Positions 1 to 64,000 of a DNA stretch of 64,000 nt are shown piece after piece (position 1 is the stretch's first letter; each line of letters starts with the position of its first letter). A program made the translations under genes and the position numbers. Under the pieces are notes generated by a model. The model was not told the origin of the DNA and did not search any database. It was given only the letters and a program-made list of their open reading frames with translations. This DNA comes from Neobacillus sp. PS3-40. Lineage in GTDB: Bacteria > Bacillota > Bacilli > Bacillales > Cytobacillaceae. Location: positions 4,158,001 to 4,222,000 of the forward strand of contig NZ_CP133266.1 of NCBI RefSeq assembly GCF_030915485.1. Direction: 5' to 3'.

Positions 1-2
1 GT

Positions 3-71
3 GATACTAAAAACAATTGGGAACATATTGAAATAGTGATAAGAAGTAAAGATGCATCAAACCAAGCCTAA
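3..71 (+). CDS. 3' end of an unidentified gene (partial)
   Basis: An open frame enters from the left edge and ends at TAA 69-71, giving 22 residues with a mixed, protein-like composition (W, E, D, K, N). A weak terminator-like hairpin overlaps and follows the stop. It is probably the last codons of a gene in the left, unseen part of the mobile element. No family can be named from so short a tail, and the frame could be open by chance. Confidence 0.35.
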   Translation, partial: DTKNNWEHIEIVIRSKDASNQA

Positions 72-90
72 ATAAAGTGGCTTTTTATTT
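64..90 (+). terminator. Weak terminator-like hairpin
   Basis: A 5-bp stem (AAGCC/GGCTT) with a 10-base loop is followed by a T-rich run. It lies between the partial upstream frame and the tRNA-like gene. Confidence 0.4.
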
Positions 91-101
91 TACCTTTTTT
101 C

Positions 102-178
102 ACGTTTGTAGCTCAATTGGTTAGAGCATATTCACATTGCCCCGTGGATAGTTTATCGGTTCAAGTCCGGTCAAACGT
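102..178 (+). tRNA. tRNA-like gene with enlarged anticodon arm
   Basis: The acceptor stem is perfect (102-108 with 172-178, 7 bp, extendable by C101-G179). The D-stem is GCTC/GAGC (111-114, 124-127) with GG in its loop. The T-arm has a 5-bp stem (155-159/167-171) and loop TTCAAGT, which fits the tRNA consensus. The middle arm is abnormal: 129-135 pairs with 144-150 (7 bp including one T-G) around an 8-base loop ATTGCCCC, so the arm has 22 bases instead of 17 and no standard anticodon can be assigned. No CCA is encoded; GACC follows. It sits in the mobile element, where phage tRNAs are common. It may be a divergent phage tRNA, a tRNA-like RNA or a decaying gene. Confidence 0.6.
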
Positions 179-205
179 GACCTATAAATATTGGAGTGAT
201 TGCTA

Positions 206-451
206 ATGGCAATGATTAAGAATGTGGATGAGAAATGTAATGAAGTGATTAATCAGTTAGGTAAAGGATTTACGAAGGATGAATATGTGGATATGTTTAT
301 TGCAATGTATCCTTATGATTGGAATAAGATAAAGCAGCGATATTATGAACATGAGAGAAAGAATAAAGGGAAGCCCCATCCTATGCCTAGACCGAGGCAG
401 TATGTATTGAATGTTTCTGGAATAAGAAGGAGAATAATTTCTTTATATTAA
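206..451 (+). CDS. Small element protein, unknown function
   Basis: An 81-residue protein, mixed acidic and basic, with a Lys/Arg/Pro-rich region (KGKPHPMPRPRQ) and a basic C-terminus (RRRIIS). I start it at ATG 206, about 9 bases after GGAG; an in-frame TTG at 200 is too close to that site. The repeated aromatic residues of the middle part (MYPYDWNKIKQRYYEH) suggest a small helical domain. It is the first gene after the tRNA-like RNA, in a run of short same-strand genes typical of a phage late-region lead-in. No family is recognised. Confidence 0.6.
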   Translation: MAMIKNVDEKCNEVINQLGKGFTKDEYVDMFIAMYPYDWNKIKQRYYEHERKNKGKPHPMPRPRQYVLNVSGIRRRIISLY

Positions 452-519
452 AATGTAAATAAATAGCAGGGAAAATTACCCTTTTGTCGAATCTAGTAGA
501 TAAAAGGGAGGTGAAAGAT

Positions 520-801
520 ATGCTAGATAAATTAATTCAAACCGGTGAAACTCTAGAATCAGAAGCAAGTGAAGGAATGGGAGGTAAATTTTTTGATTCC
601 ATAAACTTTGAACAATGGGCTTCTAAATCAGTTTTATATTTAGAGAATTATCATTCGAAGTCAATTGTTACAGAAAAGGCAAAAGAAGGTTTCAAAAAAT
701 TAAACAGTAATATCAACTATGATTACTATCAATTCTTATTGGGTGCTTTAAAAGCTACTAAAGAATTTGAAGATGAAAAATTGGATGAAATGTTAAGTTG
801 A
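520..801 (+). CDS. Small acidic element protein, unknown function
   Basis: A 93-residue acidic protein, predicted helical. A strong AGGGAGGTGA site at about 505-514 points to ATG 520; the frame is open further upstream from TTG 484, but that start has no ribosome site. The sequence has a Glu-rich N-terminus (ETLESEASEGMGG), a central WASKSVLYLENYH segment and ends FEDEKLDEMLS. A clear terminator follows, so it probably ends a transcription unit. I do not recognise the family. Confidence 0.65.
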   Translation: MLDKLIQTGETLESEASEGMGGKFFDSINFEQWASKSVLYLENYHSKSIVTEKAKEGFKKLNSNINYDYYQFLLGALKATKEFEDEKLDEMLS

Positions 802-810
802 TATTGGAAG

Positions 811-845
811 GCATCCTCAAAATACGAGGATGTTTTTATTTTTCA
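811..845 (+). terminator. Rho-independent terminator
   Basis: CATCCTC pairs with GAGGATG around a short loop and is followed by TTTTTATTTTT, just after the stop at 801. Confidence 0.75.
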
Positions 846-911
846 ATAAAGGGAATTTGTCACTCTTTGGAGAAGATTGTAATGGAAAATATTTGGTGAG
901 GAGTGATGGAA

Positions 912-1226
912 ATGGGTTTTAGACATGATATGCGAGATAAAACACAACAGCAACAAGCAATAGTAAGACAAAGGGATTTGAATGAGGAATTAAGAAAAAA
1001 AGATATACCTTTGGAAAAACAAAAACAGACTGAAATTAACAATGAGGTTGATGAGTTTAAGAAGTACCTATCCAATGAAAAGTGGAAACAAGAGGCGAGT
1101 ATTAATACTGAAAATACTCCACCTTATGAATACTCATTTAGAAAAATTGGTACACAAGAGAGAGTAACAGTTACTTTGAGATATCGTGAAAGTTTTAAAA
1201 TTGTTCAAGATTTACTAAAGAAGTAA
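912..1226 (+). CDS. Small charged element protein, unknown function
   Basis: About 104 residues. The N-terminal half is very rich in Gln, Arg, Lys and Glu (KTQQQQAIVRQRDLNEELRK) and likely forms a helix or coiled coil; the C-terminal half looks like a small mixed domain ending in a KIVQDLLKK helix. GAGGAG at 898-903 gives good spacing to ATG 912; GTG 903 and ATG 906 are alternative starts in the same frame. The function is unknown. Confidence 0.6.
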   Translation: MGFRHDMRDKTQQQQAIVRQRDLNEELRKKDIPLEKQKQTEINNEVDEFKKYLSNEKWKQEASINTENTPPYEYSFRKIGTQERVTVTLRYRESFKIVQDLLKK

Positions 1227-1281
1227 CAGGAGACACTTTCCATCATGTCAAAATATTAGGGTAAGATGGGAGGTGTGAAAA

Positions 1282-1521
1282 ATGAATGAAAATATTAGAG
1301 TACATTTATCTTATCCTGTAGACTCAAAATACGCTGAAACATTTATTGAAATGCCAATGATGGAAGCACTATTAATCCTACAAACTGGTAACTTGTATAT
1401 GTGGGATTTAAAGAATGAAGATGATGAGAAGCCAGATTATATTATTGATAAGGCAAAATATTATTTCAGTGAAGAAAAAGAGGAAAAAGAACTTTATATA
1501 TCCTTAGAGTTTGAAAAATAA
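1282..1521 (+). CDS. Small acidic element protein, unknown function
   Basis: A 79-residue acidic protein with ATG at 1282, ten bases after a strong GGGAGGTG site. Its C-terminal half is rich in Asp and Glu (EEKEEKELYISLEFEK). The sequence starts like a beta-strand domain (RVHLSYPVDSKYAETFIEMP). It is part of the closely spaced run of small genes ahead of the terminase; no family is recognised. Confidence 0.6.
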   Translation: MNENIRVHLSYPVDSKYAETFIEMPMMEALLILQTGNLYMWDLKNEDDEKPDYIIDKAKYYFSEEKEEKELYISLEFEK

Positions 1522-1577
1522 TTAAAATTTTCAGAGTGCTCATTAATTTGGGTGCTTTTTTATATGGAGGGAAAAGT

Positions 1578-1739
1578 ATGTTATTAGCATTTCAAATTTT
1601 ATTGTTCATTTTAATATTTGTATTCTCAGTATATTTATTGGCTGTAGAATGTCAATTCAGTAAAGAAACGAAGGGAATTTTTATGAGTATTGTTTTAGCA
1701 TCTATTCTTGCGGAAACTGTTTGTTTCTTTGTGAGGTGA
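1578..1739 (+). CDS. Small two-helix membrane protein
   Basis: About 53 residues, mostly hydrophobic: one helix near residues 3-20 (LAFQILLFILIFVFSVYLLA), a short polar turn (ECQFSKETKG) and a second helix (IFMSIVLASILAETVCFFV). GGAGGG at 1566-1571 sets ATG 1578. Two short helices and this size are compatible with a holin-like or regulatory membrane peptide, but no lysin is adjacent, so I do not call it a holin. The next gene starts five bases after its stop. Confidence 0.55.
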   Translation: MLLAFQILLFILIFVFSVYLLAVECQFSKETKGIFMSIVLASILAETVCFFVR

Positions 1740-1743
1740 AAAT

Positions 1744-1941
1744 ATGCTTACACTTGAAAATATAGGCTTGAATGAAGATGGTGTAGTGGAAATTAGTTTT
1801 TCATATGAAGGTGAATCTGTGAATTTTAAGGGACAAATGAAAATGACTCCTAAAGAGTTTATGGCGAGTAGAGGTCATGGAGATGTGTATTTAGCGGAAT
1901 GTATATTGCAACGTGAATTAAATTGGTGGATTAATAAATAA
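1744..1941 (+). CDS. Small element protein, unknown function
   Basis: A 65-residue protein with ATG 1744. Its ribosome site (GAGGTG) overlaps the stop of the preceding membrane peptide, so the two are probably translationally coupled. The predicted fold is a few beta strands (VVEISFSYEGESVNFKGQMKM) followed by a helix ending in LQRELNWWINK. No family is recognised. Confidence 0.6.
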   Translation: MLTLENIGLNEDGVVEISFSYEGESVNFKGQMKMTPKEFMASRGHGDVYLAECILQRELNWWINK

Positions 1942-1967
1942 AATAAAATTAGAGGAGTTGTTGTGAC

Positions 1968-2138
1968 ATGGCAGAAATGCGTGAGTCAAACACAAAAAGT
2001 ATTAAGTTAGATATTGATTGTTCGGAAGCGTTAAAGGGATTGAAAGCAATTCAGAGAGAAGCGAGAAAAGCTACAACATCATTGAAAGAATTAGTGGAAC
2101 AACAAAAGGAACAAATTGTAGTTGATGAAGAATGTTGA
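1968..2138 (+). CDS. Small helical element protein (56 aa)
   Basis: ATG 1968 follows GAGGAG at about 1952-1957. The 56-residue product begins MAEMRESNTKSIKLDID and continues as a charged amphipathic helix rich in Lys, Arg, Glu and Gln, ending VVDEEC. Its last codons overlap the start of the next gene (ATG 2132), a sign of coupled translation. Short helical proteins like this are common just upstream of phage terminases; no function can be assigned. Confidence 0.55.
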   Translation: MAEMRESNTKSIKLDIDCSEALKGLKAIQREARKATTSLKELVEQQKEQIVVDEEC

Positions 2139-2269
2139 CAATACTTTTGGTACTTTTTGTTATTCTGTTGTTCATTTGTTGTATTGCAGTATTGGAAGAA
2201 TTAGAAACGGGACATAGGCGAATACAGCAATTAGAAAGGCAAATGCTTAGGATTAATAGACGGAGTTGA
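2132..2269 (+). CDS. Single-helix membrane peptide with coiled-coil tail (45 aa)
   Basis: It starts inside the end of the preceding gene (the ATG lies in AATGTTGA). Residues 2-20 form one strongly hydrophobic helix (LTILLVLFVILLFICCIAV). The rest is a charged heptad-like tail (LEELETGHRRIQQLERQM). The layout resembles small phage membrane peptides, but no named family is evident. A terminator begins at its stop codon. Confidence 0.5.
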   Translation: MLTILLVLFVILLFICCIAVLEELETGHRRIQQLERQMLRINRRS

Positions 2270-2292
2270 GGTTATTTCCTCAGCTCTTATTT
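2263..2292 (+). terminator. Rho-independent terminator
   Basis: A 9-bp stem GAGTTGAGG/CCTCAGCTC (one T-G pair) is followed by TTATTTG. It closes the small-gene unit before the terminase operon. Confidence 0.65.
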
Positions 2293-2354
2293 GTGTTGAA
2301 TAGTGTAAAATTACACTACTTTTATGTTAATTTGTAAAGAGGTGAAAATGACAT

Positions 2355-2780
2355 ATGGAAGAGGAAAAATTAAACAAGCAACAGTTAGCAGCAGCACAAT
2401 TATTAGCCATTGGAACTATTGAGAAACAAGACATTGCAAAGCAAGTTGGTGTAAGTCGGACAACATTATATAATTGGCTAACTAAGAACGAAGATTTTAA
2501 GGCGGAGGTTGCCTCTGTTAAACGTGATTTCAAAAACTTTGGGATACAATTAATTGAATCTAAATTAGTGGAAGCTGTGAATGGTTATTGGAAATTGCTT
2601 AAGGATTCTAATAATGATATGGTATCGGCTAAAGGATATGAATTCTTCATTGAAAGATCATTAGGTAAACTCCAGAATAATCTAACTCTCACCACTGAAG
2701 TAAATAATATTAAGTCTATTGATAAAGATATATTGGAGTCTGAGTTTGAAGAATTTGATGGGATAGACGGGGAAGAGTAA
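2355..2780 (+). CDS. terS: Phage terminase small subunit
   Basis: A 141-residue protein that should recognise the packaging site and load the large terminase. Residues 12-45 form a helix-turn-helix of the small-terminase type (IEKQDIAKQVGVSRTTLYNWL). An oligomerisation helix follows, and the C-terminus is acidic (EFEEFDGIDGEE), as in phBC6A51-type small terminases. ATG 2355 lies about 10 bases after GAGGTG. The large subunit is 0.9 kb downstream, separated by a recombinase gene. The call rests on the HTH, the size and the position. Confidence 0.75.
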   Translation: MEEEKLNKQQLAAAQLLAIGTIEKQDIAKQVGVSRTTLYNWLTKNEDFKAEVASVKRDFKNFGIQLIESKLVEAVNGYWKLLKDSNNDMVSAKGYEFFIERSLGKLQNNLTLTTEVNNIKSIDKDILESEFEEFDGIDGEE

Positions 2781-2797
2781 CCTTATTATTTTTTATC

Positions 2798-2948
2798 TGA
2801 ATGATACACAATCCAATTAAGTATCATTCATTAAAACACTGTAACCCCTGGTATATCTATGTTTTAAGGGGATTGGAATATATTTCATAAATAGTATTGC
2901 TTTTGAATGATACATAAATTATAATTAAGTAGTATTTAGTATCATTCA
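2798..2948. repeat. Two inverted pairs of a 10-bp motif (TGAATGATAC)
   Basis: TGAATGATAC at 2798-2807 and 2904-2913 is each matched by its complement GTATCATTCA at 2821-2830 and 2939-2948. The four copies fill the gap between terS and the small recombinase, and the last one abuts its ribosome site. A further hairpin (CCCCT/AGGGG near 2845-2867) lies between the pairs. They could be recombinase arm sites, an operator, or part of the packaging site. Confidence 0.7.
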
Positions 2949-2962
2949 AAGGAGTGTTAAAA

Positions 2963-3529
2963 ATGGAATTTGTTGAGCCGATTCGGGATAGAAAAAAGAT
3001 TGATGATATAAAGAAGTATCTCCAAAGTAATAAGCGAGACTATTTATTATTTGTTCTTGGGATTAATTCAGCATTACGGGTAAGCGATTTATTGGAATTA
3101 AAGTTTGAGGATTTGATTGATGCTAATTTAAAACCATTAGATCATATTAAGTTGAAAGAAACTAAGACAGGTAAGCATAATAAGATTGCAATATCTAAGG
3201 GTGTTAAGAAGGCTATTGTAGACTATGTGAAGCATTACTACAAAGGGCAACTAAGTGATTATATATTCTATAGTAGGAAAGGAAACAATCAACCTATTCA
3301 ACGTCAGATGGCTTGGAGATTGATTAAGAAGGCAGCAGATGTAGTAGGTGTTAAAGATATAGGATCACATTCGCTTAGAAAAACATGGGCTTATCATAGC
3401 TATAAAGCAGGTACAGACATAGTAATAATACAGGATATGTTAAACCATTCCAGCCCATCCGTAACGCTTAGATACATTGGTATTACACAGGATGAGAAGG
3501 ACAGAGCAGTATTAACATTAGACTTGTAA
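2963..3529 (+). CDS. Small tyrosine recombinase in the packaging module
   Basis: A 188-residue catalytic-domain-only tyrosine recombinase. The complete active-site set is visible: R39 (NSALRVSDLLEL), K71 (KTGKHNKI), H136/R139 (HSLRKTW), H162 (LNHSS) and the nucleophile Y171 (LRYIGIT). There is no N-terminal SAM-like core-binding domain, so its DNA contacts differ from those of a full phage integrase. ATG 2963 follows AAAGGAG with 8-base spacing. It sits between the terminase subunits, while element integration is better assigned to the serine recombinase at 23.2 kb. A job in genome resolution or site-specific processing is an inference. Confidence 0.8.
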   Translation: MEFVEPIRDRKKIDDIKKYLQSNKRDYLLFVLGINSALRVSDLLELKFEDLIDANLKPLDHIKLKETKTGKHNKIAISKGVKKAIVDYVKHYYKGQLSDYIFYSRKGNNQPIQRQMAWRLIKKAADVVGVKDIGSHSLRKTWAYHSYKAGTDIVIIQDMLNHSSPSVTLRYIGITQDEKDRAVLTLDL

Positions 3530-3662
3530 AGGCGGTCACTAATAATGTGATGGTCTTTTTCTTTTGTAAAAATATAGGGTGGGTCATTCTAAATTCGACT
3601 ATACTCAGTAGGCTAGGGACAGAATATACAATTTTTTATATAAAATTTATATTGTTTGGGAG

Positions 3663-5417
3663 GTGAACATAATAACAAATACGCAAATTGACATAATCAA
3701 TACAAAGGAGAATCGGCAACTTCTCTATAAATATTTGTCTAAGTTTTATGGTTCCGATAAAGCGAAGCAATTAATGATAAAATATAAAGATAATCTATTC
3801 GGTCAATATGGATTAGCATATGCAACTGGAAAACGTAGTTTCGAGTTTTATTGCCTCTATTTCCTTCAAGATTTCTTTGTACCAAAGCCGACTAATCAAT
3901 CTAGACCGCTTGCGAAGGTTCATTATGAAGTGTGGCAAGAATTGGAAAATATTTTTATACATAATACGCACGATAAACAAGAATTTATCCTCAGTAGAGG
4001 TATAGGTAAAACCACAATTATAGATATGGCTCTTAGTTGCTTCTTGCATACGTATGGCTTATCAGTCTTCACTATCGTACTCGCAAACCGTGAATTAGAT
4101 AGTATTAACTTTGTGGATCAGACTAAGAAAGCCTTACAAACTCCTTATATCGTTCATGCTTTTGGAAATTTGGTCAATCCGAAGAAAAGGGTAGTTAATA
4201 AACTTGAATTAGAATTAGATAATGATACAAAAATTCAAGCATATTCCTCTGGTTCGTCTGTTCGTGGTGCATCCTATACAACTCCGACTGGCGGAATATT
4301 TCGCCCAATGTGCTACCTCGGAGATGACTATATTTCGGAGATGGATGTTTTAAGCGATGAGAGTAAATCGAAAAAGTATCAAAGATGGTTAAAGGAAGTA
4401 GAAGAAGGCGGAGATGAAGCGGTTTATCGTGATGGTAAACTAATCAAACCGGCTACAAAGTTTATTGTAATCGGAACTCCTTTGGCAACAAATGATTTTA
4501 TTGACTCTATTCGTAAGAATCCTGAATATAAAGTTTTTCACAGAAGTGTAGTTGACTTTGATATTGATGAATATTTCGATAATCATGAGCATTGGCAGCA
4601 ATTTAAACGTATCTTGTTTGATGATAAACGAGAAGATCCTTTATCAGATAGTAAACAGTATTATCTTGACCATAAAGAGGAAATGGATTTCCCTACAATA
4701 TGGGAAAAGTATAATTGTTATAAATTAGCTTTGAAATATTTCAATAAACGACTAGCCTTCATGCAAGAGTTAATGTGTAATTGTGAAAATATCGGTGATA
4801 AATGGTTTAAATCGAACCGTACTCAACCTATAGAAGAAATTGAAGATAATTCCTTTATTAAAACGATGCTCACAGTTGATACAGCAGGGGTGAAAAATAA
4901 AGATAATAGACGTTCTGACTATTTCGCCTTTACCGTTGGATCACTCTCAGATAATGGATTTAAATATGTTCGTAGTGGACAATTAAAAAAGTTTACAGAG
5001 TTTGATCAATACATAAATCATGTTGTTGAATTGATTATAGAATTTGAGGATATATCTCATGTTTGCATTGAAAAGAATACATACAATGGCTTAGATGTTG
5101 AACGAATTTTGCAAGAGATTAATAAAGATAATAAATTATTATCTCGAAGAATCACTTTTATTAATGAGATGCAAAGAAAAAATAAAGATGAAAAAATTTC
5201 CACCATTGTTTCAGATGTAAACAATGGAAGAATTATTTTCTGTTCTGAAAGAGTAGAAAAGGATTTCTTATCACAACTTATGGATTTTGCAGGTCAGAGG
5301 TATAGTATCCATGATGATAGTGCCGATTCCGTTGCAGAATTTGCTATTCGTATAGATGAAATAAAAGTATCAAATAAACGAATTCAATCATTGGACAGAA
5401 AATTATTAGGAATATGA
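3663..5417 (+). CDS. terL: Phage terminase large subunit
   Basis: The packaging motor and nuclease of the virion. About 580 residues, with a variant Walker A (SRGIGKTTII, near residue 112), a later ATPase region (LGDDYISEMD) and a C-terminal RNaseH-type nuclease beginning LTVDTAGVKNKDNRRSDYFAF, with further acidic residues near DDSADSVAEF. The start is uncertain: GTG 3663 lies inside the ribosome site GGGAGGTGA, while in-frame ATA codons at 3669 and 3672 are at the ideal distance; the next ATG is about 37 codons in. The portal gene follows 9 bases after the stop. Confidence 0.9.
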   Translation: MNIITNTQIDIINTKENRQLLYKYLSKFYGSDKAKQLMIKYKDNLFGQYGLAYATGKRSFEFYCLYFLQDFFVPKPTNQSRPLAKVHYEVWQELENIFIHNTHDKQEFILSRGIGKTTIIDMALSCFLHTYGLSVFTIVLANRELDSINFVDQTKKALQTPYIVHAFGNLVNPKKRVVNKLELELDNDTKIQAYSSGSSVRGASYTTPTGGIFRPMCYLGDDYISEMDVLSDESKSKKYQRWLKEVEEGGDEAVYRDGKLIKPATKFIVIGTPLATNDFIDSIRKNPEYKVFHRSVVDFDIDEYFDNHEHWQQFKRILFDDKREDPLSDSKQYYLDHKEEMDFPTIWEKYNCYKLALKYFNKRLAFMQELMCNCENIGDKWFKSNRTQPIEEIEDNSFIKTMLTVDTAGVKNKDNRRSDYFAFTVGSLSDNGFKYVRSGQLKKFTEFDQYINHVVELIIEFEDISHVCIEKNTYNGLDVERILQEINKDNKLLSRRITFINEMQRKNKDEKISTIVSDVNNGRIIFCSERVEKDFLSQLMDFAGQRYSIHDDSADSVAEFAIRIDEIKVSNKRIQSLDRKLLGI

Positions 5418-5426
5418 GGTGTTAAA

Positions 5427-6734
5427 TTGATTACGAGTGAACAGATAAAAGCGAGTATTAAAAAACATAAAGCCGAACTTCCAAGGCTACAAAAACTCTT
5501 TAATAATTATGTGGGTCAACATAAAATATTAAATAGAACATTACCCGATCCAGATAAACCAAATAATAAGTTAGTATCAGATTATCCAGGTGTTATAATC
5601 GACACAGTATTAGGATATTTTGCATCGAAGCCTATCTCGGTATTAAGTAAAAGTGGAAATGAGAAATTCTTGAACGATTTACAGGAAATCTTCTATCTAA
5701 ATGATGAGGAAGATTTAAACGCTGAAATCGTCAAGGATTTTTCTATTTTCGGAAAATGTTATGAGGTTATGTGGATTGATCCAGAAGGAAGTATAAGATT
5801 CACTGAGTTTTCACCTTTGGAAATGTATGTGGAGACTGATACAAGAGGCAATATTAAATTTGCTTTTCGATATTGGGATGAAAAAATAGATAATGCTACT
5901 GTAACAAAAGTGGAATTATATGATGAAACTGGGATTTACTATTATGTTTCAAGTGGAAATGATTTCATTCCCGATCCCAATGAACAATCAAAGATTCATT
6001 ATTTTGGTGAAGTTCCAGTTACCGTATATAAAAATAATGATGAAGAAATTGGAGATTTTGAAAAATTTATTCCCATGATTGAGGGAATTGACGTTTTACT
6101 AAGCGACAGTTTAAATGAGTTAGAATCATTTGCTAATGCGTTCCTTAAATTAAAGGGTTATCAAGGGTCAACAAAAGAAGATATTCTGAAACTCAAGCAA
6201 GAAGGAGTATTGCTCCTAGATGACGATGGAGATGCGGATTGGTTAATTAAAAATATTAATAACCAATTCCAACAAAACTTCTTTGATACTGTTGATAAGT
6301 TGTTACATCAGCAAACTTCCACTCCTAAGTTGACTTCAGAGGAGTTTGCATCGAACCTTAGTTCTGTTGCAATTCGCTATAAACTTTTTGGACTTGAATC
6401 AAAATGTGCGGTCAAAGAAAGAAAAATGACGAAGGCATTAAGGAAACGACTAAGGCTGATAGCAACTATTTTAAATAAAAAGGGTAATAGCTATATAGTT
6501 TCAGATATTCGCTTTCAATTTTCAAGGAATTTACCAGCTAATGAAGCCGAAATTACAGACCAAATTGTTAAATTATGGGGTAAAGTTGATCAAGAAACCT
6601 TACTATCATGGCACCCAAGAATTGAAAATCCTACTCAGGTTATTAAGAAAGCGAAGGAAGAACAGGATGCGATGGGATTAGCTAGTTTAGAGACAATTCT
6701 TCAACAACAGAAATCGGGCACAGTGAATGGATAA
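5427..6734 (+). CDS. Phage portal protein (SPP1 gp6-like)
   Basis: A 435-residue portal protein that forms the dodecameric DNA gate of the capsid. The N-terminal region matches the SPP1 gp6 class (LPDPDKPNNKLVSDYPGVIIDTVLGYFASKP), followed by the typical wing/stem region and a helical crown rich in Lys and Gln. TTG 5427 follows GAGGTG with six bases of spacing. The end overlaps the next gene by 8 bases, the usual portal/gp7 arrangement. Length is slightly below the family norm of about 450-500. Confidence 0.88.
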   Translation: MITSEQIKASIKKHKAELPRLQKLFNNYVGQHKILNRTLPDPDKPNNKLVSDYPGVIIDTVLGYFASKPISVLSKSGNEKFLNDLQEIFYLNDEEDLNAEIVKDFSIFGKCYEVMWIDPEGSIRFTEFSPLEMYVETDTRGNIKFAFRYWDEKIDNATVTKVELYDETGIYYYVSSGNDFIPDPNEQSKIHYFGEVPVTVYKNNDEEIGDFEKFIPMIEGIDVLLSDSLNELESFANAFLKLKGYQGSTKEDILKLKQEGVLLLDDDGDADWLIKNINNQFQQNFFDTVDKLLHQQTSTPKLTSEEFASNLSSVAIRYKLFGLESKCAVKERKMTKALRKRLRLIATILNKKGNSYIVSDIRFQFSRNLPANEAEITDQIVKLWGKVDQETLLSWHPRIENPTQVIKKAKEEQDAMGLASLETILQQQKSGTVNG

Positions 6735-7611
6735 ATTTGAAGAAGAACTTCTTAAAATGATTGATGATATTTTTAACACAACAGATAAGAATCACAATGA
6801 AATATTAGAAATGTATCATAAATCCCAAACTAATATTATCTCATTCTTTAGTTTTCTTTTTTCAGAGTATGGAAAAGATGGTCAATTAGATTATGCGGAG
6901 TTAGAAAAATATAATCGTATGCAAAAGGTTGATGATTTCCTCAAAGAAGAATCAAAAAATATGATTAAAGCTGAAATTGCTATCACTACATCAATTTTAG
7001 TGGCAGCTTATGCAAATACCTATTATAAGAGTGCTTATGTCATGGATAAGTATATGGGTAATTTTGAAGTTGGAATTAGTTATAAATTGTTGAAGAAAGA
7101 GTTTATCAATGAAATTGTAAATTACAATTGGAGTGGAATTCCTTTTTCCCAACGTATTTATAAGAATCATGAATTTCTAATTCAGACGCTTAAAACAGAA
7201 CTGGCAAACGGTGTAAGACAAGGTGAGTCGGTCGATAAAATTGCAACGAGAGTTAAAAACCAAATGGGGATTCGGTACAATCAATCTAGAACGTTAATTA
7301 GGACAGAATCAGCAAGGGTAATAGCTTCTGCTCAAGAGAAGATTTATCAAGATAGTGGAGTGGTTAAAGAGTTAATCTATACTGCAACATTAGACAATAA
7401 AACAACTCAATTTTGTAGGAAGCATGACGGAAATCGGTATAAGATTGATGATCCAAAACGACCTAGTTTACCAGCTCATATAAATTGTAGGTCGGCATGG
7501 ATTCCTGCGGTTAAAGATTATCAACCAAAAGTTAGAAAAGACAACGAAAATAAGCAAATCATTAAATATAAAAATTATGAAGAATGGTCAAAAACTAAAG
7601 GTATCAAATAA
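6727..7611 (+). CDS. Minor head protein, SPP1 gp7 / Mu F-like
   Basis: A 294-residue head morphogenesis protein. The C-terminal half carries the gp7/MuF signature: RTESARVIASAQEKIYQDSG, then TLDNKTTQFCRKHDG and LPAHINCRSAWIPA, with the conserved Cys and His residues. The N-terminal half is helical. In related phages the protein binds the portal and enters the prohead in a few copies. It overlaps the portal gene by 8 bases. No toxin domain is fused to its end, unlike some MuF polymorphic toxins. Confidence 0.88.
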   Translation: MDKFEEELLKMIDDIFNTTDKNHNEILEMYHKSQTNIISFFSFLFSEYGKDGQLDYAELEKYNRMQKVDDFLKEESKNMIKAEIAITTSILVAAYANTYYKSAYVMDKYMGNFEVGISYKLLKKEFINEIVNYNWSGIPFSQRIYKNHEFLIQTLKTELANGVRQGESVDKIATRVKNQMGIRYNQSRTLIRTESARVIASAQEKIYQDSGVVKELIYTATLDNKTTQFCRKHDGNRYKIDDPKRPSLPAHINCRSAWIPAVKDYQPKVRKDNENKQIIKYKNYEEWSKTKGIK

Positions 7612-7745
7612 CTAGGCGAGTTCCATTTGGAAACTGGCTTTTTATATCGTCTTTTTATTTTCAAATTGCAGACGTAAAAGAACAATGTGAAAAAACAAAT
7701 CACACACATTAAGGCTCGTACTTGATGGGTAATGGAGGCTATATA

Positions 7746-8369
7746 ATGGAATTAAATTTAGAGCAAGTACAATCGTATCTAGAAACAAATAAGGAAAATG
7801 ATGATGTGAAAACTTATCTCGGAAAACTTTCTACACCAAATACAGATGGGGTAAAAGGGTTCTTGGAAAGTAATGAAGATGGGAAAAAATTATTTCAATC
7901 ATTGTCGGATTCAAAAGTAACTCAAGGTATTGATTCATTCAAAAAGAATAATCTTCAGAAGTTACTTGATGATGAAATCAAAAAAAGGTTTCCTGAAAAA
8001 GATGAAAAGGATATTCAATTGGAGAATATCAAAGCTGAGTTAGCAAAGATTCAATCTGAAAAAGTGAGAGAATCATTGACAAATAAAGCTATGAAAATAG
8101 CTAATGAGCAGAAACTTCCACTTGATTTAGTTGAATACTTTATTGGTGAAGATGAGGATAAAACAACTTCCAATCTTACAAAATTAAAAAGTGTATTTGA
8201 AAATCATATTCAATCAATGGTTGAAGAAAAATTAAAAGAATCTGGTACTAATCTAAAAGATGGTACCAAGAAGACTGTTTTAACTCTTGAATCAATTAAG
8301 GCAATGTCTGAAGAAGATATGCTTAAAAATTGGGATTCTGTTCAAGAATTCTTGAAAAACAATAAGTAG
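7746..8369 (+). CDS. Phage scaffold protein (DUF4355-like)
   Basis: A 207-residue, highly charged helical protein placed directly before the coat protein, the usual place for a scaffold. Residues 65-115 form a long coiled coil (KKRFPEKDEKDIQLENIKAE). Its tail resembles DUF4355 scaffolds. A frame upstream reaches 7722, but TGGAGG near 7732 sets ATG 7746. The 134-base gap before it holds no other gene. Confidence 0.75.
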   Translation: MELNLEQVQSYLETNKENDDVKTYLGKLSTPNTDGVKGFLESNEDGKKLFQSLSDSKVTQGIDSFKKNNLQKLLDDEIKKRFPEKDEKDIQLENIKAELAKIQSEKVRESLTNKAMKIANEQKLPLDLVEYFIGEDEDKTTSNLTKLKSVFENHIQSMVEEKLKESGTNLKDGTKKTVLTLESIKAMSEEDMLKNWDSVQEFLKNNK

Positions 8370-8373
8370 TTTT

Positions 8374-8404
8374 TTAGACGTACAAATTGTATGTCTTTTT
8401 ATTT
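8374..8404 (+). terminator. Terminator or attenuator after the scaffold gene
   Basis: AGACGTAC pairs with GTATGTCT around AAATT and is followed by TTTTTATTTT. It lies inside the head operon, so it is probably leaky or overcome by antitermination. Confidence 0.6.
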
Positions 8405-8470
8405 TGTCTTTCGGGCTAGACACAAAAGAAGCACTATACATAAATTAGAAAAGGTTAAGGTGATTTTATA

Positions 8471-9298
8471 ATGTCAGTACAAAATTTCATTCCTACAGTT
8501 TGGTCAGCAAAATTAAACGAGTCTTTAAAGAAATCTCTAGTATTTGGTAATGTTGTTAATTCAGATTATCAGGGAGATGTAAAATTCGGTAACACTGTAA
8601 AAATTAACACAATTGGTGCAATTACAATCGGTGATTATGATAAGTCTACTGGAACTGGTGATCCTCAAGAACTTAATTCTTCTCAAACCACATTATTAAT
8701 TGACCAACAAAAGTTCTTTAATTTTAAAGTGGAAGATATTGATAAAGCACAAAGTAACGTAGGTCTTCTCTCGGGTGCAATGGTTGAAGCAGGTTTTGGT
8801 TTAGCTGATGAGGCTGATCAGTATATTGCTAATTTTTATACTGAAGTAGTAGCAGGAAATACAATTGGTAGTGATGCTACTCCAGTCGTGCCTACAAAAG
8901 ATAATGCATATGATTATTTAGTTGATTTAGGCGTTAAACTTTCTGAAGCCAATGCTCCAAAATCCGACCGTTTTGTTGTTGTTCCTGAATTTTATTACGG
9001 ACTACTTCAAAAGGATGCTCGTTTTACTAAAGATCCAGCAGTTCTTGCAACTGGATATATCGGTAATGTTAATGGAATGACTGTTTATACTTCTAATAAT
9101 GTTGCTAATACAGCAGGTGCAAAATATAAAATTATGGCTGGTCATAAATCAGCGATTTCTTTTGCTTCTCAAATTGATTCTGTTGAAGCATACCGTCCTG
9201 AAAAATCTTTTTCTGATGCAATGAAAGGTCTTCAAGTTTACGGTGCTAAAGTCATTAAGCCTTCAGCATTGGCAGTCCTAACAGTAAATAAAGCTTAA
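8471..9298 (+). CDS. Major capsid protein (HK97-fold coat)
   Basis: A 275-residue coat protein. The start MSVQNFIPTVWSAKLNESLKK and the following strand/helix pattern (GDVKFGNTVKINTIGAITIG, then DQQKFFNFKVEDIDKAQS) match P22-type/HK97-fold coat proteins found with DUF4355 scaffolds. The C-terminus (YRPEKSFSDAMKGLQVYGAKVIKP) is typical of the family. No protease domain is fused or adjacent, which agrees with a separate scaffold. It is flanked on both sides by terminator-like hairpins, a pattern often seen around the most highly expressed virion gene. Confidence 0.88.
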   Translation: MSVQNFIPTVWSAKLNESLKKSLVFGNVVNSDYQGDVKFGNTVKINTIGAITIGDYDKSTGTGDPQELNSSQTTLLIDQQKFFNFKVEDIDKAQSNVGLLSGAMVEAGFGLADEADQYIANFYTEVVAGNTIGSDATPVVPTKDNAYDYLVDLGVKLSEANAPKSDRFVVVPEFYYGLLQKDARFTKDPAVLATGYIGNVNGMTVYTSNNVANTAGAKYKIMAGHKSAISFASQIDSVEAYRPEKSFSDAMKGLQVYGAKVIKPSALAVLTVNKA

Positions 9299-9306
9299 AT
9301 ATATTG

Positions 9307-9332
9307 AAGGGGGGTTCATTCCTCCCTTTTTA
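9307..9332 (+). terminator. Terminator or attenuator after the capsid gene
   Basis: GGGGGG pairs with CCTCCC (one G-T pair) around TTCATT and is followed by a T-run. Confidence 0.65.
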
Positions 9333-9359
9333 GTTTAAATAAGGTTGGTGATTAATTAA

Positions 9360-9515
9360 ATGTTTGTATTGAATAAAAAAACTGGTCTTACATGGGATGT
9401 AGAAGGTGAACTTCTAGAAAGATTGCTCAAATTAGATGACTATGAAAAAGTCAAAATAAAAGATCAATTAGAAAAGCCAAATCAATCGCCTAAAAAGACT
9501 GTTAAGAAAAAGTAG
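9360..9515 (+). CDS. Small basic protein after the capsid (51 aa)
   Basis: ATG 9360 opens a 51-residue frame that starts MFVLNKKTGLTWDVEGELLE and ends in a Lys-rich tail (PKKTVKKK). Its upstream signal (AAGGTTGGTG) is moderate. Very similar short proteins, with a rho-like N-terminal motif and basic tail, often sit between coat and connector genes in Firmicute siphoviruses. The function is unknown. The next gene starts 8 bases later. Confidence 0.6.
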   Translation: MFVLNKKTGLTWDVEGELLERLLKLDDYEKVKIKDQLEKPNQSPKKTVKKK

Positions 9516-9523
9516 GTGAGTAA

Positions 9524-9829
9524 ATGGATTATTTAACAAATGTAAAAATTCTACTCGAAATTGACGAATTGGATATTGAAAAAGATGGTTTATTAAACTT
9601 GTTTATTTTTAGAGCAATAGATTACACATTAGATTACTGTAAAATTAACGAGATTCCAACAAGCCTAAGTTCTGCTATTGAAGAAATGGCGGTGTTTCAG
9701 TATCGGCAAAGAGGAATTGAAAATGTTCAGTCTGAAAGTAAGGGAAGTTTAAGTGAATCCTATTTCAATGAATATTCACCGAGTATTATCAATAGGTTAA
9801 GGTCAAACCGAAGGGTTGTTATCCTATGA
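9524..9829 (+). CDS. Head-tail connector (gp15/gp6-like adaptor)
   Basis: A 101-residue helical protein in the position of the first head-tail adaptor. The features fit the phage connector family: a short acidic N-terminal helix, DYTLDYCKINEIPTSLSSAI, then EEMAVFQYRQRGIENVQSES and a conserved final Arg-rich stretch. GTAGGTGAG gives the ribosome site for ATG 9524. It overlaps the next gene by 4 bases (ATGA). Confidence 0.78.
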   Translation: MDYLTNVKILLEIDELDIEKDGLLNLFIFRAIDYTLDYCKINEIPTSLSSAIEEMAVFQYRQRGIENVQSESKGSLSESYFNEYSPSIINRLRSNRRVVIL

Positions 9830-10143
9830 GATTGACAAAAACCCTTTACATATTGGAAAAGATTCTTAGTACAACTCCAAGAGGTACCGATGAATACGGT
9901 AGAGCAGAATATGAAAATGTCCCAATATATACAGCCTTTCAGGGTGAAGTAGAGCCATTTAGTAACCGATTAGCAGAAACTAATTATGGTTTATTTGTTG
10001 ATTGTACTAATCGTCTTTTCTGTGAGCCAAATGCAAAAATTAAAGTGAAATCACTAATTGAATATAATGGTCAAGAATTCGAAATTATCGAATGTATGGA
10101 ATATGACAATCATTCTGAAGTCCTTATGAAGAAGGTGACATGA
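9826..10143 (+). CDS. Head closure / head-tail joining protein (gp16-like)
   Basis: A 105-residue beta-rich protein in the head-closure position. The pattern (AFQGEVEPFSNRLAETNYGLFVDCTNRLFC, then IKVKSLIEYNGQEFEIIECM) matches small stopper proteins of SPP1 gp16 type, which close the connector after packaging. It overlaps both neighbours by 4 bases, showing a translationally coupled operon. Confidence 0.7.
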   Translation: MRLTKTLYILEKILSTTPRGTDEYGRAEYENVPIYTAFQGEVEPFSNRLAETNYGLFVDCTNRLFCEPNAKIKVKSLIEYNGQEFEIIECMEYDNHSEVLMKKVT

Positions 10144-10550
10144 TGAGTCGTTTTCAAGATGCCATTGAGGATATGAAGAGAAAAAGGCAACAAACTTTAG
10201 AGGAAATTGCTACTTTTGTGGAAGCCGAAGCAAAGCAACGTGCTCCTGTTTTAACGGGTGATTTGCGTAGAAAAATTACTCATGTTACAGAGCATACTGA
10301 CGATGTTAGCCGTGCAAAGGTAGGGACAAATTTAGAGTATGCTCAAGCAGTTGAGGAAGGCTCTAAACCTCATAAGATTCACGGTAAAGATGGTAAGCCA
10401 TTGAGATTTAAAATTGACGGACATTGGGTAACTGTGGATGAAGTCAATCATCCTGGGACAAAAGCTCAACCATTTTTAATTCCAGCAATTACAGAAAATA
10501 CGGGAGAAATTCAAGCTAGGATTCAAAGGGGGATGAGTGTAAATGATTAA
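10140..10550 (+). CDS. HK97 gp10-family tail completion protein
   Basis: A 136-residue protein with the HK97 gp10 signature: EAKQRAPVLTGDLRRKI near residues 31-47, then VGTNLEYAQAVEEGSKPH and HPGTKAQPFLIPAI. The family acts at the head-tail junction or tail completion. It overlaps its neighbours by 4 and 8 bases. The call is firm because three conserved blocks are present in order. Confidence 0.88.
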   Translation: MMSRFQDAIEDMKRKRQQTLEEIATFVEAEAKQRAPVLTGDLRRKITHVTEHTDDVSRAKVGTNLEYAQAVEEGSKPHKIHGKDGKPLRFKIDGHWVTVDEVNHPGTKAQPFLIPAITENTGEIQARIQRGMSVND

Positions 10551-10929
10551 ATCTATCCTTAATTATCTTTTATCAGATACAGAATTATTAAATTTAATTG
10601 CTTATACTGATCAAAATAAACGTATCAATCCCTATGAACCTTTTGATAAAGAAGATTATCCATACATTGTGTATGAGGTTTCCCCATTTTTAGCGAGCGA
10701 GGGAACAACTCAATATCGTTGTGATATTCGAGTAACCACTCAAAATGTATTGTTGTTGGAGTCTATATCAAATAGGCTTCTTTTTTTATTTCATAAGAAA
10801 AAAACAGGTGTGAAAATTAATGATACAACCATCTATTCATCAAAACATGCTGGTGGGAGTGGAATTGTTTTTTATCCTGATTTTAAAATTTTCGAACAAA
10901 CATTGACTTTTAATATAAAAGCAATTTAG
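10543..10929 (+). CDS. Tail terminator / minor tail protein (gp17-like)
   Basis: A 128-residue protein in the tail-terminator slot between gp10-like and major tail genes. It shows the family features: short N-terminal helix (ILNYLLSDTELLNLI), then YPYIVYEV and a C-terminal strand pair (FKIFEQTLTFNI). Tail terminators cap the tube after its length is reached. Divergent sequence; the assignment leans on position and size. Confidence 0.65.
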   Translation: MIKSILNYLLSDTELLNLIAYTDQNKRINPYEPFDKEDYPYIVYEVSPFLASEGTTQYRCDIRVTTQNVLLLESISNRLLFLFHKKKTGVKINDTTIYSSKHAGGSGIVFYPDFKIFEQTLTFNIKAI

Positions 10930-10948
10930 AAAGGGTGTTATTAATAAT

Positions 10949-11758
10949 ATGACAGTAGCAGAAGATAATTATTTGTTAGGTAGTGGAGATTTATATATTG
11001 GTGTAGTTTCACCAACAGCAACAGAGGAAGAAATTACAGCAGCAATCAAAAATGTGGGAGCAATTAGCGGAGGAGCAGTTCTATCTTATAAGCCAAGCTT
11101 CTATGAAATTAAAGCAGCCAATAGAGGGACAATTGCCAGCATGAAGACTGATGAGGAAGTTACTTTTAAAAGTGGAGTTTTGACTTGGAATCTAGAAAAC
11201 ATTGAAAAACTAAGTGCGGCTTATTATTCTGAAGATACAACTAATGGTACCAGACGTGTAGGAGTAGGTGGAATGAAGAATGTTCCAGTAAACTATCTTC
11301 GATTTGTACATACAAAACCGGATGGTCTTACATTAACGGTAAATGTATTTAAAGCACAAGCACAATCTGGTTTTGAATTAACATTCGATAAAGAAAAAGA
11401 AACTGTTATTGACGCAGAGTTTAAGGCACTTGCCGTAACAAACAAGAATGACGGTAACTTAGTAGAAATTATTGAGCAAGTAGGTGTCCAACCAATACCG
11501 ACAGTTTTAGCAATTAGTCCTACAACTATGACTGTAGCATCATTACCTGCAATGGTTAAAGTAACTGGTACTAACTTCAATCCTGATAGTATCGTTTTTG
11601 CTGAACAATTTGATGGTGCACATGACCTTAAAACTTTCTATGATAGTCCAACTACTTTGTATGCAGAAGTTAAGGGATTAAGTGCGTCTAGCTATTCTAT
11701 TAATGTTAAAAATGGAACTCAGGTTACAGCGACAAGTAAGAGTTTAGTAATTTCATAA
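10949..11758 (+). CDS. Major tail tube protein with C-terminal Ig-like (IPT/TIG) domain
   Basis: A 269-residue tube subunit. Residues 1-180 are the tube domain (LGSGDLYIGVV, then RTIGTIASMKTDEEV-like strands and EKETVIDAEFKAL). Residues 185-269 form an Ig-like IPT/TIG domain: PTVLAISPTTMTVASLPAM, VTGTNFNPDSIVF and SYSINVKNG. Such domains stick out of the tail shaft and are thought to bind surface sugars. ATG 10949 follows AAAGGGTG. A terminator-like hairpin follows the gene. Confidence 0.85.
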   Translation: MTVAEDNYLLGSGDLYIGVVSPTATEEEITAAIKNVGAISGGAVLSYKPSFYEIKAANRGTIASMKTDEEVTFKSGVLTWNLENIEKLSAAYYSEDTTNGTRRVGVGGMKNVPVNYLRFVHTKPDGLTLTVNVFKAQAQSGFELTFDKEKETVIDAEFKALAVTNKNDGNLVEIIEQVGVQPIPTVLAISPTTMTVASLPAMVKVTGTNFNPDSIVFAEQFDGAHDLKTFYDSPTTLYAEVKGLSASSYSINVKNGTQVTATSKSLVIS

Positions 11759-11763
11759 TTTGA

Positions 11764-11790
11764 AAAGGGAAGGTATATCCTTCCTTTTTA
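11764..11790 (+). terminator. Terminator or attenuator after the tail tube gene
   Basis: GGAAGG (with flanking A/T pairs) pairs with CCTTCC around TATAT and runs into TTTTTA. Confidence 0.65.
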
Positions 11791-11826
11791 TAATTTATCA
11801 GAAAAATATAATGAGGTGAAAAAATA

Positions 11827-12165
11827 ATGGCTGAAATTATTGATTTAGATTTATTAGTGTCCGAACCAATCTCGTTTAAAATTGCAGGGGAAATTTATGA
11901 AATTCCGTCTTCCCTTACGACTGAAACTGTAATCAACTTAATGAATGTTGAACAACAAATTAAAAAAACAAAGGATATAGAAAAAATTCTAGGTCTTCAA
12001 GATAAAATGGTACTCATATTGTTTTCTCAATTAAATGATGTTAATGAAAATTGGGTAAGTAAGTTAAGTCAAACTCAAAAGAGTGCTATTGTCCAACACT
12101 ATAAAACTCGTATGAATGAAATTAATTCAAACCCAAACTCCTCCTCCCTTCCCTCCCAAGAATAG
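11827..12165 (+). CDS. Tail assembly chaperone, short form (gpG-like)
   Basis: A 112-residue chaperone that in siphoviruses holds the tape measure before tube assembly. It has the compact helical pattern of Firmicute gpG proteins (MAEIIDLDLLVSEPISFKIAG, later NVEQQIKKTKDIEKILGLQ and SQTQKSAIVQHYKTRM) and ends in a Ser/Asn/Pro-rich linker. The frame ends at 12165, but an overlapping -1 frame continues to the tape measure gene, giving the usual G/GT pair. GAGGTGAAAAA precedes ATG 11827. Confidence 0.8.
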   Translation: MAEIIDLDLLVSEPISFKIAGEIYEIPSSLTTETVINLMNVEQQIKKTKDIEKILGLQDKMVLILFSQLNDVNENWVSKLSQTQKSAIVQHYKTRMNEINSNPNSSSLPSQE

Positions 12166-12437
12166 AACAAGGGAAGGGTGATTTTAAACAGGAAGATGTT
12201 CAAATATTACCAAATATCGCATATTTGAATAGAAAAACAGGCATGGGATTTGAGCAATTAATGAAATTGCCTTATCCCATTTTTTTATCTTTTTTAAAAG
12301 AAAATCGACTTATGGATTTAAGAGAATCAGAAGACGGGCGTGAGTATTTAGCAAAAATTGATCGTCTAAATGTAACTACTCCAGATTTCAGCAAATTAAG
12401 CAAGTTAAGTGGTTTTAAAAAGGCAGGTGAGAATTAA
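12126..12437 (+). CDS. Tail assembly chaperone extension (GT part, via -1 frameshift)
   Basis: A frame open from 12126 to 12437 without a well-placed start of its own near the beginning (first ATG at 12243). It overlaps the end of the gpG-like gene in the -1 frame, exactly where a GT extension is expected. The conserved part reads NRKTGMGFEQLMKLPYPIF and ends with KAGEN. The product is best read as a fusion to the upstream chaperone. Its TAA overlaps the ATG of the tape measure by one base. Confidence 0.75.
   Translation, partial: FKPKLLLPSLPRIEQGKGDFKQEDVQILPNIAYLNRKTGMGFEQLMKLPYPIFLSFLKENRLMDLRESEDGREYLAKIDRLNVTTPDFSKLSKLSGFKKAGEN
12129..12138 (+). promoter_or_regulatory. Tandem -1 frameshift slippery heptamers
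   Basis: AAACCCA (12129-12135) and CCCAAAC (12132-12138) both have the X XXY YYZ form and both lie in the correct phase of the upstream frame (A AAC CCA and C CCA AAC). A -1 slip joins the chaperone to the frame ending at 12437. A stop follows 24 bases later in the zero frame. Confidence 0.7.
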
Positions 12438-14701
12438 TGAGTGAAAGTGCATTTGATTTAGGCTCATATGGAGCTGACCTAGTGTTAGATTCCTCTCAGT
12501 TTGAAACAAGTATGTCTAACGCAGAGTCACAACTTACCAACCATGAAGGCAAAACAAAAGGATGGGCTAAGAACATCGGAATGATTGCAACAGGAGCCGT
12601 AGCAGGTTTAGGTGTGGCATTGGCAGGTGCAGCAGTTGCAGGAGTAAAGATGGCAGATGATTTAAATAAAGCATTAAATGGTTTGCAGGCTAGTACAGGA
12701 AGTACCGATGAAGAAATGAAAGGCATGGGAGATAGCCTTAAAAATATATACAATAACAATTTTGGAGAATCCTTTGATGATATTGCTCAGTCAATGGCAT
12801 TGGTTAAGCAAAATACAGGATTAGCTGGAAAAGAGTTAGAGAGTGCAACTCAGAATGCTTTAATGCTTAGAGATACCTTTGATATGGATGTAGCAGGTTC
12901 GACCAACGCAGCCAATTCAATGATGAAACAATTTGGTATATCTTCAAAGGAAGCATTCAATCTAATTGCCCAAGGTGCACAAAATGGAGCGAATAAAAAC
13001 GGAGATTTGATTGATTCTCTTAATGAATATTCTCCTCAATTTAAGGCGATGGGATTCTCAGCAGAACAGTTTACAAACGTATTAATTGACGGTGCTAAGA
13101 ATGGTCAATTCAGTATTGATAAAGTTGGCGATGCGATGAAGGAATTTAATATTCGTTCAAAGGATCTTTCTACTACTTCATTGGATGCTTTCAAATCCTT
13201 AGGGATGAATGGCGAAAAAATGTCTGCTAGTTTTGCAAAAGGTGGAGAGAGTGCTCAGAAATCATTTAATCAAGTAATGACCTCGTTAAATGGCATAAAA
13301 GATCCTGTGGAAAAGAATCGAATTGGAGTTGAACTATTCGGCACCCAATTTGAAGATTTGGAAGCGAAAGGGATTGCAGCTTTAGGGAATATTGGAAACA
13401 CTGCTTCATTATCCAAAGATGCTTTAGGTGAAATTAACAAAGTTAAATACAGCTCATTTGGCGACGCAATCGAAGGTATAAAAAGAAATCTCCTCACTGG
13501 TCTACTTGAACCGATGCAAAAAAATGTTCTTCCAATCCTTTCTGATTTTGCAAATTGGATTTCAGCACATATGCCACAAATAGAAGCTACAATTTCCACT
13601 GTCTTTAGTGCGATTGGTACTGTAATTGGAGGCTTTATTAGTGTAGTTAAGGGTATTATTTCAGTTTTTCAAGAAACTGATTCCTCGACAAATTCTTCCT
13701 TTTCAAAAGTTAGGGATACCATTTCCACAATCCTCGGAACAATAAAAGGTATTATTTTCGATATAACTTCAGCCATAAAAATACTTTGGCAAAAATATGG
13801 TGAGGACATCATGAAATATGCGAAAACAGCATGGGAAAATATATCAACAGTTATTTCAGGTGTGCTTCAAGTGATCCGTGGAATTGTTCAGGTTGTCACA
13901 GGATTGCTCACAGGAGATTGGGATAAAGCGTGGAAAGGAATAAAGAATATTGTTTTGGGTGTCCTTACAGCTATTAAGGGTTTATTAGACCAATACCTGA
14001 ATATGTATAAGGCTGTGGTAAATACAGTAATGACAGTTATTTCTAATATTTTCAAGACTATTTGGGAAGGCATTAAATCGACTGTTACGAAAGTTGCTTC
14101 GGATATTTATTCGGGTGTAAAGGGTAAATTTGAAACTTTGAGTTCATCTATATCTTCTATTTTCAGTAGCATTTGGTCTACAGCTAAGACTATTTTTGGG
14201 AAAATTAAGGATGCCATAACATCACCAATAGAGACAGCAAAAAGTACCGTTTTAGGTTTAATTGATAAAATTAAGGGAGCATTCAATTTTACCTGGTCTT
14301 TGCCTAAACTAAAACTTCCCCATGTTAGCGTTGATATGAAGAAGAATTCTCTAGGTATTCCATATCCTGACTTTGATATATCGTGGTATAAGACAGGTTC
14401 TTATTTTAACAAACCTTCAATTGTAGGTCTTGGTGAATCTGGCGGTGAGGTAATATTACCCGTGGAAAATGAAAATTATATGGCTCCGTTTGCTGACGCT
14501 GTTTATGATAGGCTGGCTACTAATTTATTAAAGCGTGCATCAAATAATAATGTCTCAGCTTCCACTCAAACCATTAATTTAAATCCTAATTTCAAGTTTG
14601 AAGTTACTGATAATAGTGGTTCATTTGATGCGAGAAAAATAACAAAAATGGTTACCGATGAAATGATGAATATGATGAAACCATACGGTTTTATTAGATA
14701 A
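12437..14701 (+). CDS. Tail tape measure protein
   Basis: A 754-residue tape measure that sets tail length. Residues 55-320 contain the TP901-type core (LVKQNTGLAGKELESATQNA, AANSMMKQFGISSKEAFNL, NEYSPQFKAMGFSAEQF). The middle has hydrophobic membrane-like helices (TVFSAIGTVIGGFISVVKGI and similar), and the C-terminus has the GLGESGGEVILPVENENYM motif. ATG 12437 overlaps the previous stop by one base. At about 1.5 Angstrom per residue the tail would be roughly 110 nm. Unusually, it is the last structural gene: a terminator follows instead of a Dit/Tal module. Confidence 0.9.
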   Translation: MSESAFDLGSYGADLVLDSSQFETSMSNAESQLTNHEGKTKGWAKNIGMIATGAVAGLGVALAGAAVAGVKMADDLNKALNGLQASTGSTDEEMKGMGDSLKNIYNNNFGESFDDIAQSMALVKQNTGLAGKELESATQNALMLRDTFDMDVAGSTNAANSMMKQFGISSKEAFNLIAQGAQNGANKNGDLIDSLNEYSPQFKAMGFSAEQFTNVLIDGAKNGQFSIDKVGDAMKEFNIRSKDLSTTSLDAFKSLGMNGEKMSASFAKGGESAQKSFNQVMTSLNGIKDPVEKNRIGVELFGTQFEDLEAKGIAALGNIGNTASLSKDALGEINKVKYSSFGDAIEGIKRNLLTGLLEPMQKNVLPILSDFANWISAHMPQIEATISTVFSAIGTVIGGFISVVKGIISVFQETDSSTNSSFSKVRDTISTILGTIKGIIFDITSAIKILWQKYGEDIMKYAKTAWENISTVISGVLQVIRGIVQVVTGLLTGDWDKAWKGIKNIVLGVLTAIKGLLDQYLNMYKAVVNTVMTVISNIFKTIWEGIKSTVTKVASDIYSGVKGKFETLSSSISSIFSSIWSTAKTIFGKIKDAITSPIETAKSTVLGLIDKIKGAFNFTWSLPKLKLPHVSVDMKKNSLGIPYPDFDISWYKTGSYFNKPSIVGLGESGGEVILPVENENYMAPFADAVYDRLATNLLKRASNNNVSASTQTINLNPNFKFEVTDNSGSFDARKITKMVTDEMMNMMKPYGFIR

Positions 14702-14714
14702 ATAAACAAATATA

Positions 14715-14772
14715 AGGCTAAAATCAATTGAATCCTAATGGGTTCGTGTTAATTGATTTTAGCCTTTTTTTT
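14715..14772 (+). terminator. Strong terminator ending the virion operon
   Basis: A 14-bp perfect stem (14715-14728 with 14751-14764) is followed by eight T. It closes the structural operon directly after the tape measure. Confidence 0.9.
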
Positions 14773-14869
14773 CATTTTAGGATGAATCGTAAGGGGATAG
14801 AATTCAAACGATTATTTCACGTTAATTTTACGTTTAAAATCAATTCTAATTATTAATTTAAGCTACTAT

Positions 14870-15022
14870 TTATTTAAACAATTTCCCCAAAAGCCTACCT
14901 GATAATTTACCAGCAATTCTTCTTTCTACTCTTTTACCAACTTTCCCTTTTTTGATTGCATTAACATCTCCTAAAATTTTTGCGGTTCCGTATAGTAAAC
15001 TTCTAAACTTATTTATGGACAT
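14870..15022 (-). CDS. Small highly basic protein (50 aa)
   Basis: On the minus strand, AGGAGG at 15031-15038 precedes ATG 15022 with good spacing. The product, MSINKFRSLLYGTAKILGDV followed by a Lys/Arg/Gly-rich half (KKGKVGKRVERRIAGKLSG), carries a strong positive charge. Short proteins with this DVNAIKKGKVGKR pattern are familiar to me from Bacillus mobile elements, without known function. Nucleic-acid or membrane binding is an inference from charge. It is the first minus-strand gene in the element. Confidence 0.7.
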   Translation of the reverse strand: MSINKFRSLLYGTAKILGDVNAIKKGKVGKRVERRIAGKLSGRLLGKLFK

Positions 15023-15160
15023 TTTGACAATCCTCCTTTATCCATTTATTGCTAATTATATCATGAAAAATTACAATTAAATGACTAATCCCAAAATTTA
15101 TACTTATTAGGAAATATATCCATTATACTAAAGTTAGATTTTGGGAGGAGGGAATACATA

Positions 15161-16270
15161 TTGAAAAAGTTTAGTGTTTTTGTTTTATCTATCATTTTAC
15201 TTCTAGGATTAATATTACCAGTTACCCCAGTTAATGCAGCTAGTAGTCCTTATTGTGATCAATATAAAGGTGTTAAGAAAATTTGGTGGAATGGAATGGA
15301 TCTAAGGTCTGGTCAAATAGGTAGATTGATCGTATTAAAAAATACCCCATTATATAAATTTTCCGGAACTGCAAAGGTTATTGCTCGGTATTTAAAGCCA
15401 GGTGAGTTTTATCGAATTTATGCTTTTAAACCTGGAAGTTTAAGTGTTGGTGGAGGATTGTTTGTAGATAGAGATTATGTGAAATATGAAACTCCGAGTA
15501 AGAACAAAATTGATGCTGTCAAATGTATTAATGGTACCTATTTAGAGAGTCCACCAGTTGTTGTGGTTCCTACGCCAACACCTAAAGAACCAAAGTATCC
15601 TGTAGATATAAAAACGCCTGAATTAAAAGACCTTTACGATAAAGTAATGAATTTAAACACGAAGGTTTCGTCAGGCAAATATAAAACATATTCTGAATTA
15701 TTTGATGAGTATCAAGAAATTGATAAGATTATAATGTCAGCCCCATATAATATACCTTCTGGTAGCATATTAATCCCTTTTTATAATGTAATGGATTTTA
15801 AATACAGAGTAAGGAATCCCAAAATTATTGTCACCTTTAGTAATAATGAAAAATTTATTTTAGATACGTTTCTTTCGACTATACGGTTCACCGACAATAA
15901 GTATTATTTTCAGTTTAACTATCTTGAACAAATTTATAAGATTTTATCAGATTCATACTATATTAATTATAATTCTAATTATCCAGCAGGCATTTTAGGG
16001 AATATTCACGGTAATGGTGCTGTTCCTACACAAAAAGTTTTTCTAAATCCTAGTGATATAAATTCTAAGTATTACTTTGAATATACTTTCCAGTTTAAAG
16101 ACAATAAAGATAAAAAAATTGTTAGTTACAGAGATAGGTACAGTGATTACCTATATCCACCAATAACAATTGAGGAACTTATTGATGGTTTAGGTGTAAA
16201 GGCAGAAGTTACTGTATCAGATACTAACATTTTTGAAATTAAATTATTGGATAAGTTACCAAATAAATAG
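15161..16270 (+). CDS. Secreted protein, unknown function
   Basis: A 369-residue exported protein. The N-terminus is a clear signal peptide (MKKFSVFVLSIILLLGLILP, cleavage likely after PVNAA). Residues 35-125 resemble an SH3-like beta domain with two Cys at either end (PYCDQY and AVKCING). A Pro/Thr/Val linker (PPVVVVPTPTPKEPKYP) leads to a C-terminal domain of about 220 residues that I do not recognise. TTG 15161 follows GGGAGGAGGG. It has its own transcription unit between two terminators. It could be a surface or exclusion factor carried as lysogenic-conversion cargo, but that is a guess. Confidence 0.7.
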   Translation: MKKFSVFVLSIILLLGLILPVTPVNAASSPYCDQYKGVKKIWWNGMDLRSGQIGRLIVLKNTPLYKFSGTAKVIARYLKPGEFYRIYAFKPGSLSVGGGLFVDRDYVKYETPSKNKIDAVKCINGTYLESPPVVVVPTPTPKEPKYPVDIKTPELKDLYDKVMNLNTKVSSGKYKTYSELFDEYQEIDKIIMSAPYNIPSGSILIPFYNVMDFKYRVRNPKIIVTFSNNEKFILDTFLSTIRFTDNKYYFQFNYLEQIYKILSDSYYINYNSNYPAGILGNIHGNGAVPTQKVFLNPSDINSKYYFEYTFQFKDNKDKKIVSYRDRYSDYLYPPITIEELIDGLGVKAEVTVSDTNIFEIKLLDKLPNK

Positions 16271-16290
16271 TATTAATCTATATTTTAAAA

Positions 16291-16322
16291 TAAAGCCCCT
16301 TCTCAATCGAGAGGGGCTTTAT
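16291..16322. terminator. Bidirectional terminator between convergent genes
   Basis: AAAGCCCCT pairs with AGGGGCTTT around TCTCAATCGAG. It serves the plus-strand secreted protein gene and overlaps the last codons of the minus-strand gene. Confidence 0.8.
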
Positions 16323-16527
16323 TACTGATCAACCATCCATCACCCATTTTAAGTACCCTACACCCTGGATTTGCTTTCTCTAGTTTTTTTCGTATCTTTT
16401 TATCTTCAATTTCTTGTTTAACCTCCGCACGATTTATCCTATCCATCGTTTCCTCAATTGTATCTCCAGCTTCGATTAATCCTAAATCTGGCAACAATAT
16501 AAAAGTGATTTTATCCCCAATTTTCAT
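16303..16527 (-). CDS. Small charged element protein (74 aa)
   Basis: ATG 16527 (minus) follows GGGAGGAG. The product starts with a hydrophobic strand (MKIGDKITFILLPDLGLIEAG), has a Lys/Glu-rich helix (DRINRAEVKQEIEDKKIRKK) and ends KMGDGWLISNKAPLD. The last codons lie inside the shared terminator hairpin. It probably belongs with the minus-strand regulator gene upstream of it. The function is not recognised. Confidence 0.6.
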   Translation of the reverse strand: MKIGDKITFILLPDLGLIEAGDTIEETMDRINRAEVKQEIEDKKIRKKLEKANPGCRVLKMGDGWLISNKAPLD

Positions 16528-16691
16528 ACAACAATTCTCCTCCCTTTTATTACGATTACATTACAAATGGTTATGTATAAGCATTATTCTTAATGTGGTG
16601 GCATATGCTTATTAGCAAAAGCAAAGCGTGCTAAAAGCTTCCATGGAGCTTCTACATACATTTTCAATAATTAAATAGAACTCGAAATTTT

Positions 16692-16722
16692 AAGCCTTTC
16701 AGCCATGCTGGAGGGCTTTTTT
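16692..16722 (+). terminator. Terminator-like hairpin
   Basis: AGCC/GGCT and CAGC/GCTG form a stem with an internal loop, followed by TTTTTT on the plus strand. It abuts the stop of the minus-strand regulator gene, so its direction is odd for that gene. Confidence 0.45.
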
Positions 16723-16942
16723 ACTTTTCATCAATACATACCCAAATTTCATCTAATTGTTTATTTAGTTCCTTGCAGATTTTATAAGTAATTACAAAAG
16801 AGGGTAAAGATTTTCCATTAACTAATGCACTTAAAGCAGCTTTGCTTATTCCAATTTTTTCAGCAAAATCTCCCATCTTAAATTTAGGATTTTTTTGTTT
16901 TTCTTCAGCAAAGATAATTCTCAAACGACATTCAAATTTCAT
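16721..16942 (-). CDS. Cro/CI-type (XRE) transcriptional regulator
   Basis: About 73 residues, one helix-turn-helix domain and nothing else. The HTH reads KMGDFAEKIGISKAALSALVNGKSLPSF, followed by ITYKICKELNKQLDEIW. I start at ATG 16942, eight bases after GGTGA; the frame is open 13 codons further to 16981. It is transcribed away from the transfer-like genes, and an inverted repeat lies in the divergent region, so it likely represses the rightward genes and perhaps itself. No peptidase or induction domain is present. Confidence 0.8.
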   Translation of the reverse strand: MKFECRLRIIFAEEKQKNPKFKMGDFAEKIGISKAALSALVNGKSLPSFVITYKICKELNKQLDEIWVCIDEK

Positions 16943-17001
16943 TTTTATCACCAATTTACTAATTCTCGATATAGATTTCATTTCCTTTTTTAAAAAATAA
17001 A

Positions 17002-17027
17002 GTTCACTTTATTTTTTTAAAGTGGAC
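17002..17027. promoter_or_regulatory. Inverted repeat, candidate operator
   Basis: GTTCACTTT and AAAGTGGAC form an inverted repeat (one mismatch) with an 8-base T-rich centre. It sits between the divergent XRE regulator and the rightward operon. Confidence 0.55.
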
Positions 17028-17129
17028 AAGATATTTTTTAAAAATTAGTTCATAAGTATATATCAAGTAAGTAAGAAACACATCTTATCTACTTCATATC
17101 CCCAATAATTCAGAAGGTGGTGAGAATTA

Positions 17130-17396
17130 ATGCCGATTGTGAAACCTGCTTTATGTTTGAACACTGATGATCCTGAACAAAAAGAACTTTATGACTTCAT
17201 TACATTGTTGCCAAATGGGAAGAAACGGAATGCAAGTTCTTTTCTTCGAACACTTGTTGACCGTGAATATCAAAAGAGAAGGTTTGAATATTTAGCTGAA
17301 AAGGAAAAATTTATACAAGAAAAAAAGACGCAGGAAGCGTCTTCTGATGAAGTGATTAAATCAAACGGTGGTATTAAATATATACCTAAAAAATGA
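17130..17396 (+). CDS. Putative small DNA-binding protein (ribbon-helix-helix-like)
   Basis: An 88-residue basic protein, first gene of the rightward operon. Residues 30-50 (KKRNASSFLRTLVDREYQKR) resemble the second half of a ribbon-helix-helix domain, and the C-terminal part is a Lys/Glu helix. AAGGTGGTGAG precedes ATG 17130. In conjugative elements small RHH proteins often assist the relaxosome or regulate the operon, but no relaxase is visible in this window. The fold assignment is tentative. Confidence 0.55.
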   Translation: MPIVKPALCLNTDDPEQKELYDFITLLPNGKKRNASSFLRTLVDREYQKRRFEYLAEKEKFIQEKKTQEASSDEVIKSNGGIKYIPKK

Positions 17397-17397
17397 A

Positions 17398-17466
17398 TTA
17401 ACCAGCCAAAACATTCACCAAAATACCAATTGCCCCACCTATCATTGCTCCAATTAGAAATGTCAT
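17398..17466 (-). CDS. Tiny hydrophobic peptide (22 aa, DUF3789-like)
   Basis: On the minus strand, AGAGGTGA precedes ATG 17466 by about six bases and the frame codes for one hydrophobic, Gly-rich helix (MTFLIGAMIGGAIGILVNVL plus AG). Short single-helix peptides with this GAxIGGxIG pattern are common in Firmicute phages and conjugative elements. It is encoded opposite to both neighbours in the 150-base gap and ends two bases from the stop of the upstream gene. Confidence 0.45.
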   Translation of the reverse strand: MTFLIGAMIGGAIGILVNVLAG

Positions 17467-17547
17467 GAACAGTCACCTCTTTAAAAAGGATTTAGTTTTA
17501 TTTTTCCCTTTGATTTTAAAATTATTCAATTCGGAAGGAGTTACATC

Positions 17548-17919
17548 ATGAATACACAAACACTTGATTTTAAATCATTTGTACGAAATGAAAAATATCC
17601 GACTAAAGAATTATTAACATTATTAGAAGATAAAAATTTACTAAAAGTTGTTAAAGTGGGAGCAGGATTGATGTTGGTTTTAATTCCAAAAACCGCATTT
17701 GCAGCTACAAAAGCTACAGCAGATCAAACTTTTGGTGATATATGGGACGCAGTGATGAACATTGTTGATTGGATAGTGGTGGGAGTTTTAGTATTTGCAG
17801 GAGTTGCATGGATGTTTGGACATCGAACTAAGGCACTAGAATTATTGATTGGCGGAAGTGCAGGATATATTTTGGCTCGACACGCAATTGACATTCGAGA
17901 CTTTCTCAAAAAGTTATAG
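17548..17919 (+). CDS. VirB2/TrbC-like pilin candidate
   Basis: A 123-residue membrane protein. An unusually long N-terminus leads to a hydrophobic stretch ending in AFAA (residues 36-55), like a signal peptide with an AxA site. Two closely spaced helices follow (IVDWIVVGVLVFAGVAWMF and LELLIGGSAGYILARHAI), joined by a short basic turn (GHRTKA). This signal-plus-two-helix plan with a Gly-rich second helix is that of VirB2/TrbC pilins. The next genes encode a cell-wall peptidase and a large ATPase, which supports a secretion role. A holin is the main alternative. Confidence 0.6.
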   Translation: MNTQTLDFKSFVRNEKYPTKELLTLLEDKNLLKVVKVGAGLMLVLIPKTAFAATKATADQTFGDIWDAVMNIVDWIVVGVLVFAGVAWMFGHRTKALELLIGGSAGYILARHAIDIRDFLKKL

Positions 17920-17930
17920 GAGGTTTAAAG

Positions 17931-18071
17931 ATGGGAACTAAAACAATCATAATGCTTTGTTTAGTGGGTTATCGTCTTTATTCACATAGAAATAAACCGA
18001 TTAAGCCAGTTAATTTTAATGCATTCCTTCAGAAAGGAGGAAAAGTTCATGAAATTTCAATTATCAGGTGA
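17931..18071 (+). CDS. Small membrane peptide (46 aa)
   Basis: ATAGGAGG at the end of the pilin-like gene precedes ATG 17931. The product has a short hydrophobic start (TKTIIMLCLVGYRLY) and a basic remainder ending HEISIIR. Its 3' end overlaps the start of the M23 peptidase gene by 23 bases, so translation is probably coupled. No family is recognised. Confidence 0.5.
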   Translation: MGTKTIIMLCLVGYRLYSHRNKPIKPVNFNAFLQKGGKVHEISIIR

Positions 18072-18720
18072 ATATGGGGAATTAGCAGAGGTTCGAAATA
18101 ATATTCCTCATCATGGTTTGGATTTTGCAATGAGACAGGGAACTGAACTTCATAGCGTAATGAACGGAACTGTTGAAAAGGTTGTTAATTTTGGCACACA
18201 TGACTTGGGAAAAGGTGTCTTTGTTCGGAATGAGGACGGTACTTTATCAATATATGGGCATTTGTCTCAAATTAAAGTTAAGTTAGGTGAACATTTACAT
18301 GCAGGAGAGTCAATCGGATTAAGCGGAAATACAGGAAATTCAACAGGGGCACATTTGCACTATGGAATGAGAGATGCTAGTGGTCACTGGATTGATCCAA
18401 CTCCAATTGCAGATAAAGTTGCAAATATGCAGGGTAGCGGTTTTCATCCAGTTCAATTTTTAACTAATCAATGGAATCATTTGGGGGATAAAGTTATTGG
18501 TGCTGAAAAAGATTTTATATTTCATCCATTACAAGATTTTTTAAAGGATTCATTAATTTCTTTAGGTCATACACTAACAGACTTAATGCCAGAAATAGGT
18601 TGTGCTATCACTTTTGCATCAGCAATCGCAATTATGTTTACAGGTAACTTCCCAAAATTTATCACACGTTGGGGATTTGGAATGATGGGAGTGATATCAT
18701 GGATAATCTTAGGAAAATAG
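18049..18720 (+). CDS. M23-family peptidase with C-terminal membrane helices
   Basis: A 223-residue protein with an N-terminal M23/LytM metallopeptidase domain. Zinc ligands are visible: HHGLD (H22, D25) and HLH (102-104), with the second catalytic His in YGHLS (H71). Residues 175-223 form two membrane helices (IGCAITFASAIAIMFTG and WGFGMMGVISWIILG). There is no N-terminal signal peptide, so the topology is unusual. ATG 18049 follows AGAAAGGAGG. Conjugative systems use such peptidases to open the cell wall; as a phage enzyme it could act in lysis. It overlaps the ATPase gene. Confidence 0.85.
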   Translation: MKFQLSGEYGELAEVRNNIPHHGLDFAMRQGTELHSVMNGTVEKVVNFGTHDLGKGVFVRNEDGTLSIYGHLSQIKVKLGEHLHAGESIGLSGNTGNSTGAHLHYGMRDASGHWIDPTPIADKVANMQGSGFHPVQFLTNQWNHLGDKVIGAEKDFIFHPLQDFLKDSLISLGHTLTDLMPEIGCAITFASAIAIMFTGNFPKFITRWGFGMMGVISWIILGK

Positions 18721-21383
18721 AGTCCATTAAGCTATCGAAGTATTTCGCATATCAAAAAAATAAAATGATTACTTATCGAATAATCCCTCATATTTCCGTG
18801 ACTAATAATCAAAACTCAAAAATGTGGAGAGTCTTACACAAAATGTATGAAATTTACGATAAAATTCCTTCTAGGTTAAGTAGAAATGGATTTAAATTCA
18901 CATTTCGGGAAAAGGATTCTATATGGTTTGATGTGATATTTCGACAAGAAAATAATGAGAAAAAGATTGAATTTTATGTTAGCACATCTGAATTGTGGGG
19001 TAAAAAATTCAAAGAGATCCTCGAAAATTATATGAAGGTTACAATAGAAGAAGTTGAAACAAAAGCAATAGAAATTCCTGATAGTAAAAATACAGTCCTT
19101 CAAGAAATTCGCCTATCTCGACACGACATTTTCTCACTAGGAGTCAAAGCCTCAGAACAAACTACTCCAATAGCCTCTTTATTAACCGCACTAGATGATA
19201 TTTCAATGGATGGTGACTTTGCTCGTTTATCTATATATACTGAAACTTTTGACCGTAAAAAATGGGCACAGAATGGTCATTGGGCTCATGAAAAAATACA
19301 AAAGGGGAAAGTACCTGTTCGTGCCAGAATCACCCCTAGCAAGGTTCAAAAGGCTTTAAAAACAGGTATTTCCACAATTGCAAATGAAGTGTATGACGTT
19401 TTGAATGACATTATGGATGCAATCTCCAATACATTCTTCAAGAGTGAAAAAGGCTTTGAAAAGAAAAAGATTATTGATAAAAAACACGCATTAATTGAAG
19501 AATTAAATTCAAGTACAGTTACTCAAAAATCAACTGAAAAGTTAAATCAGCCTGTTTTCAAAACGTTTATTCGTGTAGCAGCCGTAACGGATAATAAATT
19601 AAGAGGGGATCTTATTGCTAATACCATAAGTAGTGCCTTTTCTGAAATAGCCGGTGATAATGAACTTTTACCATTTAAAATACGCTTGAAATCCCGTAAA
19701 CGTGAAGTAATAAATGAATTGAATACTTTACATTTATCTAAAAACACTAAAGCGGATGGTGATGTTTCATTATTAAGCTGTGATGAAATAGCAAAGGTAG
19801 CCATTCAAATGCCAACATCCATAATCCAGCAACGATATGAAAATGAATTAGCAGTAAATAAGAAAGTAGAAACGGATATTTCCCCAATTTTCATTCATAA
19901 AGAAAAGAAACCTGGTGTAAGAATCGGGGATATTATAATCAATATCGGTAGCAATAATATTAAATTTAATGACAAAATCTTAAAAATACATGAATTAAAA
20001 AGTAATAGCATTTTAGTTGGTCATTCGGAATTTAAAGGTAAGGAGTATCCTATTGGAATTCCATTAAGTAACCCTGAGGAAACATACAAAGGTTATGTAG
20101 CAACTGGTGGGATGGGTAGCGGTAAGGATACTTTTATTCAAAATTTCGTTACAGAGGCAGCGATAAATCACAATATTAGCTTCGTGGTGATTGATCAAGT
20201 AAATAAAGAAGGCTTACAGGGAATGGCAAATGGTATTCGTGACAGCCTTCCACCTGAAAAGGTCATAGATATCGACTTATCTGACGAAAACTATTTACCT
20301 CCATTAGACTTGACCGAGGTCATGGAAAAGTTAGGACGTAAAGGGGCAGACAGATTCGCTAACGAATTGATTGACTTCTTTCAAGATTTAGAAGGAATGG
20401 GTCAAAGTAGAAAAATATTAAGAACATTTGCTCAAGCATCAAATGGAAGTTTATACAATATAAAAAGGTTACTTGAAGAGGAGTCGTTTAGAAAAGAAAC
20501 AGCACAAAGGTTAAGGAACGAAGGTAAAAGGAGAGTTGCTGAAGAAATCGAAAAATTTATTAGCGAAAACGAATTAGTGGAAAAGAGAAATACAAAAGGG
20601 GAAGTTACTTCATCGGATTGGAAATGTACTAAGGATGGTCAAAAGTCATTAGACGGAAAAGCAAGTGCAATATTTAACCGTTTGGATGAGTTCATGGGTG
20701 ACTCAACATTATTTGAAATCTTTGCCCAACCGCCAAAAGCTGAAATGAATCTTGAACAATGGATGAGGGAGGGAAAAGTAATTATTTTCAGAGTACCAGA
20801 TAGAATATTGTCCACTGTTGCAGTCAGGACACTGGTTCATTGGATTACTTTAAAAGTTTTAATGACTCGAATGTTAATGACAGTAAAATCACAAGGGAAC
20901 GGAGCATTTATTATTTTTAATGAACCTCAAACGTATTTAAGCGAAAATAAAGGGCTTGCTAAGTTATTATCACGAATTGCAGTTCAGGGTAGAAAAGAGC
21001 GTTTAGGAAGTATCTTTGCGTGTCACCATTTAGGGCAAATTAAAGAGATTTCAGAGGACTTAATCAGTGGAGGGGTAAACTGGTTATTGTTTAAAAACGA
21101 CAACGAAAACACGTTTAAATCGCTTGAAACACAGTTGCAACCTATAACTGTTGAAACAGCTTTAAATATCCCTAATACGAAAACAACCAGACATGCAATT
21201 TGCATAATGAATTTCGGAGGAGAAAGAAAGCCTGCTTTCATGGTTAGAATGCTGAAACCGTCATATGAGCGATATAAACCATACGATAATTCATTCTTAA
21301 CCAAACGACATTCAAGATTGTTTGGAAGGCATTTTGATGAAATTGAAAAAATAATTGATGAACAGGAAATAAAGAGTGGCTGA
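18699..21383 (+). CDS. Large HerA/FtsK-superfamily ATPase (VirD4/VirB4-type DNA or protein pump)
   Basis: A protein of about 894 residues. The Walker A motif is GGMGSGKDTFIQ near residue 470, followed by FVVIDQVNKEGLQG, and a Walker B-like GAFIIFNEPQTYL near 733 with an Arg-rich stretch after it (VQGRKERLGSIFACHHLG), typical of VirD4/VirB4 pumps. The N-terminal 440 residues are a separate domain without a clear membrane helix. GGGAG 7 bases upstream fixes ATG 18699, inside the end of the peptidase gene. Together with the peptidase and the pilin-like protein it looks like the core of an export machine; other type IV secretion subunits were not found here. Confidence 0.8.
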   Translation: MDNLRKIESIKLSKYFAYQKNKMITYRIIPHISVTNNQNSKMWRVLHKMYEIYDKIPSRLSRNGFKFTFREKDSIWFDVIFRQENNEKKIEFYVSTSELWGKKFKEILENYMKVTIEEVETKAIEIPDSKNTVLQEIRLSRHDIFSLGVKASEQTTPIASLLTALDDISMDGDFARLSIYTETFDRKKWAQNGHWAHEKIQKGKVPVRARITPSKVQKALKTGISTIANEVYDVLNDIMDAISNTFFKSEKGFEKKKIIDKKHALIEELNSSTVTQKSTEKLNQPVFKTFIRVAAVTDNKLRGDLIANTISSAFSEIAGDNELLPFKIRLKSRKREVINELNTLHLSKNTKADGDVSLLSCDEIAKVAIQMPTSIIQQRYENELAVNKKVETDISPIFIHKEKKPGVRIGDIIINIGSNNIKFNDKILKIHELKSNSILVGHSEFKGKEYPIGIPLSNPEETYKGYVATGGMGSGKDTFIQNFVTEAAINHNISFVVIDQVNKEGLQGMANGIRDSLPPEKVIDIDLSDENYLPPLDLTEVMEKLGRKGADRFANELIDFFQDLEGMGQSRKILRTFAQASNGSLYNIKRLLEEESFRKETAQRLRNEGKRRVAEEIEKFISENELVEKRNTKGEVTSSDWKCTKDGQKSLDGKASAIFNRLDEFMGDSTLFEIFAQPPKAEMNLEQWMREGKVIIFRVPDRILSTVAVRTLVHWITLKVLMTRMLMTVKSQGNGAFIIFNEPQTYLSENKGLAKLLSRIAVQGRKERLGSIFACHHLGQIKEISEDLISGGVNWLLFKNDNENTFKSLETQLQPITVETALNIPNTKTTRHAICIMNFGGERKPAFMVRMLKPSYERYKPYDNSFLTKRHSRLFGRHFDEIEKIIDEQEIKSG

Positions 21384-21405
21384 AATTAGTCGCTCTTTAT
21401 TTGTT
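21367..21405 (+). terminator. Terminator, copy 1 of a repeated type
   Basis: AAATAAAGAG pairs with CTCTTTATTT around TGGCTGAAATTAGTCG. The same AGAGTGGCTGA..GTCxCTCTTT core recurs at 21.83 and 23.06 kb. Confidence 0.75.
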
Positions 21406-21468
21406 TAATTTGTTAATTTTTTCTAAAATCACACATAAAGTATATTGATTAAAGAAGGAGGGGGAATA

Positions 21469-21822
21469 TTGGAAAATTCTATTGGTAAATCACTGAGAAA
21501 TATAGGCTCATTTACAATATTTATTGGTATTATAATTGGATTTTTCAAGGGTTTTGACAATTCTGATTTATATGAGACAACTATGCACTGGTCGATTGTT
21601 TTTCTTTGGTCAGCAATTGGATTTGTTTCAGGAATGTTATTTATTGGCTTTTCAGAAGTTCTATATTTACTTCAGGGTATATACATAAATTTAGAAAAAA
21701 AGGAAATAGAGAGTAAATTAGATGTCCCTTTGAATGAAATTAATGAAGATTGTGAAGATAATGAAAAACCTAGGGCAGATGTTTATAATTCCATAATGGA
21801 AAATAAAAATGAAGATGATTGA
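21469..21822 (+). CDS. Membrane protein, unknown function
   Basis: About 117 residues with two hydrophobic helices (SFTIFIGIIIGFFKGF and WSIVFLWSAIGFVSGMLFIG) and an acidic cytoplasmic-type tail rich in Glu, Asp and Asn. TTG 21469 follows GGAGGGGG. It is bounded by two copies of the same terminator type, so it is its own unit. A part in the export apparatus is possible from position only. Confidence 0.6.
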   Translation: MENSIGKSLRNIGSFTIFIGIIIGFFKGFDNSDLYETTMHWSIVFLWSAIGFVSGMLFIGFSEVLYLLQGIYINLEKKEIESKLDVPLNEINEDCEDNEKPRADVYNSIMENKNEDD

Positions 21823-21824
21823 TA

Positions 21825-21868
21825 CAAATTGAAAGAGTGGCTGAGAAGTCGCTCTTTCAATTTGTTTA
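21825..21868 (+). terminator. Terminator, copy 2 of a repeated type
   Basis: A 13-bp perfect stem (21825-21837 with 21852-21864) around TGGCTGAGAAGTCG, followed by TTTATATA. Confidence 0.75.
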
Positions 21869-21961
21869 TATATACTTATTTTTGATTAACAGAAAATTTT
21901 GACACTTTGTTACTATATAAGTATAATGACAAAGGATATTAAGATGAAGGAGAGGAAAGTA

Positions 21962-22096
21962 CTGAAAATTAATAAAACAAAACCAATACAACCAAAAATT
22001 AAAATTAGAAATGAAATATTTTTAGGGGAATTTAAAATCGAAGATTATCTACAGAAAGAAGTGTCCTTACTTTTAGAGAAATTTAGGAATGAATGA
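21962..22096 (+). CDS. Small protein, paralogue of the next gene (CTG start inferred)
   Basis: About 44 residues ending FLGEFKIEDYLQKEVSLLLE. It aligns with the product of the next gene (FLDKIKLEDYFRKEADLLLE), so the two are tandem paralogues. AAGGAGAGG at 21947-21955 sits at the right distance from an in-frame CTG at 21962, and the alignment starts there. ATG 21944 and ATG 21929 are alternatives without good sites. The function is unknown; the size and charge fit a small regulatory peptide. Confidence 0.5.
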   Translation: MKINKTKPIQPKIKIRNEIFLGEFKIEDYLQKEVSLLLEKFRNE

Positions 22097-22109
22097 CGAG
22101 GTGAAAAAG

Positions 22110-22235
22110 ATGGCATCAACTAAAAAGCCAACGAAATCAAAGGTGCACATAGTAGATAGAGTATTTTTAGATAAAATTAAACTTGAAGATTACTTTCGAA
22201 AGGAAGCAGATTTGTTATTAGAAAAATATAAGTAG
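22110..22235 (+). CDS. Small protein, paralogue of the previous gene (41 aa)
   Basis: ATG 22110 follows GAGGTGAAAAAG. The product MASTKKPTKSKVHIVDRVFL continues DKIKLEDYFRKEADLLLEKYK. It has a basic N-terminus and an acidic amphipathic helix. Tandem duplication with the preceding gene suggests a family kept in the element, in the same block as the duplicated excisionase-like genes. No function is known to me. Confidence 0.6.
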   Translation: MASTKKPTKSKVHIVDRVFLDKIKLEDYFRKEADLLLEKYK

Positions 22236-22269
22236 AATAAGAAAGATTAAGGTTATGAGGTTGGTCACA

Positions 22270-22455
22270 TTGAATGAAAAAATAACTCTAGATGTTAAAG
22301 ATATTATGAAATTAACGGGGATTGGAAGAGACAGTGCCTACGATTTAATGAAAAGCGGAGAATTTGCAGTTAAAACAATTGGTAAGAAATATTTAGTCCA
22401 TAAAGAAGTATTTGAAATCTGGTTAAAGGGAGAAAAAGGTAAAAAAAGATGGTAA
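22270..22455 (+). CDS. Excisionase-like helix-turn-helix protein, copy 1
   Basis: About 61 residues, a MerR/Xis-type winged HTH: LDVKDIMKLTGIGRDSAYDL, then MKSGEFAVKTIGKKYLVHKEVFEIWLKG. Proteins of this form act as excisionases or small regulators and bind near recombinase sites. I prefer TTG 22270 (GAGGT at proper distance; aligns with the second copy) to ATG 22255. It lies 0.7 kb upstream of the serine recombinase, so a role as its directionality factor is plausible. Confidence 0.7.
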   Translation: MNEKITLDVKDIMKLTGIGRDSAYDLMKSGEFAVKTIGKKYLVHKEVFEIWLKGEKGKKRW

Positions 22456-22601
22456 CAAATAATAAGGTGAAAAAAGAGGATTATAAAGTAATACATACTT
22501 ATAATTCTGCTTCTGATGCTCCATGTTTAGAGGATATTATTGAAAGTGAAGAATTTGTAAAAATGTTGTATGGGTTAGTTATAAAGTATTCTAAAGTTTA
22601 A
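22449..22601 (+). CDS. Small protein following excisionase copy 1 (50 aa)
   Basis: ATG 22449 overlaps the end of the first HTH gene. The product reads MVTNNKVKKEDYKVIHTYNS and then ASDAPCLEDIIESEEFVKML with a short tail. GTG 22467 is an alternative start. The motif of a Tyr/Ser-rich segment before an acidic helix is familiar from short proteins of Firmicute conjugative elements, but I cannot name it. Confidence 0.5.
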   Translation: MVTNNKVKKEDYKVIHTYNSASDAPCLEDIIESEEFVKMLYGLVIKYSKV

Positions 22602-22645
22602 AAATTTGTATGTTATTAAATAGAATTTTGGAGGCAACTTTAGGT

Positions 22646-22837
22646 GTGACTACTGAAAAAAAAGTTATGTTAAACGTTAATGACGTAATGGATATGATGG
22701 GAATTTGCAGACAAAAAGCATATGAGATTTTTAATTGTGGAGAGTTTCATGTAGTAAAAACTGGTAGGAAATATATGGTTCATAAAGAAGTGTTTGATGC
22801 ATGGTTAAAGGGAGAAAAAGTAAAAAAAAGATGGTAA
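22646..22837 (+). CDS. Excisionase-like helix-turn-helix protein, copy 2
   Basis: About 63 residues, a clear paralogue of copy 1: LNVNDVMDMMGICRQKAYEI, then CGEFHVVKTGRKYMVHKEVFDAWLKGEK, and the same KKRW end. The start is taken as GTG 22646 because it aligns with the start of copy 1 and lies 11 bases after GGAGG. Two diverged copies may give opposite actions on the recombinase, or one may be a regulator of transcription. Confidence 0.7.
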   Translation: MTTEKKVMLNVNDVMDMMGICRQKAYEIFNCGEFHVVKTGRKYMVHKEVFDAWLKGEKVKKRW

Positions 22838-22853
22838 TAAATGAGGTGGGGAA

Positions 22854-22964
22854 ATGAAAAAACAAATAGAAATAATTGAAATAGACATTAATGAATTTAC
22901 TGGAATTGAAATTGCTAAATATCTCCTTTCAATTGGAACATATGCAGAAAAGAAAAAACTATAG
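22854..22964 (+). CDS. Small protein following excisionase copy 2 (36 aa)
   Basis: GAGGTGGGGAA precedes ATG 22854. The product is MKKQIEIIEIDINEFTGIEI followed by AKYLLSIGTYAEKKKL, a short mixed helix. As in copy 1, a tiny gene directly follows the HTH gene, so the HTH-plus-tiny-gene unit looks duplicated, although the tiny proteins themselves are not obviously alike. Confidence 0.45.
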   Translation: MKKQIEIIEIDINEFTGIEIAKYLLSIGTYAEKKKL

Positions 22965-22981
22965 TATAGCCTTCATTGAGC

Positions 22982-23047
22982 ATGAAAAAGGAAGAAGATT
23001 TATCGGTCTTTTTGAAGGTCTACCGAGAATACTTTGAAAAATTGTAA
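22982..23047 (+). CDS. Possible 21-residue peptide
   Basis: A short frame, MKKEEDLSVFLKVYREYFEK plus L, ends just before a terminator. Its upstream signal is poor (TTGAGC). The amphipathic, charged sequence looks like coding DNA but could be the tail of a decayed gene. Confidence 0.25.
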   Translation: MKKEEDLSVFLKVYREYFEKL

Positions 23048-23055
23048 ATGAGATG

Positions 23056-23087
23056 AAGAGTGGCTGAAATTGGTCACTCTTTTTTTG
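23056..23087 (+). terminator. Terminator, copy 3 of a repeated type
   Basis: AAGAGTG pairs with CACTCTT around GCTGAAATTGGT and runs into TTTTTTT. Same core as the two upstream copies. Confidence 0.75.
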
Positions 23088-23174
23088 ACTAAATTTTACC
23101 TATTATACTTGTCTAAACAATGATAATGTCATACAATTAATATAATAACAGTTTTCAGTGTAAGAGGTGTGATA

Positions 23175-24971
23175 ATGGATAAAGTAAAAGTCGCAGCATA
23201 TTGTCGTGTCAGTACCAACAGTAAAGATCAAACTCATAGTTTTGAGGCTCAAAAAGAATATTTTGAGGAAATAGCAAAAAAAAGTGAAAAGTATGATTTA
23301 GTTCAAATTTATGCTGACAAAGGATTAAGTGGAGTTAGTTTCAAAAAAAGGGATCAATTTCTACAAATGATCCATGATGCAGGTATAGACGTAGTTAAAG
23401 GGGTAAAAAGTTATGAATTTTTGACTGACAATGGACGAGAGCCAAAGTTTTCTAAAATTCTTATAAAGGACATCTCAAGGTTCTCCAGGAACATGACTAT
23501 AATTCCGTTGTATAGAGCTTTAATTGAAAAAAATGTTTCACTAGAATTAACGAACATGGGGCAAGAATTTAAGTCTGAATCCGATGAATTTAACTTAAAT
23601 ATGCTTTTAAATTTTGCCCAAATGGAGTCAGTGGATCGCAGCAAAAAAATTAGATGGGGATTAAATGAATCTGCGAAAAAGGGTATTGTAAAAATGGCAC
23701 AACCATTATACGGATATCATTATGATCCAGAGACAAAAGAGGTCAGCATTGTTGAAGAAGAAGCTAGAACAGTAAAGTTAATATTTGATATGTATGTCAA
23801 TCAAAACCTTGGTGTTAGAAGAATCAATAAATATTTTGAAGCGAATAATTTTAAAACGAGAGATGGAAATAATTTTGGCTATTCAACGCTACAAAGAATG
23901 ATAACAAATCAAAAATATTGTGGTGACTTAATATACCTTAAATACGATTCTGGAACTGTTTTGAATAAAAATTCCACTTATAAAGTAAGACCAGAAGAAG
24001 AGTGGGAAATTCATTATGACAAAATACCTGCAATTATTTCGAGAGAGATATTTGAAAAGGCACAAGAATTAAGAAAAGCTAGACAAACCTCACTCAGAGG
24101 CAAAAAGAATGCCCATACAGAATACTCCAAGTTATTAGTTTGTGGGAATTGTGGGGCTTACTATGGGCGAAATAAAGCCAATGGGAAATACTTGATGAAT
24201 TGTATGACCAAAAAAAGATTCGGTGTAAAAAGATGTGATTATCCCAATATAAAAGTTGAGGATTTAGATGATTTTATCAATACCTTATATGAAGGCAACT
24301 TTTACAACTATATAGTATCAATGAAGAATTTAAAAGTTGATAAATTATTGAAACTTAAAGAGGAGTTAATTAGTAAAAAACATGCAGAAACTCCGGCAGA
24401 ATATTATTTGAAAAAAGAAGAATTGGTAAAAACACAAGAACAAAAACAAAAACTTCTTGATTTATACTTAGATGGTAATTTTGAAAAACAAACTTTGGAC
24501 TCGAAAGCTGAGGAAATAAATAATAAAATTTCCACTCTTGAAATAGAATTAAAAAATTTATCATTGCCTGTTGAAGAAATTGAAAAACAAACAAAGGAAA
24601 TTGATAAAAGGGTTGAAGAACTTGAAGAAATGCAGGTTAAAAAGAATCTGACTAAAGTAGATATCATCAATATGATTGATAGAATAGATATTGAACATTT
24701 TTTGGATCAAATAAATTTAGATGTTCATTTTAAAATTAACGAAACAATTAATAAGGTTTTAAATAAATTGAAGCCTAATGAAGATTTAAGCGAAATGCTT
24801 GAAGTGCCGTTTTGCTTTTCTGTTCCAGCCGGAAATAATGTACCCGTAAGAGTTCCTAAAAATGTAGTGGTTACAGAAGGAACAGATTTAAGAAAATTTG
24901 TAAAAGAGTACCATAAATCTATAAATAAACTCGCAGAAACAGTGAAGGAATATTTTGAAAATAAACATTGA
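23175..24971 (+). CDS. Large serine recombinase (element integrase)
   Basis: A protein of 598 residues that integrates and excises DNA between short att sites. The N-terminal resolvase domain holds the nucleophile S13 in AAYCRVSTNSKDQ, and DISRFSRN with the helix-E region EFNLNMLLNFAQMESVDRS. A recombinase domain follows (GYHYDPETKEVSIVEEEA), then a zinc ribbon (CGNCGAYYGR with later Cys residues) and a coiled-coil region (residues 390-490). ATG 23175 follows AGAGGTG. It is the last gene of the element, and attR begins within a few bases of its stop, as in SPbeta-type elements. Confidence 0.93.
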   Translation: MDKVKVAAYCRVSTNSKDQTHSFEAQKEYFEEIAKKSEKYDLVQIYADKGLSGVSFKKRDQFLQMIHDAGIDVVKGVKSYEFLTDNGREPKFSKILIKDISRFSRNMTIIPLYRALIEKNVSLELTNMGQEFKSESDEFNLNMLLNFAQMESVDRSKKIRWGLNESAKKGIVKMAQPLYGYHYDPETKEVSIVEEEARTVKLIFDMYVNQNLGVRRINKYFEANNFKTRDGNNFGYSTLQRMITNQKYCGDLIYLKYDSGTVLNKNSTYKVRPEEEWEIHYDKIPAIISREIFEKAQELRKARQTSLRGKKNAHTEYSKLLVCGNCGAYYGRNKANGKYLMNCMTKKRFGVKRCDYPNIKVEDLDDFINTLYEGNFYNYIVSMKNLKVDKLLKLKEELISKKHAETPAEYYLKKEELVKTQEQKQKLLDLYLDGNFEKQTLDSKAEEINNKISTLEIELKNLSLPVEEIEKQTKEIDKRVEELEEMQVKKNLTKVDIINMIDRIDIEHFLDQINLDVHFKINETINKVLNKLKPNEDLSEMLEVPFCFSVPAGNNVPVRVPKNVVVTEGTDLRKFVKEYHKSINKLAETVKEYFENKH

Positions 24972-24977
24972 CTTTGA

Positions 24978-24998
24978 ACCACATTTCTAGTGAAGTGG
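24978..24998. other. Probable attR (element/chromosome junction)
   Basis: Just after the integrase stop lies an imperfect inverted repeat with arms CCACATTT and TGAAGTGG (6 of 8 positions), of the kind serine integrases bind. The yvrJ-like coding sequence becomes recognisable from about 24992. The exact crossover dinucleotide cannot be set without the left junction. Confidence 0.45.
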
Positions 24999-25114
24999 GT
25001 TTTCCAATCGTTGTGACCTTATATTTGCTTTATCGTATCGAAGCAAAACTCGATTTGGTCGTCCAATCGATTCAAAACCTTCCCGATCGTCTGAAGGAAC
25101 GAACTCAAGTCTGA
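24992..25114 (+). pseudogene. yvrJ: 3' part of a yvrJ-family gene, split by the element
   Basis: From the att region to TGA 25112-25114 one frame reads EVGFPIVVTLYLLYRIEAKL and ends LPDRLKERTQV. This is the core of YvrJ-family small membrane proteins (Gly-Phe-Pro-Ile then a helix ending in Leu-Tyr-Arg-Ile-Glu). There is no start codon with a ribosome site; TTG 24974 is in frame but unsupported. The 5' part is expected at the left end of the element outside the window. The function of the family is not established. Confidence 0.75.
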
Positions 25115-25138
25115 CGTGTGTCAAATGGTTGTTTTTTA

Positions 25139-25167
25139 TTGACAGTTTATTTCTAAATTGTTAAATT
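25139..25167 (+). promoter_or_regulatory. Candidate sigma-A promoter of the cold-shock gene
   Basis: TTGACA, 17 bases, TAAATT. It leaves a 5' leader of about 145 bases before the csp ATG, the long leader expected of cold-shock genes; a small hairpin (AGGCTTAAACAAGCCT) sits just before the ribosome site. Confidence 0.6.
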
Positions 25168-25318
25168 TAAAGAAGCCGTTGCACGTGGTAGATTTATGTA
25201 AAATGCTTGTTCAACGATTATTATAAGTTTGGATAAGGTAAAGAAACTAAAACTATGTACGTTGTAATTTGGTTAAATTTACACAGGCTTAAACAAGCCT
25301 CTAGGAGGAAGTTTTTAC

Positions 25319-25519
25319 ATGAAAAACGGTAAAGTAAAATGGTTTAATTCTGAAAAAGGTTTCGGATTTATCGAAACTGAAGACGGAACTGACGTATTCG
25401 TTCATTTTTCCGCAATCCAAACTGAAGGTTTCAAAACTTTAGATGAAGGTCAAGAAGTTTCATTCGAAGTAGTTGAAGGAGCTCGTGGACCACAAGCTGC
25501 TAATGTAACTAAAAGATAA
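25319..25519 (+). CDS. csp: Cold-shock protein (CspA family)
   Basis: A 66-residue single-domain RNA chaperone. Both RNA-binding motifs are complete: KGFGFIET (RNP1) and VFVHFSAI (RNP2), and the protein ends [10 protein letters not shown]. It binds single-stranded RNA and DNA and keeps mRNA unstructured, notably in the cold. A strong AGGAGG and long leader precede it. It is monocistronic, with its own terminator. Which of the host paralogues it is (CspB, C or D) cannot be settled. Confidence 0.95.
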
Positions 25520-25537
25520 TTGTGAACAAAATGATAA

Positions 25538-25569
25538 ACAGTCCGGACCTTGTTCCGGACTGTTTTTTT
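25538..25569 (+). terminator. Terminator of the cold-shock gene
   Basis: ACAGTCCGGA pairs perfectly with TCCGGACTGT around CCTTGT and is followed by seven T. Confidence 0.92.
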
Positions 25570-25658
25570 AATTTGATAATTAAATTTAACAAAGCTTAAA
25601 TAATATGAAAACTCTCCGTTTTAAGCACTAAAATTTGATTATCACTTGCCTTTTTTAC

Positions 25659-26360
25659 TTAATCATTACTTAATCTTAACTCCCACATATTCCCGTTTCT
25701 CCAGTACCTTCTTTCGCGATTAAAGACTTGAGTTCTAACCCTTCGTCTAGAAGACCGTCTGCTTGAAGAGCGCCTACGGGAAGAACGCCGTCTAGAAGAC
25801 CGTCTACTTGAAGAGCGCCGCCGAGAAGATCGTCTGCTTGAAGAGCGCCTACTGGAGGACCGCCGCCGAGAAGACTGTCTGCTTGAAGAGCGCCTACTGG
25901 AGGACCGCCGTCTAGAAGACCGTCTACTTGAAGAGCGCCTACTGGAGGACCGCCGTCTAGAAGATCGTCTGCTTGAAGAGCGCCTACTAGAGGAGCATCG
26001 CCTAGAAGATCGTCTGCTTGAAGAGCGCCTACTGGAGGAGCACCGCCTAGAAGATCGTCTGCTTGAAGAGCGCCTACTAGAGGACCGCCTACTAGAGGAC
26101 CGCCGCCTAGAAGAACAACGAGTAGTTGAGCGCTGTCTAGAAGTTCTGCGTCTTGATGTTTGCCGTCTAGAAGTACGACGAGTAGTTGAACGCTGTTTAG
26201 AAGAGCGCCGTCTAGAAGTACGACGAGTAGTTGACCGTCTGCTAGAAGAACTCCGATTTAATGATCCTAACCCTGGATCGCGAAACATAAAATCACCAAA
26301 ACCAGCTGTTTTCACTTCTTCAACAGCATTTTGAATATCTTTTTGGGAATATTTCCCCAT
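25659..26360 (-). CDS. cotG: CotG-like Ser/Arg-repeat spore coat protein
   Basis: A 233-residue protein. Residues 1-40 are a normal N-terminus (MGKYSQKDIQNAVEEVKTAG). Residues 45-210 are almost only Ser and Arg in RRSSSRRSS-type tandem repeats, with a few Thr in the first units; a short ordinary tail follows. GGAGG nine bases upstream sets ATG 26360. It is divergent from cotH, as cotG is in B. subtilis. CotG there is a repeat-rich outer-coat protein whose serines are phosphorylated by CotH; here the repeats use Arg instead of Lys/His. The call rests on layout and composition, not on sequence identity. Confidence 0.75.
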   Translation of the reverse strand: MGKYSQKDIQNAVEEVKTAGFGDFMFRDPGLGSLNRSSSSRRSTTRRTSRRRSSKQRSTTRRTSRRQTSRRRTSRQRSTTRCSSRRRSSSRRSSSRRSSSRRSSRRCSSSRRSSSRRSSRRCSSSRRSSSRRSSRRRSSSRRSSSRRSSRRRSSSRRSSSRQSSRRRSSSRRSSSRRSSRRRSSSRRSSRRRSSRRRSSSRRSSRRRVRTQVFNRERRYWRNGNMWELRLSND

Positions 26361-26553
26361 TTCAATAAACCTCCTTTACTTACTTTAGGAATGAAAATGA
26401 CCAGTTGGATTTATTTTCTATCACTCCATTACCTACTATTACTTTATTCAAAATCGTCCACTTGGCATGGGTGAAAGGCATAATTTATCGAAAAGAAAAT
26501 TTTAAAAACGTGTTATCCATTTTTCCATTCCCAAACAACATAATGTTGCAATA

Positions 26554-26581
26554 CACCATTTAATAGGAAGATTCATATAAT
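26554..26581 (+). promoter_or_regulatory. Candidate sigma-K promoter of cotH
   Basis: AC, 17 bases, CATATAATT, close to the late-sporulation consensus AC-N16/17-CATANNNTA (last base differs). It lies 131 bases before cotH in the cotG-cotH divergent gap of 351 bases, which holds no gene. Confidence 0.45.
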
Positions 26582-26711
26582 TTAAGGTATTAAACTAATA
26601 GGATAAGGCAGCTTAAGTTGAAATTTATTTTTTTACCATGAATATGTTGATTAATTTCACCAATCATCCACAACTGTTTTTTTCTAAAATCAGCAGAAGG
26701 GAGCATTAGAA

Positions 26712-27803
26712 ATGGCTGAAAATAATAAACTAGAAACCCTTCAACTATATATACATCCCAATAATCTTAGAGAACTAAAAAGTGATATTTGGTGTGAAGA
26801 TCCTGTCCCTGCCCAATTAAAAATATCAGGGAAAAAATTAGAGGTTGATGTAAATTATCGGGGATCACACATTAGAAATTATCGAAAAAAATCTTACGAA
26901 ATATCATTCTTCAAACCAACTAAATATAAAGGTTCAAAAATTATTCATTTAAACGCAGAATATAGGGACCCTTCATTACTCAGAAATAAACTCTCATTTG
27001 ATTTTTTCTCGGAAATAGGAAATCTTTCTCCATACTCTAGGCATGTGCTTCTGAATTTAAACGGAAAAACAGAAGGGGTTTACCTTGAAATTGAATCTGT
27101 TGATGAACAATTTATTGAGCGAAGAAAGCTCCCTAATGGTGCTATTTTTTATGCAGTGGATGGAGATGCAAACTTTTCATTAATAAGTGACCTTGACAAA
27201 GAAACCAAAAAATCACTTGAACTGGGGTATGAAAGGAAATATGGTACAGCGAATGATGATATCTTTTTGCAGGAGCTGATATTTAAAATAAATACGATAC
27301 CTAGAGCTGACTTTGAAAAGGAAATTCCCAACTATCTAAATGTAGAGCAGTATTTTCGTTGGATGGCGGGGGTGATTCTAACCCAAAATTATGATGGTTT
27401 TGTTCATAACTATTCTTTGTACAGAAATAGTGTGACAAGGCAATTCGAAATAATTCCCTGGGATTATGATGCAACATGGGGTCGGGATGTTAATGGAAAA
27501 GTAATGGAGGAAAACTATGTTCCAATCCAAGGATACAATACACTTACAGCACGTCTATTGGATGTAGCTAATTTCCGAAAGATATACAAGGAATTGCTCT
27601 GTAAGATTATGGATCATCAATTTACCGTCGAGTATATGCAGCCAAAGATAGAAAGTATGCATCAATTAGTAAGACCCTATGTCCTTTTAGATCCCTATAA
27701 AAAGGAGAAAATCGATCAGTTTGATATAGAGCCAAGTAATATTTGCTCATTTATTGAGAGTAGAAAACGTTTTTTGAAAGGATCGTTATATAAATTAGAT
27801 TAA
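26712..27803 (+). CDS. cotH: Spore coat protein kinase CotH
   Basis: A 363-residue atypical kinase that phosphorylates serines of CotB and CotG during coat assembly. Family blocks are in order: VDVNYRGSHIRNYRKKSYEI (phosphate-binding region), NLNGKTEGVYLEIESVDEQF, and the catalytic/metal part QNYDGFVHNYSLYRN with IPWDYDATWGRD. ATG 26712 follows GAAGGGAG. It lies between divergent cotG and co-directional cotB, its two expected substrates, the same gene neighbourhood as in B. subtilis. No frame damage. Confidence 0.93.
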   Translation: MAENNKLETLQLYIHPNNLRELKSDIWCEDPVPAQLKISGKKLEVDVNYRGSHIRNYRKKSYEISFFKPTKYKGSKIIHLNAEYRDPSLLRNKLSFDFFSEIGNLSPYSRHVLLNLNGKTEGVYLEIESVDEQFIERRKLPNGAIFYAVDGDANFSLISDLDKETKKSLELGYERKYGTANDDIFLQELIFKINTIPRADFEKEIPNYLNVEQYFRWMAGVILTQNYDGFVHNYSLYRNSVTRQFEIIPWDYDATWGRDVNGKVMEENYVPIQGYNTLTARLLDVANFRKIYKELLCKIMDHQFTVEYMQPKIESMHQLVRPYVLLDPYKKEKIDQFDIEPSNICSFIESRKRFLKGSLYKLD

Positions 27804-27931
27804 TAATGGAGTAGGCAATAGCTGAATTTTAAATAATTAGGCATTTAACCTAGGTCAGTGTCCATACGAGATACGTATATATGCATTATAGATCACCATT
27901 AAATGGAAGAAGAGAGTAGGAGGATAAAAAG

Positions 27932-28963
27932 ATGGAACAGTCATATCACTCATTCCTTATGGCTTTAAAAGGAAAAACAGTGACTATTTATAAAGCAGGC
28001 CCAGAATCAAAAAAAGGGAAAATCTTAGATGTAAAGCCAGATTATATCGCTCTACACGCTGAAAATAATAATAACAATAACAATGATCAATCCAAAAAAG
28101 ATAACAATGATAATCAAAATGACCAGAATACAGTTGTCTATTATCAGGTACAACATATTAAAAGCGTGATAGAAGACACTAAAACAAACTCAATGCAGAT
28201 TATGGAGGAACAAGCAGAGGTAGAATACTTCAGATCAGAAAATTTTATTAGCTTGATGGAACAATTTGTGGATCAAACCATTCAAATTAACCAAGGTGGT
28301 CCTCAATCTAAGCATGGAATACTAGTAGCTGTATTTGGAGATTTTCTAGTCCTCTATACAGATGATGATGGACTTGTTTATTTCAATATCGAACATGTAA
28401 AAAGTGTTAGTAAGTTTAACGAAAATAAACAGAATGATGAAAATGCCACTAATATACCAGAACTGCAAATACCAGAGTGTGTTTGTGTAGATTTATTTCA
28501 AGATGTTTTCAAGTATTTCTCACATCAATGGGTATCCATTAACCGTGGCGGCCCGGACGCAATGGAGGGAGTATTAGTAGAAAATGTCGGAGGACATTAT
28601 ACACTTGTTAACAACCAAGAAGTAATGAGGATCCATCCTTTCCATATTCAAAGTATAAGCGTTGGACCTAAAGGACATTTAAAACAAAATAATAACGAAA
28701 ACAATAACGAAAATAATGACGAAAACAAAAATCAAGAACAGAATGAAGAATCATCAAATGAGTGTTCGAGTTCATCAAATGAAAGTTCGAGTTCATCAGA
28801 TGAAAGCTCAAGTTCATCAAATGAAAGTTCTAGCTCGTCAAATGGAAAACGCTCATCAGGTAAAAGAAGATCGAGCCGTAAATCAAGTAGAAGACGCAGC
28901 AACCGCCATCGTTCTTGTCGTGAAAATATTGTTAAATCCATTGATTATACCTGGAAATATTAA
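27932..28963 (+). CDS. cotB: CotB-like spore coat protein
   Basis: A 343-residue outer-coat protein. The N-terminal 250 residues contain three related modules with the CotB GGP motif: VTIYKAGPESKKGKI, IQINQGGPQSKHGIL and VSINRGGPDAMEGVL. Asn/Gln-rich linkers separate them. The tail (250-343) is low-complexity: Asn/Glu, then repeats of NESSSSS type and an Arg/Ser/Lys end (KSSRRRSNRHRS). The Ser-rich part is the expected target of CotH. AGGAGG precedes ATG 27932. Confidence 0.9.
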   Translation: MEQSYHSFLMALKGKTVTIYKAGPESKKGKILDVKPDYIALHAENNNNNNNDQSKKDNNDNQNDQNTVVYYQVQHIKSVIEDTKTNSMQIMEEQAEVEYFRSENFISLMEQFVDQTIQINQGGPQSKHGILVAVFGDFLVLYTDDDGLVYFNIEHVKSVSKFNENKQNDENATNIPELQIPECVCVDLFQDVFKYFSHQWVSINRGGPDAMEGVLVENVGGHYTLVNNQEVMRIHPFHIQSISVGPKGHLKQNNNENNNENNDENKNQEQNEESSNECSSSSNESSSSSDESSSSSNESSSSSNGKRSSGKRRSSRKSSRRRSNRHRSCRENIVKSIDYTWKY

Positions 28964-29007
28964 TCAATAAAGATGAATGCATTATTAATAAATACAATAA
29001 CCTACTG

Positions 29008-29043
29008 GTGCATTGGTATGAAAACCAGTGCACTATTTTTTTT
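29008..29043 (+). terminator. Terminator after cotB
   Basis: GTGCATTGGT pairs with ACCAGTGCAC (one T-G pair) and is followed by a T-run. Confidence 0.75.
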
Positions 29044-29075
29044 AAAAAAAAGAAGAGCTTGAAAGGGGTGAGTAT

Positions 29076-29744
29076 ATGAATGAAATTAATAATTTAATTG
29101 GTGAAGAAGTACTTATAGAAATTTCGGGAAATACACTCTTTAACGGGATATTAATTGATATTGGTCTTGATCTTTTGGTGTTATTTAATGGAAAACAATT
29201 CCTTTATATTCCACTCACGCATTTGCACAATATGAAAGTCAATCCAGATCCAGAAATTACAACAGAAGCACCATCATTGGCAACAATTGAAAAAAATATG
29301 GATACAGGTTTGGCATATCGAAAAATATTAAACAATTCGAAAGGCCGCTTTTTGGAAATTTTCGTTACAGGCAATAGATCAATTCATGGGTATATTACAA
29401 ATGTTATGAATGATTATATCGCGTTCTATTCTCCTGTCTATAAAACAGTGATGATATCGATGCAGCACTTAAAATGGTTTACTCCTTATAGTTCTCAACT
29501 AACTCCATATACATTAAGCAATGAAAGCTTGCCTGTAGTCCCTTCAACAATTCCTTGTGCTAGAAGCTTCGATGAACAATTAATAAAATATCTTGGACAA
29601 CTGGTTGTGTTTGATTTAGGTGATAATCCAGAAAAAATAGGTTTACTAAAAAATATAAACAATAATATTGTCCAATTAGTTAGTGCTTCTGGGGCAACGA
29701 TTTACTGGAAACAATACCACCTAAAAACAGTCCATTTGCCTTAA
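29076..29744 (+). CDS. ywrJ: YwrJ-like / CotB-related protein
   Basis: A 222-residue protein with two CotB-like small beta modules (GEEVLIEISGNTLFNGILID and RFLEIFVTGNRSIHGYITN) and a third, weaker one near the C-terminus (LGQLVVFDLGDNPEKIGLL). There is no low-complexity tail. In B. subtilis a gene of about this size (ywrJ) lies next to cotB, which is why I use the name. It is probably a coat-associated protein. GAAAGGGGTGAG precedes ATG 29076. Confidence 0.65.
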   Translation: MNEINNLIGEEVLIEISGNTLFNGILIDIGLDLLVLFNGKQFLYIPLTHLHNMKVNPDPEITTEAPSLATIEKNMDTGLAYRKILNNSKGRFLEIFVTGNRSIHGYITNVMNDYIAFYSPVYKTVMISMQHLKWFTPYSSQLTPYTLSNESLPVVPSTIPCARSFDEQLIKYLGQLVVFDLGDNPEKIGLLKNINNNIVQLVSASGATIYWKQYHLKTVHLP

Positions 29745-29747
29745 CAC

Positions 29748-29775
29748 AAACTCGTCAGTCGGCGAGTTTTTTTTA
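29748..29775 (+). terminator. Terminator after the ywrJ-like gene
   Basis: AAACTCG pairs with CGAGTTT around TCAGTCGG, followed by eight T. Confidence 0.85.
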
Positions 29776-29954
29776 TTAATCAAAACTATTCCTAATAAAG
29801 GGGACTAGTAGTACTATTTTTGACAATTTTTTTGGAAAATACATAAAAATGACAAAATAAAACCTATTGTTCAATTTATTTCGAAGTATAATTGAATTAT
29901 CCAACATTTGTAATTTAATTTTCTGTTTGGATTACAAAATAAAGGAATTTGGTG

Positions 29955-30872
29955 TTGATATTGAATTTACCTCCATTAGAAAAAAGAGTAGTCGTTACAG
30001 CGGTATTAATTTTTTCTGCTCTAGCAGGTTTCCATTTGTTTACGCATCAATACTTAGAACTCAGCTTGTGGATTTCTGCTATTTTTATCACCATTTATCT
30101 GTATGAAAAAAGTAAACAAGAAAAAATAAACTATCAACATGCAAGACAGGAATGGGATCAGATAACTCGTGAGCAGGAAAATATGATATTGAAGATGGAA
30201 ACCATGATGAATGATGCAGAGAAATTGGGCATTTTGGGTGAATTGGCAGCAGGTATTGCCCATGAAGTTAGGAATCCATTGACAACCTTAAAAGGATTTT
30301 TACAATTAATGGGTACTGACTTAGATGAGCATAAGAAAACATTCGTGGATTTGATGCTAACAGAAGTAGATCGAATCGAAATGATCACAGATGAATTCAT
30401 GTCAGTGGCAAGGCCACATGCCCCTTTAAACAAAGAGGAGAATGTCATATCCTTATTAGAACAAGTAGAAAAATTACTGCATCCACAAGCACTTTTAAAT
30501 AATGTTCAGATTGTGCTTAGTACCAACACGAATCTAGTCCCACTCAATTGCGGAGGAAATCAATTAAAGCAAGTTTTTATCAATTTAATGAAAAATGCTT
30601 TTGATGCTATGCCATCCGGGGGAAATCTTTACATCAATGTTCTTCAGCAGTCTGAATCTATCGTGATCCATTTTATCGATGAAGGGCTAGGGATGCCTGA
30701 GGAAGTAATAGCCAAGTTGGGTGAGCCTTTTTTTACTCAAAAAGAGGGAGGTCATGGGCTTGGGATCATGATGTGTCGAAAGATTATTGATGCCCATAAC
30801 GGGACGTTGGAGATTCAAAGCAAGGTTGGTGCTGGAACAACTTTTACAATTAATTTGCCAATCCAAAGGTGA
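29955..30872 (+). CDS. Membrane sensor histidine kinase, sporulation-kinase type
   Basis: About 305 residues. Two short N-terminal membrane helices (VVVTAVLIFSALAGFHLF and LSLWISAIFITIYLY) lead through a charged linker to the H-box GELAAGIAHEVRNPLTTLKG, which closely follows the Kin-family form of Bacillus. N-box NLMKNAFDAMPSGG, G1 DEGLGMP and G2 GGHGLGIMM follow. There is no sensor (PAS) domain, so input probably comes through the membrane part. The start is uncertain (GTG 29952, TTG 29955 or TTG 29961). No response regulator is adjacent, which fits a phosphorelay feeding Spo0F. Confidence 0.85.
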   Translation: MILNLPPLEKRVVVTAVLIFSALAGFHLFTHQYLELSLWISAIFITIYLYEKSKQEKINYQHARQEWDQITREQENMILKMETMMNDAEKLGILGELAAGIAHEVRNPLTTLKGFLQLMGTDLDEHKKTFVDLMLTEVDRIEMITDEFMSVARPHAPLNKEENVISLLEQVEKLLHPQALLNNVQIVLSTNTNLVPLNCGGNQLKQVFINLMKNAFDAMPSGGNLYINVLQQSESIVIHFIDEGLGMPEEVIAKLGEPFFTQKEGGHGLGIMMCRKIIDAHNGTLEIQSKVGAGTTFTINLPIQR

Positions 30873-30932
30873 TTCCGTTAGACTAAAAAGAATAATAGTG
30901 ATGATATTCTTGAAGCTAAGGAGATTTATTAA

Positions 30933-31394
30933 TTGATTAGACAAATAGATTTTGAAGATGTAAATTTAGTCCATGATTTGTATGATTTGCAAAAAGCATC
31001 TTACTTAATAGAAGCTGAGTTAATCCGCTTTTTTGACATTCCTGCACTTAAAGAATCATTCCAGGAATTTAAGAAATGTGGGGAAATATTTTTTGGCTAT
31101 TTTGAAGAAGGCAATCTAGCTGGGGCAGTTTCTTATGAACTTGTGGGAGTGGAATTGAATATCTGCCGGATGGTTGTCCACCCTAGCCATTTTCGAAAAG
31201 GGATAGCTAAGAATCTGTTGATCTATCTTGAAGAGAGCTTTCCAGATATTGTTTCGATCACTGTTTCAACTGGAAGGGACAATCTACCTGCCAAAACTCT
31301 ATATTTAAAAAATGGATTTCAATTTGTTCGGGATATAGAAGTTGTACCAGGATTATTTATTAGTTGTTTTGAAAAAAGAAGAAGCATTTTGTAG
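30933..31394 (+). CDS. GNAT-family N-acetyltransferase
   Basis: A 153-residue GNAT protein. The acetyl-CoA site is ICRMVVHPSHFRKGIAKNLL (motif A) and motif B follows as VSTGRDNLPAKTLYLKNGF. The remainder fits the fold. AAGGAG precedes TTG 30933. The acceptor is unknown. It lies 60 bases after the kinase gene and may share its transcript. Confidence 0.85.
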   Translation: MIRQIDFEDVNLVHDLYDLQKASYLIEAELIRFFDIPALKESFQEFKKCGEIFFGYFEEGNLAGAVSYELVGVELNICRMVVHPSHFRKGIAKNLLIYLEESFPDIVSITVSTGRDNLPAKTLYLKNGFQFVRDIEVVPGLFISCFEKRRSIL

Positions 31395-31454
31395 CCTGAA
31401 TAGTTCTGCTTTTGAAACATTTCTCATATTAAAAACTGGGCATAGCCCGGTCAG

Positions 31455-31490
31455 ATTGTCGAGAAAGGGGTATTTTTCTCGGCAATTTTT
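31455..31490 (+). terminator. Terminator after the acetyltransferase gene
   Basis: A 12-bp stem (31455-31466 with 31475-31486, one T-G pair) followed by a T-run. Confidence 0.75.
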
Positions 31491-31541
31491 ATTTTCTCAG
31501 AATCCGAATACCAAATTTATCAAAGCTCCCTGCAAATGGGC

Positions 31542-31672
31542 CTGTTGATTTCCGCTCCAGGCACTCGCTTTCCGCGGGGAGGTCCTGAAGCCTCCTCGGC
31601 GTTACCGCCTGCGGGGTCTCCAGTGACCTCTATATCCCGCAGGAGTCGAGTGCCCTCCGCTCCAATCAACAG
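31542..31672. repeat. 131-bp palindromic GC-rich intergenic repeat
   Basis: CTGTTGATT..CCGCTCCAGGCACTCG at the left end is mirrored by CGAGTGCCCTCCGCTCC..AATCAACAG at the right, with inner complementary blocks (CCGCGGGG, CTGCGGGG, CCCGCAGG). It is far more GC-rich than its surroundings. Elements with these CTTTCCGCGGG and GGAGTCGAGTGC words are scattered through many Bacillus genomes. Together with terminators it fills the 430-base gap before mntH; there is no gene. Confidence 0.8.
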
Positions 31673-31753
31673 ACCAGTTACAAAGCTAATATACTAATAT
31701 CATTATAACGAATTAATGCGGTGGATCGTTAAAGAATCTGTGCAAAATAATAA

Positions 31754-31777
31754 GCTGTCGAAGGATTTTTCGACAGC
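31754..31777 (-). terminator. Terminator of mntH
   Basis: GCTGTCGAA pairs with TTCGACAGC; read on the minus strand it is followed by TTATTATTTT. It lies 51 bases past the mntH stop. Confidence 0.75.
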
Positions 31778-31827
31778 CTGATCGGGTATAGCCCGGTCAT
31801 TTTTTTGTTTAGTGTATATCTATTGTT

Positions 31828-33129
31828 TTAAAAAACAGTTTGAGTAATCAACCAAATATTTAACCCTAATATCAGGGTGGCAAATGCGGACGCAAGAATG
31901 GTGGTCCGTTTTTTATTCGTTAGAACACCCATCAGGTCTTTCTTTTGAGTGAAATAGATTAGCGCAATAACTGGAAACGGGAGAACAACACTTAAGATAA
32001 CCTGACTAATAACAAGTGTTAATGTTGGATTCACTCCCATTGCTACAATCACTACTGTTGGGACCATCGTAACTAAACGGCGAATCCATAATGGAATGGT
32101 GAAGCCGACAAAACCTTGCATGATCACTTGGCCAGCCATTGTGCCAACTACTGAACTTGAAATTCCCGATGCAAGCAATGAAATAAGAAAAACACTTGCA
32201 GCAGCAGAACCAAGTAGCGGAGTTAAAGTATGATAGGCTGATGAAATATCAACAATTTGACTATTACCAGATGCATTAAAAACAGATGCAGCCATGTACA
32301 TCATCGCCAAGTTAACAAATCCGGCAAGAGTCATCGCAATGAGAATTTCCTTTGAACTAAATCTTTGAATTTTTATCTTCTCAGAATCATTTCGGGGAAC
32401 AATTCTCCCTTGAGTTAAACTGGAGTGAAGATAGATGGCATGGAGCATAACCGTTGCACCAATTACTCCTACTGCAAGCATAATGCTTTCATTATTACCT
32501 AGCCATGGAACAACACTATGGTAGGCAATTTGTGAAAAATTAGGCTGAGACAGCAATGTTTCGACTAAATAGCATAAGCCAATCAAGACTGCAAATGCTG
32601 CAATAAACTTTTCTAAGGGTCTAAATCCATATTTTTCTAACATTAATATCAGATAAGTGACAATCCCAGTAATGATGGTTGCGTAAAGCATTGGTATTCC
32701 CAGCAATAAATTTAAAGCAAGTGTGGCACCTAAGAATTCAGCAAGGTCAGTTGCCATTGCAGCAAGCTCCGATACGATCCACATTGTCATGGTAAGCCAC
32801 TTTGGCATGAACTCTCGGCATACTTCAGGAAGGTTTCTCCCTGTCGCGATACCAAGTTTTGCTGACATATTTTGCAAGAGCAATGCCATGAGGTTTGCAA
32901 GAACAATTACCCACAGCATTTTATAGCCGAACCGAGCACCGGTTTGAATATTTGTTGCGAAGTTTCCTGGATCTATATAAGCGATAGAAGCAATAAAAGC
33001 AGGTCCGAGAAATGGAATAAGGGCTCGAATGCCTTTAACCTTTCCATTAATGGCATCTCGTGCAGCCGATACCGTTTTCAATTCTGCAGTGCGAGCACGT
33101 TTTACCGCTATTGAATTTAATGGGCTCAT
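31828..33129 (-). CDS. mntH: Nramp-family divalent metal (Mn2+) transporter
   Basis: A proton-coupled Mn2+ importer of about 433 residues with 11 predicted membrane helices. Helix 1 has the metal-binding DPGNFATN motif. Helix 6 reads GATVMLHAIYLHSSL: the Ala and Met ligands are kept but the usual MPHN is MLHA. The first 35 residues are a cytoplasmic lead. I choose the ATG at 33129, eight bases after AAAGGA; the frame is open to 33138. An MntR-like box lies upstream, so repression by manganese is likely. Confidence 0.92.
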   Translation of the reverse strand: MSPLNSIAVKRARTAELKTVSAARDAINGKVKGIRALIPFLGPAFIASIAYIDPGNFATNIQTGARFGYKMLWVIVLANLMALLLQNMSAKLGIATGRNLPEVCREFMPKWLTMTMWIVSELAAMATDLAEFLGATLALNLLLGIPMLYATIITGIVTYLILMLEKYGFRPLEKFIAAFAVLIGLCYLVETLLSQPNFSQIAYHSVVPWLGNNESIMLAVGVIGATVMLHAIYLHSSLTQGRIVPRNDSEKIKIQRFSSKEILIAMTLAGFVNLAMMYMAASVFNASGNSQIVDISSAYHTLTPLLGSAAASVFLISLLASGISSSVVGTMAGQVIMQGFVGFTIPLWIRRLVTMVPTVVIVAMGVNPTLTLVISQVILSVVLPFPVIALIYFTQKKDLMGVLTNKKRTTILASAFATLILGLNIWLITQTVF

Positions 33130-33193
33130 TGACACCATCCTTTCATTGTCAGTGTTTTTTTCATTAAAGCAAGCTTTGTTCGCTTGCGAATAT

Positions 33194-33212
33194 TTTTTGC
33201 CCTAATGCAACT
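33194..33212 (-). promoter_or_regulatory. Candidate MntR box upstream of mntH
   Basis: TTTTTTGCCCTAATGCAAC resembles MntR operators (TTTGC-N5/6-GCAAA type). It lies just downstream of a TATAAT-like element on the minus strand (near 33217-33230), where repressor binding would block transcription. Confidence 0.5.
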
Positions 33213-33366
33213 TTATAAAATTATTATATATGGTTTCGCGAAGTTTGTGTATCAATTTGACTTGAAAATTTAGATTTATTTTTAGGAATACATTTCAAGT
33301 GGGTAAGTGGATTGGTTTTTTAGGAGCAAATAAGTCTAAGAATTTCAGTTTATGATTGGTCGAGAA

Positions 33367-33390
33367 CACTCGTGACTTCAGTCATGAGTG
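33367..33390. repeat. Small inverted repeat
   Basis: CACTCGTGAC and GTCATGAGTG form a 10-bp hairpin (one G-T pair) with loop TTCA. It lies in the 410-base gap between mntH and the lipoprotein gene, which has no gene; no T-run follows, so it is not an obvious terminator. Confidence 0.6.
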
Positions 33391-33454
33391 GTTCAAAGAA
33401 AATAGAGATAGTTAAATCATGTAATGGAGCCTTTACAAAATATCTAAAATAGTA

Positions 33455-33488
33455 AAAAAATGGCTCAGAGAACTCCGAGCCATTTTTT
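33455..33488. terminator. Bidirectional terminator
   Basis: AAAAAATGGCTC pairs with GAGCCATTTTTT around AGAGAACTCC. On the minus strand it serves the lipoprotein gene that ends at 33541. Confidence 0.85.
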
Positions 33489-33540
33489 CATGTGAATTAG
33501 ACAGTGAATATTGTAAGATGAGTGACCAATTTTTTTGTGT

Positions 33541-33966
33541 TTACTGTTTTGCAGGATTCGTTTCTAGAAATTGAGTTAACGATTTTATATTGTTTGCTTG
33601 ATGAACTATCCCACTTTTATCAAAAAGAATATAGGTAGGGTCATTCGAAAGCTGAAGCTTTGGATAGATTTTTTTAGCTTGATCAAGTGGGAGGCTCAGG
33701 ATTTCGTGAACTCCTTTTACTACTTTTTTGTTTTTTTCAATTGGTGACTTTTCATCCATTGTTCCAACCGCAAGAAGTGAGTAATGCCCACTTTTCGTAG
33801 GTAATAACTGTGGATATGAAAATGTGGTGCTAACGGTTTCTGTTTGTGTTAGTTTCTTTTGGGTAATCGCGCAAGACTTCTTTTTTGGAGGTTGCTTTAC
33901 TTCATTGGACTGACATGCGGTCAAAAGAACAAGCACTAAACAAATTGGCCAAACGATTTTTTTCAT
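33541..33966 (-). CDS. Lipoprotein, unknown function
   Basis: A 141-residue lipoprotein. The signal sequence ends in the lipobox LLTAC (Cys 18), then a Lys/Pro-rich linker. The rest (SYPQLLPTKSGHYSLLAVGT, later YILFDKSGIVHQANNIKSLTQFLE) has a thioredoxin-like flavour: a strand, a missing CxxC region and a final strand-helix, but no Cys pair. It may be a degenerate thioredoxin-fold protein. Monocistronic on the minus strand, divergent from selB. Confidence 0.75.
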   Translation of the reverse strand: MKKIVWPICLVLVLLTACQSNEVKQPPKKKSCAITQKKLTQTETVSTTFSYPQLLPTKSGHYSLLAVGTMDEKSPIEKNKKVVKGVHEILSLPLDQAKKIYPKLQLSNDPTYILFDKSGIVHQANNIKSLTQFLETNPAKQ

Positions 33967-34154
33967 GTGGGTTCTTCCTTTATTTATGTAATGTTTTTAA
34001 GCTTTTTTTCAACATACCATAAAAAAGCTATCTGTGAGCTACCTTTATGTGGAAGAATCGTGAAAAATGATCAGTTTTCTCTGTATTGAGTACTTGAACA
34101 AAATGCCCTTTCACGCTACATTTAAAAGGAAGCTTGATGAAGTAGGTGAGTATT

Positions 34155-36035
34155 TTGGATAAAAGATATTTTACAATAGGGATGGCTGGCCATATTGATC
34201 ATGGCAAAACATCGTTAACAAAAGCACTAACAAATGTCGATACAGATCGCTTAAAGGAAGAAAAAGAACGGCAAATTTCGATCGAACTTGGATTTGCTCC
34301 ATTATATGAAGATGAAGAAATTCAAATTTCTGTAATTGATGTTCCAGGACATGAGCGTTTTATTCGTCAGATGATTGCCGGTGTTGCCGGAATTGACTTG
34401 GTTGTACTAGTTGTTGCCGCAGATGAAGGGGTAATGCCCCAAACAAGGGAGCATCTTGATATTCTTGGATTTCTAGGGATTAAACATGGTATTATCGCAA
34501 TTACGAAAATGGATCGTGTTGAAGAAGAATTTATTGAACTAGTGAAAGATGATATTTTAGAAGAATTAAAGGGGACAGTGTTTGAAGATGCCCCATTTAC
34601 TCTTGTTGACAGCTTATCAAAAAAAGGAATTGAAGAAATAAAAACATTGATCATACAATCCTTAAAAGATCAGGAAATGCGCGATGCAAAAGGTGCATTT
34701 CGTCTGCCAATTGACCAAGTTTTTACTGTTAAAGGTCAGGGTACTGTTGTGCGTGGCACAGTCTATGAGGGCGCGGTAGAAGAAGGACAGGCACTGAAAA
34801 TCATGCCAAAGGGAACAGAAGTAAGAGCACGTCAGATTCAAGTTCACCATAAACCAGCACAAAAAGCCTATGCTGGGCAACGGGCAGCAATTAATCTTGC
34901 AGGGGTATCGAAGGAGGATTTGGATCGTGGGGATGTCCTTGTTTCCTCCGAACATTTTATCGTAACGAAAACAGTTGATGTAGCAATAAGAGTTGTAGAA
35001 GACTTAGATTATATGGTTAAACAAAGAATGCCAATTAAGCTCCACCTTGGGACGGCAGAGGTTATGGGAAGGATTGTTTTCTTTGATCGTAACGAATTAA
35101 AGGAAGAAAACGGAGAAATTCTTTGTCAGCTTCGGCTTGAGGAAGAAATCCTGACGAAACGTGGCGATCGTTTTATTATTCGAAGGCCAAGTCCACAGGA
35201 GACAGTTGGTGGCGGCTGGGTAATTGATCCAAGAGGAAATAAATACAGGTTTGGAAATCAGACAATTGAGGATCTGGAAAAGAAAAAGGTTGGATCTCCG
35301 AAAGAACGGGTCACATCTGTTCTCTTTGAGGCAAAATCCTTGCCGATCAATGAACTGATAAAACGAAGCGCACTCGATGAAGAAATACTGGGAAATGTGT
35401 TAAATGATGAGGCGTTTGTTCTGTACAACGGAAAAGAATATACCCTTCGAACTATTATCCATTCGATTGAGGAAGATATTTTTGATCGATTACAGGAGTT
35501 TCATCTTGCTCATTCGATGAAAATTGGATTAAATAAAGCAGAGATTCTGCAATCGATGCAAAAAAGGTTCTCAAAGTCTCTTCTTGAGTATGTTGTCGAA
35601 AATGGAATTTCCACTGGAATTTTTACAAAGAAGGAGCAATTTATATCGCTTTCAAGCTTTACACCACATTTACCGAAAAGTTGGCAAAAACGGACGGAAA
35701 ATATGCTTGCTGAATTAAAAAAGGATGGCTTAAAGGTTCGTTATTTCAACGATTATCTTTCTGAGGCGGGCATTCCAGATGGTCTTGTTGGTGATATAAA
35801 AAGATTCCTTGAAGAAGAAGAGTTGATTGTTCCACTTGATGATCAGTTTGTCTATTTTGGTGAAGTATTCAAGAAGGCAGTTGAAGAGCTACGTAGCAAG
35901 ACAGGAGCGGTATTTGAAGTAGGGGATGCCAAAGAAGTTTTGGATCTCTCCCGTAAATACATGATCCCTTTTCTGGAAAGATTGGATTTAAAAGGACTTA
36001 CAAAAAGAGTAGAGAATAAACGGGTGTGGCAATAG
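34155..36035 (+). CDS. selB: Selenocysteine-specific elongation factor SelB
   Basis: About 626 residues. SelB is the EF-Tu-like factor that brings Sec-tRNA to UGA codons marked by a SECIS hairpin. GTPase motifs are complete: GHIDHGKT, DVPGHERF and TKMD. Beta-barrel domains II-IV follow (VFTVKGQGTVVRGTVYEG), and the C-terminal 230 residues are the winged-helix repeats that bind mRNA. TTG 34155 after AGGTGA fits the family start (MDKRYFTIGMAGHIDHG); GTG 34146 is inside the ribosome site. No selA, selD, tRNA-Sec or selenoprotein gene is in view; they must lie elsewhere if the factor is used. Confidence 0.93.
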   Translation: MDKRYFTIGMAGHIDHGKTSLTKALTNVDTDRLKEEKERQISIELGFAPLYEDEEIQISVIDVPGHERFIRQMIAGVAGIDLVVLVVAADEGVMPQTREHLDILGFLGIKHGIIAITKMDRVEEEFIELVKDDILEELKGTVFEDAPFTLVDSLSKKGIEEIKTLIIQSLKDQEMRDAKGAFRLPIDQVFTVKGQGTVVRGTVYEGAVEEGQALKIMPKGTEVRARQIQVHHKPAQKAYAGQRAAINLAGVSKEDLDRGDVLVSSEHFIVTKTVDVAIRVVEDLDYMVKQRMPIKLHLGTAEVMGRIVFFDRNELKEENGEILCQLRLEEEILTKRGDRFIIRRPSPQETVGGGWVIDPRGNKYRFGNQTIEDLEKKKVGSPKERVTSVLFEAKSLPINELIKRSALDEEILGNVLNDEAFVLYNGKEYTLRTIIHSIEEDIFDRLQEFHLAHSMKIGLNKAEILQSMQKRFSKSLLEYVVENGISTGIFTKKEQFISLSSFTPHLPKSWQKRTENMLAELKKDGLKVRYFNDYLSEAGIPDGLVGDIKRFLEEEELIVPLDDQFVYFGEVFKKAVEELRSKTGAVFEVGDAKEVLDLSRKYMIPFLERLDLKGLTKRVENKRVWQ

Positions 36036-36136
36036 TGAACATCAAATGATGAAATTGTCTCAATCGCAATAACTTTAAAATGAACGTGAAAATCCCTTAG
36101 GAAATCGTTAAAATTCGAAAAAAGGCTCGAAAACAT

Positions 36137-36176
36137 AAAAAGGGTAACCAAAAAATTCATTTTGGTTACCTTTTAA
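36137..36176 (+). terminator. Terminator of selB
   Basis: GGTAACCAAAA pairs with TTTTGGTTACC around AAATTCA, flanked by A- and T-runs. About 100 bases after the selB stop. Confidence 0.85.
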
Positions 36177-36178
36177 TT

Positions 36179-36280
36179 AGCTAATCAGCAGAATTTATAT
36201 TCATAAATTCTGCTAACGCATAAGTACAACTACGCCTAATCATCGCCCTTAGGGGCTCGCCAATCGGCGAGTTTTCTTTA
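36179..36280. repeat. Dispersed hairpin repeat, copy A
   Basis: It has two hairpins: AGCAGAATTTAT/ATAAATTCTGCT, then CTCGCC/GGCGAG with a TTTTCTTTA end, joined by a conserved ACTACGCCTAATCATCGCCC segment. It is directly followed by copy B. The two copies fill the selB-terD gap. Confidence 0.85.
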
Positions 36281-36379
36281 GCTAATCAGAATTTATATCG
36301 ATAAATTCTGCTCGCGCATAAGTGCAACTACGCCTCTGTCATCGCCCTTAGGGGCTCGCCAATCGGCGAGTTTTCTTTA
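36281..36379. repeat. Dispersed hairpin repeat, copy B
   Basis: It is nearly identical to copy A and in direct tandem with it: GCTAATCAGAATTTATATCG start, ACTACGCCTCTGTCATCGCC middle, CTCGCCAATCGGCGAGTTTT end. The last hairpin can end transcription. Confidence 0.85.
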
Positions 36380-36417
36380 TAAAAATTGCGGTTTCGCGTA
36401 ACTTCTAATAAATACAT

Positions 36418-37761
36418 CTAAGAAAGAAATTCTGCTGGATTTAAGCCTAGTTCCCGACATATATCGGAAACCATTTGCTTTTCATTTTGGTCAAAATGTC
36501 CATCAGCATAGCCGATAGCAATGCAGTAGCGAGCAATTAATCTCGCAATTTCAGGTTTTGTTCTAACTTTTCCAAGTGCTTTAAACGCTTCAGCCTTACC
36601 GATGATTTGATCGTGTTCAATTTTCCCAACAAAATAATTGAATTTTTGGATGACCTTATTGGTTTCAAATACACGTAATTCATCACTTTGATGGACAAAT
36701 TCAAGCATTTTCTCTCGTTCTGCTGGATCTAATCTTCCGTCTGCCATTCCTACCAAGGCACATCCTGCCACAACGGCATCCAATACATCCTGGCTTTTAT
36801 ACCGAGTAAATAATTCTTGTGCTCTTCGCTTCTGTTGATTGGCCCATTCAACATAGTCCGTTTGATTAGGAGACCATGACTTACCGCAGTTGGTACAAGT
36901 AAGTTTAAGTTGATTTCTCCCGATAAAGCCCCCTAAAAGACCAATTGGACCCAGGATTAGACCACCAATCGCAGCTTTTCCAAGGCCAAAGCCTTTTTCT
37001 CCTGTTCGAATATTTGTTGAATGACAGTTAGGACAGCTTATATTATCCCCACCATAGGTTTGGTGAGTTGCAGTCGGAGTTGAATACACTGGTGTAGACT
37101 GAGTAAATGAAGGCTGCTGGACTGGTGTTCCCATATGTGATCCACTAGTTTGGAATGAAGTTGTTGAGGATGTAACAGCGGGCTCATCATCAACATGTAT
37201 TCCAAAATTACGGCACAATGCACCTAATCCTCCCTGAAATCCGCTTGCTATAGCATTAAACTTCCATTCCCCATTATGTCGATAAAGCTCAGCGGCAACT
37301 ATTGCTGTTTCAACTGTGAAATTTCTGCCAAGGTCAAACCGTACAAGTTCTTCATTGGTATGTTTGTTAAAAATTCTTACATACGAATTAGGTATTTGTC
37401 CAAAATTTTGCCCTTTCACTTGGGCATCATGAATTGTTATCGTGAAGGCAATTCGGTGGATATGTGAAGGAACTTTGAGCAAATCAATACTAATTTGTTC
37501 ATCATCCTTTACTCCTGACCCTACACGGTTGTCACCGCTATATATAATGGAGCCATTGCCACCATTGGGATTATTATAAAAAACAAAATCAGCATCGCTT
37601 TGAACCTTTCCAGTTTCTCCTAATAAAAAGGCAGAGGCATCTAAATCGAAATTAGAACCCATATTGTTAATACTCCAGCCTAATCCAACAATTACATTTT
37701 GCAAACCAGGATGAGATTTTGTTAAATCCACCTTTTGCCCCTTACTAAGCGTAACACCCAC
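36418..37761 (-). CDS. TerD-domain / zinc-ribbon / TerB-like fusion protein
   Basis: About 447 residues in three parts. Residues 1-190 are a TerD calcium-binding domain (MGVTLSKGQKVDLTK, then NFDLDASAFLLG and YSGDNRVGSG). Residues 190-240 are a Ser/Thr/Gln/Pro linker. Residues 240-300 are a zinc ribbon (CPNCHSTN and CTNCGKSW) enclosing a Gly-rich hydrophobic stretch (AAIGGLILGPIGLLGGFIG). Residues 310-447 are two TerB-like acidic helical repeats (GMADGRLDPAEREKM, GYADGHFDQNEKQMV). GTG 37761 follows TAGGAG and gives the standard TerD start. It is a stress or phage-defence associated family; the role here is unknown. Confidence 0.85.
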   Translation of the reverse strand: MGVTLSKGQKVDLTKSHPGLQNVIVGLGWSINNMGSNFDLDASAFLLGETGKVQSDADFVFYNNPNGGNGSIIYSGDNRVGSGVKDDEQISIDLLKVPSHIHRIAFTITIHDAQVKGQNFGQIPNSYVRIFNKHTNEELVRFDLGRNFTVETAIVAAELYRHNGEWKFNAIASGFQGGLGALCRNFGIHVDDEPAVTSSTTSFQTSGSHMGTPVQQPSFTQSTPVYSTPTATHQTYGGDNISCPNCHSTNIRTGEKGFGLGKAAIGGLILGPIGLLGGFIGRNQLKLTCTNCGKSWSPNQTDYVEWANQQKRRAQELFTRYKSQDVLDAVVAGCALVGMADGRLDPAEREKMLEFVHQSDELRVFETNKVIQKFNYFVGKIEHDQIIGKAEAFKALGKVRTKPEIARLIARYCIAIGYADGHFDQNEKQMVSDICRELGLNPAEFLS

Positions 37762-37978
37762 ATATTTCACTCCTATTCTTATATAACTATCTATTAATTT
37801 GTACGAACTAAAGAGGGGAAAAGTTTCAAACATTTATTCCAATAACTAAATATAGCAGAAATAGCAGGGAGTTTAAAATAATTTAATGGTAAAAGGAGGA
37901 AATATTCTTTCCCTTACCTTAATAAACATAGAATAATAAGAAGACAGAGCAATCGTGAAATCCGAAAGGGTGATAATC

Positions 37979-38899
37979 ATGGTTACTAAGCCGAAACGGT
38001 TACAAAAAGGAGATACAATAGGAGTGATTGCTCCGGCAAGTCCTCCAGACTTTGAAAAATTAGAGCAGGGCATCCGGTTTATTGAAAAATTGGGACTGCA
38101 TGTGAAAATAGGGAAACACATTGAAAAAAAGATGGGTTATTTAGCTGGAACAGATGAAGAGCGACTTGAAGATTTTCATACCATGTTTACAGATAATAAT
38201 GTGAAAGCCGTTATTTGTGCACGGGGAGGATATGGAACAGCCAGATTCGCTTCGAAGATTGATTATGAATTGATCAAGAAAAACCCGAAAATATTTTGGG
38301 GCTACAGTGATATTACTTTTTTACATACAGCCATTCATCAGCAAACAGGACTTGTCACCTTCCATGGGCCAATGCTCGAATCTGATCTTGGTACATCAGA
38401 TGTTGATCCATTATCGAAACATTATTTTCAGCAATTATTTGAGCCTCAAACGATCACCTATTCTGAGAGAATTTCACCATTAGAGGGAATGGTTCACGGA
38501 ATGGCTAGGGGGCAAATTGTTGGCGGGAATTTATCCCTTTTAATTAGCACACTAGGTACACCGTTTGAAATTGATACACGTGGAAAACTGCTTTTTATTG
38601 AAGATGTGAATGAGATACCAATCACAATTGATCGAATGCTTAATCAATTGTTTATGGCAGGAAAATTAAAGGACATTACAGGATTTCTAATTGGGGACTT
38701 CCATGATTGCCTTTCGAAGACTGATGGAAGCCTTACACTTGAAGATGTGTTAATCCATTATGTACTCCTAGCAAACAAGCCTACTTTAAAAGGGTTTAAA
38801 ATAGGGCACTGTTCACCAAATATTTCGATTCCGCTTGGGGTGTGGGCAAGCATAAATACATTTGAAAAAAAGCTACATGTTGAAAGTGGGATTTTATAA
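37979..38899 (+). CDS. ykfA: LD-carboxypeptidase (peptidase S66, YkfA/MccF-like)
   Basis: A 306-residue cytoplasmic serine peptidase that trims the terminal D-Ala from muropeptides. The nucleophile is S110 in WGYSDITFL; the ARGGYGTAR block lies before it, and the Glu and His of the triad are in FIEDVNE and IGHCSPN. ATG 37979 follows AAAGGGTG. The following gene encodes a YkfC-like endopeptidase, the same pairing as in the B. subtilis ykfABCD muropeptide operon; the epimerase ykfB is absent here. Confidence 0.88.
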   Translation: MVTKPKRLQKGDTIGVIAPASPPDFEKLEQGIRFIEKLGLHVKIGKHIEKKMGYLAGTDEERLEDFHTMFTDNNVKAVICARGGYGTARFASKIDYELIKKNPKIFWGYSDITFLHTAIHQQTGLVTFHGPMLESDLGTSDVDPLSKHYFQQLFEPQTITYSERISPLEGMVHGMARGQIVGGNLSLLISTLGTPFEIDTRGKLLFIEDVNEIPITIDRMLNQLFMAGKLKDITGFLIGDFHDCLSKTDGSLTLEDVLIHYVLLANKPTLKGFKIGHCSPNISIPLGVWASINTFEKKLHVESGIL

Positions 38900-39001
38900 T
38901 GAAAATTGATTTAAATCATTAACTTGTTGAATTTCTATTTTTTTACCAAATTTGCACCAAATAACATGACCTAAAAAATAAATATAAAGGGGGGATTTTA
39001 A

Positions 39002-39922
39002 CTGCTATCTGATACGAAATGGCTTGTCAATGTCCCAGTAGCAACGGTCTGGACGTCGTTAACATCGCCAAGAGATATAGATAAGGATGCTATATTCAAT
39101 CCTGTTCAAATCGATACATGGCTTAATGGGTTAACATATGAAACCAGACTGGATTTATGTAATCGTAATCTGGTGCAAACTCAGGTTCTATTCGGGCAGG
39201 AGGTTCTCGTTACAGAGGAAAGAAGAGGTTGGGCACATGTCCTTATTCCAAATCAGCCAACTTCACAAAATAGTGGCGGTTATCCTGGCTGGATTCCAAT
39301 CGAACAGTTAATCAAACACGAAAATTGGAATTTGGATGGGGATCCAATCGTAGTTGTGACGAGTAAAAAGGCATTTTTATATGATGAAAATAGTGAACCT
39401 TTTATGGAATTATGCTTTCAAACTATTTTACCCTACCAAAAAGAACAAAATGGAAAAGCGTTCGTCCAAACTCCAGGCGGTGCTGGTTCGATAAATGTTG
39501 AAAATATATTGATTTATGAATCCCTAAACACGATTCCAAAAGGAAGCGGAAAAGAGATTGTAGCGACTGGAGAACAATTTCTTCACCTACCCTATTTATG
39601 GGGGGGAATGAGCAGCTATGGTTATGATTGTTCCGGCTTTTGTTATTTGATGTGTAAGGCAAATGGATATGATATTCCACGCGACGCGCATGATCAGGCA
39701 AAAGTAGGAATGGCAGTCAATTTATCTGAAATAAAGCCAGGCGATTTGCTTTTTTTTGCAAAGGACATGGGTAAGGGCAGGATCCATCATGTTGGAATTT
39801 ATTACGGACAGGGTAAGTTGCTACATTCACCATACACAGGTAAAACAATTGAAATCATTCCACTTAAGGGGACAAAATACGAAACAGAACTTTGCTTAGC
39901 AAGACGTTTCTGGATTGAATAA
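39002..39922 (+). CDS. ykfC: YkfC-like gamma-D-glutamyl-L-diamino-acid endopeptidase (CTG start)
   Basis: A 306-residue NlpC/P60 cysteine peptidase. Two SH3-like domains come first (VNVPVATVWTSLTSPRDIDK and LFGQEVLVTEERRGWAHVLI), then the catalytic domain with Cys in GYDCSGFC, His in IHHVGIYYG and a third polar residue in LLHSPYTG. The frame has no ATG/GTG/TTG until codon 58 (GTG 39173), which would cut through the first SH3 domain. A strong AAGGGGGG lies 6-14 bases before an in-frame CTG at 39002, directly after a stop codon. I infer CTG as the start. It follows the LD-carboxypeptidase by 102 bases. Confidence 0.85.
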   Translation: MLSDTKWLVNVPVATVWTSLTSPRDIDKDAIFNPVQIDTWLNGLTYETRLDLCNRNLVQTQVLFGQEVLVTEERRGWAHVLIPNQPTSQNSGGYPGWIPIEQLIKHENWNLDGDPIVVVTSKKAFLYDENSEPFMELCFQTILPYQKEQNGKAFVQTPGGAGSINVENILIYESLNTIPKGSGKEIVATGEQFLHLPYLWGGMSSYGYDCSGFCYLMCKANGYDIPRDAHDQAKVGMAVNLSEIKPGDLLFFAKDMGKGRIHHVGIYYGQGKLLHSPYTGKTIEIIPLKGTKYETELCLARRFWIE

Positions 39923-39930
39923 GTTTCAAA

Positions 39931-39971
39931 AAAAAGCCGATATTCCAGTTTGTGGAACAAGGGCTTTTTTT
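39931..39971 (+). terminator. Terminator of the ykfA-ykfC pair
   Basis: AAAAGCC..TTCCA pairs with TGGAA..GGGCTTTTTTT in an imperfect hairpin ending in a T-run, 9 bases after the stop. Confidence 0.75.
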
Positions 39972-40070
39972 GGCTAAGCAGAATTTACATCCATAAATTC
40001 TGCTTGCATATAAGGGCGACTACGCCTAATCATCACCTTTAATGCTCGCTAATCGGCGAGTTTTCTTTAT
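39972..40070. repeat. Dispersed hairpin repeat, copy C
   Basis: It has the same build as copies A and B (GCAGAATTTACATCCATAAA start, ACTACGCCTAATCATCACC middle, GCTCGCTAATCGGCGAGTTT end), with a few substitutions. Confidence 0.8.
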
Positions 40071-40115
40071 GAAAAAAATTGAACCTCCCTTGCTGAAAAT
40101 GTGCGTAAATTGATA

Positions 40116-40180
40116 TTGACACCTATTTTTGAATATCATATAGTTAAACAGGTGAATAGTTAACTAGTTTAACTAATTTC
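40116..40180 (+). promoter_or_regulatory. Promoter and MarR-type operator
   Basis: TTGACA, 17 bases, TATAGT. The -10 overlaps the first of several TAGTTAA/TTAACTA words (40140-40178), including the palindrome TAGTTAACTA, so a dimeric regulator can sit on the promoter. The likely ligand is the MarR protein encoded just downstream. Confidence 0.75.
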
Positions 40181-40205
40181 TTATTAGAGGGGTGAGTTAA
40201 AAATA

Positions 40206-40667
40206 GTGGATGAATTGATGATTCAGAATTTAATTGACCGTTATATAGCTGTTTCTTTCAAAGTTACGAAAAAAGCAGAGTCACTGATAAAGGAACAGAT
40301 AGGTAATGATTTAACGAACGATCAACATTACATATTACGATATATATATCAATCAAAAGAGTGTACATCATCAGAATTAGCTGATGTTTTCGAGGTAAAC
40401 AAAAGTGCTATTACTGCCATTATTAATCGGATGGTTGACCGGGAGCTGATCAAACGAACACGTGATGAAAATGATCGTCGGGTTGTTTACTTAACCTTAA
40501 CGGACGAGGGAAACACATTATTTAAGAAAACAGAGGATAGGGTTCATTGCTTGGTGAAATCGATCATTACCAAATTTAATATGGAAGAAATCAAAAATTT
40601 CATTCAAACGTATGAAAAGTTAGCAGATAAATTAATAGAAACCAAACAAGATCAAGTGGAGGAATAG
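40206..40667 (+). CDS. MarR-family transcriptional regulator
   Basis: A 153-residue winged-helix repressor. The HTH is CTSSELADVFEVNKSAITAIINRM, and the wing has the typical RDENDRRVVYLTLTDEG. The dimer helices flank it. GAGGGGTGAG precedes GTG 40206. It is followed after two bases by an exporter gene and preceded by a promoter with TTAAC palindromes, so it probably represses its own operon until a drug or lipid-like ligand binds. Confidence 0.92.
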   Translation: MDELMIQNLIDRYIAVSFKVTKKAESLIKEQIGNDLTNDQHYILRYIYQSKECTSSELADVFEVNKSAITAIINRMVDRELIKRTRDENDRRVVYLTLTDEGNTLFKKTEDRVHCLVKSIITKFNMEEIKNFIQTYEKLADKLIETKQDQVEE

Positions 40668-40669
40668 AA

Positions 40670-43600
40670 ATGAGGTTAATTTTAAAAAGAAAATGGTTAG
40701 TCCTAGTGGCGTGGATTGCTATTATTACTGTTCTGATTATGTCTGCCCCAAATATGGAAAGTCTCGTTCGCCAAAAGGGGCAAATCAATGTACCTGATGG
40801 CTATTCATCGACGTTGTCTCAAAAAATTTTAAAAGATGTACAGTCAAAGGAGAATAGTGGCAGAGACGTTCAGACTGCACTTGTTTTCCATAGTGATAAA
40901 AAGCTAACAAAATCAGACCTGGCTAGAGCAGAAAAAGCTGTAAATCAACTTGAAGATAAGAAAATGAAGCTTGGGATTACCTCGATCACAACCCATTTTA
41001 AAGAAAAACAATTAAAGGATCAGCTTGTCTCAAAAGATGGAAAGACAATTTTAGTTTCTCTAAAGGTAACCGCAAATGGCAGGGAAACAAAAGAGGTATC
41101 GAAAGATTTATATAAAGCTATTGATAATTGCAAGCTAGTACACTATTATACTGGCAGCTGGATGATTGATGAGGATTTGATCAATAATTCACAGGAAGGC
41201 TTGAAAAAAACAGAGGGAATTACGGTTGTGTTTATTCTGGCGGTATTATTGCTTGTCTTCCGCTCGATCATTACACCGCTCGTACCGCTCATTACAGTTG
41301 GGATTAGTTATTTAACTGCACAATCAATTGTTGCCATTTTAGTTGATAAAATGAATTTTCCCATCTCCAATTTCACACAAATATTCCTAGTTTCTGTATT
41401 GTTTGGGATTGGCACTGATTATTGCATATTATTGCTTAGCAGATTTAAAGAGGAAATGTCACATAGAGATTCTGTAGCAGAATCTATTTTGGAAACATAC
41501 CGAACAGCTGGAAAAACAGTTCTTTTTAGTGGTATTGCCGTTATGATCGGCTTTGCATCAATCGGATTATCTACTTTTAAGCTTTATCAATCCGCTTCAG
41601 CTGTCGCTGTTGGGGTAGCAATCCTTATGGTAGCACTTTTCACGGTTGTGCCATTTTTTATGGCGGTTCTTGGCAAAAAATTGTTCTGGCCTTCAAAAGG
41701 GAAACTTGAACATGGGGAAAGCAAAATTTGGGGGTTTGCAGGTAGCTTTGCCCTTGCTCGCCCCTTGATAGCATTTCTTGTTGTTGCAGTCGTCTCGGTA
41801 CCGTTTCTATTTACTTATAAGGGACAGCTATCCTTTAATTCTCTAGAGGAAATCGGTAGCAGCTTTCATTCTATTAAAGGTTTTAATATCATTTCCGATT
41901 CGTTCGGACCAGGTGAATCGATGCCAACGCAAATTGTCATTAAAAATGACGAGAAAATGGATTCATCCGATTACATCTCCCTAACAGAGAAATTAACGCA
42001 AGAATTGAAAAAGGTAGATGATATCAAAACTGTCCGGTCGGTTACTCGTCCAACCGGGGATCCTCTCGATGACTTATATATATCAAAACAAGTTAAAAGT
42101 CTCGGTGATGGTCTTGGTAAAGGAACTGATGGGATTCAGAAAATCAGTAGTGGCCTAGAAGAAGCTGGTACTAAGTTAGCGGCAAATGAACCAAAAATGA
42201 AGGAAGCAACTACAGGAATTTCGAGCTTAATCTCTGGAACAAACCAGTTGAAAACAGGAATGAGCCCTCTAAAAGAAGGCTTAACGAAAATTGAGGATGG
42301 TCTTAAGAAAGGCTCTGCAGGTTCATCTCAAATAAAAAGCGGTATGGAGCAAATTAAAGACAATTCCGAAAAATTAGTAGCTGGGAATAAACAATTGTTG
42401 AAGGGCTATCAACAGGCAAGTGTTGGACTTGCGACACTGGCAACCAATTACAAAGCAATTTCTGAGGGAGTCACTTCCTTGCATAATAGTTTGCTAAATA
42501 CGAATCAATATTTTAGCAATCTTGAAAAAGACTATACAAATATTCAGCAGAATCAAAACTATCAGGCCATTAAAATGACTGTTCAAGGGGCACAAGGGGC
42601 TACTGAAACACTTGGAGGAAGCTTGAAGCAATTAAACGATGCCCTAGCTGGTGCCCAAAGTGGTATTGCAACTGCCAACGACAGCTTTGAAAAAACAATT
42701 GCTGGTCAAGAAGCGATTGTTAAGGGTATGGAAGCACTTGTAAAAGGAATCGAGCAGCAACAGGCTGGACTAGATGCTATGGCAAATGGTCAAGGTCAAA
42801 TTGTATCAAATCTTTCAAAATTTTCAGGTGGATTAAGTAGCTTAAATGATGGGCAACAGCAGCTTTTAAATGGTTTTAAAGATTTAGGAGGCCAAATCGA
42901 TCAGTTATCAACGGGATTGAATCAAAGTGCTGATGGATTAAATCAGGTTTCGACGGGATTAAATTCTGCACAAGGCTATTTATCAGGAGTTGCGAAGGAA
43001 AAACAAAATGGATTCTATATTCCAGAAGAAGTTCTTGCTGGCAAGGATTTTTCGCAAGCATTGGATGCCTATATGTCAAAAGATCGCAAAGTTATGACGA
43101 TCGATGTAGTCTTTACTAAAAACCCTTATTCGATTGAAGCCATACATCGTGTTCCTGAACTAAAAGAGGCAGTGAAAAGAGCGGTAAAGGACACGAAACT
43201 TGAGAATGCAGAAGTGGCAATTGGTGGTGTAACAAGTGTTTATCATGATCTTGATACCATTTCCGAGCATGACTATTCACGGACTGTAGTGTTAATGCTT
43301 GTTGGGATTTTCATTATTTTAATCATCCTACTTCGTTCTATTATCATGCCAATTTACTTAATTGGATCGTTAATTTTAACATACTATACATCCATGGCTA
43401 TATCAGAAACAATTTTCGTTAATTGGCTCGGGTACTCAGGAATCAGCTGGGCTGTTCCATTCTTTGCCTTTGTAATCCTGATTGCTCTCGGCATTGACTA
43501 CAGTATTTTCCTAATGGACCGATTCAACGAATTTAAACATTTACCAGTTGAAAAAGCAATTCTTTCATCAATGAAAAAGATGGGGACAGTTATCATTTCA

Positions 43601-43819
43601 GCAGCGATTATTTTAGGTGGAACATTTGCAGCCATGATGCCATCAGGTGTTTTATCCTTGCTCCAAATTGCAACTATTCTTTCGATTGGCCTTTTCTTAT
43701 ATGCCTTCATAGTTCTCCCATTGTTAGTACCTGTAATGGTCAAAACATTTGGTGATGCAAATTGGTGGCCGTTTAGAAAACATAAGGATACTAATCAACA
43801 AAGTGATATTTCTTTGTAA
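40670..43819 (+). CDS. MMPL/RND-family exporter
   Basis: A 1049-residue transporter of the MMPL/YdfJ type with 12 predicted helices: one at the N-terminus, five near residues 180-360, one at about 370, and five at the C-terminus. RND features include GIGTDYCILLLSRFKEE and GIDYSIFLMDRFNEF (the conserved Asp-Tyr of helices 4 and 10). The second outer domain (about residues 470-770) is a long helical repeat region rich in GL..G..QI..G motifs, like YhgE/ESX-linked proteins. It is co-transcribed with the MarR gene and probably exports the inducing compound. Confidence 0.9.
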   Translation: MRLILKRKWLVLVAWIAIITVLIMSAPNMESLVRQKGQINVPDGYSSTLSQKILKDVQSKENSGRDVQTALVFHSDKKLTKSDLARAEKAVNQLEDKKMKLGITSITTHFKEKQLKDQLVSKDGKTILVSLKVTANGRETKEVSKDLYKAIDNCKLVHYYTGSWMIDEDLINNSQEGLKKTEGITVVFILAVLLLVFRSIITPLVPLITVGISYLTAQSIVAILVDKMNFPISNFTQIFLVSVLFGIGTDYCILLLSRFKEEMSHRDSVAESILETYRTAGKTVLFSGIAVMIGFASIGLSTFKLYQSASAVAVGVAILMVALFTVVPFFMAVLGKKLFWPSKGKLEHGESKIWGFAGSFALARPLIAFLVVAVVSVPFLFTYKGQLSFNSLEEIGSSFHSIKGFNIISDSFGPGESMPTQIVIKNDEKMDSSDYISLTEKLTQELKKVDDIKTVRSVTRPTGDPLDDLYISKQVKSLGDGLGKGTDGIQKISSGLEEAGTKLAANEPKMKEATTGISSLISGTNQLKTGMSPLKEGLTKIEDGLKKGSAGSSQIKSGMEQIKDNSEKLVAGNKQLLKGYQQASVGLATLATNYKAISEGVTSLHNSLLNTNQYFSNLEKDYTNIQQNQNYQAIKMTVQGAQGATETLGGSLKQLNDALAGAQSGIATANDSFEKTIAGQEAIVKGMEALVKGIEQQQAGLDAMANGQGQIVSNLSKFSGGLSSLNDGQQQLLNGFKDLGGQIDQLSTGLNQSADGLNQVSTGLNSAQGYLSGVAKEKQNGFYIPEEVLAGKDFSQALDAYMSKDRKVMTIDVVFTKNPYSIEAIHRVPELKEAVKRAVKDTKLENAEVAIGGVTSVYHDLDTISEHDYSRTVVLMLVGIFIILIILLRSIIMPIYLIGSLILTYYTSMAISETIFVNWLGYSGISWAVPFFAFVILIALGIDYSIFLMDRFNEFKHLPVEKAILSSMKKMGTVIISAAIILGGTFAAMMPSGVLSLLQIATILSIGLFLYAFIVLPLLVPVMVKTFGDANWWPFRKHKDTNQQSDISL

Positions 43820-43839
43820 AGAAAACTCAAAAAATAGTA

Positions 43840-43870
43840 AGCATACCGTTATTGCGGTGTGCTTTTTTTC
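43840..43870 (+). terminator. Terminator of the marR-MMPL operon
   Basis: AGCATACCG pairs with CGGTGTGCT (one T-G pair) followed by seven T. Confidence 0.85.
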
Positions 43871-43873
43871 TTT

Positions 43874-43905
43874 TTAAGGAAAAGTTAAGGTACGTCCATC
43901 ATAAT
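43874..43905 (+). promoter_or_regulatory. Response-regulator-type promoter box, copy 1
   Basis: TTAAGG, 5 bases, TTAAGG, 9 bases, CATAAT. Direct repeats at 11-base spacing replace a normal -35, as in OmpR/PhoB-type activation. The same layout occurs before the PepSY-like gene at 49.08 kb. Confidence 0.7.
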
Positions 43906-43964
43906 CACCTTATTGAATAAATTTATCTTCCAGTATTTTTTATGGAAAAAAGGAGTAAAGGACA

Positions 43965-44945
43965 ATGAAAAAATGGATTTTCACCCTCATTGGGATCGTT
44001 GTAGTAGGATTCATCGGGTACCAATGGTATGCATCAAAAACGAGTGCTCAACAAGTAACCACCCAAGTTCGAACGGCGGACGTTCAAAAAGGAAAGTTAG
44101 AAGTAAAGGTCAGTGGTTCGGGAACTGTCCAGCCAGTTACAAGTGAGGATATTAAGTCCACTATTAACAATAATGAAATCGATGAAGTACTAGTTTCTGC
44201 TAATGAAGAAGTAAAAAAAGATGAGGAATTAATAACTTTTACAGATGGAAGTGATCCAATACTTGCACCTGCCGATGGAGTTATCACAACTATCGCTGTT
44301 TCTGCAGGGGAGCGGGTTACATCAGGGCAAGTAGTTGCCCACTTAACCAACTACAAGAAATTGCAAACGGTTGTGCAAATCGATGAACTTGATATACCAA
44401 AGATTAAAATTGGACAATCCGTTAGTATAAAAGTTAATGCCTATCCGGATCAAACTTATACTGGAAAAGTTTCCGCGGTTGCTAACGAAGGAACCTCAAC
44501 AAACGGAGTTTCAAGTTTTGATGTAACGATTCAAATTGATCAAGTGCAAAATCTTAAAGTTGGAATGAGCACAGAGGCAAGTATTTTAACTGCAAGCAAG
44601 GGTAACGCTCTTTATATTCCACTTGAAGCCTTGCATACAAGGAATGGCGAAAAATTTGTTATTTTAGGTTCTGCAAACTCAGGTCAAAACGGGAACATAG
44701 AACAAAAAGTGGTTAAAACAGGCTTGTTCAATGAAGATTTTGTTGAAATAACGGAAGGATTATCTGAAGGTGACTCGGTTCGTTTGCCTCAACTTGCTAT
44801 AAATAGCTCAACTTTAAGTAATTCAAAAGGCTTCATGGGTGGTGGCGGATTTGGCGGTGGCGGTATGAATCGAATGACTCGTACCGGTGGAAATGGATCA
44901 AGCGGAGGGAGTGCTAACGGGACCAACGGAAGGAGTGGAAACTAA
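43965..44945 (+). CDS. Membrane fusion protein of a MacAB/YknXYZ-like exporter
   Basis: A 326-residue HlyD/MacA-type adaptor. An N-terminal anchor helix ([18 protein letters not shown]) is followed by a split lipoyl domain ([20 protein letters not shown] and [20 protein letters not shown]) without the usual long coiled-coil hairpin, then a beta-barrel ([20 protein letters not shown]). The last 45 residues are Gly/Asn/Ser-rich ([18 protein letters not shown]). AAAGGAG precedes ATG 43965. It is first in an operon with the ATPase and permease. Confidence 0.9.
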
Positions 44946-45655
44946 TGGGATCAACAATGATTCAAATTTCTAACTTAATGAAGTCATATAAGCTTGGTGG
45001 CGAAACCGTTCATGCACTAAATAATGTTTCACTTGATATAAAAAAAGGCGAATTCTTAGCAATTATTGGGCCATCAGGGTCAGGTAAATCTACGTTGATG
45101 AACATGATTGGCTGCTTAGACCGACCAGATTCTGGAGAATACCTCCTGGACGGTAAAGAGATCGGGATGATGAGTGATAATGAGCTTGCAACGATTCGAA
45201 ACCTAAAAATTGGGTTTATCTTTCAAAATTTTAATCTGTTAACGAGATTAACCGCACTTGAAAATGTGGAGCTCCCATTAATCTATAGCGGAGTGCCGGC
45301 TAAAACTCGTCATATTATGGCACTTGAAAGTCTTGACAAGGTGGGACTTGCAGACAGGGCAGCTCATTTGCCTACTCAGCTTTCAGGAGGTCAACAGCAA
45401 AGGGTTGCTATAGCTCGAGCACTTGTGGGCAATCCCTCCATCCTTTTAGCTGATGAACCAACAGGCGCATTAGATAGCAAGACGAGTTCAGAAATTTTAA
45501 CTGTAATGAAAGAGCTAAATGAATTGGGACACACGATAATTTTAATTACACATGATTTGAATATTGCTAAACAGACAAACAGAATGGTGCGTATTCAGGA
45601 CGGACAGCTGTTTGAGAATGAAGGTGAACAAATTGGCAGTCTTACAATCTATTAA
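44945..45655 (+). CDS. ABC transporter ATPase (MacB/YknY/LolD type)
   Basis: A 236-residue nucleotide-binding subunit. Walker A is GPSGSGKST, the Q-loop lies in FIFQNFNLL, the signature is [15 protein letters not shown], and Walker B is [13 protein letters not shown], followed by a switch His (ITHDL). The ATG overlaps the stop of the fusion protein gene. It powers a MacB-type mechanotransmission pump together with the permease, whose gene it overlaps by 23 bases. Confidence 0.95.
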
Positions 45656-46799
45656 AATGGCTCTCCGCAGTATTCAGGGGAATAAGCTTCGGGCCATCTT
45701 AACCATGCTTGGGATTATTATTGGTGTGTCCTCTGTCATTGTCCTTATTTCAATTGCTCAAGGATCGACCCAAAATGTCACGAGTCAAATCAATAATTTA
45801 GGAACAAATCTTTTAACCATTAATACGTTTGGAACGGATCTAGCTTTGACCGAAAATAAGATTGCTTCTCTAAGTAAATTAAATGGAGTAAAGGCTATAT
45901 CACCAGTCGTATCTGGTCGAGTGAATGTGAAAAAGGATAGAACCTCGTCACAAATTAGCTTAACTGGAACGAATGCAGCATATGAAACAGTCAGATCAAC
46001 AAAGGTTACTGAGGGCCGGTTCATTACCGATTTGGATGTGGAATACCGCCAGAAGATTGCAGTTTTGGGGTCGGATACTGCGACGACCTTCTTTGGAACA
46101 GAGAACCCGATTGGGCAATTTATTCAAGTAGAAGGTACATCATTTAAAATCGTTGGGGTGTTAGCATCAAAAGGTGGCTCGATGGGGCAAAGTGGCGATG
46201 ATGTAGTTATTGTTCCATTAAGCACAGCAGAGCGCCTTGTGAAAACTACAAGTATAAACCAGGTTTATTTACAAGGGAAAAATGGGACTCAAATGGATTT
46301 GGTAATGGCTGAAGTACAAAATGCTATGGATAGAATGTTTCCGAATAAAACTGACAGCTACAGTGTCTTTAATCAGCAGGATTTAATGAATACGATGAGC
46401 TCTGTCACAAAAACGATGACAATGATGCTTGGCGGTATTGCTGGTATTTCCTTGCTCGTTGGTGGAATCGGAATCATGAATATTATGCTGGTATCCGTTT
46501 CGGAAAGAACGAAAGAAATCGGAATTCGAAAAGCAATTGGTGCAAAAAGGCGAGATATTCTTTTGCAATTTCTAATTGAATCCATTGTGTTAAGCTGTAT
46601 GGGTGGTTTAATCGGAATTCTTTTCGGAATAGGATTAGGGAAGGTACTTGGGGCTGCCCTTGGCTTAACTGTCGCTTTCTCAACCTCTGTTATTCTAATG
46701 TCATTCTTATTCTCGCTTATAGTTGGAGTCGTGTTTGGCGTATTCCCAGCTAATAAAGCTTCGAAACTAAATCCAATCCAAGCTTTACGGTATGAGTAA
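45633..46799 (+). CDS. MacB-type ABC transporter permease
   Basis: About 388 residues: an N-terminal helix ([20 protein letters not shown]), a large extracytoplasmic MacB-PCD domain (residues 50-250), and three C-terminal helices with the FtsX signature ([22 protein letters not shown]). AAGGTG about 7 bases upstream supports TTG 45633; the frame is open further into the ATPase gene. It exports peptides or antibiotics in relatives; the substrate is unknown here. Confidence 0.92.
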
Positions 46800-46819
46800 A
46801 TAGAAAAGTGGAAACGCCC

Positions 46820-46903
46820 TAAAGAAAACTCTCTGATTAGCGAGCCCCTAAGGGCGCCTTATGCGGCGTTAGCTGAATGGTTGGATATAAATTCTGATTA
46901 GCG
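46820..46903. repeat. Dispersed hairpin repeat, copy D (reverse, rearranged middle)
   Basis: Read on the minus strand it starts GCTAATCAGAATTTATATCC and ends GCTCGCTAATCAGAGAGTTT with TCTTTA, as in copies A-C. The first hairpin's right arm is altered. Confidence 0.7.
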
Positions 46904-46977
46904 AACAAAAGCGATCGTATTTTGCGACCGCTTTGTTTACTATATAGTTATGTATGATTTTTGAAGGAGTGATCTTG

Positions 46978-47649
46978 ATGCGTTTACTAGTTGTTGAAGA
47001 TAATCTTCCCTTATTAGACTCTATTGTGCAGCTTTTATCAGATGAATTTGAAGTTGATCAGGCCTCAAACGGAGAAGAGGGGTTATTTTTAGCCCAACAA
47101 AACATTCACGATGCCATTATTTTAGATGTGATGCTGCCTGAGATAGATGGTTTTGAAGTTCTCCAAACGATTCGAAAAGAAGGATCGAAAACACCGGTTC
47201 TGTTTTTAACGGCACGGGATTCATTGGAAGATCGGGTAAAAGGGCTTGACAGCGGTGGAGATGATTATTTAGTTAAACCGTTTCAGGCTGCTGAATTGAA
47301 AGCACGGATCCGTGCCTTACTGAGAAGGAGCGGGAGTTTAACAACCAATCAAACAATTCAATATCGAGGCATTGAATTGTTTGGAAAGGAACGCGATATT
47401 ATCGTGGATGAAGAGCCTATCAAACTGACGAGTAAACAATATGAACTTTTGGAGTACTTAGTTCAAAATAAGGGAGCTATTTTAACAAAAGAACAAATTT
47501 ATGACCGTGTGTGGGGATTTGATTCTGATACGACCATTGCAATTGTCGAGGTTTTTATGCACCATATTCGCAAAAAATTAGAGACATCCGGCTATCATGC
47601 TGATATCAAAACCATTCGTGGTGTCGGCTATATGCTAAATGAAGAGTAG
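46978..47649 (+). CDS. OmpR-family response regulator
   Basis: A 223-residue two-domain regulator. The receiver has the acidic pocket (VVEDN), phospho-acceptor D50 in AIILDVMLPEIDG, and Lys in DDYLVKPF. The C-terminal winged-helix is of OmpR type (LTSKQYELLEYLVQNKGAIL, VEVFMHHIRKKLE). AAGGAGTGAT precedes ATG 46978. It overlaps the kinase frame and probably activates the two TTAAGG-repeat promoters flanking it. Confidence 0.95.
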   Translation: MRLLVVEDNLPLLDSIVQLLSDEFEVDQASNGEEGLFLAQQNIHDAIILDVMLPEIDGFEVLQTIRKEGSKTPVLFLTARDSLEDRVKGLDSGGDDYLVKPFQAAELKARIRALLRRSGSLTTNQTIQYRGIELFGKERDIIVDEEPIKLTSKQYELLEYLVQNKGAILTKEQIYDRVWGFDSDTTIAIVEVFMHHIRKKLETSGYHADIKTIRGVGYMLNEE

Positions 47650-47659
47650 GTATAAGCCA

Positions 47660-48979
47660 ATGTTTCAAAAGACTCATATTCGGCTCACACTAATCAATTC
47701 AATCAGTTTTATCGTCTTGATCAGTATTCTCTTGGGTACTATTTATTTCTATACTCAACACCAATTATATAAAGAGGTAAATAAATCGTTGATAGATTCG
47801 TCTGCTCATATTCAGCAGATAGATCCTGGGCAAGATCAGAGACAAGAACAAGGACAAGGACAAGGACAAGGACAAGGACCCGAGGATGGGGACTCCCGTT
47901 TAATACATCGAGAAAGGGATCCGAGAAACATCATTTTAGTGTGGGATAAGAATAATCATTTACTTACACAAAACCGCGAATCCGCACTTTTTAAAGATAA
48001 TGAAAAGCTAATTCGTCCAAAAACAGAGGGTAAATTAACCGATATTACAGTAGAAAATCTTTCTTTTAGATATATTGCCTTTCAAGTGAATGATGAGATA
48101 TTGGGGAAAATAACCATCCAAACACTGAGAATTGTTAATTCGGAAAAAGAATTACTATACAGGCTGTTATGGATAATGGGAATTGGTTGTGGCATCGGTT
48201 TTATTTGTGCAGTGTTAGCAGGGTACTTCCTTGCAGGTAGAGCGCTGGTACCGATTCAGAAGGCTTGGCAAAAGCAACAGCAATTTGTTTCAGATGCTTC
48301 ACATGAACTAAGAACGCCATTGGCCGTTATACAGGCAAAGACCGATCTGTTATTTCGATCGCCATCTGCAAGCATTAAAGATAAAATTATCGATGTTTCA
48401 ACTATTTCAAATGAATCAAGACGTTTATCAAAGCTGGTCACCAATCTGTTAATTCTAGCCAGATCAGATTCTGACCAAATTGAAATACACAAACAGGTTT
48501 TTCGATTAGATCAGCTTTTGGGTGATATCATTGGGCAGTTTGAGGAAATAGTTACTTATCAAGGAAAAGCACTTTTTTTAGATGCACCTGAGCAAGTTAA
48601 CTTTATGGCAGATAAAGAGAGAATTCACCAACTCATTGTTATCTTGTTAGATAATGCTATTAAGTATACGAAGGAAGGCGGTGAAATCACCCTTTCTTGT
48701 CATCAAAGCCACTCATCCATTTTTCTAAGGGTTAAAGATACCGGGATGGGGATTGCTGAAAAGGATATCCCTAAGATTTTTGATCGCTTTTACCAAAGTG
48801 ACAAGGCACGTACCGGCTCCGAGGGAACGGGATTAGGATTGTCAATTGGGCAATGGATTATTGATAAACACCACGGTAAAGCTAAGGTTTCTAGTAGTCT
48901 CGGTAACGGGACAATGATCGAAATTATTTTTCCAAGAATACAAAAAAATAAAAATGTTTCAAAAAGCCAATCAGATTAG
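47660..48979 (+). CDS. Membrane sensor histidine kinase
   Basis: About 439 residues. Helix 1 (LINSISFIVLISILLGTIYF), an extracellular domain of about 130 residues, and helix 2 (LLWIMGIGCGIGFICAVLAG) precede the H-box SDASHELRTPLAV. N-box, G1 (DTGMGI) and G2 (GTGLGLSIG) are intact. The outer domain contains an acidic-Gln/Gly tract (DQRQEQGQGQGQGQGPEDGD) encoded by a hexanucleotide repeat. ATG 47660 with AGG nine bases upstream is preferred to ATG 47639. It is the partner of the upstream regulator. Confidence 0.92.
   Translation: MFQKTHIRLTLINSISFIVLISILLGTIYFYTQHQLYKEVNKSLIDSSAHIQQIDPGQDQRQEQGQGQGQGQGPEDGDSRLIHRERDPRNIILVWDKNNHLLTQNRESALFKDNEKLIRPKTEGKLTDITVENLSFRYIAFQVNDEILGKITIQTLRIVNSEKELLYRLLWIMGIGCGIGFICAVLAGYFLAGRALVPIQKAWQKQQQFVSDASHELRTPLAVIQAKTDLLFRSPSASIKDKIIDVSTISNESRRLSKLVTNLLILARSDSDQIEIHKQVFRLDQLLGDIIGQFEEIVTYQGKALFLDAPEQVNFMADKERIHQLIVILLDNAIKYTKEGGEITLSCHQSHSSIFLRVKDTGMGIAEKDIPKIFDRFYQSDKARTGSEGTGLGLSIGQWIIDKHHGKAKVSSSLGNGTMIEIIFPRIQKNKNVSKSQSD
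47850..47879 (+). repeat. Hexanucleotide repeat AAGGAC x5 inside the kinase gene
   Basis: Five perfect copies encode alternating Gly and Gln in the sensor domain. Gain or loss of units keeps the frame, so the sensor loop can vary in length. Confidence 0.9.
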
Positions 48980-48993
48980 GGGTTGGCTTTTTG
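48960..48993 (+). terminator. Terminator of the two-component operon
   Basis: AAAAAGCCAATC pairs with GGTTGGCTTTTT; it begins inside the last codons of the kinase gene. Confidence 0.8.
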
Positions 48994-49079
48994 AATGTAG
49001 AAGAAACAATAAATTAGTTATATGTTGCTATTGTATAAGTAATCGGAAATTTACTAGAAAAAAACTATTTACTATTTAT

Positions 49080-49111
49080 TTAAGAAAAAGTTAAGGAACT
49101 CCTCTCATAAT
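49080..49111 (+). promoter_or_regulatory. Response-regulator-type promoter box, copy 2
   Basis: TTAAGA, 5 bases, TTAAGG, 9 bases, CATAAT: the same spacing, and even the same AAAAG spacer, as copy 1 at 43.87 kb. Confidence 0.7.
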
Positions 49112-49170
49112 AGGCTTATCAATGATAAACAAGCCTTAAATAAGTTCGAATTGGAAGGAGAAATAAAGGT

Positions 49171-49668
49171 ATGAGAAAAGTGAAAAGAGCACATTTATGG
49201 ATTGGGTTGATCGCATCAGTTTTAATTTTTATTGAGGCGTTTTCTGGTTTATTGATGAATGAACCATGGCTGATCGGCCAAACAGAGCGTGGTTTATTAG
49301 AAGGTGGGCAAGGTTTTGGTGCAAGAGGGAATTTCCAGACTGGGCAGTTTAATCAAGGGCAAAACTTTCAAGGATCTACATCCCAAGATGCTGGTAAAGG
49401 TACCTTTGGAAATGGCCAAACACAGGGACAAAATAGGTTTAGAGGAAATGGTCAATTCCAAGGACGTTTTGGTGGGCAAGATGGAGCTAAATTAGGAAAC
49501 CAAAGCTCATTTATGGGAATATTGAGGAGCCTTCATGAGGGAAAATTTGGAAATGTAAATATTAAATGGTTAATGGATCTTGCTGCACTTGCGATGATGT
49601 TCCTAACGGGTTCAGGGGTCTATTTATCAATCAAAATACTTCGTGCTGAAAAGAAATCGAAGAACTAA
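49171..49668 (+). CDS. PepSY-associated-type membrane protein with Gly/Gln-rich loop
   Basis: A 165-residue protein: N-terminal helix (HLWIGLIASVLIFIEAFSGL), an outer loop of about 85 residues that is very rich in Gly, Gln, Asn and Phe (GNGQTQGQNRFRGNGQFQGR), and a C-terminal helix (WLMDLAALAMMFLTGSGVYL). The helix pair with RAHLWIG and a conserved Gly resembles PepSY-TM proteins, shortened to two helices. It has its own TTAAGG-repeat promoter, so it is likely co-regulated with the MacAB-like exporter. Confidence 0.7.
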   Translation: MRKVKRAHLWIGLIASVLIFIEAFSGLLMNEPWLIGQTERGLLEGGQGFGARGNFQTGQFNQGQNFQGSTSQDAGKGTFGNGQTQGQNRFRGNGQFQGRFGGQDGAKLGNQSSFMGILRSLHEGKFGNVNIKWLMDLAALAMMFLTGSGVYLSIKILRAEKKSKN

Positions 49669-49716
49669 AAAAGCATATAATCTTGAAGATCTGCCGAATA
49701 ACTAAAATATTTCTAG

Positions 49717-49752
49717 AGAGCAAGAGGCATGCATGTGTCTCTTGCTCGTTTA
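49717..49752 (+). terminator. Terminator of the PepSY-like gene
   Basis: GAGCAAGAG pairs with CTCTTGCTC around GCATGCATGTGT, followed by GTTTATTT. Confidence 0.75.
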
Positions 49753-49938
49753 TTTAGACACTTTTCTAAAAAAATATTGTGATTTTCTTTATACTCCGTT
49801 TCGTGGATAAAACAAATTTATAGGGGATATATAACTTATTTTTAAAAGTTATGGGCGTAAATATTGAATGACAAAAAAAGAAATTTATACTATAACTTGA
49901 AACAAGAAAAGTTTAAATAACTGTAAAGGAATTATTAT

Positions 49939-50727
49939 ATGAATGATCTGAATATATTATTTCGACAAAGAATTGGCTTTCCAGAAAAAGAAACGATTAC
50001 ATTTGAAAAATTAGATCTTGTTCTTGAAAAAACAGCAAACGCGATTCCTTTTGAAAATTTATGTATTATCGCAAAAACTACAAGTGATTTTACCAAAGAA
50101 AATCTGATCAACAAAATCCTTATTCGAAAAGAAGGGGGGCTTTGCTATGATTTAAATATGATTCTTTACTTATTCTTAATGGAAAATAACTTTAACGTTA
50201 AAATAGTCCGCGGAGTGATCTTTAATTCAGACACTCAAAAATGGAGCCCAACCGGTAGAACGCATGTATCCATCCTTTTGGACCGTATGGGGAAACTATA
50301 CCTTATAGTTACCGGATTTGGAGGGAACCTGCCATTAAAACCAGTTCCTTTAACTGGTGAGATCGTCTCATCAACAAACGGAGAATTCCAGGTTGAAAAA
50401 GAGGATACTTTGTATGGGGGCTATATTTTAAAAATGAAGTTGAGGTATAAGGATAACGTCTGGAAAATAGGTTATGTTCTCGATTCAAAACAGCCTGTGA
50501 CGAATTTGGCAGAAATAAACGAAATTCAAAAGATAATTAGTGACCATGAACAATCACCCTTTAACAAAATGCCTCTCATTACAAGATTAACTAAGAATGG
50601 CAGTGTAACATTGACAGATTCAACTCTAACACAATGGATGGATGGGAAAATGACAAAAGAACAAGTTGACCCACATCGTTTTAAACATCTTGCAAAAAAG
50701 CATTTCAAATTGGATTTACTAAAATGA
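49939..50727 (+). CDS. Arylamine N-acetyltransferase homologue lacking the catalytic Asp
   Basis: A 262-residue NAT-family protein. The catalytic Cys is C69 (EGGLCYDLN) and the His is H109 (GRTHVSIL). The third residue of the triad, normally Asp in DVGFGG, is replaced: the segment reads YLIVTGFGGN, so V124 stands at the Asp position. Length and the rest of the fold look intact (SPFNKMPLITRLTKNGSVTL). NATs move an acetyl group from acetyl-CoA to arylamines through the Cys. Activity is doubtful. AAGGAATT precedes ATG 49939. Confidence 0.85.
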   Translation: MNDLNILFRQRIGFPEKETITFEKLDLVLEKTANAIPFENLCIIAKTTSDFTKENLINKILIRKEGGLCYDLNMILYLFLMENNFNVKIVRGVIFNSDTQKWSPTGRTHVSILLDRMGKLYLIVTGFGGNLPLKPVPLTGEIVSSTNGEFQVEKEDTLYGGYILKMKLRYKDNVWKIGYVLDSKQPVTNLAEINEIQKIISDHEQSPFNKMPLITRLTKNGSVTLTDSTLTQWMDGKMTKEQVDPHRFKHLAKKHFKLDLLK

Positions 50728-50763
50728 TTTCTTTCAATTTGAAAAAATAGTAGATAATAAAAC

Positions 50764-50844
50764 GCTTGGAAGTATAGTGAACTGCACCGCAATTGTTGGA
50801 CTCAATCTAACAATTGCGGTGCAGTTCATAAAGTTACTCCAAGC
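50764..50844. terminator. Long perfect hairpin between convergent genes
   Basis: A 20-bp perfect stem (50778-50797 with 50809-50828) is enclosed by a second one (GCTTGGA/TCCAAGC). It lies between the convergent NAT and cupredoxin genes and can act in both directions. Confidence 0.85.
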
Positions 50845-50857
50845 GCTTTTCTGCTAG

Positions 50858-51751
50858 CTACTCAACAATTATCTTTCCTCCGAACATATTCATTCCGCAG
50901 CTGAAGGAATATTCGCCAGCTTTAGATGGAGTAAAAGTTAATTTGGTCGTTTCGTTGACCTTTAAATCGACATTGTTAATATTAAAATCTGGCATTTTGA
51001 AAGTGGACAAACAACTATCCTTAAGTGGATTTTGAATTTCAAGAATAACTGGTACACCTTTTTTTACATGAATCAGATTTGGAGTATAACCTGTCGGTGT
51101 CACATCCATTTTGATTTTTGGGGCGGACTCCTTTGTTACATCAAGTTCAGTAACGGGTGCTTCAGTTGTTTCTGTTGCTCCATTTGTTTGTGCCTGTGAG
51201 GTAGTTTGCGTGTCTGTGATTTTAATAAAATCGCTACTGTATAAAAATAAAAGTAAAGATATGAGCACAATGCCTACCGATAAAATTGTAAATGGTGAAA
51301 TGGATGCTGTATCAAGGGTTAATTTTTCATTTGCTTCTACTTTTATAAATAAAATGACAAATCCCATAATAATAATAAATAAACCTAATAGAATTCCAAG
51401 CATAATAAAAGGACTTTCAATCACTAGAAATGATCCAAGAATAGCTCCTATGATACCACTCATTAGACCAGATAATGCACCAATAAGAACAGGGATAATC
51501 CCTATGGGCTGTCCCGTTAAAAATCCAAGTATAAATCCGGTAATTATACCAACACCAACCGCTAGAAACATATCCACAGAAAGGATTCCGACAAAGTATC
51601 CTGAAAGAAGACCAGTCATCATAGCAACCGCCATGGCAATCATCATACCTGACATCGTATTAAGTATATTTTTATGCTGGTGTACAAGAAAAATGGAATA
51701 GCCAGTCATCAAAACGACAACAGCAATCGTGATAATCGATAAAATATTCAT
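50858..51751 (-). CDS. Membrane protein with C-terminal cupredoxin domain
   Basis: About 297 residues. Six or seven hydrophobic helices fill residues 1-180, many Gly-rich (FVGILSVDMFLAVGVGIITG). A Thr/Gln/Glu linker leads to a cupredoxin-like domain (residues 225-297): VTPTGYTPNLIHVKKGVPVI, then DSCLSTFKMPDF and a final YSFSCGMNMFGG with Cys and Met ligands. This is the EfeO/cupredoxin-1 type. AAGGAG sets ATG 51751. A role in copper handling or redox at the outer membrane face is likely but not shown. Confidence 0.8.
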   Translation of the reverse strand: MNILSIITIAVVVLMTGYSIFLVHQHKNILNTMSGMMIAMAVAMMTGLLSGYFVGILSVDMFLAVGVGIITGFILGFLTGQPIGIIPVLIGALSGLMSGIIGAILGSFLVIESPFIMLGILLGLFIIIMGFVILFIKVEANEKLTLDTASISPFTILSVGIVLISLLLFLYSSDFIKITDTQTTSQAQTNGATETTEAPVTELDVTKESAPKIKMDVTPTGYTPNLIHVKKGVPVILEIQNPLKDSCLSTFKMPDFNINNVDLKVNETTKLTFTPSKAGEYSFSCGMNMFGGKIIVE

Positions 51752-51983
51752 GTGAAAATCTCCTTGTTCTACAAATTCGGTTAAACAATATATAAATATT
51801 ACTAATGTAATAAGCCTACATGATTTTAACAACTAGGGTACAGTGTTTATTATGAACGTTTCATGAATATTTTGGTTATCCTATAGGTTTTTCAACCTTT
51901 ATCAGGATTTCTTCGTTTTTTTTCTAGAATAATTTGACTTTTCCTTCATATAAATATATAATTTTCAAAAAATACTGCTGAAA

Positions 51984-52216
51984 CAATGACGAGGATTAGT
52001 AAAATGTGGACTGTTATAATTAGAGAGGGAGCCGAATGCTGGAAGGTTCCTTATAACAAGCATTTGAACCTGCCTTCCGAGTTCTGTATCGGATCTTTCT
52101 TGAAGATACACGCGGATAAAATCCGTTATCATGTTTAGAGTTTAAAGCATTGCTTTATGAATTTAGGGTGGTACCGCCAGGCCTTGGCCCCTTTTTAGGG
52201 ATTGGGGCCTTTTTGT
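51984..52216 (+). ncRNA. T-box riboswitch leader of proS
   Basis: A tRNA-sensing leader. Stem I starts near 51984 (GACGAGGATTAGTAAAAT). The T-box sequence GGGTGGTACCGCC lies at 52166-52177, followed by a terminator (GGCCTTGGCCCC..GGGGCC, then TTTTT, 52180-52216). Uncharged tRNA-Pro should favour the antiterminator. Possible CCN specifier codons occur (GAACCTGCC near 52068), but I did not resolve the specifier loop. Confidence 0.9.
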
Positions 52217-52289
52217 ATTTCTCCCGTATTAACATGGCAGTAGAACGAAATAATGAAATAACACTACAAAATATAAAGAGGTGTCAAGA

Positions 52290-53720
52290 ATGGCAAAAGA
52301 ATTTGTAAAAAGTATTACAGCAATGGACGATGATTTCGCACAATGGTATACCGATGTTGTCACGAAAGCTGAATTAATTGATTACTCAAGCGTGCGCGGT
52401 TCGATGATTATTCGCCCGTATGGATATGCACTTTGGGAAAATATCAAAACCGAATTAGATAATCGAATTAAGGCAACCGGACATGAAAATGTTTATATGC
52501 CACTTTTCATTCCTGAAAGTCTTTTGCAAAAAGAAAAAGATCATATTGAGGGATTTGCACCAGAAGTCGCATGGGTTACCCATGGAGGGTCAGAGGAATT
52601 AACGGAAAGACTTTGTGTAAGGCCAACATCTGAAGTCCTTTTTTGCGATCATTATAAAGATATCATTCATTCATATCGAGATCTTCCAAAGCTATATAAC
52701 CAATGGTCCAATGTCGTCAGATGGGAAAAAACAACTCGACCATTTCTTCGTACTTTAGAATTTCTCTGGCAAGAAGGCCACACTGCTCATGCAACTGATG
52801 AGGAAGCACATGAAGAAACAACTAAAATGTTGAATGTATATGCAGATCTTTGTGAGAATATCCTCGCTATTCCTGTGTTAAAAGGGCGGAAAACAGAAAA
52901 AGAAAAGTTTGCTGGTGCTAACTTCACTTATACAATTGAAAGCTTAATGCATGATGGTAAGGCGTTACAATCGGGTACATCGCATCATTTGGGAACTGGA
53001 TTTGCCAAGGCGTTTGGAATTCAATACAGTGATCAGGATGGAAAACTCCAATATGTTCATCAAACTTCATGGGGCTTTACGACAAGGATAATTGGAGCAT
53101 TAATCATGGTTCATGGCGATGATCGTGGTCTTGTCATCCCTCCTAAAGCTGCACCAACCCAGGTCATGATCGTGCCAATCGCACAACATAAAGAAGGGGT
53201 CCTTGATTTTGCTTATGATTTAAAGGAAAAACTTTCTGGAATCGCACGCGTCAATATTGATGCAAGCGACAAAAAGCCAGGTTGGAAATTTAATGAATAT
53301 GAAATGAAAGGAATTCCAGTTCGCCTTGAAGTGGGACCAAAGGATATTGAAAATAAACAGGTTGTCCTTGCTAGAAGAGATACTGGAGAAAAAATAATCG
53401 TTGCAATCGACGAGCTGGAAACAAAACTGGTTGAACTACTAGACGATATCCAAACAAATTTATATCAAAAAGCGTTAGTACATCGTGATGAAAAAACAAG
53501 TACTGCAACAACTTTAGATGAATTTAAAAATATACTTGAGGAGAAAACAGGCTTTATTAAAGCTATGTGGTGTGGCGAACGGGAATGTGAAGACAAAATA
53601 AAAGAAGAGACCAGTGCAACTTCCCGCTGTATGCCGTTTGAACAAGAACAGGTTTCTGAATCCTGTGTTTGCTGCGGAAAAGAGGCAAAACAGTTAGTCG
53701 TTTGGGCGAAAGCATATTAA
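52290..53720 (+). CDS. proS: Prolyl-tRNA synthetase, archaeal/eukaryotic-type (ProS type 3)
   Basis: A 476-residue class II synthetase that charges tRNA-Pro. Motif 2 lies in [12 protein letters not shown] and [24 protein letters not shown]; motif 3 in [20 protein letters not shown]. The anticodon-binding domain follows and the C-terminal zinc-type extension ends [13 protein letters not shown]. There is no bacterial editing insertion. Many Bacillus genomes carry this T-box-controlled enzyme beside the bacterial-type ProRS. AGAGGTG sets ATG 52290. Confidence 0.95.
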
Positions 53721-53731
53721 TCTTTTTTTGT

Positions 53732-53764
53732 AAAAGCAGTGAGTTTCTTTAAGAAATTCACTGC
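53732..53764 (+). terminator. Terminator of proS
   Basis: GCAGTGAGTTTC pairs with GAAATTCACTGC (one mismatch) around TTTAA, followed by TTTAT. Confidence 0.75.
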
Positions 53765-53781
53765 TTTATAAAATTGTTTTC

Positions 53782-53907
53782 ATGTTTGGGTGTTCGTTTT
53801 ACGAAGAGCAGGATGCTCAAATGAGAGAAGAAATTTCAAGACTCCTAGATGATGTGATTTCGGAGGTAGCTAATTTAAGTTTGGCAGAGGTGAACTATAG
53901 GGAGTGA
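53782..53907 (+). CDS. Possible small protein or gene remnant (41 aa)
   Basis: A frame from ATG 53782 encodes MFGCSFYEEQDAQMREEISR followed by an acidic helix ending NYRE. There is no ribosome site before the ATG, so this may be the 3' remnant of a longer gene or a chance frame. Its end holds the ribosome site (GGGAG) of the next gene. Confidence 0.3.
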   Translation: MFGCSFYEEQDAQMREEISRLLDDVISEVANLSLAEVNYRE

Positions 53908-53915
53908 AGTAAACA

Positions 53916-54593
53916 ATGGATAAAGGAAATAAGACAGCGTTGCTCATCGGGGCTAGTGGATTAGTTGGTAATGAGCTCTTGAAATTAATTCTTAAAAGCT
54001 CAAGCTATGAAAAAGTGAAAATCTTTGTTCGTAAACGAATAAGTATCGAACATCCTAATTTAGAGCAAATTGTGATTAATTTTGATCATCTTGAAGAACA
54101 AGAACCCCATTTTAAAGTAAATGACGTTTACTGTTGTCTCGGCACGACTATTAAGAAAGCGGGTTCCCAAGCAGCTTTTAAGAAGGTGGATTTTGAATAC
54201 CCAGTTAATTTGGCAAAGATAGCAAAGAAAAATGGTGTTCAGAAATTCCTAATCATTTCTGCACTTGGAGCAGATGCAAACTCAAACATTTTTTATAACC
54301 GTGTTAAGGGGGAGTTAGAGGAAGAAGTTAAGAAAATCAACTTGCCTTCCTTACATATTTTTCAACCTTCTTTATTACTTGGGAAACGACAGGAATTCCG
54401 ATTTGGAGAGAAAATTGCTATTTTATTGAGCCCAATATTTAGTCAATTCTTGAGGGGTGGCCTCCAAAAATATAAGCCAATAAAAGCAAATGATGTTGCC
54501 TGTGCCATGTATGTAACTGCACAATCAGAGCAAATTGGAACCAAAGCATACCATTCAAACCAAATTTTCGACTTAAGTAAAATAGAATTATAA
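53916..54593 (+). CDS. NAD(P)-binding oxidoreductase (HTATIP2/TIP30-like)
   Basis: A 225-residue atypical short-chain dehydrogenase. The dinucleotide loop is LIGASGLVGNELL (GxxGxxG) near residue 11. The YNRVKGELEEE block holds the Tyr-x-x-x-Lys pair, and a Ser in FLIISALGAD completes the site. This resembles the HTATIP2-like group found in Bacillus as a single-domain protein of unknown substrate. GGGAGTGAAG precedes ATG 53916. Confidence 0.8.
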   Translation: MDKGNKTALLIGASGLVGNELLKLILKSSSYEKVKIFVRKRISIEHPNLEQIVINFDHLEEQEPHFKVNDVYCCLGTTIKKAGSQAAFKKVDFEYPVNLAKIAKKNGVQKFLIISALGADANSNIFYNRVKGELEEEVKKINLPSLHIFQPSLLLGKRQEFRFGEKIAILLSPIFSQFLRGGLQKYKPIKANDVACAMYVTAQSEQIGTKAYHSNQIFDLSKIEL

Positions 54594-54627
54594 AAAACTC
54601 GCCGTCTGGCGAGCCCCCATAGGTGCA
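54594..54627. repeat. Dispersed hairpin repeat, copy E (partial, reverse)
   Basis: AAAACTCGCCGTCTGGCGAG corresponds, on the minus strand, to the last hairpin of copies A-C (GGGGCTCGCC..GGCGAGTTTT). It lies between convergent genes and can terminate the minus-strand acetyltransferase or the plus-strand gene before it. Confidence 0.6.
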
Positions 54628-54689
54628 AAGAGAGGAGGTTCCCAGACCTCGCGCGGAAAGAAACAGGCAAAGTTAATAGTGCCACTAAA

Positions 54690-55133
54690 CTAAATCCTTT
54701 TTAAAAATACATAGCTAACTTTGTCATAATCCATTTTCTCCTCGTAGAAACGATGTGCATCTGTTCTTTGCAATCCTGATGAAAGTGAGACAAGATCAAA
54801 TCCATTTTCTTTTGCCCAATTTTGTACGTAGGTAAGCAATATTTCACCATAGCCATTTGAACGCAATCTTGAATCTGTAACCAAGTCACATACCCAAATG
54901 AATCTCCCATTATATAGCGTAATCATGGGCATGAATCCAGTCACTGCCACGACTTGATCGTAATCATATAATGCTACTAATTTATACCCTTCCTTTTGTG
55001 TTGCTTCTTCCACTAATTGCAAAAATCCACGTTCATCTAAATGAGTTCGTAATTGTTTCATGACTGGATATGCAGCTTGCCATTCATTTTCATCTTTCAA
55101 TTCTTTAATGGTAATCGACTGTTTAGTTTTCAT
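54690..55133 (-). CDS. GNAT-family N-acetyltransferase
   Basis: A 147-residue GNAT protein. Motif A is VCDLVTDSRLRSNGYGEILL and motif B follows as LVSLSSGLQRTDAHRFYEEK. GGAGGG precedes ATG 55133. It is divergent from the MocR regulator 97 bases away, an arrangement in which the MocR protein often controls the neighbour. The substrate is unknown. Confidence 0.88.
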   Translation of the reverse strand: MKTKQSITIKELKDENEWQAAYPVMKQLRTHLDERGFLQLVEEATQKEGYKLVALYDYDQVVAVTGFMPMITLYNGRFIWVCDLVTDSRLRSNGYGEILLTYVQNWAKENGFDLVSLSSGLQRTDAHRFYEEKMDYDKVSYVFLKRI

Positions 55134-55169
55134 CTATTTTCCCTCCTATAAATCTTATTTAATCACAAA

Positions 55170-55191
55170 CTGATATAATCAAAAGTATCAG
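55170..55191. promoter_or_regulatory. Inverted repeat in the GNAT-MocR divergent region
   Basis: CTGATA and TATCAG flank ATAATCAAAAG... and another ATATCA follows, giving half-sites suitable for a MocR dimer. Confidence 0.45.
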
Positions 55192-55229
55192 AATATCAAA
55201 ACTTAGTGGTACCAGATTGGGGGAGAATC

Positions 55230-56627
55230 ATGATTGAAATTACACCTATTTTAGATCATAAAGGTAATAAACCATTGTATATCCAGCTATCCAATTATAT
55301 TAAACAAGAAATTATGGAGGGAAGAATCCAGCCAAATGAAAAATTACCTTCAAAAAGAAAGTTATCCTCTTATTTAGATGTAAGCTTAAATACTATTCAA
55401 GCTGCCTACGACCAGCTATGTGCAGAAGGGTATGTTGAAAGCAATCCGCGTAAAGGGTTTTTTGTTGCAACAATAAGTGAGGAAGTCTTCACAAATCCAC
55501 TATACTCACCAAAACACGAGAAACAAGATAAATTAGAAAAAAAGATTAATATTGATTTCAATTCTGGAAAGGTTGACTTAAGATATTTTCCATATACAGT
55601 GTGGAGAAAATTAGCCATTCAGTCTTTGTACGAAGATCAAAATGAACTTTTTTATAATGGTCATCCACAGGGAGACTTAAATCTTCGTGCAGCAATTGCA
55701 AAATATGTATTTGAATCACGAGGTGTAAAGTGTTCGCCAGAACAAATTGTCATTGGAGCAGGTACGCAGATATTAACTGGATTACTTTGCTTGATATTAG
55801 GTAAACAACATACATATGCGGTCGAAAACCCAGGTTTCCATCGAACAAAAGCAGTATTAATGGACCAAGGCGTTAAAATGAAAGCAATTCCACTTGATGA
55901 AAATGGTATCTGTGTTAACCAATTAGCTATGAGTGATGCAAGTGTGGTTTATGTAACACCATCACATCAATTTCCGAATGGAATGGTTATGCCCATTACA
56001 CGCAGAATGGAATTGTTAAATTGGGCGAATGAAAGAGAAGGTTATATTATCGAGGATGATTATGACGGAGAATACCGTTATAAAGGAGCACCTATTCCAT
56101 CTTTGCAGGGATTAGATATCAATGGAAGAGTGATTTATTTAGGGACGTTTTCCAAGTCCTTGATTCCGTCAATCCGGATTAGTTTTCTCATTTTACCGTT
56201 AACTTTATTAAATAGATATCAGGATAAATTCATGCTTTACAAGCAAACAGTATCTCGCCTCCATCAGGATACACTTTTTCGATTTATGAATGAAGGGCAC
56301 TGGCAAACCCATTTAAATAAGATGAGAACTCTTTATCGAAGAAAGCATGCTACCCTAATGAAAGCATTAAGTATGTACATGGGTGATAATGTTATTGTAA
56401 TAGGTGAGAAATCAGGTTTACATATCCTCATAAAAGTCCATAACGGTATGTCAGAGGAAGAGCTAATTAATATGGCAATGGAGGTAGGGGTAAAAGTATA
56501 TCCAACTTCAGTCTATTATGATGATCCAAAGGTGAACCAAGAACCAAAAATTCTACTTGGTTTTGGAGGCCTAACAGAGTCTGAAATAGTTGCTGGTATT
56601 CAATTACTTAAGAAAGTTTGGTGGTAA
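55230..56627 (+). CDS. MocR/PdxR-type regulator (GntR-aminotransferase)
   Basis: A 465-residue two-domain protein. The N-terminal GntR winged helix is LYIQLSNYIKQEIMEGRIQP then LPSKRKLSSYLDVSLNTIQA. A fold-type I aminotransferase domain follows; it binds PLP, with the Schiff-base Lys in LGTFSKSLIPSIRI and a PSHQFPNG block. GGGGGAG sets ATG 55230. MocR proteins sense PLP or amino compounds; this one may control the divergent acetyltransferase. PdxR itself is usually next to pdxST, which is not here. Confidence 0.9.
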   Translation: MIEITPILDHKGNKPLYIQLSNYIKQEIMEGRIQPNEKLPSKRKLSSYLDVSLNTIQAAYDQLCAEGYVESNPRKGFFVATISEEVFTNPLYSPKHEKQDKLEKKINIDFNSGKVDLRYFPYTVWRKLAIQSLYEDQNELFYNGHPQGDLNLRAAIAKYVFESRGVKCSPEQIVIGAGTQILTGLLCLILGKQHTYAVENPGFHRTKAVLMDQGVKMKAIPLDENGICVNQLAMSDASVVYVTPSHQFPNGMVMPITRRMELLNWANEREGYIIEDDYDGEYRYKGAPIPSLQGLDINGRVIYLGTFSKSLIPSIRISFLILPLTLLNRYQDKFMLYKQTVSRLHQDTLFRFMNEGHWQTHLNKMRTLYRRKHATLMKALSMYMGDNVIVIGEKSGLHILIKVHNGMSEEELINMAMEVGVKVYPTSVYYDDPKVNQEPKILLGFGGLTESEIVAGIQLLKKVWW

Positions 56628-56804
56628 AGTAGCTTAGCCTAAAAGATAGATTTAACAACAAGTAGGCCACCAAGTGATTATCGGTGAAAATTAATAAAGA
56701 AAAAAGGATCTTTTTCATCTTGAAAATAAGAATAGATTACGATATGATTTAATCTATTAACACAACATATAGATTTTAATTTAAAAATCATAACTACATA
56801 TTGT

Positions 56805-57002
56805 TATTGCCTTAAGTAAAGATGCCGTTAGGCTTAATTGGGAATCCGGTGTGAATCCGGAACTGCCCCCGCAACTGTAAATGCTGACGAAATGAGAAAA
56901 CCACTGTATAAGAGTGCTTTATGTTTAGGTGCTTATATGGGAAGGGCTCAAACTAGGATGATGCATAAGTCAGGAGACCTGTCTTACTTTTGATGTTTCA
57001 AC
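56805..57002 (+). ncRNA. Cobalamin (B12) riboswitch
   Basis: The B12-box regions are clear: GGGAATCCGGTGTGAATCCG, ACTGCCCCCGCAACTGTAA and AAGTCAGGAGACCTG. A hairpin region follows (57020-57085, with GATGAAACGAT/ATCGTTTCATC arms) leading to a terminator. High B12 should stop transcription of the nrdD-nrdG operon. Confidence 0.93.
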
Positions 57003-57080
57003 TTCTTCGGGGATTGGGAAGATGAAACGATGGCGACAGGAGGTATAAGCTTTCTAAGTACTTTTTGATGTTATCGTTTC

Positions 57081-57112
57081 ATCCGCTCAATTCCCTTGAG
57101 CGGATTTTTTGT
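57081..57112 (+). terminator. Riboswitch terminator
   Basis: ATCCGCTCAA pairs perfectly with TTGAGCGGAT around TTCCC, then TTTTTGTTTTT. The arm at 57074-57084 (ATCGTTTCATC) can pair with upstream sequence instead, giving the switch. Confidence 0.88.
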
Positions 57113-57144
57113 TTTTAAAAAAAGTGGAAATGGAAGTGAATCTA

Positions 57145-59058
57145 ATGACAAAGCTTATGAAACAGTTTAAAGAAATTGTAGAAAGTAATAATCAAGATTT
57201 GGTTCAGGAAAATGCAAATGTTGATGGATTATCGCCGATGGGAGTAATGAGTTTGTTTGCTTCAGCCTCAGCTAAACATTATACGATAGAACATTTATTG
57301 TCTAAAGATGTAATAGTTGCTTTTAAGGAAGGCTATATTCACATTCATGATTTGGATTTCTATGCAAGTGGCACAACAACATGCATACAACTACCCCTAG
57401 CAAAGTTATTAAAAGATGGTTTTAACACGGGACATGGCCATATGAGGGAGCCTAAAACAATCATTAGTGCGATGGCGTTAACAAGTATTATTTTTCAAGC
57501 AAATCAAAATATGCAGCATGGTGGGCAATCCATTCCTTGTTTTGATTATGATTTAGCCCCATATGTTCGAAGAACATTTGAAGCTAAAAAAGGATTGGTC
57601 AAGGATTTGGCCAAAGATAGTACTGAAGAATTCATAGAAAAAAAGGCATGGGAATTAACTGAGAAGGAAGTGTTTCAAGCATGTGAAGCTTTTGTACATA
57701 ATAGTAATTCGATGCATTCACGAGGCGGTGCACAAACTCCATTTATTTCTATTAATCTAGGAACCGATACCTCTAAAGAAGGTAGAATGATCACAAAAAA
57801 CCTCCTCCTTGCAACCCAAAAAGGGTTAGGTGGTGGAGAAACGCCAATCTTTCCAATTATCGTTTTTAAAATCAAAGAAGGAGTAAATTTTAACAAAGAA
57901 GATCAAAACTATGATCTATTCCGACTCTCTTTAGAAACAACTTCTAAACGTCTGTTTCCAAACTATGTGTTTATTGATGCTCCTTTTAATTTAAAGTATT
58001 ACGATGGTTCAAAAGAATCAGAGATTAGTACAATGGGTTGCAGAACAAGGGTTATGGGTAACATCAACGGAGTGGAAACATCGGTAGGGAGGGGAAATCT
58101 TTCCTTTACATCAATTAACCTTCCATTACTTGCAATAGAATCAAATTCAGTCGATGACTTTTGGGACAAGCTTAAAACCTATACAAATCTATGTATTAAG
58201 CAATTACATGAACGTTATGCATACCAATCACAAAAAAATCCAGCAAACTTTAAGTTTTTATATGGCCAAGGAGCTTGGTGGAATGGAGAAACATTAAAAC
58301 CACATGAAAAGCTAGAAGAAATATTAAAACAAGGGACATTATCAGTCGGTTTTGTTGGACTTGCTGAAGCCCTTGTTCAACTATTCGGTCTACATCACGG
58401 AGAAAGCAAGGAGGCTTTTGAATTAGGGTATAAATTCATTAAGTATATGCGCGATCGAATGGATGAAGCCACTAAGGAATATGGGTTGAATTTCACCTTG
58501 TTAGCTACTCCAGCTGAATCCTTCGCAGGGAAAGCTCTACGGAAAGTAAGAGACAAATATGGGGTGATAAAAGGTGTAACAGATCGAGAATATTTCACCA
58601 ATAGCTTCCATGTCCCTGTTTATTACAACATTAAGGCAGTAGATAAAATTAAGATTGAAGCACCATTCCACGAACTTACAAATGCAGGTCATATTACTTA
58701 CATTGAGTTAGATGGTAATGCAAGCAACAATATCGATGCATTAGATACCATTGTACGAGCTATGCATAAATACGGGATTGGCTATGGAAGCATTAATCAT
58801 CCTGTTGATGGCTGTTTGGTATGTAAACATCAAGGGATTATTGAAAATGAATGTCCGAAATGCGGGAATATGGATGAAAATAATATTGAGCGAATCCGCA
58901 GAATAACAGGTTATTTAGTTGGTAGTTTGAATAAATGGAATACCGCAAAGCGAGCTGAAGAGCGTGAGCGCGTGAAACATGCCAAATCAGTTAATAATAG
59001 CAATCCTATAATTTTACAAAAAGGAATGCGAGAGGGAGACAAACCATGCGAGTCATGA
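57145..59058 (+). CDS. nrdD: Anaerobic (class III) ribonucleoside-triphosphate reductase
   Basis: A 637-residue glycyl-radical enzyme that makes deoxyribonucleotides without oxygen. Active-site blocks include YIHIHDLDFYASGTTTCIQL and NQNMQHGGQSIP; the zinc site is CLVCKHQG..ECPKCG; the radical Gly lies in RITGYLVGSLNKWN near the C-terminus. The usual N-terminal ATP-cone is absent, so allosteric activity control by ATP/dATP may be missing. GGAAGTGA sets ATG 57145. Its leader is a B12 riboswitch, and nrdG overlaps its end. Confidence 0.95.
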   Translation: MTKLMKQFKEIVESNNQDLVQENANVDGLSPMGVMSLFASASAKHYTIEHLLSKDVIVAFKEGYIHIHDLDFYASGTTTCIQLPLAKLLKDGFNTGHGHMREPKTIISAMALTSIIFQANQNMQHGGQSIPCFDYDLAPYVRRTFEAKKGLVKDLAKDSTEEFIEKKAWELTEKEVFQACEAFVHNSNSMHSRGGAQTPFISINLGTDTSKEGRMITKNLLLATQKGLGGGETPIFPIIVFKIKEGVNFNKEDQNYDLFRLSLETTSKRLFPNYVFIDAPFNLKYYDGSKESEISTMGCRTRVMGNINGVETSVGRGNLSFTSINLPLLAIESNSVDDFWDKLKTYTNLCIKQLHERYAYQSQKNPANFKFLYGQGAWWNGETLKPHEKLEEILKQGTLSVGFVGLAEALVQLFGLHHGESKEAFELGYKFIKYMRDRMDEATKEYGLNFTLLATPAESFAGKALRKVRDKYGVIKGVTDREYFTNSFHVPVYYNIKAVDKIKIEAPFHELTNAGHITYIELDGNASNNIDALDTIVRAMHKYGIGYGSINHPVDGCLVCKHQGIIENECPKCGNMDENNIERIRRITGYLVGSLNKWNTAKRAEERERVKHAKSVNNSNPIILQKGMREGDKPCES

Positions 59059-59534
59059 ACATCCTCCATGATTCTATTGTAGACGGAAGAGGGTTAAGGA
59101 CTGTCATCTTTTTTGCAGGTTGTCCACATCATTGCGTGGGATGTCATAATCCCCAGTCCTGGAACCAAGAGAATGGAACGGTAATGACTGACGAGGAGAT
59201 TTTTCAAGAAGTAATACGTAATGAATTAGCTGATGTCACCTTTAGTGGAGGTGAACCATTCCTTCAATCAAAGGAAATAGAGCCTTTGGCGCAACGCCTG
59301 AAACAGGAAGGCAAGAATATTTGGTGCTATACAGGTTTCCTTTATGAGGAATTGATGAATCACCCTCACCATTTGGCTTTGCTCAAGCATATAGATGTTT
59401 TGGTAGATGGAAGGTTTGAAGTCTCTAAGCGTGACTTATCCTTACTTTTCAAAGGGAGCAATAATCAGCGGATTATCGATGTACCGAACAGTTTAAAATG
59501 TGGGACAGAGTGCATGATAGACGACAGCAACTAG
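59046..59534 (+). CDS. nrdG: Anaerobic ribonucleotide reductase activase
   Basis: A 162-residue radical-SAM enzyme that creates the glycyl radical on NrdD. The iron-sulphur cysteines are in AGCPHHCVGC (C26, C30, C33), and a SAM-binding FSGGEPF motif follows. It overlaps nrdD by 13 bases, so the pair is translationally coupled and regulated together by the riboswitch. Confidence 0.95.
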   Translation: MRVMNILHDSIVDGRGLRTVIFFAGCPHHCVGCHNPQSWNQENGTVMTDEEIFQEVIRNELADVTFSGGEPFLQSKEIEPLAQRLKQEGKNIWCYTGFLYEELMNHPHHLALLKHIDVLVDGRFEVSKRDLSLLFKGSNNQRIIDVPNSLKCGTECMIDDSN

Positions 59535-59643
59535 ATGAAATAAAATTGTAAAGATTGAGTTCAATAGAATGTTGGTAGATAAGTTCATTAAAACATGAAA
59601 TAATATAAGGAGAGTATATGAAAAGATGTTTGGAGTTGGAAAA

Positions 59644-60198
59644 ATGAACCGATGTGGATGGGCAAATAAGGATCAGCTATATATGGATTATCATGACCAT
59701 GAATGGGGCGTCCCAGTGTACGATGATCGGCTGTTATTCGAGTTTTTAAATCTTGAAGGTGCTCAAGCAGGACTCAGCTGGCATACCATCTTGAAAAAAA
59801 GAGAAAATTACCGAGTGGCCTTTGATCATTTTGATCCTGAAAAAATCATTCAATATGATGAAAAAAAGATTGAAGAACTTTTAAGCAATGAGGGAATCAT
59901 CAGGAATAAGCTCAAAGTCAATGCTGTAATCACAAACGCAAAGGCTTATTTTAATGTTGTAAATGAATTTGGTTCATTCAGTAAATATATCTGGTCGTTC
60001 GTGGATGGAAAGCCGATTAAAAATCATTTTAGGGAATTATCGGATGTGCCTACTTCAACGGAAATTAGTGATAAATTGAGTAAGGATTTAAAGAAACGCG
60101 GGTTTAAATTTGTAGGATCAACCATTTGTTATGCGTATATGGAAGCTGTTGGAATGGTCAATGATCATATTATTACCTGTGATTGCTATAATAAATAA
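59644..60198 (+). CDS. tag: DNA-3-methyladenine glycosylase I
   Basis: A 184-residue base-excision repair enzyme. The zinc ligands of the family are present: C4 (MNRCGWA), H17 (YMDYHDHEWG) and the C-terminal His and Cys in NDHIITCDC. The helix-hairpin-helix region (EGIIRNKLKVNAVITNA) and FVGSTICYAYMEAVG are typical. GGAG nine bases upstream supports ATG 59644 over ATG 59626. Confidence 0.95.
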   Translation: MNRCGWANKDQLYMDYHDHEWGVPVYDDRLLFEFLNLEGAQAGLSWHTILKKRENYRVAFDHFDPEKIIQYDEKKIEELLSNEGIIRNKLKVNAVITNAKAYFNVVNEFGSFSKYIWSFVDGKPIKNHFRELSDVPTSTEISDKLSKDLKKRGFKFVGSTICYAYMEAVGMVNDHIITCDCYNK

Positions 60199-60224
60199 CT
60201 TCTGGTACAGAAGAAATGATGGAG

Positions 60225-60260
60225 AAGAAGGCATTGGGGAAGAATCCAATGCCTTTCTTA
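60225..60260 (+). terminator. Terminator of tag
   Basis: AAGGCATTGG pairs perfectly with CCAATGCCTT around GGAAGAAT, followed by TCTTA. Confidence 0.8.
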
Positions 60261-60359
60261 GGTTAAGGATCTATTAAATATTTATGTTGATATTTGAATA
60301 AAACGAACTTTGTTCTAAAATGAATATATAAATAAGAGAAAAAACAAGTGATTTCGAGT

Positions 60360-60720
60360 GGCGTTATAAGACATTATTGTTTAACAGAGCCATTTTTAAA
60401 GTAGTAATAACTGCAATCATTACCTAGTAATCTGAGAAACCAACGAAAATAAAATAAACGGAGATTTTTCGGTTAAATGCAGAATAGAGCTCGTTTCGGG
60501 GTGTATAAGCGGAGGTTTTCCGGTTACGCAGTGCAAAGTCCCCCATTTTCGCGGTTTTTGAGTAAATAGGCGGAAACTCTCCGCCTATTTAAGCTATTTT
60601 AAATCCAATTTACAAATTAAGAGGAATTTCTCCGTCTATTAAGAATTCTCCGTCCATTAAGAATTCGGACAGGTATCAAATATCAACATTTACCTAAAAC
60701 AGAGCTTAGATTGAAAATAA
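60360..60720. repeat. Intergenic repeat region with CGGAG/CTCCG words
   Basis: This is part of the 550-base gap after tag. It holds repeated words such as CGGAGATTTTTCGGTTA, GCGGAGGTTTTCCGGTTA and AATTCTCCGTCTATTAAG, and an 11-bp perfect hairpin (AAATAGGCGGA/TCCGCCTATTT, 60564-60590). Such motifs recur between genes in many Bacillus genomes. No gene is seen. Confidence 0.55.
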
Positions 60721-60751
60721 ATGGTAAATATAGTAACCCTTAATTAAAACC

Positions 60752-61029
60752 TTAAAAGTTTATTGTATTAATTAATTTTTTATTGTTTTTATTAAATAAC
60801 TTTATTTCCCCTTCATCAAGTGGAGTCTCGCTCTTATAATACCAAATGTACAAACCTTCTAACCCGTTTTCCTTTACAACACTTGAAGGAAGAGCTTCTA
60901 AGTTTAAGATATTTGCTTCATTTCCATTCACTTCAATAAAACGGTCTTCACCATTTCTAATTAATCCATAAAGTAGGTTTTCACCGTGGCCTTGATAACC
61001 ACTTAATTTTTCATTATTATCGTTTTTTC
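60752..61029 (-). pseudogene. 3' part of a membrane-protein gene split by the IS
   Basis: Read on the minus strand from the IS edge, the frame continues NDNNEKLSGYQGHGENLLYG and ends NKKLINTINF at 60752. Joined to the 5' part (62545-62832) after removing the IS and one GTTTTTTC copy, it gives a single 185-residue frame with no shift. The family is not recognised; the content suggests an extracytoplasmic domain. Confidence 0.85.
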
Positions 61030-61120
61030 GATTAAGCCCATATAATTGTGTAAAAAGAATAGGTCATCATCATGGCCCGTGTTACAATGTTTTCGACCAA
61101 GAAAACCATAAACGGAGGAC

Positions 61121-62308
61121 ATGATGATGACCCAAATCAATATTACTATAAATTTAGAAGATCTCAAAGGGAAAATTGAAAGCAGCTCTCTAGAATCACC
61201 TGTGAAAGCTTCATTATCTCTTATTTTGAATTCCTTAATGGAGAAAGAAAGAGACGAATATATTAATGCTCTTTCCCATGAAAGAACAGAAGAACGCAGA
61301 GGCTACAGAAATGGTTTTTATGAGCGTGAGCTCATTACTGGTGTTGGATCTCTAAAGTTAAAGGTTCCTCGTACTAGGGACGGTGAATTCTCTACAACTA
61401 TCTTTGAAAAATACAAACGCTGCGACCAAGCACTTATCCTTTCCATGATTGAAATGGTTGTGAATGGTGTTTCTACACGTAAAGTGACTAAAATTGTAGA
61501 AGAATTATGTGGGACAAGTGTATCTAAATCACTTGTTTCCAATCTCATCAAAACAGTAGACCCAATAATTAACGACTGGAGAAACCGTCCACTTAACGTG
61601 CATTACTACCCGTATATTTACGTAGATGCCATGTACATTAAAGTTCGTGAGAACAATAAAGTAGTTTCTAAAAGTGTTCATATTGCCATTGGGGTAAGTG
61701 AAAGTGGACACAGAGAGATTATTGGCCTAAAAGTCAATCACACTGAATCCACTGATAGCTGGACATCCTTCTTTGAGTATTTAAAGTCCAGAGGACTTCA
61801 ATCCCCTAAGTTGGTGATTTCTGATGCTCATGGCGGCTTAGTCACATCCATTAAAGAATCATTCTTAGGCACTTCTTGGCAGAGGTGTAGTGTTCATTTT
61901 TTAAGAAACATCATGGATACCCTGCCAAAGAAAGGTACTGCCGAAGCTCGTCAAGAACTGAAGGACCTTTTTCAAAACTCAGATATAGATGTTGTAAGGG
62001 AATTGAAAAATCGTTTTGTAGAGAAGTATCAAGATACGAAAGGCTTTTCAAAAGCGATTGAAACTTTAGAAAATGGGTTTGAAGACGCTATCCAATTTCA
62101 TTCCCACCCGGTCCAGTATCATAAACACTTACGCACAACGAACATGCTTGAACGCTTAAACCAAGAGGTTCGCAGAAGAGAAAAAGTTATTCGGATCTTT
62201 ACGAATGATCAGTCGGCTATCAGGATTATTGGTTCAGTATTAATAGATATTGAAGAAGATTGGAATAAAAATAATGTTCCTTATCTTAAGAAAACAAAAG
62301 AAAAATAA
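61121..62308 (+). CDS. IS256-family (Mutator-type) transposase
   Basis: A DDE transposase of about 395 residues. The catalytic triad is visible: Asp in YIYVDAMYIKV, Asp in LVISDAHGGL, and Glu in TNMLERLNQEVRRRE. The C/D(2)H-type motif follows as WQRCSVHFLRN. The frame begins with three ATG codons; GGAGG is best spaced for the third (61127). It is intact, so the element could still move. Confidence 0.95.
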   Translation: MMMTQINITINLEDLKGKIESSSLESPVKASLSLILNSLMEKERDEYINALSHERTEERRGYRNGFYERELITGVGSLKLKVPRTRDGEFSTTIFEKYKRCDQALILSMIEMVVNGVSTRKVTKIVEELCGTSVSKSLVSNLIKTVDPIINDWRNRPLNVHYYPYIYVDAMYIKVRENNKVVSKSVHIAIGVSESGHREIIGLKVNHTESTDSWTSFFEYLKSRGLQSPKLVISDAHGGLVTSIKESFLGTSWQRCSVHFLRNIMDTLPKKGTAEARQELKDLFQNSDIDVVRELKNRFVEKYQDTKGFSKAIETLENGFEDAIQFHSHPVQYHKHLRTTNMLERLNQEVRRREKVIRIFTNDQSAIRIIGSVLIDIEEDWNKNNVPYLKKTKEK

Positions 62309-62355
62309 TAATAACACTCTATCCTAAAAGAGTGGAAAGGCCTAATTTCAAATTG

Positions 62356-62452
62356 ACATTGAGCCTCCACTGGGCATGATGGAAAGCCAGGAAGCCAGGC
62401 GTCTAACAACACCTGGCTTGCCCTCCAGGCTATCATGCCCGCTCCTCAATGT
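62356..62452. other. Long imperfect hairpin inside the IS 3' end
   Basis: ACATTGAG, GGGCATGAT and AAGCCAGG are mirrored by CCTGGCTT, ATCATGCCC and CTCAATGT. It lies between the transposase stop and the right end and may block read-through transcription or shape the end. Confidence 0.65.
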
Positions 62453-62544
62453 AAATTTTAAATAAATGTAGCTCACTTTACGAATTCTTTTTTATAAGTT
62501 GAAAATCATTGTTTACACTTTTACACAATTAAATGGACTTGACT

Positions 62545-62832
62545 GTTTTTTCCTAGCAGACCCCAAGAAAGCATACCTGCTCGCCACCCTAAAATTCCTT
62601 TTCGAACAAAAGATGCCCCTAAACTATCTTTATCCTTAATAAAAAAGTATAGAGACTCACCATTCACCTTATAGGCAGGAATTAAAAGCAAATTTTTATC
62701 AATTGCTAATAAAGCTTCTTGAGGCTCTTGATAAGAATGTGATTTTTCATTCATAAACCAGATTAATACCGCCGAAAATAAAATAACTATAAAAGTAATA
62801 ATTGAAATGAAAGACTTTGACTTATTTTTCAA
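62545..62832 (-). pseudogene. 5' part of a membrane-protein gene split by the IS
   Basis: ATG 62832 (after GGAGG on the minus strand) opens MKNKSKSFISIITFIVILFS, one N-terminal helix, then an outer domain (EALLAIDKNLLLIPAYKVNG, later SWGLLGKN). The present frame runs on into the IS and stops shortly after. The original product was about 185 residues, anchored by one N-terminal helix. It is divergent from the signal peptidase gene. Confidence 0.85.
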
Positions 62833-62980
62833 CCAATTACCCTCCTAATTTTATGATTCATTTTTGTTCAATTGAAATGATTCTCCTTTTATAAAAATAT
62901 ACTTTTTCTATAATCATAATGTAAGTATAAATACATTATATGGTATAATTAGGATAAATAACTATTTAGGAGTTGATTTG

Positions 62981-63526
62981 ATGAAAAATACAAAAAGCGA
63001 ATTGTTTTCTTGGATCAAATCTATATTTTTTGCACTGTTAGTTGCCTTTATTTGTAGACATTTTATTTTTTCTCCAGTTACCGTTTTTGGGGAATCTATG
63101 AAGCCAACTTTTGAAGATCAAAATAAACTTATTGTGACTAAAATCAGTAAAATTGATCGTTTTGATATGATTGTATTCGATGCCCCTGATTCGAATGAAA
63201 ATTATATAAAAAGGGTTATAGGGTTACCTGGTGACAAAGTAGAAATGAAAAATGACACCTTATATATAAATGGTAAAAAATACAAAGAGCCTTATTTAAA
63301 AACAAACAAAGAGGGAATTGCATCTGATGAAAAGTTAACTGGCGATTTTGACTTGATGAGCCTTTTAGGGAAATCAGTTGTACCAAAGAACTCGCTTTTT
63401 GTAATGGGTGATAATCGAAGATGGAGCAAGGATAGTAGGATATTTGGCTTTATTTCCAAGGATTCTGTTATTGGGAAAGTTCAACTTCGTTACTATCCGA
63501 TAAAGGAAATCGGTGCTCCAAAATAA
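62981..63526 (+). CDS. sipS: Type I signal peptidase
   Basis: A 181-residue Sip-type peptidase that removes signal peptides from exported proteins. One N-terminal anchor helix (IKSIFFALLVAFICRHFIF) is followed by the nucleophile S39 in FGESMKPT, the general base K77 in YIKRVIGLPGD, and the GDNR..S.DSR box near the C-terminus. AGGAG sets ATG 62981. Which Sip paralogue it is cannot be fixed, so the symbol is generic. Confidence 0.93.
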   Translation: MKNTKSELFSWIKSIFFALLVAFICRHFIFSPVTVFGESMKPTFEDQNKLIVTKISKIDRFDMIVFDAPDSNENYIKRVIGLPGDKVEMKNDTLYINGKKYKEPYLKTNKEGIASDEKLTGDFDLMSLLGKSVVPKNSLFVMGDNRRWSKDSRIFGFISKDSVIGKVQLRYYPIKEIGAPK

Positions 63527-63604
63527 CAAATTTACTATTAGTAGTACTATAAATTCGCAAATATAACCTTCCAATATCTATCCAAACCTATGGGTAATTT
63601 TTAG

Positions 63605-63632
63605 CAAAAAACATATTTCTATATGTTTTTTG
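63605..63632 (+). terminator. Terminator of the signal peptidase gene
   Basis: CAAAAAACATAT pairs perfectly with ATATGTTTTTTG around TTCT. Confidence 0.7.
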
Positions 63633-63664
63633 TTGTTATAAAATGATCTAAAAGGGGGGAATGG

Positions 63665-64000
63665 ATGATGAAGCCAATTTTGCTCGATTTTCCAGCAGAA
63701 TTTTATACAGATAGATTGGTCATTCGAATGCCCAGACCTGGAGACGGAAAAGCTGTGTTTAATGCGATTCAAGTATCGATTAATGAATTGAAGCCTTGGA
63801 TGTCTTGGGCACATAAAGAACAAACTGAACAGGATGTAGAAAAGAATATCCGTGAGGCATATGTGAAATTTTTAGCTAGAGAAGATTTGCGTCATCATAT
63901 TTTCCTTAAAGAATCAGGTGAATTTATTGCTGCCTCCGGTTTGCATCGGATCAATTGGGATGTTCCAAAGTTTGAAATCGGTTATTGGATTGATACACGT
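63665..64000 (+). CDS. RimJ/RimL-type N-acetyltransferase (partial, runs off the window)
   Basis: The first 112 residues of a GNAT protein related to ribosomal-protein alanine acetyltransferases. The start is typical: FYTDRLVIRMPRPGDG, then LKPWMSWAHKEQT and the beginning of motif A's strand (FEIGYWIDTR) at the edge. GGGGGG six to ten bases upstream supports ATG 63665 (or 63668). The acetyl-CoA loop lies beyond the window. Confidence 0.85.
   Translation, partial: MMKPILLDFPAEFYTDRLVIRMPRPGDGKAVFNAIQVSINELKPWMSWAHKEQTEQDVEKNIREAYVKFLAREDLRHHIFLKESGEFIAASGLHRINWDVPKFEIGYWIDTR

Follow-up and report, generated by a model that had tools for sequence, protein, structure and literature searches.

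The closest described counterpart of the locus analysed here is the 31-32 gene region of phage SPP1. This early-expressed, non-core region has already been proposed to encode a 'trans-membrane translocon'; its gene 32 is not needed for lytic growth, and HHpred relates gp32 to TrwB, VirB4 and FtsK through the carboxyl terminus only, a pilin not being named (PMC6316719). Another described block, gp11-gp18 of Tyroviruses (Thrax phages, Tsamsa), likewise contains a ParG-like RHH protein and a T4SS-like ATPase but has ParM and Replic_Relax added, and was read as plasmid maintenance (PMC9703825). To these descriptions the present analysis adds predicted VirB4 and VirB2 assignments, the fusion of an M23 peptidase, the breadth of the module among phages and its apparent near-restriction to endospore formers.

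We analysed a 64,000-nt window of the Neobacillus sp. PS3-40 genome, in which four genes, all read in one direction and preceded by good ribosome-binding sites, span positions 17130-21383 (all features given here lie on the forward strand). The three open reading frames described in an earlier note on this DNA are present at the coordinates it gave, and a fourth gene (17130-17396), encoding an 88-aa RHH-like protein equivalent to SPP1 gp31, is part of the same set. It is followed by a 123-aa VirB2/TrbC-like pilin candidate (17548-17919; SPP1 gp31.1 equivalent), an M23 endopeptidase with a C-terminal two-helix membrane tail (18049-18720) and a putative VirB4-type ATPase (18699-21383; SPP1 gp32 equivalent), and a terminator-like hairpin of 16 pairs (21367-21402) closes the cassette. 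The Shine-Dalgarno sequence aaaggagga and the family N-terminus MKF make 18049 the most likely start of the M23 gene, with a product of 223 aa; for the ATPase, the most likely start is the ATG at 18699 (gggagtga), rather than the TTG at 18669, giving 894 aa. The genes had been described as overlapping or nearly touching, which is correct for the M23 and ATPase genes (22-nt overlap) but not for the pilin and M23 genes, which are separated by 129 nt. Gene order is the same as in SPP1 (gp31 - gp31.1 - gp31.2 - gp32) and GBK2 (gp29-32), with homologous proteins throughout and ATPases that are ~48-50% identical. SPP1 was represented by a 44,010-base IMG/VR contig (L090) matching it, whose ATPase has 836 aa. 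The window differs from both phages in that its gp31.2-type protein is fused to M23 and its cassette lies in a prophage.

The ATPase carries Walker A (GGMGSGKDT, aa 470-478) and Walker B (FIIFNEP, aa 737-743) motifs; it has no match in Pfam and belongs to phrog_5156 (E 4.4e-202). When the AF2 model of the full protein was searched with Foldseek, TrwK/VirB4 gave the best matches over the whole length (E 3.5e-11). The motor domain is most similar in VIA to VirB4 (4ag5, Z 24.8), with TrwB (23.4) and HerA (23.1) close behind, this fold being common to FtsK/SpoIIIE, HerA and VirD4 ATPases (Z 17-24). The N-terminal domain (18720-19883) had been left unassigned in the earlier note, which gave it 440 residues and suggested structure prediction. 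Modelled separately, it retrieved R388 TrwK/VirB4 in 13 of 13 Foldseek matches at E<=0.001, and VIA aligned 246 residues with TrwK/VirB4 (Z 16.1, 3.9 A), the top non-VirB4 structure being ESX-3 at Z 10.3; among the strong matches listed, this domain is VirB4 only. The models thus identify the large protein as a predicted VirB4-type ATPase in both its N-terminal and motor domains. In known systems VirB4 is a pilus builder and not itself a DNA receptor.

The 123-aa protein matches TrbC/VirB2 (PF04956) with E 2.9e-6 and a borderline 27.8 bits, 0.1 bit below the cut-off of 27.9. The same family is matched by 15 of 27 members of the pilin family, F-pilin TraA gives 0.0037, the VirB2 match in PDB is weak (E 3), and gp150 of phage G exceeds the T4SS_pilin (PF18895) cut-off. 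A polar N-tail of ~33 aa precedes a signal-peptide-like segment with a signal-peptidase-type site (A50-F-A52|A53) and a two-helix mature part. By its sequence pattern the protein is a predicted VirB2/TrbC-like pilin with a cleavable signal; no holin homology was found in Pfam or PHROGs.

The N-tails of the pilin and the ATPase have a motif in common, TETI-(F/W)-(D/E)F(M/F), and about half of the ATPases have their N-tail picked out by a matrix that was trained on pilins. Pairing of the two tails within loci scored 21.3 when matched, 19.6 when permuted (p 0.027) and 17.9 when shuffled, a weak test that provides a lead only.

In the middle protein an M23 domain (PF01551, 2.4e-24), whose HxxxD and HxH motifs are intact, precedes the membrane helices, and there is no signal peptide, as had been noted. 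Its C-terminal tail corresponds to SPP1 gp31.2 (tail profile 8e-21), and the whole is by its sequence a two-helix membrane protein with an N-terminal wall hydrolase of predicted activity; with no export signal, the side of the membrane on which the M23 domain lies is a prediction. The topology had been called unusual; it is a recurrent architecture, M23 being fused to the membrane protein in 16 of 41 loci and absent from the other 25. Gene order would fit VirB3/PrgI, an assignment not supported by profiles, as the two-helix tail matches neither family; its helices also lie at the opposite end. The 88-aa protein has no match in Pfam or PDB; its RHH assignment comes from the sequence pattern and from Tyroviruses, in which a ParG-like protein has been described (PMC9703825). 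It occupies a ParR/ParG-like position and is probably a DNA-binding-like protein acting as a DNA tether.

The cassette lies in a prophage, adjoining its large serine integrase (23169-24971; PF07508/PF00239; phrog_95, 4e-87). Packaging, head, neck and tape-measure genes occupy 2355-14701, and the left end consists of phage genes for replication, packaging, head and tail, not of a conjugation operon. Tail-tip and lysis genes seem to have been lost, so the copy in the window may be dormant. VirD4 (PF02534), for which the earlier note had proposed a profile search, and VirB6/TrbL (PF04610) have no match in the whole genome, so that by these two profiles it has no complete conjugation operon, and none of the proteins scanned was recognised as a relaxase. 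That note had seen neither VirB4 nor VirB6: a VirB4-fold ATPase is present, while VirB6 was indeed not found genome-wide. Since no VirB8 was recognised either, the parts at hand do not add up to a complete channel. The locus therefore shares with VirB/VirD4 type IV systems the VirB4 N-terminal and motor folds, a VirB2/TrbC-like pilin and a wall hydrolase, but has no VirB6 or VirD4 counterpart and a two-helix protein that is not recognisably VirB3. An anti-phage defence system was also considered and rejected: PADLOC had no match for the pilin, peptidase or ATPase, and HerA-type defence ATPases are alike in the motor fold only.

Relatives of the module occur in unrelated phages, namely SPP1-, SPO1-, TP-84-, D6E- and Slash-like phages and phage G. 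The order RHH-like - pilin - two-helix protein - ATPase is found in SPP1, GBK2 and ~40 other loci; among the 41 with readable upstream DNA, the pilin is present in all and the RHH-like gene, by a profile made from relatives, in 39, just 5′ of the pilin. In SPO1, TP-84, phage G and others the ATPase lies in divergent surroundings. Compared with the nearest relative, the ATPase, M23 and pilin genes show dN/dS of 0.03-0.10, that is, strongly purifying selection, with dS near saturation. Conserved order and purifying selection together argue that the cassette is more than a chance assembly. In some phages the surroundings link the module to DNA segregation: ParM/Alp actin genes lie 5′ of it in SPO1, D6E and vB_BcoS-136, in D6E, BboS-125 and SPO1 such a gene is followed by a protein of the RHH-like kind, and Replic_Relax lies 3′ in SPO1 (2.9e-12) and vB_BcoS-136 (1.8e-9); in the latter phage, which is related to the Tyroviruses, an M23 protein adjoins the ATPase. 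Phage G carries the family ATPase beside a VirB6-type TrbL_4 (1.8e-11), a TraG/VirB4 P-loop protein (1.6e-15) and a T4SS pilin. In Goe3 (Bastillevirinae) ParM, RHH-like, M23 and small membrane proteins likewise stand beside an ATPase of the DNA-pump class, but the motor is a true FtsK/SpoIIIE (PF01580, 1.9e-50), not VirB4-like.

We consider the identity of the module, a VirB2-VirB4 secretion-like set with a peptidase, well supported and hold it with considerable confidence. A VirB4-fold motor, a VirB2-like pilin and a wall hydrolase, in a genome where VirD4 and VirB6 have no match, agree with the earlier suggestion of a minimal export device, and phrog_5156 and phrog_5422, listed as unknown until now, gain a likely identity. 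That this stripped-down type IV-like module passes phage DNA across the envelope or a septum is an evenly poised proposition. A VirB4-type hexamer at the membrane would extract pilin from the bilayer and assemble it into a short pilus or channel, and the M23 domain would cut the peptidoglycan open where this forms. The leading small protein, together with a ParM-type actin where present, would deliver phage DNA to the device, and the DNA would cross a barrier that lytic growth need not cross, with which the dispensability of SPP1 gene 32 agrees. As cargo, DNA is somewhat favoured over protein.

A different origin, as the relic of a conjugative plasmid serving an extrachromosomal prophage with segregation and maintenance genes plus T4SS pieces, was published for Tyrovirus gp11-gp18 (PMC9703825) and would agree with the ParM, RHH and Replic_Relax genes found near the module in several phages and with a copy on a 99.7-kb Alicyclobacillus dauci plasmid. 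We find it unlikely: the module is also carried by the strictly lytic SPO1, SPP1 and phage G and by a prophage that has a serine integrase and integrates, and since ParM and Replic_Relax are missing from most cassettes examined, maintenance does not explain the constant core of pilin, two-helix protein and ATPase. VirB4-type motors also drive protein-secreting T4SSs, so that the module might instead export a protein, for instance a phage effector, or act on the envelope, for instance in superinfection exclusion, with no DNA as cargo. Early expression and the non-core position of the SPP1 locus (PMC6316719) agree with this, but no effector gene is constantly linked, the genes nearby serve DNA segregation and the counterpart in Goe3 has FtsK/SpoIIIE, which makes such a role rather improbable. 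Mass spectrometry of purified TP-84 particles revealed TP84_47 (PMC5889276), a match to the pilin family (3e-18), as expected if the pilin were part of a virion-associated or surface fibre built by the ATPase to aid adhesion or entry. This seems a poor prospect, as this gene of TP-84 is not in the structural cluster, membrane contamination of the preparation is possible, and the SPP1 genes are early, gp31.1 having no known structural role. Finally, the lysis device suggested earlier, with the pilin as holin and M23 as endolysin, has a small two-helix membrane protein and a peptidoglycan hydrolase in its favour but is very improbable, given the separate holin/endolysin pairs annotated away from the module in the same phages, the lack of a holin match, the 25 loci without M23, a VirB4 motor that lysis does not need and the dispensability of SPP1 gene 32 (PMC6316719).

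For transfer of phage DNA by the module, the hosts provide a hint about the barrier. SpoIVA is present in 66 of 66 positive Bacilli genomes versus 266 of 398 overall (genus-level p 2e-4, genome-level p 1e-13), an association confounded by host phylogeny and by the use of a profile built from Bacillus phages. At the phylum level the comparison is uninformative (9 of 10 positives versus 340 of 398), the one SpoIVA-negative exception being a fragment match. Within these bounds the module appears nearly confined to endospore-forming hosts. With hosts that are nearly always endospore formers, the barrier would most likely be the sporulation septum, with DNA passing into the forespore, or the wall between sister cells; the forespore or sister cell as target is a tentative suggestion. 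Entry of phage genomes into spores has been under discussion since the 1960s (cited in PMC9429907), and the conserved module is a concrete candidate for it, testable in SPP1/B. subtilis. In its fullest form, a reduced VirB2-VirB4 machine dedicated to moving phage DNA over the sporulation septum (virospores) or into a chain neighbour, the proposal is doubtful; if true, it would show to what extent a type IV machine can be pared down, here in the service of a virus instead of a plasmid.

The phages of the family are named for Bacillus, Geobacillus, Lysinibacillus, Alicyclobacillus, Terrisporobacter and Brevibacillus, and further include the deep-sea D6E (no host given) and MaeS. Staphylococcus, Listeria, Enterococcus and Lactobacillus contribute >400 SPO1-type relatives to the collection, and the tallies of the ATPase by organism include none of them. 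A SleB-type hydrolase (Pfam Hydrolase_2) of MaeS was dropped as a sign of a spore-forming host, as this Pfam family is not known to be confined to spore formers. MaeS is doubtful as a true Microcystis case, its ATPase being 65% identical to that of B. megaterium phage Stills.

The three open reading frames of the pilin, peptidase and ATPase set claimed in the earlier note were present as described. Together with a leading RHH-like gene they form a forward-strand cassette (17130-21383). Its genes, each with a Shine-Dalgarno-like sequence, probably begin at 17130 for the RHH-like protein, 17548 for the pilin, 18049 for M23 and 18699 for the ATPase. The M23 and ATPase genes overlap by 22 nt, and a terminator-like hairpin of 16 pairs (21367-21402) lies at the end of the ATPase gene. 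This hairpin and two other terminator-like ones (21824-21865 and 23055-23082) have a common core, GAGTGGCTGA...GTC(G/A)CTCTTT, and make up a small repeated family of three copies that borders the cassette and the region of the integrase.

A Pfam search of the window ATPase returned no match; its relatives touch TrwB, TraG-D_C and HerA models, and a 16-member ATPase profile searched against PDB found HerA at 1.7e-8. An AlphaFold2 model built from 27 sequences (pLDDT 76.6) was matched over its whole length by R388 TrwK/VirB4 (Foldseek E 3.5e-11), and its predicted motor domain resembled Thermoanaerobacter VirB4 (Z 24.8). Since the DndH, TrwB and HerA motors are nearly as close to the model, the motor domain alone is not decisive. 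Folded by itself, the N-terminal domain, left unassigned in the earlier note, yielded a predicted TrwK/VirB4 fold (pLDDT 71.7, pTM 0.70): all 13 Foldseek matches of this model at E≤0.001 were TrwK/VirB4, and comparison by VIA gave Z 16.1 over 246 residues at 3.9 A. The next fold, an ESX-3 component, reached Z 10.3 by VIA, and folds outside both secretion systems stayed below Z 7. We conclude that the ATPase is a VirB4, as decided by the N-terminal fold of a predicted rather than solved structure. Its SPP1 equivalent, gp32, was reported in 2018 to resemble TrwB, VirB4 and FtsK (PMC6316719).

The TrbC/VirB2 match of the 123-aa pilin (2.9e-6) fell a tenth of a bit short of the Pfam cut-off; among 27 relatives, 15 also matched TrbC/VirB2 at E≤0.01. 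Members keep its layout, in which a polar N-tail is followed by a hydrophobic segment and then by two hydrophobic helices. A cleavage pattern of the P-x(2-5)-AxA type occurs in 29 of 41 pilins, and pilin profile matches lie upstream of the ATPase in all 41 loci with readable DNA. TP84_47, reported from purified TP-84 particles (PMC5889276), belongs to this family by profile match. The N-tails of pilin and ATPase, relatives included, often carry a common short motif, TETI-(F/W)--F(M/F), and in two loci (L099 and L093) both switch together to another motif; this may be a common docking signal.

The M23 domain does precede the membrane tail as the earlier note described, and this topology is a recurrent one, present in 16 of 41 loci including the window. 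A simple pattern search showed unbroken HxxxD and HxH motifs in the window protein and almost all the others. SPP1 and GBK2 encode a 108-120 aa membrane protein between pilin and ATPase.

Four different ATPase queries found 59, 52, 68 and 53 phage records (overlapping sets); further relatives came from 35 IMG/VR loci, six genome loci and one plasmid. Among Bacilli genomes 66 of 398 were positive, the weaker ones by matches to the motor domain alone, which may include other HerA-type ATPases. The Alicyclobacillus dauci plasmid (99,745 bases) has two ATPase copies with equal scores, one beside an M23 gene. Larger versions occur in SPO1, where the ATPase (gp27.4) lies between an upstream ParM/Alp gene (gp27.9) and a downstream Replic_Relax gene (gp27.3), and in vB_BcoS-136 (ParM, RHH-like, M23, ATPase, Replic_Relax and recombinase). 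In phage G (L108 957-7322, gp150-gp156) the family ATPase is accompanied by a T4SS pilin, TrbL_4 (VirB6) and a TraG/VirB4 P-loop protein; with one more small protein, placed where VirB3/PrgI would be, the phage comes to a near-set of T4SS parts. In Goe3 the partner of ParM, M23 and membrane proteins is FtsK/SpoIIIE instead. The Tyrovirus ParM-to-Replic_Relax block has been interpreted as plasmid-derived (PMC9703825), and FtsK/SpoIIIE-type proteins appear in the genome papers of Bacillus phages Grass (PMC3853049) and Bc431v3 (PMC3601020).

Apart from deep-sea thermophilic phage D6E and Microcystis phage MaeS, the carrier phage records bear the names of endospore-forming genera. The Microcystis label is doubtful, because the MaeS ATPase is 54-65% identical to those of B. 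megaterium Slash-like phages; the 80-kb size is common to both. A primase common to SPO1-type phages retrieved 329 Staphylococcus, 55 Listeria, 32 Enterococcus and 24 Lactobacillus phage records, and phages of these genera were absent from the ATPase tallies by organism. Within Bacilli, SpoIVA was present in 66/66 ATPase-positive genomes versus 266/398 overall (hypergeometric 1e-13; 2e-4 by genera), figures weakened by relatedness of hosts and phages and by a profile built from Bacillus phages. Across the wider phylum the test had no power; one of the positives there, a degenerate fragment (G611), comes from a genome without SpoIVA. Spore entrapment and phage sporulation genes have been treated previously (PMC9429907, PMC10294663). 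Two genes past its ATPase, vB_BpsM-61 carries a Spo0E-like sporulation regulator (L110 4996-5139; PF09388, 8e-16).

Sequence and predicted folds establish the component identities, and the operon is conserved. Purifying selection acts between relatives, as a property of the whole family rather than of the window copy in particular. The VirB4-type motor would assemble the pilin at the membrane, M23 would open the wall locally and the leading small protein would tether DNA, allowing transfer across septum or wall. A translocon of gp32 with gp31.1 and/or gp31.2 (the pilin and membrane-tail equivalents) has been suggested in SPP1, where gp32 is dispensable (PMC6316719). As a tentative reading, delivery of a putative cargo to the forespore or sister cell would best account for both host range and dispensability in lytic growth.

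Upstream of the cassette lie genes for small and large terminase, portal, minor head, scaffold, major head, connector, major tail-like and tape-measure proteins, and, left of the window, a phage primase. In the stretch that separates tape measure and serine integrase (23169-24971), 14702-16300 included, no distal tail, fibre, receptor-binding, holin or endolysin gene was recognised, and the prophage is therefore probably defective. Besides the serine integrase, preceded by tandem paralogous excisionase-like HTH_17 genes (22255-22455 and 22610-22837), it has a 191-aa tyrosine-integrase fragment (2954-3529; phrog_216, 1.4e-59) between the terminase genes. Within the prophage region, a tRNA-like gene (101-182), also a tRNA by Rfam, received a four-base anticodon call (tgcc) from ARAGORN. 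Directly beyond the integrase (25659-29744) are a cspA gene (Rfam) and genes that read as spore-coat-like: CotG-like (Ser/Arg-rich repeat), CotH-like and CotB-like.
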